Position numbers and translations under genes: made by a program
Assembly (NCBI RefSeq): GCF_910592395.1
Contig: NC_088309.1
Span: forward strand, 10,542,501-10,606,500
Direction of reading: 5' to 3'
DNA from: Lineus longissimus
Lineage: Eukaryota > Nemertea > Pilidiophora > Heteronemertea > Lineidae
Length of the DNA: 64,000 nt
The notes under the pieces: generated by a model
The model's database searches: none
Told to the model about the DNA's origin: nothing
The model's input: the letters and a program-made list of their open reading frames with translations, nothing else
Shown here: positions 1 to 64,000 of the stretch, piece after piece
Layout of the letters: each line of letters opens with the position of its first letter
How positions within the stretch are numbered: position 1 is the stretch's first letter

Positions 1-105
1 TGAAAGTTCCTTCCATTCAATATTAATTACCTGACAATCAATTGAAAAAGCCAAACTGACACTACGTGAATCTGCCATGAATAGCAGGTTGCCTTTCTCA
101 CATAC

Positions 106-3100
106 CTGGCCCTATCAACATATCAGCGGTCCTTGTTTCATACTTGTCGTAGCAATCATACTTTGGACTGTGGCATTTCAAACCTCGATCCTTGCCAGCA
201 CTGATCATGTGCAGGTAGTAACGATAAACATTCGGGTCTGTTGCCGACTTGCCACGCTCTCTTCCTGGGATACAGGTTGGACATGGTATAGTGATCTGAA
301 ACATCAGAATTCTAAGAATAAGGTCCGTTCACACAGATCAGTCCAATAAATGAAAAGATTTCTGCATCAATCATGACCGGGACGAATTCATGATGACTCA
401 GGCCTACAGTCATTGATTGTTCCCACCAGGCTCGCTGCCTTCGAGCTTGGACGACTACCACAGGGATAAAGCAACTCATTATCAATCCCTAACTAATCCA
501 TCAATCAATGCAGGTGAGAACGACTTCTACCCACCTAAAGCACACCAGTCAAAATTGTTTACTGCCAGAGTACATTTACGGATTCTGCCTCTTCATAACA
601 CACACTGACAAGTTTGTATTATACGCGCCGGTCACCGATCCAAAGGTTGACCGTGCTCAACGTTGCTTAACTTCCACTCTGGGGCCAACGCGCCAACCAC
701 TGGGCCATAAAGGAATTCCCTCATGGCCGGCGGGTTAAGCCGTGCCATATACCTGGGGGTACTATACATCATTCCCCCCTTCGGACAGAGATGGATCGTC
801 CGCGATCCTACTTAGCGCTTCATGCGTCTCAGTACCGAACTACAAATCCAGAGCTCGCATCGCGTGGGAAGGTCTGCCAGATGTATTGTCTCTCCGGATT
901 ATACGTAGAGCCGGGAAAAGAGTTCAAAACGGCTTGATATCAACAGAATGATTGTCAAATCGGCTTTATTTATCGTCGATCGTTTTCGCGTACACACCTC
1001 CGGGTCTCACAACACAGTTTCTCTTTTATGCCTCGTGGCACGGTCTCACTCCCCAGTTGAGATGACTGGGGATACCATACAAAGTTGATTTGTAGTTAAA
1101 GTCTTTTCCAAAGGGCCTTATTTAAATACTCAAAAGTAAATTTTAAAGATGGGTAGTAATAGCATTCCGCGAAGATGACGTCACTGCAGCTGCTGCCCTC
1201 TACTTCCCCATCGCTGAATTACAGGCAATGTCGGACAAACATGCGGTTTCGTAATGGATTCAGGCTTTCTAACTAGGGCAGTTAGATTCAATCTGGCACA
1301 TGTCCGAGTGTTGGAAATACTACATAATTGTTCTGAATATTTCTCTCTCTGACTCTATGGTATCATTCATGCTAAAAACAATGCAGGGTCAAAGATAATT
1401 GACTTTGAAATAAGCTCAAATGCGTAGAAATAAGTGTCGATGTCCGACTGTCACGTGACTAAAACGTCATCAATATCTTATGCAAATGACCGTGTGAGCT
1501 ATAAATAGTAACTTCGCGGAATGCTATTTAGTGCACTTACATTTGCAAATATTCCCTCCTTCTGAAGGCAGTAGTCCATGATGGTGGTGGCAAGATTCAT
1601 TACACTCCATAGGCAGTACTTTCGGCAGTTCAGATTCTGAAGGCCAGACTGATTTTCCATTCTGGCACTGAAGACCACCTCTGGGTAGCCTAATAACAGA
1701 TGGAAAGTATATTGTATTTCAAGAGAGAATCCTACTGGTTTGAAGGGACTGCATATCAATGTGACCATTATCGACCCCCTTTCCCCCAAAATATCGTTGT
1801 TAGGTAATGTCACAATGCTAAATTATAGGTATACCAAATCTGCAGTTTCGCAAACTATACCCATGACTACTTTCTGGTGTATAGCAAAGGTAATATTTAT
1901 TATACCATTCATTCCCGGAATAGCATCGACCAGCAAGTCCACGCCTCCCTTCCTTATCAACATTCCAAACTTCTTGATAAGTGTGAACCTGAAGAACTTT
2001 GCACATCTTCCGAAGAATTTTGGAAGCAGGGACCACGGACATCCAGGGGTAAATCGATAGAACTTGTCAACTTGGACTGTGGTACGTGGATCCATGGCCT
2101 TAGGCCAGAGCTTTTCCTGAAAAAATAGTTTTAGATGAAAATGTTTTTCCCAATGTCTGAACTGTTTCAACGGAGTAATAGTTCGCATGCATTTACCCAA
2201 CACTGTCATGACTGTAGAGTTAGACGTATTTATCAGAAGGCAATCAAACCGAAAGACATGTCAAAGGCCACAAGTCATCTGTCAGCACTAAGTTTGGTGA
2301 TATTTACCCGATATCGTGATATATCGATTTTTCATCTCAATGAAAATAAAGAGAGTTGAGTGAGATCACAAGCAATAGTGTTGTTGGGTATCCAATCCTA
2401 AACCCACCGGGTTGACACTCTTCCACTGCACTACCACTGCCCCATAGAACTTACCAGATCAATAACTTCCATTGGACTTTCAGGCAGCTTGTCAGCGAGC
2501 ATGTAGACATGTGTGGGCATGTCCTTGGCAAGACGATCAATCTTCACCTCAATCAGGCAACCACAACTTTTCAGCAGTTTAACAAGCAATAGATACTGAA
2601 GTGAAAGAGAAGACATTTAGAATTGAAATCTGAAAATAGGCAATGGTGAATGAACTACATGTCCTTTCAGCAATAGATACTGAAGTGAAAGAGAAGACAT
2701 TTAGAATCGAAATCTGAAAATAGGCAATGGTGAATGAACTACATGTCCTTTCAGCAATAGATACTGAAGTGAAAGAGAAGACATTTAGAATCGAAATCTG
2801 AAAATAGGCAATGGTGAATGAACTACATGTCCTTTCAGCAATAGATACTGAAGTGAAAGAGAAGACATTTAGAATTGAAGTCTGAAAATAGACAATGGTG
2901 AATGAACTACATGTTAAAGTTAAAGTCTAGGGTTTATAGTCTGATATCAACTACGATATAGGTTATCATCCGACTTTCAGTTTAACCCCGGACGTCCTGA
3001 AACCTTTCAGTAGACCACTGATGAGCTGCTCAACCAGCGCTATAATCTGAGCATTTCTGACCGGTACCCATTTATACACCTGGGTGCAGAAAGGCAAGTA

Positions 3101-6100
3101 AGACAGAGAGACCAGCCTACAGTCTCACGCCGACAGTGGGGATTGAACCTGGGACCTCTTGACCGCTGGTCGAGAGTCCAAGCCACTACACCACAGCGGC
3201 TCTCCTTTCAGAAATAGTCATCCAAGCATTTCAAAGCATTTCAGTGAGTCGGCATAAACGCAATCTGTCTTGACAAAATTTCCTCACACTGAAAATTTAG
3301 ACCTTTACCTGTTCAGGTGTGACCAATTCTCCTAATGCTTCTTTCAGCAGCTTGTCTGTCCACACTGGTGTATTCTCTGTCACAAAACATATCTGTTTGG
3401 CAAGCTCACCATCCTGGCGTGGAGGACCCATCACAACCGCAAGGACTCTGGCAAACCAGTCCAGGTCAGATACATAGGGAGATCCCTTGACACCATATTT
3501 GAACACAGCAAGACCCTAGGAAATGAAACAAAGTGAGAGCAGCATCAGAAAGCTAATCTAGACAAAAATGGATCAAAGGCACTTCTGCTTGTATAAGGTA
3601 AAATAGGGAAAGCTAGCCCCTGCCATATTTCCCCATTAACACTTTTCAGGATCGGGTAGCAGACTTTTGATATCCCAGCATGTAGACCGCGCAGCGAGGT
3701 GTGTACCTTTTTAAGCCCCTTTCAAACATCAGACCCGAACAATGCAACGACAGTGCAAACTCCTCATGCTTACATGACATCACATGACCTCACAGGGTAC
3801 GAATCAACAGAGCTGGCAAATTACGCCACAATGACAGATTTGATCTCGAGAGAGAGTGCCGTGGTCAAAGCTTCAAACTTGAAATAGTCAACCTCAACTT
3901 GTGAGAAAAGAAGCTCAGGGGATGCTTTAACTCGTAAGCAAAAGAACATCTATACTGTACTCACTCTTTGGTGCAGTCCAATGGCAGTTTGTTCAAGACA
4001 TGGGTAGGTCATTTGATTCGTATGAAAGGATAATGCCCTTGCGTCAGCATGTGCCTTTTCTGCTATATCAGTGAAGGACGATATGCGATGGTTCATCATG
4101 TGTTTTTCGGCCAGATCTTTGGCATCATTTGAATTGATGCACATCCAGCTCAAGTCTTCTTTGAAGTAGACAAATGCATTGGCAAGAAATGATTTTGGGT
4201 CAAGCTGGAAGAAAAGATCGAAATGAAAACATGTTGAAAGTATTCCGATGCGGAAAAGACAATGTTTTGAACTGCAGTGGAAAACAGTGTAATCTCTGTT
4301 TGGTTTCAGTCAATTGCTATAAATAACCTTTACTAAGTTCTCAAAGAATTCTCCTGATGGATTCAATTGAGAGCTAAACGTTTCACAGAAATAAAGACCC
4401 CAGCTGTCCCTCGCCAAACTCACAGCCCCCTGATATTTGTACCTCTTGATCTGCATGAAGTACGTCTCCAAATATTTTGATCCTGTCTAAGTATTCCTTC
4501 ATTGCAGCAGCCTTTCCAACATATATCTGGCCAGTTACATCCAAGTCGTCAATTCGCCAGGCTGACCTTAAAGATAATATGAAACTCATTGTTAAACTGC
4601 CACTGTACCTTTTGACTTCCATCAAGTACTTCTCCAAATATTTTGATCCTGTCTAAGTATTCCTTCATTGCAGCAGCCTTGCCAACATATATCTGTCCAG
4701 TAACATCCAAGTCATCGATTCGCCAGTCTTTTCTATAAAACAATAACTGAGGGTCTAAACCTTGAAAGTTAAACTATTAGAGTTTGTTTCCAATCGATTC
4801 TGGTACAAAAAGTTCAGCTCGAGACAAATGTCTCGTGTTGGAAGCATTTTAAGATATGGTCCCATATTCTTGGGAGGCTTTGATGGCAGTTGACTTGGTC
4901 TTAATCACCCAATGCAAATATCTCAATGTCTGTCTAAAACCAAGAGACTACTAGGCATTACATCATGGAGGGAAAATGACCACTTGACTGATTTCAACCA
5001 ACGTTTCAAAGTCGTTTGACTCTAACCAGGTTCAGTATCTGAATAATATAAAGGAAGTGACTACTTGGCAAGCCCGGCTTACCAAGCAGCGACTTTTTCT
5101 TGTCCTGAATGGAGAGCCGAACTCATTAATATTAAAGTAAAGTCTCCAGCTCGCCAAACAGGGTAGATTTTTTACCTGTTTGGCAAGCCCGGCTGGCCGA
5201 ACAGGGTGGCTTTTTAGTGCTGTTTGGCAAGCGGCTCTCCAAACAGGACAAAAAAAGATGCCTGTTCGGCGAGCGGCTTGCCAAATAGACCCGGCCTAAT
5301 ATAAAATGGACATCATCCGTACCTCGACATGACCAGGAGTTGTTTTCCCATGGACGCAGCACGCTCTTGAACATTTTTCCTCACACCGGCTAGGACAGAA
5401 TCCACCATGCTCTTGGCTTTTTCAACTGCTATGCCCGTAGTGTTTATACCAACAAGTACAGGAACCAATTTGTGGGGCTGAAATCGATAGTTTTCATATC
5501 ACAGTTTCTTGAAAGACTAAAAGAATGTAAAGGATTTTCGGACCTTCTTAGATAAACGGTATGCTTCCAGCTTCTGTGAATATTATCACCCCACATGTCA
5601 AACCCCTCCCCAAGGGAACTCTTTCATCATCATACAGGCCAGCCTGACATTATCAAGAAATTGCCCTCCTTTGAAGGTTCAATGTGTCACCTCAGGTGTG
5701 ACTCGCAACATGGACAAAGAGGGCAAACCTAAATGGGCAACCAGAAACTGCAGTGACACAAACTACCACAGACAAGAAAGAAAATACTTGCTAACCTTTG
5801 ATAATATGAATGATATCTTTCCTGATAAGTAGGCTACCATGCCATCAACACTTCTAGTACACTGCTCCAATGCAAACGGTAGCAGGCACAAGCAACCGTC
5901 ACTTAGGATTAAGTCTTGAATAGCCTGAAATAGAGGGGCAAGCAAAAAATTACTCGGGCGGCATAGTTGCGCAGAAGTGAGGCGATTACCAAATCGCACA
6001 ACTCGGCGGTCGTGAGTGTAATTCTTAATCAGAGCACATCTTCTTTGAACGAGGAAGTGAACTTTCAAAAAATCCCTGTAGATGGCGCAGTGAGTCATGT

Positions 6101-9100
6101 AACTTTTCAGGGCCCATGCTTTAAACTACATATAAACAAGAACGCTAACTGCTGATGAACAAGCACAGCCAGCAAATTACATAACAACACAAGCACGACG
6201 ATGGATTGGATTTTGTGATACGGGTCGCTCGCCTCATATATTTTCGATTGTATTTTTGTGCTTAGTTTAAAGCTCCAGAAGTCCACGTGCATTTGCCTCA
6301 TTCTAATCTGTTACACGAACCTGTAGTCTGTGGATTTCATAGATGTTCAGGTGCATGTCTCTGAAGGGCACTCCACTGAGGACAGAGAGAGGTCCAGTAT
6401 CGGGAGTCGTGTCTTTCTCACCATTTTTCAGGAACTTGGCAAGACTGAAGTCAAGGTCATGCGCGCGCAGTATGATGACCTTGAACTGTTTTACATGGTG
6501 AATAAAATCCCCCTTATCACAGCAGTTGACATCTGGAAGGAAAACCATTGAATAACATGAAAATACAGCATGTCCCAATGACCAAAATAGACTTCTATTT
6601 CTAAACTGGAACATACCAATTTACGATGATTTTTTTACGGCATACAAGGCAAAAATACAAAGTTGAACAAATTTTCAAATTGCAATAATAAGCCAATATT
6701 ACCCAATCTAAGTCAAATGTAAGTGCGAAAGGTGTTGTCATGAACAGACCTGGAGTGTGTTTTGCAATTTCTGAATGACATGTCATGTCTTGAGGACAAC
6801 TGGCATGCACCAGTTGTGACCCATTAATTACAGTCCTTGTTACAGGTTGTGTGTGCCCCGTGTGCATGTATGTGTGTGTTTGATATGTGTAAACCACTTT
6901 GAGACAGCTAGACCCAGGTCAGTATCAAGCACTCAGTTGTTATAAATCGAACACTTGTGTGAGATTAACCATACTCACATGAGTTTCTGGCTTTTGTAAA
7001 TGTTGTAAGATATCTTGTAAATGATGGAGCAACAAGGCTGCAGCCATCAACCTTTAGGCCAACACCAGTATCCCCTGAAAAATGAACACACATTCTACTC
7101 ACAAGTGCTTCTCTCAGCAGATGATTTGAACCTTTCGATAAATCCGAAGTAGGGTGGGCAAACTAAGTGGCAGCCATCCAATTTGAGGCCTACACCTGTG
7201 TCACCTAAACAAAACAAAGTAATTGAAAATCAGAGCCGATCATTGGGATCACCTCTCAGCGAACAAATTCATGAAGGCAACACGGTGTGATATAAACAAC
7301 ATTCTATACTTACCCCAATGGGTAGGGATAGTTGTGACCCCTGTTCCTGACATATCAAGGTCTGTCAGTGACGGCTGCGACTTCAAGAATAGGGACAGAG
7401 TTGCAGAGGTCACTTTGGGACAGCCAGCTACTTTGACCTGCAAATAATTAAGCAAGCTGGAAGGTAAGTCTGGATCAGTCATTCAAGTATGAAGTATTTC
7501 ATAAGATCGTTTTTGATAAGATAGTCACGTCGCTCGTAGTCACATTATCGCCGGTCAAGATGTTGTGGCAATTTTTTCATTTCTAGCAAAAATAGTAGCG
7601 ATTTTATGAGGACATCTGCAGTGAGGAGACGATCACCACTACTATGAAAGTATTTTGGAACTTCTAAATCTTTGTGCATGGATATTTAATGTAAGCTGAG
7701 GCCCAGCTAGGTTACCTGGAATGTCTTCATCATATGAACATAACAACTTCTGACTATAGACTTAGAGGGGGGCCTTGGTCTTGTGGTTAAGGTGTACAGC
7801 CGTGTGTTATGCTCATAGGAGAGAACACAGAGAAGTACTTCTCATTCCTCTCTTTATCTGAAAAGGCCTAACCATGTATCTGAAGTACCTCACCTCCTTC
7901 AGGTTAGTAGCAAGTTCTATCAGCCATCTAAATGCTGTGTCCGTCACCAGCGGGCACCCTGCAAGGCAAAAAATATTCTGAACATTTTTGAACATTTCAA
8001 AACAAATGCTTTCCAGGGTCTGAGATTGGGTAAATTCTTCTTCTTCTTCTTCTTCTTCTTCAGCGTTCGCTCTGCACTTGGAGGGGTCATTCTCCGAGGA
8101 GTAATCCTCCTCCAAGGCGGGATGAGCGTATCCTGCGTGCCACTACGGTTAGGCGCCAATTGGGTTTATTGGCCTAGTGGTCCGACTTTGGCGAGAGAGA
8201 TAGAGTCCACGCAAGCTACTCATGTTTCTCACTTGGTGGGGTCTTAGCTTGCCCTGGCATAGACACCAGGTACAAGGAACCTCGGTTTTGAGTCTCATTC
8301 GAAGGACTTTGAAGAGCCAGGAATTTTAGTTCCTTGAAAGCCACGCCGGTTCCTCCAGACATCGAACCCGGGCCCTATTGCGTGGTGGCCAGCAGTGTAA
8401 ACCACTAGGCCATGAGGCTCCTTAGATTGGGTAAATGAATCTCACATCTTTTTAAATGTTATCTTCTCAAACTCGGATACCATTTGAAATCCAGGGCCAA
8501 CTCAGAAAGAACTTTCCAAAAATATCAATAAGATGTGTGTGCACAAGTGTACACTACTTTGAATTAATTGAGTGACAGTTAAATGCCCTCTCCCCCTACA
8601 TAGATCGCATCCTTACCTGAACAATTGAACGTTTTCATTCCAGTCATTTCCACTTTGGAATCATGTATCAGTTTAAAGAAGACGTCATTGAGTCGATCCA
8701 AACCAGCCATACTAAGACGAGTCAATGTTTTAGTCAACACTATCGTTGACACATAGCTCTGTATGAAGAAGGCAAAGCAAATTGAATTAAAACCCATTAG
8801 TATAGAATCCTGAAACTCAGGTTTTGGAGTCAATAGAGAATGCATGCAAGCCAGATATTCGTTGCAATGTAAACACATAAGAGTCAGGATGGTTTCTAGT
8901 ATTCCACTCGAGATTTTGAATACATAAGGCACAGTGTCCTATCTTTTTTTAGAAATATCTGCTCTTTATTCCATCCAGCTAAATTTCAGGCTGAAAAAAA
9001 CATATTTGTACATACCTTTGCTGCAAAGAGTTGGATGCATTTTTCTTTTTGGAAGTTTTCAAAGCTATCTGCAGTCAATGGTATTTCGACTGAAAGAGAA

Positions 9101-9851
9101 AACAGTCACATGTCAGATGCTTGAAGAAGCAGCAAGAAGTTGAACAGGGTAATTCCCACTCAAAATCACTTATCTCCTTTCGTGAGTTTTTTTTCACCAA
9201 AACCAGTAGGTTTTGATTTGGATATTAGAGGTTGGGGTAGCATTAACAATCACATTCACAATGACTGAGACAAATTTTAGCAACAATTCAAAAAGTTGAG
9301 AGGGAATTCATTTCGAAAGAGCAATTTTTTAACTTCCATTCAAAAGAAAGAGTTAAAGTCACATAATGATATGACCATTTTTCTGATTGAAACCCTGCTG
9401 AAAAGACAAATCTATAAACGTCTCAAGCTTAGCATTTCAACTTACTTGGTTTCATCCTCGATTTTTCAACAGACTTAAGTCTCGACTTCCCAACAATCAT
9501 GTCATCACCTGAGAGGAAGGACAGAGCAGAGCGGGCTGCCGGTTTTGGTAATGGTTCCTCTTCACCTTCATAATCATAATCGTCTGAACTAAACATACGT
9601 CCACTTTTTGCAGTCCTGAATGCCCTACCATGACTCTTTGCAGCTTTTTTGTTAGTAGTATTCGCCCACAAAGGAGCATCGGAATATGTTGCTGCAGCTT
9701 CGTTGCCTGTCACCGGTCCAGGCACGCCAGGTGGTGGTGGTGGTGGAGGTGGCGGTGGGGGAGCTGATGAAGGTACTGATGCGGCTTCTGTTGCATCATG
9801 ATCATCTGCATCATCATTACCCTTCCTTGCCGTTTGCTTTGTCCTTGCCAT
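106..9851 (-). CDS. LRR/Roco-like protein with histone H3-tail N-terminus (partial, runs off left edge)
   Basis: Multi-exon gene modelled from splice sites and phase. Exons in transcript order: 9851-9446, 9089-9016, 8758-8617, 7958-7894, 7437-7314, 7204-7103 or 7074-6979, 6532-6321, 5924-5796, 5477-5323, 4732-4609 or 4566-4443, 4204-3965, 3515-3309, 2595-2455, 2116-1835, about 1748-1541, 295-106. The last exon ends in phase 1, so the gene continues off the window. Approximate domains: H3-like tail 1-10, proline run 31-41, leucine-rich repeats about 160-300, Roc-like fold without P-loop about 303-510, COR-like region from about 510, then a CPxC module. An in-frame TGA five codons before the ATG fixes the start. 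The junction between the 2116-1835 and 1748-1541 exons is unresolved: the obvious GT and AG disagree in phase, though both open frames lie in the same frame around a TAA. Family assignment is by pattern recognition; function is unknown. Confidence 0.75.
615..735 (-). repeat. SINE-like fragment with 5S rRNA-like and tRNA-like promoter boxes
   Basis: On the minus strand, 680-629 reads like the internal promoter of 5S rRNA: GAAGTTAAGCAACGTTGAGC, then CTTTGGATCGGTGACCGG, with normal 5S order and spacing. Just upstream, 712-690 resembles a tRNA A box (TGGCCCAGTGGTTGGCGC). The rest of a 5S gene is absent, so a composite or 5S-derived SINE is the likelier reading than a working gene. Confidence 0.4.
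1158..1528. mobile_element. MITE with 17-bp perfect TIRs and TAGT target duplication
   Basis: The left terminus AATAGCATTCCGCGAAG (1158-1174) is the exact reverse complement of 1512-1528. The element is flanked by TAGT on both sides (1154-1157 and 1529-1532), which reads as a 4-bp target-site duplication. It is 371 bp with no coding potential seen. Its right end is 12 bases from a predicted splice donor (1541/1540) of the H3-mimic gene. Superfamily not assigned. Confidence 0.75.
2587..2920. repeat. 84-bp tandem repeat, four copies, spanning a splice acceptor
   Basis: The word CAATAGATACTGAAG starts at 2587, 2671, 2755 and 2839, an exact 84-base period. The first copy overlaps the 5' end of the exon 2595-2455, so the acceptor (CACTTCAG|TATCTATTG on the minus strand) is repeated four times. 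Use of an upstream copy would run into a TAA after about 20 codons. Confidence 0.85.
2925..3204 (-). mobile_element. tRNA-derived SINE
   Basis: Minus strand 5' end near 3203. The A box TGGTGTAGTGG and B box GGTTCAATCCC have tRNA-like spacing, followed by a body with ATAAATGGGTACCGG that continues to about 2935. It lies in an intron of the H3-mimic gene, next to the 84-bp repeat. Confidence 0.65.
4443..4566 (-). CDS. Alternative exon B2 (124 bp) of the H3-mimic gene
   Basis: The acceptor is ATCTTTAAG and the donor is CAAGAG|GTACAAAT. Length and phases equal those of exon 4609-4732. The shared 31-codon core (WRIDDL to KIFG) differs only at five third positions, so the protein is identical there. 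The ends differ (SA at the start; DVLHADQE at the finish). If spliced after its partner, the frame opens GTC AGC CTG GCG AAT TGA, an immediate stop, so joint inclusion would break the protein. Confidence 0.65.
4609..4732 (-). CDS. Alternative exon B1 (124 bp) of the H3-mimic gene
   Basis: The acceptor is TTTTATAG and the donor is CAAAAG|GTACAG; phase is 2 in and 0 out. It encodes the end of the Roc-like region (KDWRIDDLDV...). It is 42 bases from a second 124-bp copy with the same phases. Its variable ends are KD at the start and EVLDGSQK at the finish. Confidence 0.7.
5062..5295. repeat. Imperfect tandem and inverted short repeats
   Basis: Units of roughly 40 bases share CTGTTTGGCAAGC or its complement in alternating orientation, so the stretch can fold on itself. 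It is intronic, just downstream in transcript terms of exon 5477-5323. No coding signal. Confidence 0.5.
6979..7074 (-). CDS. Alternative LRR exon A2 (96 bp) of the H3-mimic gene
   Basis: Partner of the 7103-7204 exon. The acceptor is TTTTTCAG and the donor is CAT|GTGAGTAT; phase is 1 in and 1 out. It encodes a leucine-rich repeat whose second half (APSFTRYLTTF) differs from its partner. Its branch point would have to lie inside, or upstream of, the 28-base spacer, which also holds the partner's donor. Confidence 0.7.
7103..7204 (-). CDS. Alternative LRR exon A1 (102 bp) of the H3-mimic gene
   Basis: The acceptor is TTGTTTAG and the donor is CTT|GTGAGTAG. It enters and leaves in phase 1 and encodes a repeat starting DTGVGLKLDGC. 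It is homologous to the next exon (6979-7074), which starts DTGVGLKVDGC. Only 28 bases separate the two, so a transcript can hardly splice one to the other; choice of one or the other is the likely outcome. The two copies diverge after the shared DGC-LV segment. Confidence 0.65.
8036..8423 (-). mobile_element. tRNA-derived SINE with GAA-repeat tail and target duplication
   Basis: The 5' end is at 8423 on the minus strand: A box TGGCCTAGTGG, B box GGTTCGATGTC. The 3' end carries a GAA/CTT microsatellite tail (about 8037-8062). Direct copies of AGATTGGGTAAAT at 8023-8035 and 8424-8436 mark the target duplication. It sits in an intron of the H3-mimic gene and is a different family from the SINE near 3 kb. 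Confidence 0.8.
9446..9851 (-). CDS. First coding exon: H3-tail mimic plus proline-rich segment
   Basis: The exon starts ATG GCA AGG ACA AAG CAA, giving MARTKQTARKG. This matches histone H3 through K9 and diverges at the S10 position (Gly). Arg2, Lys4, Arg8 and Lys9 are all present. An acidic stretch, a run of 11 prolines and a basic tail follow; the exon ends A|GTAAG in phase 1. The start context is CAAAATGG, and an in-frame TGA lies upstream, so no longer N-terminus is possible in this exon. Codons differ from common H3 codons at several synonymous sites, so this is not a recent copy of a histone gene. Confidence 0.85.
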
Positions 9852-10368
9852 TTTGAATATTAGTCAGTGTCGTACTTGCTCATCATTGGCATAAGATATT
9901 GTCGTTAACAGACAGGCTGTAAAAGAAAGAAAAGCATATTTTGAGATTTAACTTGCCGATTTTGTATCTCCTGCTGTGCTGAAATGTTTTAGGGCATTTG
10001 GACAGTACTGATCTGCGCTCAGGCTAAAAAATAGCACAGAAAAGTCACCAAGACAGCTGAAATCATGTTAAAACTTGGACCAAACTGACGTCAATAAGAT
10101 GCACAATTTGTCTGAGAATGAGGATCCAGGTAACCTGTGCTACGGAGTGCTATTCTGGTCTGTCACTGTCCGATGCCTATCATCCGGCCAAGGGATTGCC
10201 ACGTGCAGTGATGTCAAGATGAAGTACCGGTACAAATATGGTGTCACAGGTAAAGGCCCTAAATAGGGGCCTAAGCCATGTAAGCAGTAAGATTATAAGA
10301 TAGGCCTAGGCTAATAAGTCATGACAAGTCTTAAGAGCTGAAAATGTCAGGCTAAATCCTTACTTACA
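9852..10368 (-). promoter_or_regulatory. 5' UTR intron and upstream region of the H3-mimic gene
   Basis: On the minus strand an acceptor (TTTTACAG) ends at 9917 and a consensus donor (GTAAGT) sits at about 10367-10362. This suggests a non-coding first exon beginning to the right of 10368 and a short 5' UTR exon segment 9916-9852. No protein-coding signal was recognised here on either strand. The model is inferred from splice sites only. Confidence 0.4.
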
Positions 10369-10379
10369 AAATGGGATTT

Positions 10380-10717
10380 CCAAAAACCAAAAGCTCAATT
10401 CGTTCAGTTCACAAACTATCAACTCAATGCTACTGATTGGGACGTTCCATCTTAGATTTCACAAAAGTGACAAGTATTTTACACCGAGATGAGAGCAACA
10501 TTCCTTTCCTGTTTCCAAGCACGCACTTTCCTCATTCTCACTCATAGCAGTGCACCATTGTATCTTCCCGCGTCCATTTCGTAGTGCTGACTTTATTCGC
10601 ACGGTTTGCATTGGGCAAGACTGGATTTTGCGACAGTGAAAATTGGTCGATTGCACTTCCGCTTTATTTTCGATGAAATAAATTATTTATTTATTTGTTT
10701 TTTTCTACAAATTCAAC
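10380..10717. promoter_or_regulatory. Putative bidirectional promoter between H3-mimic gene and BCL7
   Basis: The two genes diverge from this interval. It holds the inferred untranslated first exon of the minus-strand gene and the 5' UTR of BCL7. CpG dinucleotides are more frequent around 10560-10660 than in flanking DNA. No TATA box is placed. The call is inferred from head-to-head layout and composition. Confidence 0.4.
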
Positions 10718-13700
10718 ATGATGTCGCGGGCTGTTCGAGCAGAAACGAGAAGCAGAGCAAAGGAAGATATCAAAAGAGTCATAAATGCAATAGACAAAGT
10801 TCGCACCTGGTACGATCTCTTTGTTATGCCGTGCCAAAAACTGCCGGCTTTGTGTTCGTAGTGTAAAATGGGTAACATAATTTCGCCAGTACCCTAACTT
10901 AGCAATTGGCTGGAGGTTCACTACTCTCTCTTTTGTTTACAGGGAGAAGAAATGGATCACAATTGGTGATACCACCATGAGGATATTCAAATGGGTTCCA
11001 GGTAGGACTAGAGAAAAGTTAATGATCATTTGTAGTTTTGAGGTGCCAGCCTGCGCTGCAGTGTCACCTCACCAGTTGGGATTTGCACCACCTCAGTAGT
11101 AGAAGAATCCCCGCCATGAGAAGGGAAGAAGGGAGCCTTGCTTGCCAGTGGCTACATGGTCGCTGGCTATTGTATTGGCTTTTGTATGCCGCTGTATGGT
11201 TACCAGTTGCTAGATTGTTCAAAACCATACATGGAAGAATTGTATATTGCATGGCGTAAATGTATTCGTCAGATTTTGTGTTTGCCATATCGCACTCATA
11301 ATGACCTGTTACCAGCCATTATAAAGGACTGTAGCGTTCAAACTCAATTGGAGAAAAGGTTTGTAAAATTCATCAAAGGACTGCGAAATCAGGAAATACA
11401 CTCGTAAAGGTTACAGTTGGATTATTATTTGCCGGGAGCGTCTCATCAGTGGGGAAAAGTCTAACTATGGTGTTACAAAAGTACAACTGGAATAGGGATC
11501 AGCTGCCTGATGAATGTATAATGCTAAGGGACATCAATAGGGAATTTTGGGGATTGGGGCATAATAGGGTTGCCATCCAAGTTAGGGAATTGCTTGAAAT
11601 GCGGGAGGCAGGTAATCATATTCTCACAAAAGAGGAAATAGACATGATTCTTAACTTTTTGTGTACAGGTTGATTTGATGGAGTATTGTTTTTGGTGTTA
11701 GTTTTATTGTGATAGTTCAAGATGCTAATGTAACTTATTCAGGATCATCTCCAAGAATGAGAGGTTTTCGGGTTCGACTCTCAGTCTTACCTTTTACTTT
11801 GTTTGCCTTATCGTAAACTTGTATTTGCACCCAACTCTGTATTGTCTTATTGCACCTTATTTTTTGTTATCTGTACAACGGAAAGTAGTACGAATAAACA
11901 TATATATATTGGAACAGTTTTTGAAGTAGATTTAAAGAACTCAACCTCTCTGGCACGAGTAAGTAGTAACACACCTACGGTACACAGGAAGAACATAAGG
12001 CTTTTTACAAATTACAGTTGACCTGTAGGCTGTTGTGCATTTCTCAAATATTTCATCAAAACAACACTTTACAGCAGTTTTTCGATAAATTGAAATGTTT
12101 CTTTTCAGTTTCAAATCCAGATTCTAGTCAGGTATGTTAGAGAAATTTCTAAATAAATATTTCAACATTTCAAATTGATATCCTGTAAAGGTGCAAACAC
12201 ACTTATTTCAGGAAACAAATCTTGAGTTATTTCCAAATACTGAATAATTCTGTTCTTCATTATTTTGGAAATAAAACGTTGCTTAGTCGTTGTGTGATTG
12301 TGAATCGTGTAAATTGTGCATGAAAACCCAGTACTCCTCTTGAAGAGAAGAAAACAGGGATTCGTTTATACTTTGAATCAGTATAACATTTGTATAGTGG
12401 TGCTTTAAACAAAAGCAGTATTCATCGAATTCAAGCACTTGTGACTTGTCTGTACTGACATCAGTGCTGAAAAGCATTGAATTGACCACTGCAATATGTA
12501 GTTTTCTGAAACAGTGAATATTTTATGTTTTTATCACTCTGTTTGTTCTGTAGCGAACAAATTTCCGGGCTATGAAGTTCAAGGTAAACTAAGCGTGAAT
12601 GTTCATCTCTCTTAATCAGTCATCATCTGCAAGAAGTCTACTCACTCACATCCTTCATCCATGATTTCAAGAATAAATAAAGATTCGTCTTTATGTGTTC
12701 TGGGTCATATCAGATGGGGAGAATCTGTGTCTGATTTCAATGAAATGTATGTTGCTGCATGTCTCCATCCTTATCAAGTTATGGTTGGTGGTAGAAGCAT
12801 GCCAGGGTAATAAGTTACACATGACCATGAAAGATATGAGGTGTCATAGATAGCTATGAAATGACTCCAAACAATATGTGAAACTATTGGTACAGATATT
12901 ATTTGCTCTTTTTTAGACTTTTCTTAATTTGTGCTTGAGAATTTTCAAACAAAGTTTGATTTATCGTGGAGTAGGGTTTGACATTTCATTGCTTTCGGAG
13001 TCACTTACTTCAGTGTCTTTTAACAATTCGACTCATCATCATTCAGCTATCTTCACCAAGCTTGACGAACATTGATTCACTTCGAATTTCCTGCTGTGTC
13101 ACTCAAGTTGCTTGTGCTGTCGTAAAAGTGTGTCATTTCATAACTTTATCATATATGTTCTCTTCGAGACAGTTTCATGCTAGGTTTACTAACAGTCACT
13201 GTTGATCAATGGCAAGTTAAAAGCAGCAGATATACATCTGTTTCCAGTAAAACTAGGGTGAATGAACAAATCCGTACCCTTCACTCACTGTTTTGTCTTG
13301 CATAAATTAGTGTTGCAGAGTGATGTAGTCCTAAATTGTGTGAAACGAAACTTCACCAGTCCTGTAGTTTTTACTAGTTTACCAAATTAAGAGCATTTCA
13401 CATCTCAAATTTCACCATCCCAGATAATTTTCCTGTGACAAACATAATTTTTGTGGTCGATTTTGATTACCTCATCAATAGATGTGTCAAATATTCATCG
13501 ATGATCTATCTCTGCATGTGTAAATGGTGAGGTGGCTGGGCAACTTAATTGAAAGATACAAAAGTTTGTCTGTGATGTTCCATCCTTGAAAACCAGTGTC
13601 AGTCGCATGCTCCTCCTTTTGCATACACATTTCTACATTCAGGGAAGCAAGTATGGATGACCTGAATCTGAATCTTAGTTTCTTCTAGACTATTCAGCCG

Positions 13701-16259
13701 TGGCTGAGAGATACATGTAGTTGGGGCGCGAAAGACTGATGTTTGGCACGACGCCGATGCAACACAATCACAGTAAAATAAGCCCTAATGGTATAATGCA
13801 ATAAAATGAGGGTGAGCCCTTTACTTTGAAAAAGGCAATACACCTTGTAAGAATGTTGTTGGCGTCACTATAAGGGTCTGCTTCCATTTTGACGGCAAAG
13901 CGTTGTGGTGGAATCAGTCTGATAGATGTGTGAGTTTTGTTTTTGTGAACTACTTTTCAGGGTGTTGGAAAGAAAGGAGTCTTCCGCAAAGGAGCTCGTG
14001 TTGCGAAGGAGGAGGGCTCTGAAAAGGCTGAAGAGAAAAACGGCGAAGGTATGGGTTAGTTTCAATAGTATTAATTGTACTGGAACCGGTTTGGACTACT
14101 CGGAAATGTTAAGCTTTTTTGTAGTGGGCAGCTAAACATATGTCTGTAATTATCTATTGCTATGATAGCATTTCAACTTTTTGAAAGCAGTATGGTGTGT
14201 GTAACAAGTTAATGCATTTGTTCAGGGAATCGTTTTCTGTAAAATGTCTTTAATAATACACTTGTCCGCTTTATCAGAATGCATTGCACCCTGTCCCATC
14301 ACTTGGCACTGCAGTTATATTTAAGTGTCAGCTTGGTTTGTGGTAAGTTGCGTATGATCAATATCACATGTATCAACGCATGGTTTACTTGCTCCAAGAA
14401 ATGATTGTGAGGCATCCTGAGAGATGATGACCATGGTCAGCCTCATGAGCATTACGCATAAACAATTAGGACACTGTTGTTTTCATTTTGAAACAGATTG
14501 ACTAATTGTTTGCTGTATATGCACCCTGAAAACAGCTACTGCTTATTTTGATTTGTCCTGTATGATATTTCTGCCTTTCATTTTGCCTGCAGCGCCAAAG
14601 TCCACTTCAAAAGTTTCGATAGAGGACTGCAATGAAGATAGCAACTCTGTGGCCGACTCCAACTCGATGATCAGCTCTACCAAGCAGCCTCGTACAATAG
14701 GTGTGCTTTCTGTAGCTTTAGTTTCACTGCGGATTGCTTATACTCGTCAGAAAGATAATCTTGGCACTGCTTCGTCGCCTTGCATCAGTTTCATCCACAT
14801 CACACATCAAAAACTGAATACCTTGCAGCTATGTATAAGTTCCAGATGCAGATTAATCCTTCAAAAACTTCAGCACAGAGATTTGCTTCGGAGAACCTCG
14901 TTTTAGTGTCCTTCAATCCGTTTTCTCATTGCATTTTTATAGTGGCTATATTTGTTTGTCATTAGCTTTTTTTACATTTAATTTCTTTGTCCATCTGTGC
15001 ACCTGAGTCATAACTCTGAGATGTTGGAGAAGGCATGTTAAAGATGGCATTATCCAGTTTTTCAAGTTAAACTATCAATTCTAACTACATGTAGCGGAAA
15101 CCCTCTGGAACCGATGGCCACATCGGAAAGTGGGTTAAAGAGAACAGTGGTCGTCTGATTTGCTTCCTGTTATTAAAAAAATAACAATCTTCATACAGTT
15201 CCTGATTTTTTCCATCCTTCTTTTCCAGCTCCACAAACATTCAATGAAGACAGTAACTTGAACTCGCAAGATTCAAACCTGTCGTCAGAGAACTACAGCA
15301 ACTACGAGGACTCGAACATGTCCTTCCCTGCCACTGTCTCCAACCACGGCTCAAATGCTGATGACACGAACGACGCTAACCCCGACATGCGATTAGGTAG
15401 GTGGAGCGTGTTGTGTAATGTTTTTCCCAAAACTGTATCGAGTGTGTGCCAGTTATTGCGAAAGACAAGTCTTCTTTCTAGCAGCATTAGGTGTCGTCAG
15501 AATAGGGCATCCTTATGTATAAACTTTGCAAATTTGATGTGTAATTTTGATCTGTCTGTTCTTATCGATAGTGTTGACCTTTGAATCCATCGTCAAGCAC
15601 TGTATTACATATAATTCATGAAGAGAATTGATGTTGAAATGATTTCTGATCATGATACCCAGAATGAGGGAAGAGTTTCTTAAATGGTTCTGGGCTCTGT
15701 TTTGCACTGTACATGTCTTTTGTTTTCCAGCGATGAGTTTGATTGGTGAAGAACAAAAGAAGAATATGAACAGGGATAGTCGAGGTGTGTTTTCAAACTG
15801 ATGAACTGACATCACCTGATGAAGTCAAGAATTGAAACGAGAACCTTGAATGTGTCAGAATATAGATTCTGGCACGTCCACCGAGGCCCGTGAACTAATC
15901 TCAGAATGGTGTTTACTGAAATGTGGTTTCTGAACTCCAATATCATCTCAAGTAACTGATAAGGACGGATTGTTATGAAGACAGAATTGGTATACTTCTA
16001 CTGTAAAGCTTTAATTCAAGGAAAACGACTGTTTAAGAAGGTGCACTTCTTTCTTGGTAGATTGAGATTTAAATTCTGTTCAATTAAAGTGCTGATAAAT
16101 TAGTCTATTGCTCTTAAGAGTTTTAGCTATTGCATAATCTGTTTCGTTATTCTTACAGATTCTGGCCCACCTGTTCTTGAAAGAGAGAGTAGTGAACCAC
16201 CAACAAAGAAATCACGGACAGAGTCGTCATCCAAAGAAAATTCGAATAGCTCGAGTTGA
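10718..16259 (+). CDS. BCL7: BCL7 family protein, BAF (SWI/SNF) complex subunit
   Basis: Eight coding exons: 10718-10809, 10943-11001, 12109-12131, 13961-14048, 14593-14700, 15229-15396, 15731-15784, 16159-16259. All phases agree; the product is 230 aa, close to the vertebrate paralogues. The N-terminus has the BCL7 signature ([19 protein letters not shown], then [19 protein letters not shown]). After it comes a low-complexity Ser/Asn/Asp/Glu-rich middle and a C-terminal PPTKKSR motif like the vertebrate end. Known role: small accessory subunit of BAF chromatin remodellers in the nucleus. Two adjacent ATGs (10718 and 10721) are possible starts; the first is used. AATAAA at 16963-16968 is a good polyadenylation signal. 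Intron 2 holds a LINE remnant. A, B or C paralogue identity cannot be assigned, since invertebrates usually have one. Confidence 0.93.
11100..11680 (+). mobile_element. 5'-truncated non-LTR retrotransposon (LINE) remnant
   Basis: Translations of 11138-11404 and 11449-11670 (different frames) match the C-terminal end of LINE reverse-transcriptase ORFs: [29 protein letters not shown] and a conserved DLLP. The frame is broken between the two parts, so it is dead. It lies in intron 2 of BCL7 in the same orientation. Confidence 0.7.
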
Positions 16260-16990
16260 AGACAAAGTACCTAGAATCTTATTGTATTCATGGAGGACTT
16301 CCTTAGTCATTAATGAACTTTTGTAACTTATTGTTTTTAACGAGCTGACCTGTTAAGGGAACAAACCACTTTTGTCCATGTAATACCATGATAGCCCCTG
16401 ATGGAGCATAGTTGGATTTCAGCTGACCTGGGATTTGATAAGATGTCACTTTCAAGAAGTTCAATAGAATGGTGAAATTAGCTATTGTTCTTGATTCTGT
16501 GGGTTCCTGATTATTATGAATACCGGGTAACTTATGTTCAGTATAACCACGTAACCTAAGTTTTATTTGTTATGTTAGTAATTGTCTGGTTGTTGTGTTT
16601 TTCTTTGAATCTCTTTCAGTTCTGAATCTTTGTTTGTTTTTTGTCTTCAGGGAAATTGGCTGTTAATTGGGGGGTCTTAATTATCTTTTTTTTAACTGTA
16701 AGCATAGAGTAGGCCCATTCTTGCTTTGACATTCAACAACTAATACCCGGAACTGAAATGAGTGGTTCTCCTTAAAATGCAGTGGTTTTGAGCATTTATG
16801 AATATTGTCTTCTTTTTAAGATGGTTAGGGCATATTCGATATAAAAATTGTCTGTTCCTGTACCGGTAACCTAGTATTTACAGACAACAGCTAATAGGTG
16901 ATATGAGGCAATCAAATGTCTCATATTCTTGGCTACAGCTTATATTGTGACAAGAAAAATGTAATAAATGAAAATATTCAAAGATCTTAT
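16260..16990 (+). other. BCL7 3' UTR
   Basis: From the TGA at 16257-16259 to just past AATAAA at 16963-16968. No further coding exon is seen. The end point is inferred from the signal only. Confidence 0.55.
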
Positions 16991-19900
16991 TTTGTCTGAA
17001 AATATCTCATCTTATCTTTATGGCCATGCCAGATTCAGAAGTGTTTTCAGGTCGTCAATTTTTTGTGTGTTGAGATCTAAGGTCCCCAGTTCTATGTGTC
17101 CCTGATCTATAGATGTTTTATGCATTTTGGGTTCCATGTTTCCTGGGTTCGATGCACAACAAAAAATTTGGCAGATTTCTTGAAAGGTCAAACATCTTGG
17201 CAGACAACTGACATTATCAGGTCTTTGGCAGAGCCATAAAAAACACCTATTCATAATCAATTCAGGAGTGGAGCATACATTTTTTGGGCATTCTACATCC
17301 AAAATTGCAAGGCAAAAACCCACAGTATGAGGCAGTTTCTCTGGAGTGCCAGGCAGTCAAAGAAATTATTTCTTGGACTGTTGACTCCATCAGAGACACA
17401 GAGACAATGCTGTCCTTGCAAAGCATTTGGCTTGAAATGAGGCCTTATAATTTTATTTCTTTTGCAGCTCCAATCCTGCAATGTTACGCCATACACTTAA
17501 GCAAACCAAATGACAATGGATAGTACAATTTTTATTCTAATAAATACAAATAATGAATAAAGCGCACTAATTCACATCCAGAGCTGAAACTACAAAGTTG
17601 AAACTGGGATGATACAATCTCAAGTAAAGGCGAATTTCTGAGAACTTCTCACCAACTTTTGCCAAGGACAAAAGAAGGAACACAAATTTCACAATCTACA
17701 AGTGATCAGTGCTTTTTCTCACGGCTTCAAATCTTTCTAAAGACAAAAGCCCAATGAATGTTATGCATAACAAGCAACGCTAATTCACAAACAGCATGAA
17801 AGAGTTAACAGTTTTGGGGGAACTCCACATAACTGTCAGGTAATCACTCTCTGAACTGATGACAGACTAGCCTGAACTTTTCATTATTGACCACTCCTCA
17901 GTGAAAACGAATCCAACAAAAATGGGGTCATTGTATACAGTGGTACTGTATTACCCCGATGAGAAGCAAATGGGTTCATTGTATACAGTGGTACTGTATT
18001 ACCCTGATGAGAAGCTCAACGTCCATCACTAGTAGCTAAGATATTTGTGCGTACCGGTTTGACTACAGGCTGAAGTTGACGATGTACTCCCGACGGAGCC
18101 ATTGGGTGCTTTGCCTGCTCATTGACCGAGGCATGGTGACTAAGGAGACAGTGACCGGGTTGGCACTAGCTGATCAACGGACATATCCACAGGGCGGCAA
18201 TTCGCATCTTCTCATCTTTTCTCATTTCTGCCTATTCACGTGAATCAAGTTTTACAAGGAAACCTTCTCCTTGCGTAGCGTGGGGTACCAACCCACCGCA
18301 GATTCAGGATCGTGCAATGGTTTCCAAATAGCCTCCACCCACCCCCGACTCGACCGATTGTAGTATCCATTCGCAATAGGCGTAACCACCGTCCTGCCCC
18401 TTTGAGGTCACCATCTCTCAGGTGCTAACAAAGGGGCAATCGGGTCTCAAATTTTGGCAAAAGGAATGGACCCTATTGACACTTTCCGACCAATCAGAGT
18501 GTCACCAGTTCAGAGCGCAATCACCTGACAGTTATATAGAGTTACACCAAAATGCTAACAATTCATTACATTTGTGAAAAGGTGTTGATTATTTCAATAC
18601 ATTCAGTAGACCCAAATCAACGATCTCAGGAAGGTGCTTATGTGACATATTGCATGGCTTTTAAAACAGAAAACAAACCAGTCACTAGTCAGTTCACTAA
18701 ACCAAATTGGAATATTCAGGACAAGGACAAAAGGCTAACAATTCATTACACATTTGCAAAAAGGTGTTGATTATTTCATCAGCTACTGTTCAAAGCAGGT
18801 GTTCCCGATGCGCGGTTTGAAGTGTCTCCGAGCATCCTGTGATGGTTTCCCTTGGGCTATGTGACAGATGCAGCACCAATATTGGACAACAACTGAAAAA
18901 GAAACCAAACTATTATAACTAGCATAAATTTGTATGCCATTAGACGTAGAAATACGAATAGAACACAAATATCTGAATCAGACAACTCGACTAGGATGCT
19001 GGAACTCCCAATCGACATTTTTTTGGATGAGATGAACGCCCATTTGTCAAAAATGCGGGCGCCATGACATTTTTTTGCGCACTGCACAAAAATCATGAAA
19101 TACTGCATCAAAGGTGAAAATGCGGGTCAAAATCTATGTATGTTTGAGCTATGATATCTTATTTATCAACGTACTGCCCAAAGAAGTCTATAATTGCGAA
19201 AAGAAACGTAAAATCGAAGTTTTTGAGGAGAAATTTTGAAGTTCCCGCCCAGTGAATTTACCACCTGGCAGACGATTGTGTGATGACGTCATCGTCCTCC
19301 ACTGCGCGGCGGATACGGCCGAGATGACTGATAGTACCCGACGACGATAACAACAACACAATCTCCGATAATCTGCTCAGCTGAAATATCTCTGACAGCA
19401 CTTCATTGCGTGAAGGTGCCGTTTTACCATAGTATTTATCAAATGTCCCAGAAAACAATTGTTAGGTGACAAAATTAAATCAACAGAACTGTTCTGACCA
19501 AGAATTGGCTCAAAATGTCCAAAATTTGTGTTACTTTGAATAAACTATGGAGAACTATTTCGGCAACCGCATCACATTTACCACGAACTTGGAAAAGTAG
19601 CAGAGGAGAAATTGTCTTCTCAGATGAAAAGATTTTGTGAAGAAAGAAGATAGTGACTCATATCAAAATCACGCACGAGTGACACTCGTAAAACAATGTA
19701 GTTGGTTACATGCCTTATCAACTTGTTGACAGTGTTCTTTAGCAGGCGACCTCGAAGTTGGACAATAATTTCTCCCATTTAAGACTGCTAAAAAGGTACC
19801 TTTTTTCCCTTCAAATCCCTTGCATGTCATGAATGATGTAGGGGCCTACATCATACATGCACTGCACAGTCACAGGTAGGTTAACACCTCGTATGGATCA

Positions 19901-20048
19901 TGGATGGATTCATGGAAAATCTTTCAAGCAACATTCATTTCAACTTTTTTATGACAGTATTTATATCTTTGTGGGTTTGTGCATTGTATGTGTTTTATAT
20001 ATTTCTTTCAAAGGGCTGACCCGGCCCTGTCCGTGGCCCTGTATACTC
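16991..20048. other. Intergenic stretch without a recognised gene
   Basis: Short open frames exist on both strands around 17.0-17.5 kb and at 19.26-19.46 kb, the latter starting only with TTG, but none matches a family I know or links by good splice sites. It contains a doubled segment of about 48 bp at 17922-18016 (shared TTGTATACAGTGGTACTG) and a direct repeat of about 50 bp at 18554 and 18734 (shared GCTAACAATTCATTACA). CpG is locally raised at 19.26-19.35 kb. Confidence 0.4.
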
Positions 20049-20051
20049 ACT

Positions 20052-21069
20052 GGGTGAGTTTTAAAGTAGGTGTTATCACCGGGTGTTAACACTAACCCCT
20101 AAGATTACACCAGAAATAAACTGCTCAGTGTCAACACTGAGTGTCAGCTAATCTCAGTTTAAAGTCAGTGTTTGGTGTTCCAGAAAGTGTTAGTGTCACA
20201 CTAACACCAGACTTAATTTCTACTCGGTGTTATCGTGGCCAGAATTTCAAGGCATTTTCCATTGCACTAACACTAAAGCCTTAGGGATAACACCCGACCA
20301 GAGTCTACAGCTCTCAACTGGTGTTAGCAGCCATCTTGGATCAGAAAAGAGAAAATGATATTTGTACCATTTCAACAAGTTGTAGCAGGGATTTTGGGAC
20401 CGAATCGAGGACCAAATCATGTGAGACGAGCTGCTTTATCTACAGAGCCTGCAGAGAAACACTTGCGGTTAACAGATAATGAAATACAGGTGCTATCAAC
20501 TGAATTTCATCACCACATCTTGGCCCATGGACAAGGTGGGGCCTCTTTCAATTCATCCCAGCGGCGAATTGACATTTTTCTGTCATACCTGGCGTCAGGA
20601 GGCTATTATAGGCAGCATGCTTATACTCATGGGGTAGCAACCTGCACTGCTCTGAAATATACCCATGAAGTTGCCGACTACATGCAAGAAATAGCTCAGC
20701 AACACATCCGTCTGCCACAACCTGCCGAATTTCAGGCTTTGTCCTCACCACTAAAGGACACTCATGGAAATGACCTCAACGTCATTTTGTACATTGATGG
20801 TGTCGTCATCAGGATTCAACACCCAGACCACGCTGGGGACGCTTACTACTGCGGTAGACCAGGGAAGTCATGCGATTCAATTAACGTTCAATACGTGGTG
20901 GAAAAGAACGGACGATGGCCACTCTTGACACTAACAGTAACACTAACACCGGTGTAACACTAACACCAGCACCGGTGTGACACGACACCGAGTTCTCAGA
21001 GGTTGAAATTAACACTGACACTAACACTAATCGCCAACACTAACACCAACACCTACTTTAAACTCACCC
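20052..21069 (+). mobile_element. PIF/Harbinger-type DNA transposon, truncated
   Basis: The termini GGGTGAGTTTTAAAGTAGGT and its near-perfect reverse complement (21047-21069) bound 1018 bp flanked by ACT on both sides (20049-20051 and 21070-21072), a 3-bp duplication as usual for PIF/Harbinger. Subterminal regions on both sides are packed with GTGTTA/TAACAC words. The interior codes for only the front of a DDE transposase, so the element cannot move by itself. Confidence 0.8.
20355..20957 (+). pseudogene. Partial PIF/Harbinger transposase
   Basis: A 200-aa open frame. The N-terminal half has the helix-rich region (RRIDIFLSYLASGGYY). Residues about 146-185 hold the first catalytic Asp (YIDGVVIRI) and the CGRPGKSCDSINVQ block that answers to the NRKGxxSxNVQ motif of DDE_Tnp_4. 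The second Asp and Glu are missing: the frame runs directly into the right subterminal repeats. An internal deletion in an autonomous copy is the likely origin. Confidence 0.75.
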
Positions 21070-21312
21070 ACTGTATAATGTATCGCACTTTGACATTGGC
21101 TGCCCACAAATTGAAAAGTTGGAAAAGTATCCGTAAGATTAGTCTATTGGGTGATGTAGAAAGTGTACTTTTGAATGATGATACTGCAGCTGGACAAATT
21201 ATTGTTATGTTCCCTCAACAAATACCAAGACGAACTCTGTGCACTAATGAATATTGTTTTAAATTTGTTGATGTCATTCATCTTGCACTTGCAGGTAAAT
21301 CAGAACGCCAAG

Positions 21313-22170
21313 ATGACAACTTACGGAGTACTTAGCTATATTGAAGCAAAACGAAACAAGTCTCTTCCGGTGAAAAAAAAAGACATTATTATTGACTTGC
21401 TTAAGGATGAGCCGATGCCTTTCCGTGATCCTAAAGTGATGCACCGAGTAATCACGGATGCAGAATGTGAAGGAAAGGAAGTCCTCATAATCGGTGATGT
21501 TCACGGCTGCCTTGAAGAGTTAAAAGATTTACTGGTTAAGTGCGACTTGTTAGAAGATGGTGTAGTAAGAGACGGTGCCATAGTGATTCTCTGTGGTGAT
21601 ATAGTAATGAAAGGTCCACTTAATGTCGAGACATTACGCTATATGAAGCATGCAGGCATTTTGGCAGTAAGGGGTAATCAGGATGACAAGTGTATACTAC
21701 GGTACACCGACAAAGTAAACGGTATACCTTTTATGACTAAGAATCTGTGGATGGAAGGCTTGACTGCAGATGATATCGAAGTTCTCCTTGACCTTCCTTA
21801 CTCTATATCAATCCCAAGCGTTAAGACTGTCATTGTGCATGCTGGAGTGTTCCCAGGTGTACCGTTGGAGGAACAAAATCGATTTGTCTTGACATACATG
21901 CGGAGTATACACTCAAAAAATGGAACTCTAGCACCTAGTCCTGCCACAGTGAAAGAAGATGAAGACCAGCCATGGGCAAAATTGTGGCGTGGTCCGTATC
22001 ATGTGTATTTTGGCCATGATGCGAGGCACGGACTACAGCAGTGGGATTTCGCAACTGGCTTGGATACAGGCTGTGTGTATGGGAAAAAAATGACTGGAAA
22101 ATTTGTTGCTGGTCGACGCCAAGGTGAATTTATAAGTGTTGATGCCAGGAACACATACTGGAAAGTATAA
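21313..22170 (+). CDS. ApaH-like (ALPH-type) metallophosphatase
   Basis: Single-exon frame of 285 aa from ATG 21313. Metallophosphoesterase motifs in order: GDVHG at 61-65, GDIVMKGP at 95-102, GNQDD at 121-125, HAG at 176-178 and GHDARHG at 234-240. The KGP in the second motif and the GHD-xxGLQ end are typical of ApaH-like rather than PPP Ser/Thr phosphatases. Relatives cleave diadenosine polyphosphates or act on mRNA caps; the substrate here is not known. The frame stays open upstream to an ATG at 21175 (331 aa), but those 46 residues look unlike the family and an acceptor-like TTGCAG ends at 21294, so the later start is preferred. AATAAA at 22876-22881 may end the transcript. It begins about 240 bases after the Harbinger element. 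Confidence 0.85.
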   Translation: MTTYGVLSYIEAKRNKSLPVKKKDIIIDLLKDEPMPFRDPKVMHRVITDAECEGKEVLIIGDVHGCLEELKDLLVKCDLLEDGVVRDGAIVILCGDIVMKGPLNVETLRYMKHAGILAVRGNQDDKCILRYTDKVNGIPFMTKNLWMEGLTADDIEVLLDLPYSISIPSVKTVIVHAGVFPGVPLEEQNRFVLTYMRSIHSKNGTLAPSPATVKEDEDQPWAKLWRGPYHVYFGHDARHGLQQWDFATGLDTGCVYGKKMTGKFVAGRRQGEFISVDARNTYWKV

Positions 22171-25100
22171 GTAGCTAAATACCCAAAGATATTTCGAAAT
22201 GGCCCTTTTGCATTGGCAACTGGACTTTTGGTGTGGCCTCCAGTTCCAGGAAAGGGTGATTTCAAAATGCCTCCCTGGTATAGATGAATCCCGGCCAGGA
22301 CATTGTGAAAGAGGGCAGCAAACACAGAGGGGGGGGGGAGGGGGCTTATTCCATGACATCAAACAGGGGAAAACTCGCATGAAAATTAGCTACCCAGGTC
22401 GAATCACACTGGCGACGAAACATGGGGGTCGGCTGGGGAATCGTCTGTTTAGCTACCCGTTAATTGATTCTCTTTAACAAAGAAAACAAGGCTTCAAACA
22501 CGTCATCACTACCTCTGGTAACCGTCAAGATCAACGTTTTTGTGACCTCTGAAATTCTTCAATTTGGAGAATCACATTTCTGGTGTGTTGTTTGTTATTC
22601 ATTTTGAATGTATAGATATATATTGTATCAAATTTAGATTTTTGTTCTGCCTTTTGATTGCCATGTAGCAAAAATACAAATTGATATTGAAATAGAAATT
22701 TTGCTACGTGGCAGTTGGCACACAAAAGTTGTTTTATTTATTAACAGTTCTGTGGTCTGTGAGAACAGACCAAGTTAATTACACCATATCATGGTGGAGT
22801 GCTGAGAATTATACGACATGTATTGACTACCCGGGTACTATAAGATCATTATTGACTAGTCCAGATAATACCAAGAATAAATGGTACCAAGTGATAATGC
22901 ATAAATTTACACTTTGCTCAACATTTTTTTAAATAACTTCTGATTGATGATGATTGTTGACTTCTTGTGATGAAGTGCTTCCAGTTCATATTAGTAATGT
23001 TGCTATGTAATGTAACACTACATTGTGGGTCTGTTCAATGGGCAATATTCTACAAGTATCATAACAAGTATAACGATATAATATTCTGTGTGTTTTTAGT
23101 CACATAGCGCATGCATAATGGATTAGTGGCTCAGACACTCGGTGGGAATCTGTGTTGGCTAAAAGAGTATCCTTCAATCTGGTGGGAGCTAGGGGTGAAA
23201 TGAAATAAAATGAATTGAACCAAAGTTTGAGAATAGGGAAAGGTCAACTTGGACATGTGCTTATATTTTTATAAATGATCTGACAATAAAATTCTACTTA
23301 TCAAATTCAGATAGCGGTCACAAGAAGTTGCCTTATAATCCTGCTTGGGTGCAACGATTACTCTACAGGAGGGTTGGATGAAATATTCTGACTAAGGGGA
23401 CAAAATGCACAATATGTTCTTGGTCTTAAAAGTTCTGTTTTGAAGCCAATCTGTAAACTGAGTTGTTGTTTTTTTGGTGTACCAGGTAGTTTTTTACAAG
23501 TTCGATTGGTTGTAACAATTCTATTCATGTGGTCTGTTTTCATGATCATAAAACCCACACGAACAGCAACCCCAAGGAAGTTAATGATTTTAGAATACAG
23601 AAAAACCTCCCTTAGCAAACACCTCTCTATTAAGGAAACCCTCTCTATTAAGGACACTAGTTTTGGTCCCAAATTGGGTGTTTCCATTTAATTTGACCTC
23701 TAATCAGGACACCTCTCTATTAAGGACAGCACTTGTCAGTCCTGAGGGTGTCCTCAATAGAGAGGTTCTACTGTAGTTTGAATCTTTGTTCACTTAAACA
23801 GGGTAAGATCGACGTTCTTCTTTATCGTTGACCAATGTTATTTATTCAGATATTTCATGTTTTTTTAAACATTGCAGCGTAAGTGCATACTTAACTAGAG
23901 TAACTGGATGATTGTGTGACAAGGAATTTCAATTCATGCCTCGATGATAGATGGCTCCACTGCTGCAACCACAAATTCATTGGCCATTTGGAGGTATGAC
24001 AGTCAGTTGTGAGGCATCTTTTGTTGGGAACATCTAATCATCCTCTCCCACCGTACTCTACTAGTCTCATCACTTGCACTATATAACCAATGCTATTACT
24101 GTTTTTAAGATTTGTAAATACTCTTTCAATCATGATGTCTTTGGAGTTTCAGAATATACTTTAAAAACGTGTCATCCAACAGCAAGGGATATGACGGAGA
24201 CGAGTGTGCTGAATATCTAAACATCAGATTGGTTTAATTTATTTTTCTATGTCGTCTTAATATTGCTACATGTACATGTTCTTGATATGTATGGCAGGAG
24301 TTAATGAGGTCAAGGTCATTCAGCATGTTGGACTGACAGCCACACATCCATCCTGACAATATCGGGCCATTTCACTGGATACGTACGTCATTACTCCCTC
24401 TGTTTGCGAGAGGATGACATACATCACGTATCAAAACTTTTCATGGTTGAAGCTGAACTGTCTCCATGTAGTGTAGATCGTCACCGCGGGCATTTTGAAT
24501 ACAAAGGGTGCAGGTATATAGCATAATACATTGTACTTTGTTTTCAAATATGAAATGCCTTCATTTGGTGTTTTTCTCCTCTTTTCGTCTTCACGGTGGC
24601 CAACCTATTCACCAGTTACGGGCCACAACTGACTCATCCAATTCTTTTTTCAAACTAATTTTTGAGGGGTGAAATGCACTCATTTCACCATTTCGCTTGT
24701 CCAGTTTTACAAATTACAAAAGATTCTGCTTGATCTATTGTGGCCCATACAGGAGTCTTCAGTGTGATTTGCCACTGTGAGTTTGAAATTTTTGTAACTT
24801 TAGTTGATAAGTGACGATTGGGTTTCAAGTCAGTACAAGGATGGGATTGTCCTCTCTTGAACCCCAGTCATGCTTTGCTGCCTTAGTGATGGCAGCTTGG
24901 CATAGAGGCCAAGACTGCACTAGATAGTGTATACTTCATGTATCCCTTCCAGTCAATTGGAGGTTGGAGTATACATGTACATGATAGGTCTTGCATGCCT
25001 TGTGCTATAACCAGTATATCTTCTAATTATGTGTTGTGCAGCTTAAAACTCAGATCTTTTAGGGACCAGTGGTAGTGTGATGAATTTCTTTTGATATTCA

Positions 25101-25639
25101 CTGTGTGTTGTTTTTAAAGTAAAATTTGTTGTGGTTTAATTGATTAAAATAGAATCTGATTTGAAAAAAATTGTTTTCCATCTGTTATGACATTTTGACA
25201 ATCACTCGATGTTTCTCTATTGTTTATCCTGCAAGTTTCACTTGGTGGACACCGATGACCAGAATGTGTCGGGCAGGAACCTCAAAGGCATACAGTCACA
25301 ACCTGCAGAATTGAATGATATAAATTAAGAATGAAGCAGGAAACCTCAAATCAAATCACCCTATGATGGACAAGCTAAAAAGAAGTTGAGACTGGTCATT
25401 TCCCTTAGGTCCTCTCCAAGGGGATTGCCCCAACATTGCCATGTCCTGCGTCCTCATCGAGTGTTTCCTCATGGAAGATTGGAAGTCACCTGGATGAACA
25501 TTTACCAGTACCACGACAGTCAAAACAAGGCCAAATTGTTTTCTCTCCTGAAAGTATCGCTGACGACTGTCTCGGTGTCATTGCTAATGACAATGGGCAC
25601 ACATAAGTCATTAGTGGTAGAGGTGATTGTCCTGAACTA
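22171..25639. other. ALPH 3' region and intergenic stretch without a recognised gene
   Basis: Contains the candidate poly(A) signal at 22876, a G-rich tract at 22331-22345 and one MITE (23598-23773). Open frames are short and unrelated to families I know. Confidence 0.4.
23598..23773. mobile_element. Tigger/pogo-like MITE, copy 1
   Basis: Starts CAGAAAAACCTCC and ends GGTTCTACTG between TA dinucleotides. The interior repeats the words CTCTCTATTAAGGACA and their complement, so the whole folds back on itself. It shares sequence with the copies at 33980, 36321, 43400 and 56416. Confidence 0.75.
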
Positions 25640-28600
25640 ACTGGTTAAGTGTGGTTGTGACTTCACTAACTACAACATAGCATATTGCAAATAATAGACT
25701 GTCTGATGACCAATATGTGGTTGTGACTTGACCAGCTGCAACGTCCCTAGTAAACATTGGTACAGTTGAATGTCTTAGGTTGTCTTGTCAAGTGTGGGTG
25801 TGACAGGACTAGCTACAACAACACTAAGGACCATGGGTAAAGCAATTCCGAGGCATGTCTGGTTGTTACTTGACTTGCAACAACATCCCAAGAGATCATG
25901 AGTACTGCAGATTCTCTGATCAGGAGTGATGTGACTTGACCAGCAACAATTTTGCTTTATATGGATCATGGGTGAAGTTGAGTATCTTGGGCTGATGACC
26001 AATGTGGTTGTGACTTGACCAGCTGCAACGTTCCTAGTAAACATTGATACAGTTAAATGTCTTAGGTTGACTGGTCAAGTGTGTGTGTAACAGGACGAGC
26101 TGCAACATCGCTAAGGATAACGGGTATAGCAAATGTTCTTAGGCTGTCTGATGACCAATGTGATTGTGACTTGAGCTGCTGCAACGTCCCAAGGAAACAT
26201 TGGTACCGCTGGTTGTCTTTGGTGGTCTTGTCAAGTGTGGGTGTGACAGGACCAGCTACAACAACACTAAGGACCATGGGTAAATCAATTCCGAGGCATG
26301 TCTGGTTGTTACTTGACTTGCAACAACATCCCAAGAGATCATGAGTACTGCAGATTCTCTGATCAGGAGTGATGTGACTTGACCAGCAACAATTTTGCTT
26401 TATATGGATCATGGGTGAAGTTGATTACCTTGGGCTGTTTGATGACCAATGTGGTTGTGACTTGACCAGCTGCAACGTCCCTAGTAAACATTGATACAGT
26501 TGAATGTCTTAGGTTGACTGGCCAAGTGTGGGTGTGACAGGACGAGCTGCAACATCGCTAAGGATAATGGGTATAGCAAAAGTTCTCAGGCTGTCTGATG
26601 ACCAATGTGGTTGTGACTCTTGACCTGCTATAACACCTTAAGGGTTCAGGGATACAGTAGATTGTCTGGTCAGGTGTAGTTGAGACTCCCACATCGGGCA
26701 GCAACAACATCATTTTGTAGAGATCGTGGGTATAGCAAAAGTTCTTAGGCTGTCTGATGACCAATGTTGTTTTGACTTGACCAGCTGCAACGTCCATAGG
26801 AAACATTGGTACCGCTAGTTGTCTTTTGTTGTCTTGCCAAGTGTGGGTGTGACAGGACGATCAGGAGTGATGTGACTTGACCAGCAACAATTTTGCTTTA
26901 TATGGATCATGGGTGAAGTTGATTACCTTGGGCTGTTTGATGACCAATGTGGTTGTGACTTGACCAGCTGCAACATCGCTAAGGATAATGGGTACAGCAA
27001 ATGTTCTTAGGCTGTCTGATGGCCAATGTGTGGTTGTGACTTGACCAGCTGCAACGTCCCTAGTAAACATTAGTACAGTTGAATGTCTTAAGTTATCTGG
27101 TCAAGTGTGGGTGTGACAGGACGAGCTGCAACATCGCTAAGGATAACGGGTAAAGCAAATGTTCTCAGGCTATCTGATAACCAATGTGATTGTGACTCAA
27201 GACCTGCTACAACACCTTAAGGGTTCAGGGATAAAGCAGATTGTCTGCTCAAGTGTAGTTGAGACTTGGGCACCAAAAACATAATTTTATAGAGATCATG
27301 GGTATAGCAAAAGTTCTCAGGCTGTCTGATGACCAATGTGGTTGTGACTCTTGCCCTGCTGCAACACCTTAAGGGTTCAGGGATACAGTAGATTGTCTGG
27401 TCAGGTGTAGTTGAGACTTGGGCACCAACAACATCATTTTGTAGAGATCATGGGTATAGCAAATGTTCTTGGGCTGTCTGATAACCAATGTGGTTGTGAC
27501 TTGACCAGCTGCAACGTCCCTAGGAAACATTTGCACAGCTGATTGTCTTTGGTGATCTTGCCAAGTGTGGGTGTGACAGGACTAGCTACAACAATGCTAA
27601 GGACCATGGGTAAAGCAATTCCGAGGCATGTCTGGTTGTTACTTGACCTGCAACAACATCCCAAGAGATCACGAGTACAGCAGATTGTCTGATCAGGGGT
27701 GATGTGACTTAACCAGCAACAATTTTGCTTTATATGGATCATGGGTGAAGTTGAGTACCTTGGGCTGATGACCAATGTGTTTGTGACTTGACCAGCTGCA
27801 ACATTCCTAGTAAACATTGGTACAGTTAAATGTCTTAGATTGTCTGGTCAAGTGTGGGTATGACAGGACGAGCTGCAACATCGCTAAGGATAAGGGGCAT
27901 AGCAAATGTTCTTAGACTGTCTGATGGCCAATGTGTCGTTGTGACTTGACCAGCTGCAACGTCCCTAGTAAACATTGGTACAGTTGATTGTCAGGTTGTC
28001 TTGTCAAGTGTGTGTGTGACAGGACGAGCCTCAACATCGCTAAGGATAATGGGTATAGCAAATGTTCTTGGCTGTCTGATGGCCAATGTGGTTGTGACTC
28101 TTGACCTGCTACAACGCCGCTGGGAAATATTGGTAGAGCTGGTTGTCTTCGGTTGTCTCAGACTTGGGCAGCAACAACATCATTTTATAGAGAATGGGTA
28201 TAGCAAGTGTTCTTAGGGTGTCTGATGACCAATGTGGTTGTGACTTGACCAGCATGCAACCTCCCTAGGAAACATTGATACAGCTGGTTGTCTTCGATTT
28301 TCTGAGACTTGAGCAGCAACAACATCATTTTATAGATATCATGGGTATAGCAAAAGTTCTAAGGCTGTCTGATAACCAATCTGGTTGGGACTTGACCTGC
28401 TACAACGTCCCTGGGAAATATTGGTAGAGCTGGTTGTCTTCGGTTGTCTGAGACTTGGGCAGCAACAACATCATTTTATAGATATCATGGTTATAGCAAA
28501 AGTTCTAAGGCTGTCTGATAACCAATGTGATTGTGACTTGAGCTGCTGCAACGTCCCAAGGAAACATTGATACAGCTTGTTGTCTTCGGTTGTCTGGCTA

Positions 28601-30025
28601 AGTGTGGGTGTGACAGGAGTCCTGAGCAACTGGGCCACAGCAACTCCTTCATGGAAACTTTGAAGCTTCTTTGATGGACAGGTTCTGCTGGAAGGACACT
28701 TTGCCAGTCCAGACATGCCCAAATTGCATTCAGTCCTGAGAATTACTAGAGACAGTGGGTTTATCAGATTGTCTTACTCGTAGATTGTGTAGTCAGTATG
28801 AGATTGTGACTTGACCTGTGGCAGCATCTCTGGAGATCTTGGGTGCAGATTGTCACAGGTTGCTTGTTCAGATGTGGTTTTGACTTGACCCAGGTGACAA
28901 CCTCTCTGGAGGTCTTGGGTGCAGCAGATTGTCTTAGGTTGCATGTTTAGGAGTGATTGTGACTTGAACTGGGACAACCTCTCTGGAGATCTAGTGGGTG
29001 TAGATTGTCTTAGGTTGTGCGGTCAGGTGTGATTGTGACTTGAACTGGGACAACCTCTCTTGAGATCTTGGGTGCAGCAGATTGTCTTAGGTTGCATGTT
29101 TAGAAGTGATTGTTACTTGAACTGGGACAACCTCTCTGGAGATCTAGTTGGTGTAGATTGCCTTATGTTGCTTGTTCAGGTGTGATTGTGACTTGAACTG
29201 GGACAACCTCTCTGGAGATTATAGTTGGTGTAGATTGTCTTAGGTTGTGCGGTCAGGTGTGATTGTGACTTGAACTGGGACAACCTCTCTGGAGATCTAG
29301 TGGGTGCAGATTGTCTGAGGTTGCATGTTTAGGTGTGATTGTGATTTGAACTGGGACAACCTCTCTGGAGATCTAGTTGGTGTAGATTGTCTTAGGTTGT
29401 GCGGATGGGTGTGATTGTGACTTGAACTCTCTGGAGGTCTTGGATGCAGATAGTCTCGGGTTGCATGGTCAGATGTGGTTGTGAAAACGTCTCTGGATAT
29501 CTTGGGTACAGCAGATTGTCTTAGGTTACTTCATCAGGTGTGATTTTGTGTGGTTGTGTGAACATCTCTGGAGGTCTTGGCAGCAGATTTTCTTAGTTTG
29601 CATGGTCAGATGTGGCTGTGACTTGACCTGTGCCAACTTCTCTAGAGATCATGGGTGGAGTAGATTGTCTCAGGTCCCATGGTCAGATAGATCTTGGATG
29701 CAGCAGATTGTCTTAGTTTGCATGGTCAGATGTGGCTGTGACTTGGCCTGTGCCAACTTCTCTAGAGATCATGGGTGGAGATTATCTCAGGTCCCATGGT
29801 CAGATAGATCTTGGATGCAGCAGATTGTCTTAGTTTGCATGGTCAGATGTGGCTGTGACTTGACCTGTGCCAACTTCTCTAGAGATCATGGGTGGAGGAG
29901 ATTGTCTCAGGTCCCATGGTCAGATAGATCTTGGATGCAGCAGATTGTCTTATGTTGTGCAGTCAGGTGTAGTTGTGACTGTAAACATCCCTGGAGATAT
30001 AGGGTGCCGCAGATTGTGTTCAATT
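25640..30025. repeat. Diverged 76-80 bp satellite with longer repeat order
   Basis: The motif GTTGTGACTTGACC or close variants recurs about every 76-80 bases across more than 4 kb. Within it a multi-unit block holding ACTAAGGACCATGGGTAAA and CCGAGGCATGTCTGG occurs three times (about 25.8, 26.25 and 27.6 kb), a higher-order arrangement. From about 28.8 kb a second subfamily with ACTTGAACTGGGACAACC takes over, and at 29.6-29.94 kb a unit of about 120 bp is repeated three times. Open frames here are by-products of the repeat. Confidence 0.85.
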
Positions 30026-31180
30026 GCTCTGAATACAGAGACGGAATTTAAAGACATTTCAACAGCTTTTAAACAAAATGGATTCCACCTCGTAATGAAA
30101 GGAGCCAAAATAGAAAGTGAGGGACAGAAACCATGCCAACCGTCACAAATTCCAATGGAAACTATCATAGCAGATAACGGTCATTTTACTTCTTTGCTAT
30201 TAGCCTTTCATGAACAGAGACGACGAAGCCACTTATAGAAATTATTGTCAGGTTTATTTTTACATACCCGGTATTCTTGGTTGCAGCAGAGCCTTTTATA
30301 AATACACTTCTTCACAATATTTACACATTTCAATTGACAGAATGAAACATACAGGAACAGTCGAAACAGCAGCCAGGAGGACACCCTCTTTATAGAATGG
30401 AGACAATTCCACTTAATATTTCCTTCAACTGTCCATGTACCCGTTGAGCAAGCCACACTGGGAATGCAGTACAAAAACTTCCTTGAGGTTAGCTATATCA
30501 AACCTTCCTCAGCACACATCCTTCATATAAAACACATCCTAACATCACACAATTGCCACATGATCTGAGGTAAAGTTTCTGGAATGCATGGGTTAACACA
30601 AAATCTAAAAAATCTCACATCTGAAAATTTTTTCGATCGATCAACTTCACCAACACACATACACTACAGACTGATGGAATTGATCAAATCTGAAGAAATT
30701 TAATTCCCATTGAACATCACGCCATATTGTACAAGTATACAAACAGCTGACGCCTTATACACACCAACTCTTTCCAAAACATATCATTGATATTTCTGTT
30801 TATGACACGCCCAGAGTCGATCTGCCGAGTCAAAAACCGGATATTCATTTCCTAACCAGTTAATCGCCTACCTGTCCCATCAAATTCAACCACAATGAAA
30901 TATACATGTATTTCTCAAACAAACCAGTGAATACAAAAAACAATCATTTCATGACTGTTCTCACTAAACCGCCAAAATTATCACAAAAGGTCATATTTGT
31001 GGAGCATTCAATCATAAATGCCAATATGTGCACAAAAGGACAGAACAGCAATTGCATCAGCACCAATAAGTTGTCAACAACCACTAACAATAACTCAGTC
31101 CCGGTACTCTTCCTCCACTTAACCCATTTGATATTTCTACTGTTTGTTCGCAGCCAGGTGGCCTGGGGTTGTCGTCATGT
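30026..31180. other. Stretch with no recognised gene; possible distal PISD 3' UTR
   Basis: No coding signal was recognised. A minus-strand AATAAA (TTTATT at 30253-30258) could end a long PISD 3' UTR of about 1.4 kb, but no nearer evidence supports this. Confidence 0.3.
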
Positions 31181-31184
31181 CCCT

Positions 31185-31495
31185 AGTGCCACCAACACTA
31201 ACTGGTGCCACCAACACTAACTGATACCACCCTGATGCCACCAACACTAACTGGTGCCACCCTGATGCCACCAACACTAACTGATGCCACCAACATTAAC
31301 TGATGCCACCAACACTAACTGATGCCACCAACACTAACTGGTACCACCCTGATGCCACCAACACTAACTGGTACCACCCTGATGCCACCAACACTAACTG
31401 GTGCCACCAACACTAACTGATGCCACCAACACTAACTGGTACCACCCTGATGCCGCCAACACAACTGATAACAGCCACCAACACTAACTGGTTCC
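31185..31495. repeat. Minisatellite, GCCACCAACACTAACTG units
   Basis: About fourteen repeats of GATGCCACCAACACTAACTG, some with an added GTACCACCCT spacer, giving a mixed period of about 20 and 30 bases. If the PISD transcript runs to 30.25 kb, this lies in its 3' UTR. Confidence 0.85.
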
Positions 31496-31702
31496 TGACA
31501 CGGTTCCCAGGAAGACCTCATCTTACCAGTATACAAGCAAACTACACTGGTTTCCCCGAAGACGTCACAGACAGTTCTACTGTCTCTGAGATAAGCAGGC
31601 ATCATGACTCGTAGTCTCCAAACTATGCGTAGCACTATGGCAGCATCGAACCCACATTCTCAGCAGTTATAAAACCTTGTCAAGACAGCAAGGGCATTTT
31701 CA

Positions 31703-34700
31703 TCAGGCATTGTTGTTGTGGCAACCCACTGGCTCACCAAATTTAATTTTCTGTCCATTTTTTATTTTAAAGTCAAAAGATTTCGGCGCCTCGAAGACTA
31801 AAACAATAGTTGAACCAAGATTGAATTCACCAAACATCTCCCCCTTTCTGAAGTCGATTCCCTTCCTGTTGTCTGCCCAAAATGTTTTGTCGTAGTGTCG
31901 ATTTTCTTTCAATGGCTCGCCACTGTTTGTTTCTAAATCCTGAAAAGATAGTTGAAGAAATATATTGAAAGGAGAAATTGACTGCCTTGATTCATATTTT
32001 CATGGATGACACCAGGATCCTCGGTCTTGCTGGATAATGGTCTTATATTTCTGTTCAAATATCCAACCTTTTCTCTCAAACTGTGGTGTCTGAAATGATG
32101 TAAGACATCATTTAAGACAAGTGGTGTACTAGCAGTGAATTCCTACTTCACCATTCAAAGAAACAGGAAACCGATTGAAATTTCATGGGAGATTCTGGAC
32201 ACATTGGCCAAACTAATAGCTTTCATCAACTATATTGTAACCTTTTCACATTTTAGCATCAACTAACTAAGCCAAGCCACATGGTCTTCAATGAAATGGA
32301 ATGAAAATGCAAACTTACATCATCAAAGTAGCACTTGATTGATCCGACGTTGGTGGCACCAACTGCCGCCATGGAAAAGAACCCATGTGTCCATGTTCCA
32401 TAGTAGACAGCTCGCTCGTTGAGGTTGAAAAGACCCTGTACCCATTTGGCCACACCAGGGTTCACACTGAGGAGATCACCTGAAATATAAACAAAGGAAA
32501 GAACTTGTGATAAATGGTCATCAAAATACAATATTACAGTAAGAGCAACTGGATACAGGGGCCATAATAATTCCTTCATGAGGAGGGGGAATGGGCTTAT
32601 ACGGGACATCGAGATTGCCCTAAGACTGATCATAGAAATTGGAAATGGGATAGCGGAAAAAATTGTAAAGGAAAATTGGTACCGGTACATTCATGGAGAG
32701 ACTAGGCCAAAATTGCCATCGGGAATTGGGATTAGGCCTCCCCTTATATCAGAAGGTGGGACAGAAAGCCTATTTGCTCCCACCTTTACATGTATAAGTC
32801 ATTTAAGTAACATTTTTGGTATAACTTGAGCAATGGAAAGTACCCAATGAAACTGTGTCTGATATTCACTTTAAGTCTGGCATAACTGAGCCAGCCTATC
32901 GTGTTCACAGAGGACCTCTTGAAACAAATCGGTGACTCACCTAAGAAATGGCGCCTATACTGGACATTCCAATCCGTTGGCGAATGAAAACGATGGTAAT
33001 CACCGGGCGCCAAATAAATAATACAATGGAAGAGATCGGTGCCTTCTTTGTGCATCTTCAGCGACGATTCGTAGACTTTTTCGTCGATTAGCATCTGAGT
33101 ATTTTCCGCTGAATCGATGTTATGATTTTCATTATAGATTGCAGTGCTGTCCGTCCAAGTGTGAGGTCCAAGGAAACCCTGTAGACAGTATGTCACACCT
33201 TTTACTTGTTCCAGACGGCCGTCTTGAACTCGACCAAAATGCAACACGCGACCATCAGCTGGGCTAGTCTAAATGTAGTGAAAATAAGCGTTTTAAAAAT
33301 TAATTTTTAAAACCAACACCAGCACACTCAAATTGTGTACCCTTTCAGATATATTCCTATCATCTTTTACATGTGAACACAGGAATTGTACATTTTTGAT
33401 GGCTGTTGCTTATTATAAAATAAGCTCTCTATATGAAAGAAGTACAGATACTCAGCTGATTTTTAAAAGACACAACAGAGAAAAATAGCATTACAATTCC
33501 CAAAAAAAGGACTTACAATGCTATGTGTGGAATCTATGTTTCGAACATAAGGTTTCAGCTGTCTGCGGAAAAATTCTCCAAGATTTCGATAGTGACGTAA
33601 ATCTTCTATGGCAGCCTCTTCTAAGTTGCAGTTGAACATCCATATGTAGAGGCTGTAGGCGGGCGTACGTAGCCAGTTTGGCAGGTCAAGGCTATTGAAT
33701 TTCCCCCATAATCTTGAAACAGCTTTCAGTGGCATTTTACGGTAAAGCTGCACCTAAAATGACAGAAGAAATCGACCGTGACGTTTTTTTTACTTCAATT
33801 TTTCGTCACCTGGTTTAAAAAACTTGGAAGTGTTCCTTAGTGAGAATCTGGAAATAATTAAAAGATCAGTTTCTGATTTACATAATTGTATAAGCTTGGC
33901 ATCCCCAAACATAGCTATAGCTGTAAGAGGATATCACAAATTTAAACATTCCATTTATCTGCAATCAGAAATGACAATACAGTGGAACCTTCCTCAGTGG
34001 ACACCACCATAAGGTAAACACCCTCTCTATTGAGGACACTTATTCTGGTCCCAATTTGGTCATTTCCATTCAATTTTACCTCTGCAAGTAGGACACTCCT
34101 CTATTAGGGACAGGATTTGTCAGCCTCGTGGGTGTCCTTAATAGAGAGGTTCCAACGTAGTTATTCATAATAATATGATGCAATTTTTTATGATGGTGTA
34201 GGAGGCAAACACACCATAGACCTGTCTCACATTAAATGATTTTATGACATTCTGACATAATTTCATCTAGCAATCAAACAATTATATCTATGGAGTTTTT
34301 GATCATTTCACTGTTAGCGTAATACCCAGGAAGGATCCACAACTTATTTCCCCCCAGTGGGGGAGAGATGAGTCAGTGAGATGAGCAGTTTGCTTACGAG
34401 GTGTCCAAAAAACTGTGGGCAGTTAACAGTTTAAGTCAGTACTGCATTGTTATCATGAGTCTAAAGGAAGGAATGACGCATGATTAGGTCAATGTCCACA
34501 AATATACAAGATAGCACCATTTTTTGCAGACAGCAGACTATGAAACGTTGAACAGGCAAATAAAATAATCGTCATAAAGCACAGACCAGAGGGAAGGATG
34601 ACAATACTGGGAGTTTTTTCCTTAAAAATGAAGCTGAAATAAAGATAAATTTACAGAGCAAGTGACTTCAATCAGAATATTATTAATGAAAATGTGGAAG

Positions 34701-37700
34701 GATTCCCAATTACAAAGTAGTAGACATTACTTTTTTACCTCGCTAGATAATTATACGTAAGCCTTGGTCTCACCTACATGTAGATGTTTTTAAATCTTCA
34801 ACCTTAAACTGCTTAAGTCCAAGTTACAAAATTTTGATCAACCTCTTCTTTCAAAACACAACATTACTAAAAGTAACTTAGTTAAATGGTTGGATAAGTC
34901 CAGACATACGTGGATAACAAGAATGTAAAGATGACAAAATACTTTTGTACTCTTTCATGAATGAAATATCTTTCAAAACTACGCCTACGGTAAACCAAGA
35001 AATATTTCTGCGCCTTTTCTTACAGTAACAGATGACCGTAAAGAAATATCGCTACAAAACAAGAAAATCTAATTTGAAATTATGGTCAAAGAGCAGAGCT
35101 GTCGTATACGCTTACTTATAGATACACCAAAGATGCAATTTCATAGAACTACAACATATAAATCATATTGACAGTGAATATTTCCCCGTTTAAGGTAACA
35201 ACAGAGGAATTATCTCAGCCCTCCCCTTTTGAAATACAATGTATTTCTCGAGAACCAGATTACATAAAGATGTTTACGATACCTTTTTGTTTAATTTTCC
35301 TTTTTCACTTCTGCGATGAACCCGCGAGCAAACTCGATGATGAGCATGATGAGCGTGTCTCTTTTTAAAAGATAACGTGCGTCCACAAGCCAGCAAGTAC
35401 AGTGTCATAACTGAGAACAAGAACCGACAAAGTCGGAGAGTTTCTGAGGCAGAATTTCCCATTGTTCTGATCAAGAACAGGAACGCGGCCAAAATCTGTT
35501 GGAAGGCTCTGTCGTGCCTTGATGCAACAGATCTACCCGAGTACTTTGATATTGGTTTAACATCTTGGAAATAAAGTCCTGGTACTGGAATCATGGTGGC
35601 TGTTTTTCTCCAAAGAGACGAGCGCATTAGGTTTCTGATTCTTCTGGTTTTTGATTTGCGTTTTGATCTGGTCACGACAACACCGGTACAGCGCTTTGCA
35701 TTCAAGAAGACGGGTTTTACAAAATCTGGTTCAATACCAACTACAGTCTGACCTGACAGCTCAAGATCGAAAGAATGGTCCCCGCTTGCCATGTTTATCC
35801 TTTTATAGTCCGTACGCTGATCAAACACGCCCAGCCTTTGATGTGACTGACACCTGGAATCTCTTATCGACAAGGTTAATCCAAAATGTCCCTTAAAGAG
35901 GGGGGAAAGGTAGTTTCAGATCCCAACCTCGGCACAGAATTGAACAGAAATGTAACTGACTAAATCCTATGTCACGATTTTAAACGACTCTCCAGATATA
36001 AACTGACTTATCTTGATATTGGCGAGTGTTGGGGTAATAGTCCAAGATAACATACAATATTGTTCTGTTCCACATTGGCAAATATAACATGTACCAAAAA
36101 TATTATGCACTTTGACTGTTCATCATGTGATCCTATTGTAATCATGATTGAAATGACCCAGATTCTGCTCAATCGAACAACACGGTGATCAGCGGCACTG
36201 AGTTTGGCCATCATTTCAACCAAACAGGAAGGGCTTTTGTGACATGACATGGAGTCCTGTTCAAACATTTAACTCAAGCTGGAGTTTTCTCAATTTGAAG
36301 TTCCCACTCAAAATCAAATACAGTAGAATCACTCTATTAAGGACACCCTCAGGACTGACAAGTGCTGTCCCTAATAGAGAGGTGTCCTGATTAGAGAAGT
36401 CCAATTGAAAGGAAACTACCAATTTGGGACCAAAACTAGTGTCCTTAATAGAGAGGTTGTCCTTAATAGAGAGGTGTTCGCTAAGTGAGGTTCCACTGTA
36501 CTGCTTCAAGGACTAAGTTGCGAAACTCAAACAACATTTCCAAATTTTGTATCCAGTTCTGAATGCGCATGACATTTAATGGTAAACTGCACCTTAGTTA
36601 CCTTGATTACTTCTCATTGTATTGCTTGTACAAAATTTGCTTTAAGGGTGGGTTACTGTTTCAAAACACTTTTAAGTAACGATAAAATGCATGCATATAC
36701 CTGATTACTATCTTGAGTCTTTGCCACAATTTCATCATCTGATGGCTTCAGAACCTGACGATAGGTAACATAACCGACGCCGCAGCCAACCGTGATGAGA
36801 ACAGAACGACTCGACAAGATGGAGCGCTTCCTGGGCTGCTGGGCTGTGCGCGTCACGAAGGAAACTGAAAGAAGTCAAAAGTGACAACAGTTGGATGATT
36901 GAATTCTTCCATGATATGGAGTGCCCTTTGAGCCTTCTTGAGCGGCAGGACTGTTTGAGCTGTAAAGTAAACTGTGCGAAGTTAAAACAATGAGCAAAAC
37001 GGCGACTTCTACAGCACTTTTCCTTGGCGACCTGAGCCTTGCATGGAACTTGGAAGCGCTTTGTAACAGTGGTCATTACTGTATATTCAGGTCTCCTCAG
37101 CAGATCTGTTTTGCCCATACAGCAGCAGCAATACACATGAGCCCTCGACAAAGGGGTGCCAAGACTGGGAATTGAACCCACAAACACAAGCCTGTGCCCA
37201 GGGACTGAGCCAGATACCTTTTTTATAAGGTAGTACAAGTACTGCAAACTTCATGATCCTCCACATCTAATTTTTTTGCTATCGCCCTTCGATCACATTA
37301 TGAGGTTCATGTACAACAGGCTGATAATGATTTCAATTGTCAGCTGTAGAAAGACCTTCAAATTAAAAATACAAGAGCCAACTGCATAAATATAATTGCC
37401 TTAGATACAGTTATATTATTTTATTTAGTTGTTTTTAGAAGCTTCACACTTGCTTCAACAAACAATTTCACTCTCTGGCCAAATTCCGTACGGTCTGGCC
37501 TGTCAGCCAACTATGATATGAATGTTCCTTATCTCCCATGCTGTGCCTTTTATACCCCAATAGTATCAGCGACCGAGTGAGTCATGTGATCACTGCTCCA
37601 GCCTATCAGATGCCAAGATCAAATATGACTGACAATCTATGATCTCATTTCAATGAGAAGCAAATCTCGATCCTAAATTATTGACTTATCATGAATTTAA

Positions 37701-40672
37701 CCCTTCGACCCATGCAGAATTGAAACAGGTGCAATAGAGGAAATTACTGTTAACCCATTGAATTTCGTGATTGTTTTGCATAGGGTCAAATGTGAACATC
37801 AATGCTGTAAAATTCACTGATGATCTTATGATATAATCATCAAATCCCCCCCCCCTTTTGCTGGCATATTTTTATCGCCACCCTCTATTGTACTAAATTT
37901 ATGTACCTCGCGCAACTTGAGTTTGGGGAAATGTGACTCGATTTTGTTATCTGTGTAACGGAGTGTTGAAAATAGGGGCTTACTGCGAGGCTTGAATCTG
38001 AAAGACAGGGGTCCATTTGCCTTACACAGGCTATGGTTTGTCGACTCAGAAAACACCCCTCGTCACACAATTTTTGGTACAAGGAAGCTCTACACATGAC
38101 ATTGGGAACGACCCACCCACACCCAGGTTATCTCAGTTCTACATTTGTATATGTCAAGCTAAAAGCATTAAGTTTGATAACACTTGTGCAAAGTTTAAGG
38201 GGAAATGATGTACAGTCTGGCTTGGCAGCCACGAAGTAAAAGAATGACGCTTGACCTCCATTGGCAGCTTTTATACTCGGCGTAAGTGGTATAAGTGGGT
38301 TATCACAAATTATTATCAATCATGTGCAATAGTGACACAGTCATCTGATGTCCTGTTACGAGATGACCAGGTTATCGAAAGAGGTCACGGACAATAAATC
38401 TTGAAAGCGATAAAGATTGTTTGTCTCTTACAAAAAATCAACACTCCGGACAAAGGTGGATCTGGCTAAAAAAATAATTAGTAATTTCCGAGCCTGAATT
38501 TTAGCCTGGATGTGGCGTGCTTAAGCACTACACAAAACAACAACAGTCATATCATAACTATTAAGTATTTGCAGAGGCACTCTGGGGTACCGCTGTCAGT
38601 AAGGGCGTTGCAGGCAAGCCTCAACCTGTCATATACTCAACCTGTCATATAGCTAATGTTGGCAATATTTTACTCCTTTGGAGGGTGGAATAAGCTGCTG
38701 GAAACGTGAAATTGGTCAATCCCAATATCAAATGATTTGATTTCTAAAATGTTGCGCTTAAGTTTACATTAACCAGTTTTCTACCGAACATAAACTATCA
38801 CTATTAATTAACTTCTTCGATATTTTCGAGCAGTTACATCTCAGTTAGGTATTTCAAAATTCAATGTGACATTTCTGAAACAAAAATTAGGGTCAAGTTG
38901 GGGCAACAACCCATATTTGGTAATGGTCTGGCATTCACCTGTCAACTCACCAAACTTGTCTGAGCAGAACCCAAGTACATTTTAAGTAGGCAATGTACGG
39001 TCTGGCTTGGCAGCCGATCTAGTTTAGAATGATCAGTGGCATCCATATTCCTCGCTTTTATACCAAGATTGAGATCATGACGTAATGATTGACATTCCAT
39101 ATCAATTGGCCAAAAACATCAAAGGTGGTTGGTATTTATTTAGAAGAGACAAGTAGCTCTTAAAATATTTGACTTGACCCAGCTTGATAAATCTGTCAGA
39201 ACAAGAATCAAAGGCCCAAATCAACATCTTATCAACTGAACCTGGGACATGATCTCAATGAACTATGAATCAACTTGACTTGCCAAATTTTTTAACCCTT
39301 TTTAGTTCCATGTAGTCCGGCATGTCTGGTTTGTAATAGGGTTTAGGCTTTTCAAGGCGTTGTTAGAAATGAACTGAATTGTTTTTGGTCTTTTCTGACA
39401 GTAGGCCACTACTTGAAGATTGTTTATGGCACCTACCGTCTGGCTTTTTTTGCAGGATGAGAAGTGTTACATTGTTGAGAGTTTTGAGATAGTAAGTGAG
39501 ACAGAAAATTATACCATGTAACAAATTCAATTCAGACAATTGGCCTCTTCTTAAAGATTTTTTGGCTCAGATTAGGGCTGTTTTGCAGAATGAGAATTGA
39601 TACATTGTTGTGAGTTTTTAGTTACAAAGTGCGATAGAATATTATTCCATATAACAAAGTTAACTCAGTGTACAGTAACGTCAACAGGCTATAGAGACTT
39701 TTCAGTCCATACATGATTCTCTGGCTAAGAAGCTTTTAAAGACAGGGCAATTCTTTCTCTCCAGAAATTTAAAGAAACAACATTTTGGTTTCAACAACTG
39801 TGAGTAAAAAGAGTACAGACCCACCCGTCAGCCCAAAGAAAGTCAACTGAAGTTCTCACCGCCATATTGTCAGCTTTTATACTGAACAAGTAGGTTATCT
39901 TGCAGAAAATCCTATTTTGAATGATAGGACAACTTGACTGATATTGCTAATCTTTGAACTATTGATCTGGCCTAAGATTAAGAGATTGATGGACAAACAG
40001 ACCTCTTCTCGGTACGTGCCAGGACTTATCTTCGTTTCAAAATAAAAGTTAGACGTCAATCGATTTTTGATATTTTTCTGATCTTGCAGACCGCTCTATG
40101 CTAAAGTTGCCATTAATAAAACACCCACTTCATTGTGGGCTCTTGATACACATGACAATATCATCAATATCATTTATTTTTGGCTGAAAACAAAATAGTT
40201 GTACATTTTTGGCTGACTCGAAACACAACTTTAGTCATCAACAATTAGAAACAGCTGTCACCTCTTTAATCGCTATATGAACTATGTAGGCCCCAACCAA
40301 ATATCCTCCAGTTGTCATTTGATTGATCTTCAAAAATTGTTGACGTTCAGAATGAAAAAAGTATACCAGGTGCATGGCATTCGAAGGACTATTCAATTTG
40401 CCAGCAGCTTTTTGTTTTTTTGACACTATGCATCGCGCTTCACACCTCAGCAGAGAGCTCGGGAACTATCGATAGTTACATTACAGCAGAGCGGTCCCTC
40501 AAAATCCAACTGAGTTATTTGTCTCCGACTTATCTGCAAGATGACATGAATTGAACTTAATGCAGTTGTGTATATATTATTATTACATACCACTAGGTGA
40601 AGATTTTGAGTCTCTTAGAACTGTCTTCACTCCATCTCTGAAGGTACGGCCAAGAACTCTTCCAAGCATCAT
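31703..40672 (-). CDS. PISD: Phosphatidylserine decarboxylase, mitochondrial
   Basis: Six coding exons: 40672-40591, 36864-36701, 33753-33517, 33268-32941, 32479-32319, 31939-31703; phases agree and give about 402 aa, the usual length. The start has two ATGs (40672 and 40669) and a basic amphipathic mitochondrial presequence ([15 protein letters not shown]), then a membrane segment ([15 protein letters not shown]). Family blocks follow: [41 protein letters not shown] (catalytic Asp), [12 protein letters not shown] (His) and [13 protein letters not shown]. In LGST the chain self-cleaves between Gly and Ser, giving alpha and beta chains and the pyruvoyl group. It converts phosphatidylserine to phosphatidylethanolamine in the inner mitochondrial membrane. 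Intron 1 is about 3.7 kb. Stop is TGA at 31703-31705. Confidence 0.95.
33980..34157. mobile_element. Tigger/pogo-like MITE, copy 2
   Basis: TA-flanked; starts CAGTGGAACCTTCC and ends near GGTTCCAACG (one changed end). The same TCTATTGAGGACAC core is present. Lies within the PISD gene, intron between exons 36701-36864 and 33517-33753. Confidence 0.75.
36321..36498. mobile_element. Tigger/pogo-like MITE, copy 3
   Basis: TA-flanked; starts CAGTAGAATCACTC and ends GAGGTTCCACTG. Same family and same PISD intron as copy 2, but opposite internal orientation judged by the order of the GGACACCCTCAGGACTGAC block. Confidence 0.8.
37120..37225 (-). mobile_element. tRNA-derived SINE head fragment
   Basis: On the minus strand, TGGCTCAGTCCCTGG (A-box like) and GGTTCAATTCC (B box) occur at tRNA spacing. 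No full body is defined. It lies in PISD intron 1. Confidence 0.45.
37488..39881. repeat. Four diverged modules with constant internal spacing in PISD intron 1
   Basis: The motif GTACGGTCTGGCTTGGCAGCC or variants occurs at 37488, 38210, 38995 and 39813. Each is followed 58-60 bases later by CTTTTATAC (37546, 38268, 39055, 39873). Modules are 720-820 bases apart. Copies 2 and 4 also share AAGTRGGTTATC just after the TATA-like word. The nature is unknown: an old tandem duplication or a promoter-bearing repeat. Confidence 0.55.
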
Positions 40673-40947
40673 GACCTAGAATCTCAACCTGACAAATGTT
40701 GATCAGCGACTGCGTACGGCTGGTGGTGACTGAAAATGGAAATGATGTGAATGATTTTGGCATCATCCGAATAAACGGAACCAGACATCATCATTATTAC
40801 ACACACACAAGCCTCTTTTTGTTCTCCCGAAGATTCACCTGGGTCGCCTAATGTCATATGATTGAGTATGGACCTGCCTGCTAGTGCTAATGCTATACCG
40901 GTAGGGCCTACTACCGTCACAACTTCTTCACTATATGACCGTTAAAG

Positions 40948-41127
40948 AAGTTCGGTCCCAGATATGCCGATGGTACGGTTGGCGCATAACTGACCAATCG
41001 GCTAACAGAGCCAGCAAATGATTTAAATCATGCATAATCAGGTGTGCAACGTCATTTTATTGCTGGCTCTGTTAGCCGATTGGCAAGTTGTGTGCAAACC
41101 ATCAGCCGCCATCCTGGACCGAAGTTC
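40948..41127. mobile_element. Foldback MITE-like element upstream of PISD
   Basis: A perfect 24-bp inverted repeat (40994-41017 versus 41060-41083; CCAATCGGCTAACAGAGCC) extends outward as an imperfect palindrome to TTCGGTCC/GGACCGAA ends, leaving a 42-base loop. No coding. It is about 280 bases upstream of the PISD start codon. Confidence 0.65.
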
Positions 41128-41434
41128 CCAATTGTACTAGGACGTATTGGCAGATGCTCGATCCACGCCGGCCACCCTCTTGGCCCTGGTATGCCTCGGG
41201 TCCCGGTGAATCATCTTAGCAGGTTGATAGTACGGTCCATTATCGACTCTATATGGAACAGTGGGATGATGGACAGTGATGCGACAGAGGGAGTGGTGAC
41301 CAAGAGTCACGACGGTCTATATATGGACCATCCATTCCATGCTGCTGCTCGCTCGCCATGCCTGCCCCTACCCTTGACGACAGCCACATGGCTATGTCAG
41401 TTTTACACCACTAAGCACTGGTACCACTATAGTT

Positions 41435-42119
41435 CCATGCACTTGATTGGTAACAACGTTTACATAACCTAGTGTTACCCATCGTCACGTCACCATGCAT
41501 TTTTACATTAATACTGTACTGTAACAAACCGATACAGAAACCTGTCTAGTGTAGGATCGATGCTGCAAGAACTAGGATGGCCATCACTCGAACAAAGGAG
41601 ACAAGAACATCGCCTATCAATGCTATATAAGATCAAAACAGGAGCCGTCGACATCACAACAAGCCGTCTCACACCATCCAGATGACACCACAAACAACAT
41701 CACAACTCGGCATTTCAAACAATAGGAAGTAGCAAAGATTACGTAAAACATTCATTTTACCCAAGAACCATTAAGAATGGAATGCACTCCAATTCGATCC
41801 GGAGCAATGCGGAAATGTGGACCAGTTCAAAACCAAGCTGCTGGCCACAAGACGCACACTAACGAGCGAATAGTTTACGAGAAGAAGCGTCGATGATGTC
41901 CCCAGCACCACTGACGTCTTTACGAACTCTTTACCACACGTTAATTGTTAATTGGACATTGCATCGACTTTTAAAACACGTTTACCCTTCCCTCCGTGCA
42001 TGGGCAAACAGTCCAACTGCCACAACCTTCATTAATGAAGTAGAGTAGTTTAGAAGAAGAACGTGACCCGAGGGCTGACGGGACGTCTTCGTAAACGTTG
42101 TTCCCAATCAAGTGCATGG
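41435..42119 (+). mobile_element. LINE 3' remnant enclosed by a 29-bp inverted repeat
   Basis: Bases 41560-41860 translate to a LINE ORF2 C-terminus: LQELGWPSLEQRRQEHRLS, FYPRTIK, then after a one-base frameshift WNALQFDP and QFKTKLL. The repeat CCATGCACTTGATTGG with AACAACGTTTAC at 41435-41463 returns inverted at 42091-42119 with one mismatch. The remnant is dead. Whether the inverted repeat is part of the same element is unclear. Confidence 0.6.
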
Positions 42120-42685
42120 ATCTGTAAGAACTATATAACTCAACTGTTGATCTTACACTACTCACTATAGTGTTGGATCTTACCAAAAAAAGTCAAGATA
42201 GTTCAGGAACCTTTGTTGCATAAGACAACTATGCGTGTATCTTGTATGTAAAAGTATGTACACTTTACAAAATGTAGAACTCATGTGTAACAAAAGGTCA
42301 AGGCCAAATCAAAATTTCTATGGTGCCCGAAAAGTAGGCTATTATTTTCTTTTCTAAATAATACACATTTTGATAATCTGTCGTCTTCAAATCACTTATA
42401 TTCATGGCTGTGTTATAAATATATCATTTCAAATTATCTTTCGTAGGCTACCATTTAATACCCAGTTATCCAATAACATTTATCATAAAGTTCGAGTACC
42501 AGTAGTTCATAAAATTTAAATTTCACCAATGCAACACCGTACACACAGTTCCGGCCCGATCCGGCCCGGTTTGGTCCGTTTCGGTCCGTTCCTGCTTTTT
42601 TACGCACCCGTACACACACAGTCCAAGGCGGAAACGATCATTTATTTTCCTTTGATATTTTCACTGTTTACTCAAAACTTTAGTA

Positions 42686-43809
42686 ATGCCATTCCTTGAT
42701 ATTTCTACCAATGTCAGCAAGGACAAAGTAACTAATGATTTCTTGAAGAAAGCGACCGAAAAAATGGCAGCAGCCCTTTCTAAAGATCCGAAAGTAAGTT
42801 TATTTTTTTGGAAAAATCTTGAAATGCAGGGTGGCTCACAAAAAAACCCCATCATCTGTAGCATATACATGTAGCATGTACATGAGGATGAGGTCAACCC
42901 CCCCCCCCCCCCCCCCCCGATAGATCCCCAACACTGACTTTGTTAAAGTAGGATGGCTTGCTGTCGTTGGCACAGTAGGGCAAGCCCGAGCCAGGGTCCC
43001 AGGTGCAGATATTTGGTGATGGAGGCGAATCTTCCAAGCCCCCCGTCATGTCCCCGGTTATCAAAATGATTACTTTTGCCATACAGTACTCAAACTTTAT
43101 CATACAGGCATCTAATTCTCATTATTCTCAATTTCAGGTGTGTGTGGTGCGTCTCCAGTGCGATGCAAGTATGACTCGGAATGGTGTCAATACACCCTTT
43201 GCCATTGTCCAGCTGCAAAGCATTGGCTTTGCAAAGACTCCCCATGAGATAACTGAACTTCTTGGTCCCTTTTTTTGTGAAGCCCTTGGAATTCCTGATG
43301 ATGGGTGAGATATGTCGTTGGAACCATGCTCGCATGGACAGCGCTCTTTTAGCAACTTTTATTCACAATGAGAATTTGCTCTTAATTAAAATCAGCATTT
43401 GTCCGCCTCAAGGGTGTCCTCAATGAAGTGATTCTACTGTATAATAAACAAGTGATTTCTCCAAACAGGATTATAATTGAATAACCATTTAACTGCAATA
43501 GTTAATGCACTAGAACAGGGTGTACCATAGGCCTGTCTGAAATTCACAAGCCATCTCCAGAACTGCCTCCGAGCGTAACACTGTCGAAAATCATCATAAG
43601 ATATAATCAGCATCAGTGTGATATTATATGTGGCGGTGCGTGATGGTAAGCAGGCAAGCCATTGGCACTGCCAGTGCCTATATCTTTGATCAGTCCAACA
43701 ATTTGCTTTTCTCTTTTACAGATACTACATTTTCTTCAATGATTTTACGTATGAAAATGTCGGTTACAACCACAAGAGCTTCAGGAAATTCTTGGACTCG
43801 AAGAAGTAG
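42686..43809 (+). CDS. MIF / D-dopachrome tautomerase family protein
   Basis: Three exons, 42686-42793, 43138-43304 and 43722-43809, with agreeing phases (0, then 2), give 120 aa, close to MIF and DDT. It starts MPFLDISTNV: Pro follows the initiator Met, as needed for the catalytic N-terminal proline of the tautomerase fold. Middle exon: FAIVQLQSIGF answers to the CSLHSIGKIG strand of MIF. Last exon: YYIFFNDFTYENVGYNHKSF matches the MIF end. The CxxC of vertebrate MIF is absent (NTPFA in its place), as in DDT. Family members are tautomerases, and in animals also secreted cytokine-like proteins without a signal peptide; none is seen here. MIF versus DDT is not settled by eye. Confidence 0.9.
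42898..42918. repeat. Poly-C tract
   Basis: 21 consecutive C in intron 1 of the MIF-like gene. Similar G runs occur at 50541-50562 (22) and 55132-55147 (16). Confidence 0.9.
43400..43439. mobile_element. Tigger/pogo-like MITE fragment, copy 4
   Basis: Only one end survives: GGGTGTCCTC then GATTCTACTG followed by TA. Lies in intron 2 of the MIF-like gene. Confidence 0.6.
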
Positions 43810-44303
43810 ATTAGAGACCATACAAGCTCTCACACTTTTGGTGACATAGTTGCCTTGGTTACAGAATAGTAGTAGAAGTACATTTATACCTGTAAAAGAA
43901 TCTGCCATTCCGCCATACAATTGATCTCTTGGTGCTCCACTGATTATGAACATGATAATGTTTAGAATGCTTTAAATTACCCGGTACATGTGAATGCTTT
44001 ATCAATCTTGACGCTGTTTTATGCACATATAGACTCATTTTCTTCAATTCAATTGAATTTTCATTTGTTCTTTTTCAAGAATTCAGAATTCATTTTTCAC
44101 TTTTTGAATTTGGTGCCTGAGATCATGTGACAGACTAAGAAATACAGAGTTTCCGTCATCCACGCAAAAAGTCATCCAAGTGCTGCCATCTGAGAAGTTT
44201 TACCGTAACTGTATTTTAGAATTACCCATGTACCATGCGGACGTACGTGGAATGTCCAAATCAATGGGAATAACGATAAACCTTGGCACACTACATGCAT
44301 GAA

Positions 44304-44468
44304 ATGTGGACGTACGTCAAACATCTATATGGCGCATCAATTACCAAAAAGTGGACGTACGCCATACGTCTATAAGGCGCACCAATTACCAAAAAGTGGA
44401 CGTACGCCATAAGTCTATAAGGCGCACCAATTACCAAAAAGTGGACGTACGCCATACGTCTTTAAGGC
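44304..44468. repeat. 45-bp tandem repeat with ACGTAC palindromes
   Basis: GTGGACGTACG recurs with a 45-base period at 44351, 44396 and 44441, plus a diverged copy near 44305. Each unit contains GACGTACG and a (A)TACGTC word that can pair with it. There is no gene nearby other than the MIF-like 3' region. Confidence 0.8.
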
Positions 44469-44574
44469 ACCCAAAGGATTAAATAGTAATAAATTCATTC
44501 AAAATGAAAAACAATTTGTTTGTTTATATTTGAATTATCACTGGCGGCCATTTCTTCGGCGTCCTCAGTTCTCC

Positions 44575-45230
44575 GGGACATCAGTCAGGGTGACAACGTG
44601 GACCAGAGACAAACTGACAATGTGGACCAGAGACAAACTGGTCTTGCAGTAACTCATTGTCACAACTACAATTCACAGATGGTCACATCAAGGATATCCT
44701 CCAGAACATCAGTCAGGGTTACAACGTGGACCAGAGACAAACTGGTCTGGCAGTTACTGTCATTGTCACAACTACAGTTCACAGATGGTCACATCAGGGA
44801 TATCCTCCAGAACGTCAGTCAGGGTGACAACGTGAACCCGAGACAAACTGATCTGGCAGTAACTGTCATTGTCACAACTACAGTTCACAGATGGTCACAT
44901 CAGGGATATCCTCCAGAACGTCAGTCAGGGTGACAACGTGAACCCGAGACAAACTGGTCTGGCAGTAACTGTCCTTGTCGCAACTACAGTTCATAGATGG
45001 TCACATCAGGGATATCCTCCAGAACATCAGTCAGGGTGACAATGTGAACCCGAGACAAACTGGTCTGGCAGTAACTCTCACTGTCACAATGATGGTCCAT
45101 AGGTGGTCACATCAGGATTATCTTCCAGAACATCAGTCGGGCTGACTACAAGGAACCCGAGACAAACTGTTGTCATAACCACGGTCCTTTGATGTTCACA
45201 ATCGAGAAATACCAGTCAGGCAGACAAGCT
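44575..45230. repeat. About 105-bp tandem repeat, five to six copies
   Basis: CAGTCAGGGTGACAACGTG and GATATCCTCCAGAAC recur about every 105 bases. The first copy has an extra 24-base internal duplication (GACAATGTGGACCAGA). Late copies are more diverged. The open frame seen across it is a by-product. Confidence 0.85.
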
Positions 45231-45952
45231 GGACTGGGGACAAAGCACCACTCGATCAAATTCCTTCTTGGTACTCAAGATGGGCCACAAAGAACTTAAG
45301 TTCAAGGCACAAATTTCATGTAACACATTTATCCTCAGGATGATGCTACCCTACCCAGTTACATTCAAAACATTGAAGCAAGCATAAATATAAATGCCAT
45401 TATAATGCGGATCCTCTTTTCCAGTGGTAAAGAGAGAATGAATCGTCTCAGTCCAGAGTATGTCAATTCTGTAACTTGATCATAGCACAGGTTTGAGAAA
45501 CGGACACTTATATACAGCACGACTCTGCTATTGACATAGAAACGGATTCCAGTAGTCCATTCACATATTTTCTCTATAATCCATCATGTGTTTTCGTATA
45601 ATATCTGGCAATACCTCGTTTACTTTTCTGGTCTAATGGACAGACAGTCCAGTTTCAGCATGGGCAACTGGTGCGTTTCGAATCTTGTTTGACGACAGGA
45701 TATCCTTTTCATAGGTACATCTGCAAAGAAAAGTAAACAGCGAGGAGGGAACAATCATATTGGTATTTCAAACTAGACAAGATTTCATATCAAGCAGAGC
45801 TCTGAGGTGCCTAAAGGGCGGGGGTCAACAATGCTGGTTTCGAAAAATTTAAGCCCTTTCCATTTTTTTCCAATTTCAAATAGCAAGCCCAACACATAAA
45901 AGTCGCACACAATAAACAACTTACTGGAGACAATACATTTATATGTAAAACA

Positions 45953-48900
45953 CTAAGCACCTTTGGATGTGATCTGTGTCAGACCCTTGCATGTGATCTG
46001 TGTCGGAGCCTTGCATGTATTCTGACGCATCAATCCCACAGCAGGCTTCAGACACATGTCCACGAAACAGCAGAGATTGCCATTGATGCACGATTCCTGC
46101 AACATCTGATGGACAGGAATCACTTCATTGGTTGGGTTTGCCTTCCGAAAAGATATAAATAAGCTCATGAAGTAAACATGTTGAAGTAACTCTCGGTGCT
46201 CAAACAGAGGACGAACTGACTAATTTTGCGAGAGAAAGGTACGACAGCTGAGAGTAGATAATGATAATAATAAATAAATATAGAATTTGTAAAGCGCCTT
46301 TCCAGGTCACCCTGCTCAAAGCGCTACCTCCTCTATTTTTTGAAGTGAAGATTAAACAAGTGTGTTTTAAGAAGGGATTTGAATTGGGTGAGGGTCTCAG
46401 CAGATGTAATTGCTTTGTGGAGTCGATTCCAGAGATAAGGGGCAGCCACGGAGAAACTGCGATCCCCGTACTTTGATTTTGAGCGAGGTAGAGGGTGGTG
46501 AACTCTCGTGAAGGCTCTGTCCACCAAGCTGAACAAGCTGGAACGTAACTGTCGGGGGAAGCGTGATGAGGGCGAGTACACTAAGCCAATCATTAATAAA
46601 AATTTAGAGAAGTTTGCCACGTCTGAAAAAGACACCCACTTCAATATGTTCTGTTCTCACACCGGAGTGAATCTGCCTAATCGGTTTGATATTTTCAGAA
46701 AATGCTTTGTTGTGAGATTTCATAAACACTGGCAGGGAGACATCGCCATACCTTGTCATAGTAAAAGCCACCCTTATTCAGTAGATACTCCTCCAACTCT
46801 AGCCAAGCTTCACCAGACATGCCAAGAAGTCCTTGAACAGAACCGCCTCTACAGAAGACAAGTCCTTTACATGTGCCATCGTCTCCAATGATTCTGGAAA
46901 GAAACAATTTTGAATATTCCATGAAGACCATTGACATAAGTACCAGTAGATGGAGTCTTTGAACAACGTTCTCAAAGACTTTGAATGACGCTCTCAAAGA
47001 CCCTTTTGAAAGCCAATATTTCAAACTTTTATAGAAACGTACTGAATACAAGATAAGAAAGGAAAGAGCCAACGGTCCTAGCTGCAAACAACATCAGAAG
47101 TAGCAGGTAGTTGTTTTTCTATTATCATACCTATAAAACCTACATCTTGACCAACCCCAACAACAGCCTGGCAAGATTTTGAACCCTTTGACAGGAAGGC
47201 CTTCGAACTTGGTGCTCAGCCTTCCAATTCAACTCAAACCTGGCATCTCAATATCAACTATGCAGGCAATGCCATATAGGCAATGCAATAGAGTAGAATG
47301 GGGTAATTGTAGCCCCGGTTCAATTGTAGCCCATGCCTATGATATTGATTGATATCCCCATGCATCAAACAATGCAGGAGCAACAAATAAACCGGGGCTA
47401 CAAATACCCCATTCTACCTTACTTACATTGCCTCTGGTTTGATGATCCCAGCATTGGAGGTACAGCCACGTCCTGTACAATTTCCATTATGAAAGTGACT
47501 TGCACAATGCATGCACACAGGGTCCAGTGTAAGTTTCAGAACAACGCTCACAAAGACCACACATTGGAACTGGATCTCCTCAATCTCATCAACATTCCAG
47601 ACTTGGAATAGAGACATCTGTGGTGGACTAATGGTCTTCTTACTGCAAAGAAGTTGAACACACATAGAGACAAGCGTAGCTAGGGCACTGCAATGACTCC
47701 AGACAGAAGGAAAGGTTGTCATCATTTTATTGCAAGGGCAAATGCCCTAACTGTGTGCAATACACTCTTTGCAGCCCAAATGTACATGTAGCATCGCGAA
47801 GACCACTTAACCAGACAATGAGGGAGCATTCATATGCACTGGGTAACACTATGTCTGGCCAAAATGCCAAATAGGGACCGGGCTTATGGCATATGACCAG
47901 GAGGTAAATGCCCTTAATCATAAGACCAGTGTTGTTCAATTTTGGAATAAGGATTGATGATAGCAAATAAAGTTGAAAGCAACTAGCAATTATAACAATA
48001 GATGACTGACCTGGTTGTAACAAGCTCTGCAGTGCGTTTCAGAACTTTTATGCTAGAAACTGCTACAAACTGAAGGCAATTCAGACCGTTCAATCTCCTT
48101 CTCCCAACTTGACTGGCAATGATCGTAGCTCCTGGCAGTACTCCTAATGCATAGGGGTGTGATCCACATGGTAGCCCAAGGTATATCTCATCAGAGGTCT
48201 CGGGGTCGGACAGGGTGAGAGTGATCTGGCCACCAGAGGGTGATAGACCTGAAATGAAGGCAATAATAGTAAGTATTCAATGCGATGAACTGATGACAAG
48301 CCGAGTATTCACAACACAAATATATCGGGATTCAACCTATCTCTTTGAGGACAGTTTTCATTAGTAAATAATGAGAGGGTGTCAGAATGAATGCAATCCT
48401 AATTGCAGAATTTGCTTAACATCTAATAGTAAAACATACCTAGTGAATTAATACATTTCTTTGGAAGATTTGTTGCTCTCCTATCCAATGTTTTCAGAGT
48501 CTTTGAGTTGACGATACCCTTGACTGAAACCAATGCTTGACTTGATCCTTGATTAGAATGGAATGCAGACCTGGAAAGTTAATCAAAAATCTGTTAAAAT
48601 CACTACAATGTATTCTCTGTTGTTATGTATACTCCTTTGGGACAAAACTTCCGGATTTTGATTCTGTTTATGGATGCACATGAATGAGAATGCTAAAGAA
48701 CCTATCATGCAGTTAGCGTTATGATTTCTGAATAAATGATTATGATCAAGATTTTGAATGAACAATTAGACTATTGATATTTGTTTCCCGCCCACTTGCC
48801 TGCTTCTCAGTAATTCAGCAACAGTGAGGACGTCTGGCTCTACTTTGTTGATACTTTCAAACAAAGCAGACGACACAACAAAGTCTTGCAATCTCTCAAC

Positions 48901-51900
48901 TTGACAGTTCTCATTCAGGGTGAACGTTTTTGTCAGACTTTTCCCTCTCAATCCTGCTGGCACATTTGAAATGAAGACTCTCTGCATCAATGCGGGATTC
49001 ACAGTCAACTTGTACACACAGTTGCAATGCAGGACCTCAAACAGCCTAACTTGTGCACCACTAATGGTCAAGGCAATTCGTTCGAATGTAAAGTTTTCAT
49101 CACAGTTTTCTGAAGGTACTAAATGGCCCTGTGATGCACAGTCTTTATTTTCACTTTCTTCTTTTAATTGTGAAGCTTTTACAGTCTGTACACTATTTCC
49201 ATTAGCATCTGTTTGTCCCACAGAAGCACCTCTTTTTTCTCTGAGCTTAAACCCAGTGATGTTGAAAAAAAGTTCACCGGTCGTTCTGGTGAATTGTTTC
49301 ATTTGCAGGCCTTCTTTTGTACAAATGACAAGAAATTCACAATCTGAAGACTGAGACAAAATTTGTGGTGCAATACTAGGCTGAATTTCTGTTATTTTTC
49401 TACTACATTTAGCACCACCAAGTTCTGTTCCTGTGCCGATAAGGGTCATTCTAACATCACTTGATTCTTTCCTTTCACAAAAACCACTAGTAGACACTTT
49501 ATCACAACCTGATACAGATTTAGCACCATGGAATTCTAATTTAGCACAACTAGAGTTCACTTTACTTTGAAGTGATTTCATTTTAGCACTTGGTAAAGAT
49601 TGCGGATTTGAGTATCCGCACTCAGATTCTGCACAAGCTATATGTCTTATAGCAGTTTTGTCTTTAGCACCAGTTCGATATGAATCCAGAGCACCTGGTT
49701 TTTCTAGCTTCACAGATTTCTCATGCTTTCTTTGTGTCTTGTGCACTCCACTGACCTCAGAACCCGGCACCTCAGACTTAGATTTCATCGAAACTTTATC
49801 ACAAATCAGTACATCTTTTGCAGAAACCTGAACGTAACATTTTGTTAAGTTTGAATCAGAGGAACCATCTTGGCATGAAAACGTCTCGACAACAACTTCA
49901 TAATTGTCTATCCTGACAACATGATCCAAGAGCCATGTCTGAGCATAAGAACACCGAGATATTCGCTCATTTGCACAGAAGCACTTGGAGGCTGTCCTCT
50001 GTATATCCGAACACAAATGATGACTTTTGTCTTTCCGGTCGTCAGAAATAACAACACTAATATGTCCGTAGCTGTCTTGCAATTCAACGTGGCCGTTTGT
50101 TTTGTTCGTATGTAGGACCCCCAGCAGAGCCTGTAAAGTTACAAAAAGATTTGAAAATACAAGAAATATCAGAGCCTCTTTAGATATGTGACCGATGACT
50201 CCATACACTGTGATGTCATGTCGTGACTGCACCAAAATCAAGAACAGAATTATGTTATTATCACCATGAAGTTGAATTACCTTGATTTTCTAGTGTTTGG
50301 CCGAACTTCATTTTCAAATTACATAACTGATCTATTCTTCACACAATATTTACCTGGGGTGGATTGAAATCGGAAGATTTGAAACATTTGGCCGACCACC
50401 CTTGTTTGTGATCCGAGGGGGCGTCGTCTCTGTGTCTCATCGGGATGGAGAGAAGGTCAGCTATAGTTGGGAAAGTGCAAGGGAGACCACAGTCCTGAAA
50501 CGAACACAAAAAATTTACGGTGCCTATACCAATTGTTAATGGGGGGGGGGGGGGGGGGGGGGTTGGAACTATAGCAGGAGCAAAGGGTCAAATTGAAAGA
50601 CTTCAGCTGACTTAATATGCACAGTATAGGGGCCTTAGTGGTGTTTGTTTCTGTGATAATTACATTATTCACACAAACATGAATTGATTTGTTGTACTGT
50701 GATATAGAGAAGTCAATCCCAACATCCTACTAATCACTTTATGCCCCTTCCAACCCTTCCCAGCAATGTTGGGATTGTGAAACACGCTGATGTGTGCTGT
50801 ACCCACCTGATTCTCAAAACAACTGTCTTTCAGGAACTCCTCAACTTCATTTATATTCCTGTTTCCTGTCTTTGGGGGTATTATCTCCAGTGAGGACAGC
50901 AGCGGCTGGGTAAGAACTGTATGAAGTATGACTCCGGCTCGATGTCTGAAAATAACAAATATGATATCACCCGAAGTGCAGAAATATGAATAAAATCGAT
51001 ACCACTGCAAAAAATGTATTCTATAACATGACTAGGATGTAGAAATGCACAGAAATATGAATAAAATCGATACCACTGCAAAAAATGTATTCTATAACAT
51101 GACTAGGATGTAGAAATGTACAGAAATATGAATAAAATCGATACCACTGCAAAAAATGTATTCTATAACATGACTAGGATGTGAAATGCACAGAAATATG
51201 AATAAAATCAATACCACTGCAAAAAATTTATTCTATAACAAGACTTTGATGTAGAAATGCACATCAACTGCTTTTGTCTCTAAGGTAGCTGGGCTGGGCA
51301 GTGGGGTAATGCCATCGATATCATTGCCGATCCGAGTTAACATTGATGCTTATGACCTCTGAGGCCGTGGGTCCCTGTCAGAAGATGACAAATGGTAATA
51401 ACAGCAGGAACAGTTAGACCCTAATTGATGAAGTACAATAATAGATGAGCTGGCTTGATCTTTTCATCTGCTAAGAGCTACAGTGTTATACCATACCTAT
51501 TCTTTGACAGATTGAACCTCTGGACAATCGACTTTTCAAGTTTGCAGACCTCATACAGCAGTCTATTGCAGATTGTATGGCTCGAAAGTAAGGATGCAAC
51601 ACTACTGGTTGAAAATCGAAATGGCTGAAAAAAGAACTAAGAAATTAACTGACTACAGAACTTTTACGTAATCATTTTTATTTAAAAGTGTTGCTGCCCA
51701 GGTAGAACTATTGTAAGTGATCATTATATCTGCAGGGTCATACTAAAGCAAGTTGATGATTCAAACATACCATGGATTCTGATGGCTGGTCTGGGTGTTC
51801 AAGGAGCTGAACACTGCTGTGGATACAACCAAAGATGACTTCATCCTCACTGAAAACCTGAAGAAAATATGACTGAGTATTTGAAAACAATACCAGTACA

Positions 51901-54900
51901 GTTGAACTGTACTTCTAGTAACTGATTTCTCACAATAGGTGTCCAGAAGAGTTGGTGGGTTTCTGTCACCTCAGTCATCTATGGTTAGCAAACCTACTTT
52001 ATTAAGGGTACTTTTTCAACTCACAGCAGTAAGATTTGGCAATGTAAAGGTACCGTGGATGATAAAACTCACCTGGGGATCATGGTGGACAGAAACTGAA
52101 ATTCTTGCGCCGGGCTTGATCTTTTCAAAGCATGTTTCAGTAGGTATTCTCGTAAGGAACAATCTGTAATATAAAAAAAGAGTCAGTTTTAGATATCTGG
52201 TCATCCTATTAAGATTGACCAGTTGGATCATCTATACTTTTTGGCCATTTGGTACATCATACATACAAGAAACCAGAGACTTTCGTTTTCTTCTGGGAAT
52301 TTCACCTGATTGATACAACTGGCAGTGATGAATCTTCATCAAGTGATGTAGCTTCATACCTCCTTGTTTGATCCAACTCATAAACACCATGGACAGCATC
52401 TTCACAACTAGTGACTCTCCCCTGAAAAAGATTTTAGATATGACAGAAATACAAACTTTTGCACAATTAAAAGCAAAACATCTTTCAGGTGGATTACATT
52501 CTATGTAGTCCACATTTTAAAATCAAAATGTTCGATTTGAACACCAATATATTTTCTACAATGCTCAGTAACTGTCAAAATTCAGGAGAAAATTCTTTGC
52601 AAATGCAAAAGCATTAGACATATTACTCATCAACATTTGGTGCAGTTTCTTCCATATCACATGGGTCCAACTGGGAATCTAAGTCCAACTGGGAATCTAA
52701 CCAAGGCCCACAATACACTACCCTCGTTGAAAAGTTCTGTCATCACCAGTCATATATAACTTACTTTAAAGAGCTTGAGACGTATTGGCTCTGCTATATC
52801 TGATAGTGTGACGTCTTTGGTTGAGATAATTTTTCGAAGGTATTTGTAAAACCAGTCCTGAAGTTGCAATGGGAATTCTATGTTGGGTTCATTTTTTCTA
52901 GCAGTAAAAATGTATGGCAATATTATGGTCATTGATAATTACTCATTGTCGGACCTTAGATTTAAATAATAACAAACTTTTAAAATTCAAAAAATTTACA
53001 AATTTGAACAAATATTTGTAAAGAAGCTTACTTCCAATGTGAAGTTGTTGTACGTTTCTTCATTTTCCTTCATCAAACAAGAAGATGCTGCGTCAGTGCG
53101 GAAGGTTGTCTCCTCCTTATCTGTACCCTGAAGTGAAACAAATGATGACACGGAACAGCGACCGCAGTCTGGGTGTCTTGGCTGCAAGACTGTGGAACTC
53201 CCTCCTCACCAGCATGCGTGAACTCACGGGCACTCAATCCTTCCAAAAACAACTTAAAACTCACCTTTTTACCAATCTCTTTTGCTAATTTTAATCCAGT
53301 TTTTAATTTATGTATTAATATTATTGTCATTTTGTATCATGTCATTGTTTTTAACTAAGTGTAACCATGTACAGTGCTTAGAAAATGTTTTACCATTATT
53401 GTAGCACTTTAAACTGAATAAATTATTATTATTATTATTATTATTATCATTATTATTATTATTATAGCATCAATGTACACTGGTGCTTTGGTAATTTGAT
53501 AGAACAACTGAACTCACAAACAGACTGCAATATCTATGGCACTGCACCGACCCATCCCTATAGAATGTCAAGTTTCATTTTAAGCGTATTTCATGCTATC
53601 CTGTCTTTTGCACACAGAACAAAATTCAAAGCTAAAATACCTGTACTGTACACCTTCTAAGTTCATACTTTCTAACTATCAATGTTGTGTCACCTACCTT
53701 AAATAAGACTGTCAGTTTCAATTTCGAGATGACAGCTTCATGGTTAATTTCAAGTTTCTCTTTCCACTTTTGGAGCAGTTGCCTGGAAGTTAGTACAAAT
53801 TTAAAGTGTACATGTATAAGAGTTCAGATGTAAAGCCACTTAATCCACTTCAGGCCTTTCTGAGCAAAAGTCACTTTAAAATTTTCTACTGTTACTCTAT
53901 GGGTTTTTACTTTGACATCGCATTACATGAGTTTCAATAGGATTCTTTGGGTTTGCAATGAAATGGTTTAGTATTCAGATCTAGGATACTGTCAGCTTCA
54001 TAGAAATATATTGAGGAATATCCAGGCCATCAAGATGCAAATGAAATCAGAAACCAATGCATACCAAGATGAGTTAACTGTTCCATGCTGACCATCCCCT
54101 TCTCCAACAGGCCTCTTTCTGTAAAGAACCATAACAGATACACTGGCATTGCTATGTCCCTTCAACTTGATCAGTGTCACAAGGTCATCTTTTACTCTGC
54201 AATAAAACGAAATACTGTATTACTTTAAAAAAACACAATGAATATTTCATATTAAAGTGTCGCATGTTGTGGTGATGGGTTACTTATTGTTAAGCCAATC
54301 AAGATTTGAAAAGACTTATCAACCTAGAATAACAAAAAAATAAGTACCTTTTGACCTGAATGAAGAGCTTTTAATAACTGCACTTTTTCAAGATAAGAGG
54401 TTATACAAGTCTAAGAAAATGAAAGACATATCTTCAGAAGCTTTTAGTTTCGAGTACAAATGTTCTGTTATTTCTGTGCTATCTTTCTCAAAAAAACCTC
54501 CATGTCTACTCTAAGTTACCTGAAAATTTCACTGACAGCTATCACAGTCCCGTGAATGTTGACATTCCCTTTAAATCCAAGTGCTTTGCTATGAAAGAAG
54601 AAAATTGTGAAATCTCAAGCTGTGTTTTGAGAGTTTTTAAAACAGCGTTCTCTTCCATATGCATCAACATTATGAGGACAATGGGTTCCTTCTTTATTCT
54701 CCATTTACTTTTGAAAGTAGGTCTAGCAGTAAGTTTTAATACCAAAGCACCAAAGCACCATAGACAGCTCAATCACCTACATGTATCCTTTTTATTGTGC
54801 AATTAAAGCCTCCATATTTAAGGAAATTACGAATATCTTAAGATATTCAGCTTGGGAATATAATACATTTTTTGTAACAATAATGTATTCTCACCCATAT

Positions 54901-54952
54901 CTTGTTAGGTAGAGTGCATCCTCCACTCCAATAGCATCCATTTGATTGCAAG
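45953..54952 (-). CDS. CTC1: CST complex subunit CTC1 (5' end not resolved)
   Basis: Exons: 54952-54895, 54588-54520, 54196-54065, 53782-53698, 53127-53032, 52857(or 52897)-52765, 52421-52360, 52163-52073, 51857-51771, 51624-51497, 50945-50807, 50494-50354, 50130-48800, 48570-48440, 48248-48011, 47642-47427, 46893-46752, 46141-45953. Together about 1140 aa; human CTC1 is about 1217. Matches to known CTC1 order: an OB-fold segment ALLGVLHTNKTNGHVELQD, LGVLPGATIIASQ, the zinc site CMHCASHFHNGNCTGRGC, then IIGDDGTCKGLVFC and LGMSGEAWLELE. CTC1 with STN1 and TEN1 binds telomeric single-stranded DNA and helps pol-alpha/primase fill in. The first listed exon enters in phase 1, so upstream coding is missing. 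The 5' boundary of the 52765 exon is uncertain: 52857 fits the phase. The final exon is the weakest match. Confidence 0.88.
46255..46644 (-). mobile_element. LINE 3' end (CR1/L2-like remnant)
   Basis: Minus-strand translation of 46550-46333 gives SKYGDRSFSVAAPYLWNRL and FKSLLKTHLF, the usual C-terminus of this LINE group, followed by a 3' tail with AAGGCGCTTTACAAATT and ATT/ATA simple repeats at 46260-46285. It lies in the last CTC1 intron, same strand. Confidence 0.75.
47294..47416. mobile_element. 123-bp foldback MITE beside a CTC1 exon
   Basis: TAGAATGGGGTAATTGTAGC at the left returns inverted at the right (GGGGCTACAAATACCCC then ATTCTA), with near-perfect arms of about 28 bases. The right end is 10 bases from the first base of CTC1 exon 47427-47642, that is, just inside the intron after that exon's donor. 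Confidence 0.75.
48800..50130 (-). CDS. CTC1: Large central CTC1 exon with GC-type donor
   Basis: 1331 bp, by far the largest exon. It begins with the OB-fold stretch ALLGVLH after TTTACAG and carries a long Ser/Lys-rich insert in the middle not seen in the vertebrate protein as I know it. The frame to the next exon works only if the donor is AG|GCAAGT (phase 2). The nearby GT (at the GTGGGC) would give phase 0 and a stop in the next exon. Confidence 0.75.
50976..51261. repeat. 71-bp tandem repeat, four copies
   Basis: CAGAAATATGAATAAAATC starts at 50979, 51050, 51121 and 51190. It lies in a CTC1 intron about 30 bases upstream of the exon 50945-50807. No coding meaning. Confidence 0.85.
53129..53466 (+). 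mobile_element. LINE 3' end with ATT-repeat tail
   Basis: Plus-strand translation gives NSDRSLGVLAARLWNSLL and FQKQLKTHLF, the same LINE C-terminal type as at 46.3 kb but in the opposite orientation. A short 3' UTR with GCACTTTAAACTGAATAAA ends in an ATT microsatellite (53421-53466). It begins immediately after CTC1 exon 53127-53032, inside the intron. Confidence 0.75.
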
Positions 54953-55528
54953 CTGAAGTAATAATTGATATGGAATGAATAACACTAATAGTGGTTGAGC
55001 CATAAATTTACAGTACAGATGAGAAACAGGCATTCATAACAAGTACTGGATACGACAGGCTATATCTAAATTAGCAAATTGGAGACAGCCTAGGTTGTCA
55101 GATGACTGTACTCTGTAGCTGGCCTGGCCCTGGGGGGGGGGGGGGGGTGTTATACTGAACTGAAGTGAGTATGTTGCCCCCAATCCAATACCCAAGAAGC
55201 ATTTCCTATTCTAAACAATGATGCATCCTTGTCAAGTGTATATCGCTCTCCGGTTCAGACGTTCTATTGATTTTCTGACTCTGTACAACACTAAAGATTA
55301 GACACTTCTTGAGACAGATCATCATGATTCTGTCTTCTGAATCTGTCATCTGATGCAGATTTTTAGTTTTTTCAATTCATTTGGAGAAGAAATCCCAGAT
55401 ACATTAGCACACATGATCTATTTAATGCAGTATCCAATACATAATCTTTTTGCATCATATACGCGTAAATACATTCCACATAAATACGGTTTTTCGTCAA
55501 AAACAGGAGGAATTTTCAAGAATTTTAC

Positions 55529-55557
55529 CAAAATTTGTCAATCAAATCTGCCGCCAT
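55529..55557 (-). CDS. Candidate first coding exon of CTC1
   Basis: On the minus strand AAAATGGCGGCAGATTTG opens MAADLIDKF and meets a donor GTAAAA after 29 bases. The AAnATGGCGGC form is a common metazoan start context (YY1-like), and many CTC1 proteins begin with MAA. It would need at least one more exon before 54952 to fix the phase, and I did not find it. Confidence 0.3.
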
Positions 55558-55852
55558 TTTACACCAAAGTCACATGATAAAGTTCGCGGTACATCGTGAA
55601 TTTGTAAAAAATGTTAACTTAATCAACTTCAAACTAATATTAACATCAAAACCATTAAATAAGATATGTATTTGTATAGTATCATTCTCTAGTATTTCTT
55701 AGTTATGGAGATATCGCCATCCAAAGATAAAGTTTCCCGTGATCCTTTAGCGCACCTGCTACGTCACGAATGCGGAAGTGAATGATGATAGAGACGTGTT
55801 GAAATGTTTTTGTGCAGTTTCTAACACATTTTGTCATCAAAGTTGTGATTCC
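55558..55852. promoter_or_regulatory. Putative bidirectional promoter CTC1/FAM174
   Basis: About 300 bases separate the candidate CTC1 start codon on the minus strand from the FAM174 start. No TATA box is placed. The call rests on the head-to-head layout and depends on the uncertain CTC1 first exon. Confidence 0.3.
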
Positions 55853-58800
55853 ATGATGAATAAAGTGTCAGTTACCGTTTTCTGGACAATTATAGCTGCC
55901 CTGCTCATAATAGCTGCAGTGGCCCCGGTAAATTCGGTTGATAACAATGAGAATGACCCTAAAAAAAATCAAGCTGGAGCCGGAGTAGCAGGGACCGGGG
56001 GCAAGCCGGATGCCGCAACAAGTGATGTAAAGACTGGTCATACCACAGCCTTACCTAGCTCTAGCAATAACAATAACACACATTCCAGCCAGAATTGTAC
56101 AGACGGTAAAGACAATGTAACTGGGGAGTGTAAACCAAAAAATTCGGGGACGTGGTACAATAATATTATTGGGAAAAATAAGGGAATGCTTGAAAGGACT
56201 ATGTACGTGCTTATTGGAATTACTGTTTTAGTTGTGCTCTACTTCGTGATAAAAACGATTAGGTAAGAACTCGCAGTGTCCATAGCTAAAGGCTAGTCAG
56301 TTTCTGTTGCATGATTTTTGTGTGTTGTCGTGATTTATCTGTTCTTCCATTTCAGAGAAAAAAATCTGCCTCTCAACAAAAATGGTAGAAGTAATGCTGG
56401 CAACTGATTTTAATACCGTAGAATCTCTCCATTAAAGACACTCTCGGGACTGACAAGTAATGGAGAGGGGTCCTGATAAGAGAGGTCAAATTGAATAGAA
56501 ACAACACATTAGGGACCAAAACTATTGTCCTTGAGAAAGAGGGTGTTCGCTAAGGGAGGTTCCACTGTACCAACAGAGCATACATAAAGAGGCATTGAAT
56601 TTCAAAAGTGTTAGGGCACCCATTTTCGAGCCATTTTGGCCTTGGTTCCTGGCATGCCTTGGCGATATGTAAGAAGATTGAGAGGGTACGATTATGAAGG
56701 CCAATTTGGAGGGTACAGACTGCTATTTAAGCCCTGCATAGATTTACCCATGCCCACAAGCATTGTGCAGTTCATTGAACTTCCATCTGAAGAGCATGCT
56801 GGCTTAAAATATTGTTGGTATTACATCACTATATTTATTCCATCTATTCTAATACCACCAGTAGCCTGAAATTTGGCGTGATATCCTATTCAAGTGTCCA
56901 TGTATCCTTAGTGATGTGAAAAGGACAAAATATCGTAAAACATGTTGTCTACTTAAAAGCTAATTGATTTACATTGACATTTAAATGAAGTGGACCATCA
57001 CCTGTCTGTGGAATTTGAGTCCTTCATTATGTTCATCTGAATTACAGCCATGCTATAGTCTTTTCAGTATGGAATTAGCCAGTCTGAATCAGTATGGCAA
57101 TAATCATGACATTTGCCTGCTGCTCGCAATCATATTCAGTAATTGAGGATAATTATCTTGGTGAACATGTGTAGGCCATGGTACTGTTGACACAGTGTTT
57201 GCTGAGTGTACAACATCCTATTATCACAATCATCTATAGCCTGTTGCAGTAGTACTTTGTACCTCATTAGGTCTCGTGTTTAGTATGTCTTTGGTAAACA
57301 GGAATGAAACACTGCCTCATTTACAAGTGTACATGTTACAAGTAACAAGACAAAATGGAAATGGGCAAAGTGTTGTGACTGCGAGCTCCCTTTCTCTGCA
57401 AGATGACAAATGTCTACATTTTTCAGCTCTCATTCATTTTGAGATGATCCCTTATGATGCAGTCTTGTATTGCATGACATTTGTACCAACAAGCCAATCT
57501 CAATCTCAATTATTGCTCCATAATTGGCATGGCAGACATCAAAGCAGAAAGGTCTGACTCCATCTGTAGAACGTCCAGGAGGCACGTTCGCTCATCTTGG
57601 ACGACGGTGTATCAGTTGCTTTGCCAACCTGAGGCTTATCGCCGGAAATTTCAGAATTGGGAGAATGAAATTGACAAGCCTTAGTCTAAGAGATCAAAAT
57701 ATTGGAAAACAGTGCACTTTAAACCAACTATTCTTGAGCTTCTCGATAGCAACTGGTAATGCAATTGCAACTAGATTACCAGTGTGTGTTATTCAAATGT
57801 TTTATTATGGTTACGGTGTCAATAACAGAACAGCCTGTTGGAAGAATAATATCAAGAAGTGCACGGCGCTAAGTCCAGGTTGGGTTTCTATCTCTCTTGA
57901 TGGGCTTCATATTATTACCATGAACAGGCTAAATATTAGCATGTGCATTCATTATTGAAACTCCATCTCCAGACGTATCTTGTGGCCTACATTGCAGCCG
58001 CCGCTATGCTAAACATTCACATTGCTATCTCTGCCATTGAGGTATCCATGTACTTACTCCTGGGTGGAGAGAAGCGCCTTAAAGGACACATCAATGAAAT
58101 AGTGCTGACCCACCGGAGAATTGTGGATTTTAGCAAGGAGATGTTTATTGAATATGGAGAGTAATATCCATGACTGTTTATTAATATTTTATAAGAACTA
58201 GTCCAGAAAAGCATCTGCTCTATTGAAATCGTGTGGAAGCTTGGTCTCGTTCCAGTAATACTATGGTAATAATGATAAATCCATACATGTAATGCAATCC
58301 TGTGCATCTGGCATTTATCTCTTATTCATGCATCACGTTAATTTCAACCTGATGAATGCGACATGGCTCCTTCTGGAACTCGAGTTCTGCGAAGTAGAAA
58401 TTACAGAATTAATGCGATGAAAAATGAATTTATTGACCACACTTTTGGGAAGAATCGTAAGAGCTTAAGGCTGCAGTTCTAGCGTCTCATGAAACTAGCC
58501 GATCTTGTCAAGTGGTTGAAAGCACCAGTTGATTGCATTATTTATCCGATGCATCAAGCAGAAGTTTTATGCTTCATGTAATGTCGGCCACCAGGGTCAT
58601 AGTTGTTTTTATTTCCTGAAATCGACATTGACGGTTTCAATCAGGTTCAACCCTTAGTAAGACAGACTGTTTTATGTGATCATCCTGGCGCTGACATCGA
58701 TTAGAATTTGTGTCGGATGTTTTTTCTGAAAACAGGTAGATTATCTCCCATTTGCACTTCAGGTGGTGTATTGTCATGTCAAAGCCAGTGTTGAAGAGTA

Positions 58801-59015
58801 ACTCGGGAAATTGTCATCACTTTGCCTCATTTCCCTCAACTTAAAATATCCTATATTCTTTTCGCTTCAGATTACGTCGACGGAAAAGTAAAACGAGGAA
58901 ATATGGTGTTCTGTCAACGTCTGGCAATGATAATATGGAGATGACGCCACTCGATCAAGATGAAGAGGACGAAGATATGACCGTGTTTGAATTGAATGGG
59001 CATGCAAGAAAATAA
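55853..59015 (+). CDS. FAM174: FAM174 family membrane protein
   Basis: Exons 55853-56262 and 58871-59015, joined in phase 2, give 184 aa. Signal peptide at the N-terminus ([19 protein letters not shown]), then a low-complexity Asn/Ser/Gly-rich lumenal part with several N-x-S/T sites, then one membrane helix ([17 protein letters not shown]) and a basic-then-acidic tail ([34 protein letters not shown]). The YVLxGxTxLxVLYFxI block and the KYGLL-type tail are FAM174 hallmarks. It is a type I single-pass protein; family members are linked to Golgi and secretory membranes, and the molecular role is not established. ATG 55853 is chosen because the signal peptide follows at once; an in-frame ATG also exists at 55778. 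Paralogue (A, B or C) not assigned. Confidence 0.88.
56356..56407 (+). CDS. FAM174: Possible alternative terminal exon of FAM174
   Basis: After the acceptor CCATTTCAG the frame (phase 2, same as the main second exon) reads [17 protein letters not shown] and stops at TGA 56405-56407. Using it would replace the conserved acidic tail by 17 residues. Acceptor quality is good. No poly(A) signal is seen between it and the MITE at 56416, so it may not be used. Confidence 0.4.
56416..56567. mobile_element. Tigger/pogo-like MITE, copy 5
   Basis: TA-flanked; starts CCGTAGAATCTCTCC and ends GAGGTTCCACTG. It begins nine bases after the stop of the alternative FAM174 terminal exon (56356-56407), so it would sit in that isoform's 3' UTR. 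Confidence 0.8.
56568..58870 (+). other. FAM174 intron, no other gene recognised
   Basis: Several open frames up to 144 codons occur at 57.3-58.2 kb on the plus strand. None resembles a family I know, and they overlap each other in different frames. Confidence 0.4.
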
Positions 59016-62000
59016 GTTGGTCAGTATGAATATAGTTTCTCCGTTGGTTTTTAGAAAAGATGGTGAAACTTTTTAAAAAGAACATGAAGAAGGGGTGTTC
59101 CTATTGGCACTCACTCTTATGCCAATACATGTAGCTTCAAGTGAAGTATTCTGGAACTGTTTACCGAAACATGCGTGGTGGCCTGTTCCATCAATACAGG
59201 TGCACTAATGGAAGTCCGTGCACTGGTGGCGATATAATACTTTTGAGAGAAAAAGTTTGGAAAGCATGATACCAGTATGAAAATTGCTGGAAAAACTTTT
59301 TTCCAAATGAGCTTATCTATTGAGGTTATTAGTTATGCTAAAGGAAAACTTGAGGAGAGCTAGCTCTGATAAAAAGTTGTTCATGGGAGTGATGGGCACA
59401 AATCTTTGTTATTGATCAGTTTTGATGACGGGATGTATGAAACGTCAGCCAAGTTTTTCCAATCCTCACAGGGAAGTCGGATTACTAGCATACTGAGTGT
59501 ACATGATGTAGGCGTGAATGCTTTTGCCCACACACTATCAGCATTACAACGATATTGGTGAACTGAAACTTGGGAAGGCCAGTTTCAACTCGAGTGCTGT
59601 CTGAAGCATCAAAAATTTGGCTCGATGAATCTTGTGTCAGATTGTCAGATACTCGCCATATTTGTCATAATTGCAAGTTCACAAGTTGGAGAGGCTGGTT
59701 TAACCTCCTTTGGGTTTGATTACAGATAATTCATTCCGAGATGACTGCGCAATGGAACACTTTTTATGCGATGAAGAAATGCTTTAATTCACAGAAGTGT
59801 TAAGTCAACTGCACAGTTACCGTATTTTGCTGCGTATAAGGCGCAGCTTTTTGACCCAAGAAAGCCCTAAAATCGGGGGGTGCGCGTTATACGAAGGTGC
59901 GTGTTATCTATGGCCTAGCCCAAGGAAGCCACCGACTGATCACAAGATTTTTTCCATCAACTCATTTCTTTTGACGGCTTTTTTGGCTCGCAACCAAGTC
60001 GGCGCATTTTATATTTTTGCACGAAAGAAAAGTCGGGAATATCGATGCACTTTGCATAGTTCACCTATGCTAACTCGCCTGTTCTGTACGCAATACATAT
60101 TAGTATCCTCATTATCATTTCAGTTACTTCTATAAATGTTTTTGAGGGTCCTTAGCGGCAATATTCAGAGCGTAGATGCGAGATAAATCCAAATCGATAA
60201 ATCAGCTGATCGTGTGCCGCCATGATTTAACATCAAAGCGAGGCTTTTACGAGGCAGGGGGCATCTCAGAAGTTATTATCATCATTCATAAAATGTACTG
60301 CGTGTTATACGTAGGTGCGCCTTATGTCTGGATTTTGTCTACGGACTCAATGGGTGCGCTTTATACCCCGGTGCGTTTTATACGCAGCAAAATACGGTAC
60401 TGAACAAAGATTTTGCTCAAATTTGATTCTTTTTGAGGGTTATTATCAGTGCAGGTAAAGTGCATGATAAATCTCGGAATATTATGCTCTTCTGGCATGT
60501 CAGGAACTTCAATATGAGGCCTGTTTCCACAACTGCGACAAGCTGCTCTTGCAGGCAATGGATTAATTCTTATGTAAGCTACTTGTTTGGCAATAGTCAC
60601 TGACCACAGGATGCCTGTGAAAGTGGTAAACTGCTACTGTGGTGAACTGCTACAGTGGATTCAGGCCTTTACAGTTAGACTAAAACATATGAAAAGATAA
60701 CTTTTACACATTGCTCTGTCAGTCTGGGTGATTGATAGCAAAAATAGATGCACACTGTGAAAGCTTGTTATTCTGACATATCATGGCAGCTGGAAATGAC
60801 AGCATTTATGTCAACCCTTTCCTATGACGTTAATGCTGCACATTAACGATGATGCATCGACTGCCGTGATGTTCACCAGTAAGGTGGGTGAGCTATGTTT
60901 AAAGGGTAAAGCAATTAGGTGACAAATGGCAGAGATAGCAATTAGGTTTATATGGAAATTGGCTAAGTGGGAAGGGACAAATTGGAAATAAAGTTAAGAG
61001 TCAAGTAGGGAGGGCTCTCATCGCCAGAAGCTGTTCATGCAATATCATATTCAAGTAAAGTTTGCAGTTACTTGCCATGTTAAAGACCATGACATTGTCA
61101 ATCTTGGGAAAATGGTGGTCTGAAATATTGCTTTCAGAGACGATTTACCTGACTGAGGCAAAAATGTTGGTCTGAAATTTAGGTTTTTGCGGGAAAAGAA
61201 CTCGGGGCATTGACTGCTCTGACCAGCTAAGATCATGGGCAGATACCAGAACTCCTCGACCATGCAGCTCCACATTGCTGTTCACCAACCGTGTGCAACT
61301 GAGCCAACCGGATGTTGCCTGATACAGTGACCTAGCCTTAAGAGCATGTCCTGTTTTCATGTCGCTATGATCTCCTTGCTACAACAATGATATCAAGCTA
61401 GCTCCCGAAGGAAATGAAAGAGATCTGCGCTATGTCATGTTGACTGGGACAAAACATGGGTTGTCCATCTTGGTCAGTGGCGCTACATGATTTATGATAT
61501 CGATCGGTTGTCTGGGAATCCTATGATAGAAATAAGTGACAGTTGTGATCGTAGGAATCATGCTGAGGGCAAAGTTAAGTGAGAGTGCAAATACTTGGGG
61601 GAATCAACAACTTTTGATGTTTCAAACAGACTTGTCAGCAAACCTCAGTCACACATGGAACATTTCTGTGGTGTGTTGTCTGAAGTGTTTGATTGCATTC
61701 ACCAGACTCGGAGGCGGATATTTGTTTGTTTGATTGCATTCAGCAGACTCGGAGTCATAAATTTGTTATGATTGCCAGCACTAGCCAAGTGATAGCGTTG
61801 AAACTGCTCTGATTTAGAATCGGAGAGGCTTCGGTCGACTTTCAAATTTTTGTGGAACAAGCGCTTACCATTGCAGATGATCTTGATATCGGGCCTCTAA
61901 GTCTAAGAATTTGACTTGGAGATTCACTATGATACTGAATCAGTCCAATGAGACCTAAGGAAGATTGAGACCTATGAGGCGGAGTTGATTTTAGCCACTG

Positions 62001-64000
62001 CCATAATTGCCGATCAAGTTGTACTCATGACTCTTGAGCTTATTCATGGTGAAAATGCTAACCCTGTTCACCCTTGACATTAAGATGAGACGCGGAGACT
62101 AACACTATAGTGTATTAAGCTGGATCACAGACAAAGAATATGACTCGGCCAGGATTTAAAAAGGGTGGGGTATTTTCTGATTTTGATATAACAGGACATG
62201 CGATTGCTGATGTCAATTTTGTTTTAAAAATTGACGGAAAATCAACAATATTTGAATGTTTTGCGGAACAAACAGACACTTGACTAAATATTGGTTAGAA
62301 ATGCTGTTTGTTTTCAGGGTGGTAGGGCACAGTGACATTTTGAGCGTAAAAAGGCTCACTGGATAACATAGAAGCACATTATCGAAGTTGTAATGCCTTT
62401 AAACAAGCGAAGTTTGGTTATGGGAGGGTACTCATAATCCTGATGGTACATGCACATGACATATATATAAGGCAGCTGGATTGAGACATCGTTGGAAGCA
62501 GCTGGCAGCAGTGTTGTATAAATTGTTCCTATACTGTATGAATGATATAGGCTACAACTAGAGAAAATTCTAATACATTTTACAGTATGTATGTTTGTAT
62601 ATATACTGTATGTATGTACGTGTGTATGCATGTATCTATGATCATCATTGCTGTCATTGTTATTTCGATGTGATTGAAAGTCCACCTGCTTATGACTACT
62701 CATGTATCTAGATCACCAATTATGCCAGCGTGGAGGATTGTTCGTTGTTAAAAAAAGCGAGATTGACAACATGATTGAGACGTCAGTCTGTATTCCTAAT
62801 ATATTGAAGTCAAGTGGCCTCTTGTCATGATCACATTCATCAGAGTGTCATGGGTTTAGTTTGCTCTATGATGTGTTCAATATTGACCTTGAGCAGGCCA
62901 CTTTATTTTGATTGCCACAAAGCCATCAATGCAATCCAGGCAAACACAGCAGCCTCTTTTGGTCTGACTTTTCCACATATATTGTGCTGTTGGCACAAAT
63001 CCCTTATGTCCAAACACATGGTATGGTTCTCAAGTCATTCTCACTTGAGAGAAACGCATGTTTAGTAGTAAATTGATTTTTCCATTGATTCCCAAGTGAC
63101 AAATGGGTATTAGTTGCATTGGGCATTTAGTGCTCAAATATCAAGTGGGTGCTGGACTGAACACAATCTTATTTTTGTAGAATGTGTGCCACATTTGCAG
63201 AAGTACTGGTTCTGGGGCGACGTTTTCTTAAAGGGGGACTATAGGCAGGAGGAGGGGAGTCAAATTGGCCATCTTCGGGTGACTAATATGCTTAGTAAGG
63301 GCACTGGGTCATTCAGCACTACATATATTCATTGTACAAGCCTGAATAGTTTTGACGTACTGTGAGATGAGAGAGACCCCTTTTGGCGACATTGTGTAGC
63401 TTTATCTTGCCTGCCTAGCTGCTTCCTATAGTGTCGCTTTAAAGGGTTCTTCAGGATCAATGTCAATTGCATGTGTAATCACCGTTTAGACAAGTAATAC
63501 CAATTTTTTGTTCTGATATGTATCCATCAGGTTACAAAATGAATTATGTATTCTGTCTCACATTGTGCATATCTGGCCATCTGTGCCTTCCTCCGGGCTT
63601 GGTACAAAATTTGTTACACAACAATGGTACATATCTACATGATATTTTTTTCATACGTTGGTTGGTTTATCTGTAGCCTTAGGGCAAACACAAATTAACA
63701 TCCGTCGTTTGGTCGCTTAGGATGTGATTAGAAATATGTTGGTCTGACACATACAGTATGTCTCAAAAACATGTCTTTGCTGTCATTTGTTGTCAAGATC
63801 ATAAGAAATAGCGATACCAGTGTATGGGTTTCAAATGTAGATGTAGGTTAAACCATCTCTGCTGTAAATTCCTTTATTCCTTGGATAACCAAGTGACTTC
63901 TATTCTGCTCTACCCAGAATGTTCCCATTTATGATTGCAATAGATACCTATATACCTTTATATCAACTAACGCCACAGAATAGATAAAAAGTACTATTCT
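59016..64000. other. FAM174 3' region and intergenic stretch without a recognised gene
   Basis: Holds the MITE 59820-60397, an AATAAA at 60987-60992 that could serve FAM174, and a local duplication near 61.69-61.76 kb (TTTGATTGCATTCA twice with GCAGACTCGGAG-like ends). Short frames elsewhere are not recognised. Confidence 0.4.
59820..60397. mobile_element. Tc1/mariner-type non-autonomous element, 578 bp
   Basis: The left end CCGTATTTTGCTGCGTATAA is the reverse complement of the right end (60378-60397) apart from a few bases, and TA flanks both sides (59818-59819 and 60398-60399). Subterminal GTGCGxxTTATAC words repeat in both orientations. No transposase. Confidence 0.8.

Follow-up and report, generated by a model that had tools for sequence, protein, structure and literature searches.

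The locus and the predicted gene

The window, by which we mean the whole stretch of 64,000 nucleotides of Lineus longissimus DNA that was analysed (C2:10542501–10606500), holds the 5′ part of a predicted gene on the minus strand, here called the Roco-TIR gene after the domains it encodes. A hand-built model has 16 exons in the window, all in frame, with 15 AG acceptors and 16 GT donors, and gives 890 residues before the window's left end, beyond which the gene continues. Exon 1 (9446..9851; all exons are on the minus strand) encodes 135 residues and is closed at 9446 by a consensus gtaagt donor in phase 1, the frame being open as far as 9429. It is of low complexity, with MARTKQTARK followed in order by an acidic stretch, eleven prolines, a basic cluster (KKAAKSHGRAFRTAKSGR) and another acidic stretch, and the protein segment that it encodes is probably disordered.

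The LRR region begins in exon 2 (9016..9089) and continues through exons 3 (8617..8758), 4 (7894..7958) and 5 (7314..7437; KVAGCPKVTSATLSLFLKSQPSLTDLDMSG). Comparison of the model with the paralogue profile described below places the last LRR and the LRR–Roc junction in exon 6a (7103..7204; LKLDGCHLVCPP), and a diverged tandem copy in the same phase, exon 6b (6979..7074), may be alternative or additional. A putative pseudo-Roc spans exon 7 (6321..6532), where the colinear whole-body alignment puts RAHDLDFSLAKF in place of the P-loop, and, by the profile, exons 8 (5796..5924) and 9 (5323..5477; PVLVGINTTG). Exon 10a (4609..4732) has a tandem copy, exon 10b (4443..4566, frame by eye), identical at 109 of 124 bases, with a change of sense in seven of 42 codons. 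Exons 10a and 10b together run into a stop, so that, should both be in use, a transcript could include only one of them. The profile comparison assigns exon 11 (3965..4204) to the Roc–COR hinge and COR, exon 12 (3309..3515) to a COR-A-like, exon 13 (2455..2595) to a COR-like and exon 14 (1906..2116) to a COR-B-like segment; exon 15 (1541..1689) would be COR-B by position, and exon 16 (106..295; IPCPTC...) is the last in the window. By eye, the end of the intron before exon 13 and the start of that exon consist of about four tandem repeats with several copies of the acceptor (2582–2926, minus strand).

Head to head with the Roco-TIR gene, with 867 bases between the start codons, lies a BCL7 homologue (10718–11001, plus strand, and onward; Pfam BCL_N, 1.7e-28 for the joined N-terminus), a member of what we take to be a family of SWI/SNF subunits. 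A promoter shared by the two genes is possible from this arrangement, and a CRE-like TGACGTCA was noted by eye between them at 10086–10093. Elsewhere in the window, Pfam identifies a calcineurin-like phosphoesterase (21175–22167, plus strand), a phosphatidylserine decarboxylase exon (32789–33268, minus strand) and a FAM174-like membrane protein (55751–56263, plus strand); an open frame of 507 codons (48769–50289, minus strand) has a weak match to CTC1 (E = 4.7e-4, below the cut-off).

Two LRR-Roc-COR units, a TIR domain and two paralogues

Beyond the window the gene continues, from C2:10542257 down to about 10521771, with a linker, a second LRR-Roc-COR unit and a TIR domain. This part was read from an automatic gene model that is rough, several of its in-window exons differing from the hand-built ones. 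What it predicts 3′ of the TIR domain is not trusted; the last exons overlap the region of the convergent paralogue A. Pfam matches in the second unit are strong for LRR_8 (1.6e-19), COR-A (1.1e-29) and COR-B (4.9e-27), and TIR_2 is found with 3e-14 (score 54 against a cut-off of 28 bits). The Roc domain of this unit gave no Pfam match in the rough model, and its P-loop, GLGGAGKTS, is intact by eye. There was also no Pfam match in the 679-residue piece between the two units, and in the parts scanned neither a kinase domain nor NACHT or NB-ARC was among the matches. A Glu of the TIR domain aligns with the Glu of CRISPR-associated Cat1 that we take to be catalytic, in a weak match (E = 0.11).

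Pfam found neither Roc nor COR in the first half of the protein, the 890-residue model had no match to the histone fold (PF00125), and the LRR region reached only an LRR_4 match in exon 5 below the cut-off (E = 0.012). Single-sequence comparisons were of little help. Comparison of the first half with the PDB was negative or equivocal, hhalign against LRRK2 alone misplaced its best match (LRR on COR) and hmmsearch with a Roco profile was negative (E = 0.12, −3.2 bits). The full-length hhalign score was 33.1, and the highest-scoring of 30 shuffles reached 28.4; for the Roc–COR part alone 54 of 60 shuffles were as good, and for the individual pieces 37, 22 and 32 of 100 (37 of 100 for the Roc piece). 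The relationship was settled by a profile of the Roco-TIR gene and its two paralogues, compared with a Roco profile built from 15 of 28 returned proteins. The whole first half matched with E = 1.6e-5, colinear across LRR, Roc and COR, and the part after the LRR with E = 1.2e-5, its best alignment covering 160 columns in the COR part; for both matches none of 40 column shuffles was as good. With the three paralogues combined, the first half is related to Roco proteins, the COR part being better supported than the Roc, which is identified because it is located between LRR and COR in the colinear alignment. The P-loop that is absent from this first Roc is also missing in paralogue A.

The predicted protein is therefore a Roco-TIR protein with the order LRR – pseudo-Roc – COR – linker – LRR – Roc – COR – TIR, and it is immune-receptor-like. 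The initial annotation had described an LRR/Roco-like body; the Pfam matches in the second unit and the profile comparison of the first bear this out, but the description was incomplete in that the second LRR-Roc-COR unit and the TIR domain were missed. The LRR-Roc-COR order, the COR-A and COR-B matches and a CPxC segment (by eye) are shared with known Roco proteins (LRRK1/2, MFHAS1, pats1-like). Unlike them, the gene has two LRR-Roc-COR units, the first lacking a P-loop, and an H3 tail at the N-terminus, with no kinase match in the parts scanned.

Searching the genome (391,118,348 bases in 30 contigs) with the 755-residue body gave at least 30 matches among 41 candidates, counts that are lower bounds, and these fall in three places: the Roco-TIR gene, paralogue A (about C2:10485719 onward, plus strand) and paralogue B (about C2:25337692 onward, plus strand). 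In rough models, the first halves of the paralogues are identical to that of the Roco-TIR protein at 269 of 736 and 198 of 549 aligned residues (36–37%), the model of paralogue B missing exons in the Roc region. In paralogue B each part of the architecture is represented by pieces in the same order, through the TIR domain, and in paralogue A such pieces follow in order to just past COR-B, which is the end of the stretch that was read; the matching order supports the two halves belonging to one gene. Paralogue A and the Roco-TIR gene are convergent, tail to tail, and form an inverted pair (C2:10485719 to 10552351).

The first exons of paralogues A and B are also long; with start codons chosen by us they open with MNKSAAVDK and MAEPLDGAK, and ARTKQ is absent from every reading frame of the first-exon stretches inspected. 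No pair among the three first exons aligns significantly (shuffled sequences scored at least as high 36, 148 and 93 times in 300). The lack of an H3 tail in both of the paralogues found argues against deep conservation of the motif.

The H3-like start

On the minus strand, 9851–9819 reads M-A-R-T-K-Q-T-A-R-K-G from an ATG at 9851. Histone H3 residues 1–9 are thus matched exactly, directly after the start Met of the Roco-TIR gene (MARTKQTARK, 30 coding bases, 9822..9851), and the position of H3 Ser10 is taken by a Gly that leads into the acidic run. No similarity to H3 was detected in exon 1 past residue 10 (1526 of 2000 shuffles score equally well). The H3-like start is confirmed as an observation: translation of the DNA reproduces the H3 N-terminus with R2, K4, R8 and K9 in the first ten codons and the departure at S10, as first annotated, though the annotation named no strand. 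Likewise, the in-frame TGA described five codons upstream is present at 9866–9864 (minus strand), and the good Kozak context that had been claimed is found, the ATG lying within CAAAATGG with A at −3 and G at +4. The start had also been called certain. The in-frame TGA favours it, but the word is too strong for a start predicted from DNA. The annotation did not mention a 10-codon upstream ORF (MPMMSKYDTD; 9860..9892, minus strand, by eye), which ends eight bases before the ATG. Some 25 bases 5′ of this ORF there is a sequence resembling an acceptor, ttcttttacag. Both features precede the ATG and make the 5′ end of the transcript uncertain.

MARTKQTA occurs at 12 sites in the 391-Mb genome, 11 of which are H3 sequences and the twelfth the Roco-TIR gene. 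The window has a single site for ARTKQT, and 100 shuffles produced none. At least two of the 11 H3 sequences look broken, and a histone cluster at about 5.83–6.04 Mb of contig C6 has broken-looking H3 copies beside intact ones. In 257 Gb of prokaryote contigs (84,980 GTDB species with one genome each, a set that is no proxy for animal proteomes) MARTKQTARK was found nine times. Seven of these sites are H3 genes, which sit in contigs of metagenome-assembled genomes, eukaryotic contamination being probable; the two others fall within larger open frames, of 800 and 296 codons, but are not in the frame of these. Bacterial genes with an H3 start were considered and rejected, none of the nine sites opening a non-histone gene. 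IMG/VR had no site for the same pattern. From the composition of the Roco-TIR gene, the chance of MARTKQTARK is ~4e-12 per protein start, and it rises to ~2e-7 under an extreme N-terminal mix rich in A, R, T, K and Q that was chosen by us. A chance match of the H3 start is rated unlikely.

A protein search for orthologues scored 7995 candidates, none of which passed, although polyproline words and a length limit may hide relatives; a second search, with a reach of proteins of 77 to 245 residues, passed none of eight. Neither search extended to spiralian relatives. Titles and abstract openings of the open-licence papers retrieved yielded no description of a Roco-type protein with an H3 start.

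Function, coincidence and other explanations of the H3-like end

Our leading reading, held tentatively and at slightly under even chances, is that the fast-changing and probably disordered exon 1 of the Roco-TIR gene, alone among the three paralogues found, carries a true H3 N-terminal mimic. If translation begins at this ATG, removal of Met before Ala would leave a free ART-K4-QTAR-K9 end; this H3-like tail would tether or titrate a chromatin protein, selection would act to keep it, and the role of the Roc-COR-TIR body would be in signalling or as a scaffold. The Roco-TIR body itself suggests immune or death signalling. In H3 the free A1-R2-T3-K4 end is contacted by K4 readers and by the T3 kinase, and Q5–K9 by HP1 and K9 methyltransferases. 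The Gly and the acidic run after K9 imply that there would be no S10 signalling, and LSD1-type binding may be poor.

Mimicry of H3 has precedents. The SNAG motif is a free N-terminus with a sequence different from that of H3. The H3K9 mimics of G9a, GLP, WIZ, LIG1 and ATF7IP lie internally. In PMC8080763, SNAG is called an H3-mimicking motif whose affinity for LSD1 is high, and SNAG-domain repressors (Snail, GFI1) are thus like the Roco-TIR protein in carrying such a motif; they differ in that its end is the literal H3 1–9 and stands on a receptor-like protein. According to PMC10611923 and PMC9768651, G9a/GLP methylate H3K9-like motifs, and HP1 or MPP8 binds them; the position that follows the lysine is reported to vary in these mimics (PMC10611923). 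They offer a precedent for the ARK part; in contrast to these short internal motifs, the Roco-TIR match stands at a free end and extends to R2 and K4.

The main rival is coincidence, in which a loosely constrained, fast-evolving basic N-terminus drifted into nine H3 residues with no H3-related function, and we regard it as a serious contender, somewhat less probable than mimicry. The failure of the three first exons to align fits it, as do the end of the H3 likeness at residue 10 and codons that carry no trace of H3 descent; moreover, the site may come from a scan of many windows for any famous motif. Against it stand the low probabilities per protein start, even under the extreme basic mix, and the prokaryote contigs, where no match opened a non-histone gene. 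The argument for function is that so exact a match at the start codon is improbable. That every difference from H3 is silent forms no part of it and was discarded as a sign of constraint, since identical peptides entail it and the site was selected for that identity.

We consider it unlikely that the H3 end is an integrated decoy, a bait whose modification or cleavage by a pathogen enzyme would activate the Roc-COR-TIR body. Plant NLR receptors with integrated decoys, such as RRS1 with RPS4, combine an immune-receptor body with a mimic of an effector target and provide the precedent; the Roco-TIR gene differs in being animal and in having Roco instead of NB-ARC, and a decoy role is hypothetical here. 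The LRR, COR and TIR parts within one predicted protein fit the idea, and the TIR domain makes a sensor less arbitrary than before. The Mbt repeat is a chromatin-type module. Two Aplysia LRR-ROC-COR-TIR genes, one with Mbt repeats, are described in PMC9334734, so a chromatin-type module occurs in such a protein elsewhere, and TIR is also joined to Roco in Chondrus (PMC11378527). The abstract of that paper proposes brown-algal ROCO genes as immune receptors; these are LRR-ROC-COR genes with tandem, alternatively spliced LRR exons, and their proteins are described in the paper as simple LRR-ROCO. In the Roco-TIR gene, by contrast, a single exon at the LRR junction and a single exon at the hinge are duplicated, and these are candidates for such splicing. 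The SNAG and K9-mimic precedents, the Roco-TIR body and the Aplysia Mbt repeats make a decoy or sensor role coherent, if unproven. Weighing against the decoy are the confinement of the motif to one of three paralogues and the hypothetical nature of the immune role, of NAD hydrolase activity in the TIR domain and of the pathogen enzyme. Its fuller form, an animal innate immune receptor whose H3 end is an integrated decoy or sensor of H3-tail writers, readers and cutters and whose exon 1 swaps bait between paralogues, seems a shade less likely still.

Capture of a fragment of an H3 first exon by gene conversion, exon shuffling or retroposition, giving the gene its start codon and a tail since kept or decaying, is very improbable. 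The 30-base start shares 23 of 30 bases with the genome's own replication-type H3, and the silent differences follow from the identical peptides; codon usage alone, however, predicts 23.5, and for two other H3 starts the agreement is 19 against an expected 22.5 and 22 against an expected 22.6. Inspection by eye revealed no likeness in the 5′ flanks viewed at the H3 loci, nor is there any past residue 10. A DNA match no better than codon usage predicts leaves no trace of H3 descent, and a recent H3 copy was rejected on that match together with the lack of similarity past residue 10. The codons had been annotated as unlike a recent H3 copy, and nothing indicates one; as an argument, however, the codons are weak, with 23 of 30 against 23.5 expected, and the DNA tells neither descent from H3 nor convergence. 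Finally, an error in the gene model, with exon 1 belonging apart from the Roco exons or with the true start codon elsewhere, would suit a structure known from DNA alone, an upstream ORF so close to the ATG and a first exon unconserved in the paralogues, but is scarcely credible given the consensus donor with a phase match into exon 2 and the long open first exons of both paralogues, each closed by a GTAAGT donor, that of A in the same ...CCAA|GTAAGT context as exon 1.

Even with an idle tail, the gene gives a nemertean protein with a double LRR-Roc-COR arrangement, a first Roc that lacks the P-loop and a TIR domain. If instead the mimic reading holds and the tail is functional, the literal free end of H3 1–9 would stand on a protein other than a histone, and a receptor with a TIR domain would be linked through it to chromatin readers or H3-targeting enzymes. 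An H3-tailed Roco-TIR gene bears on whether animals, like plants, use integrated decoys.
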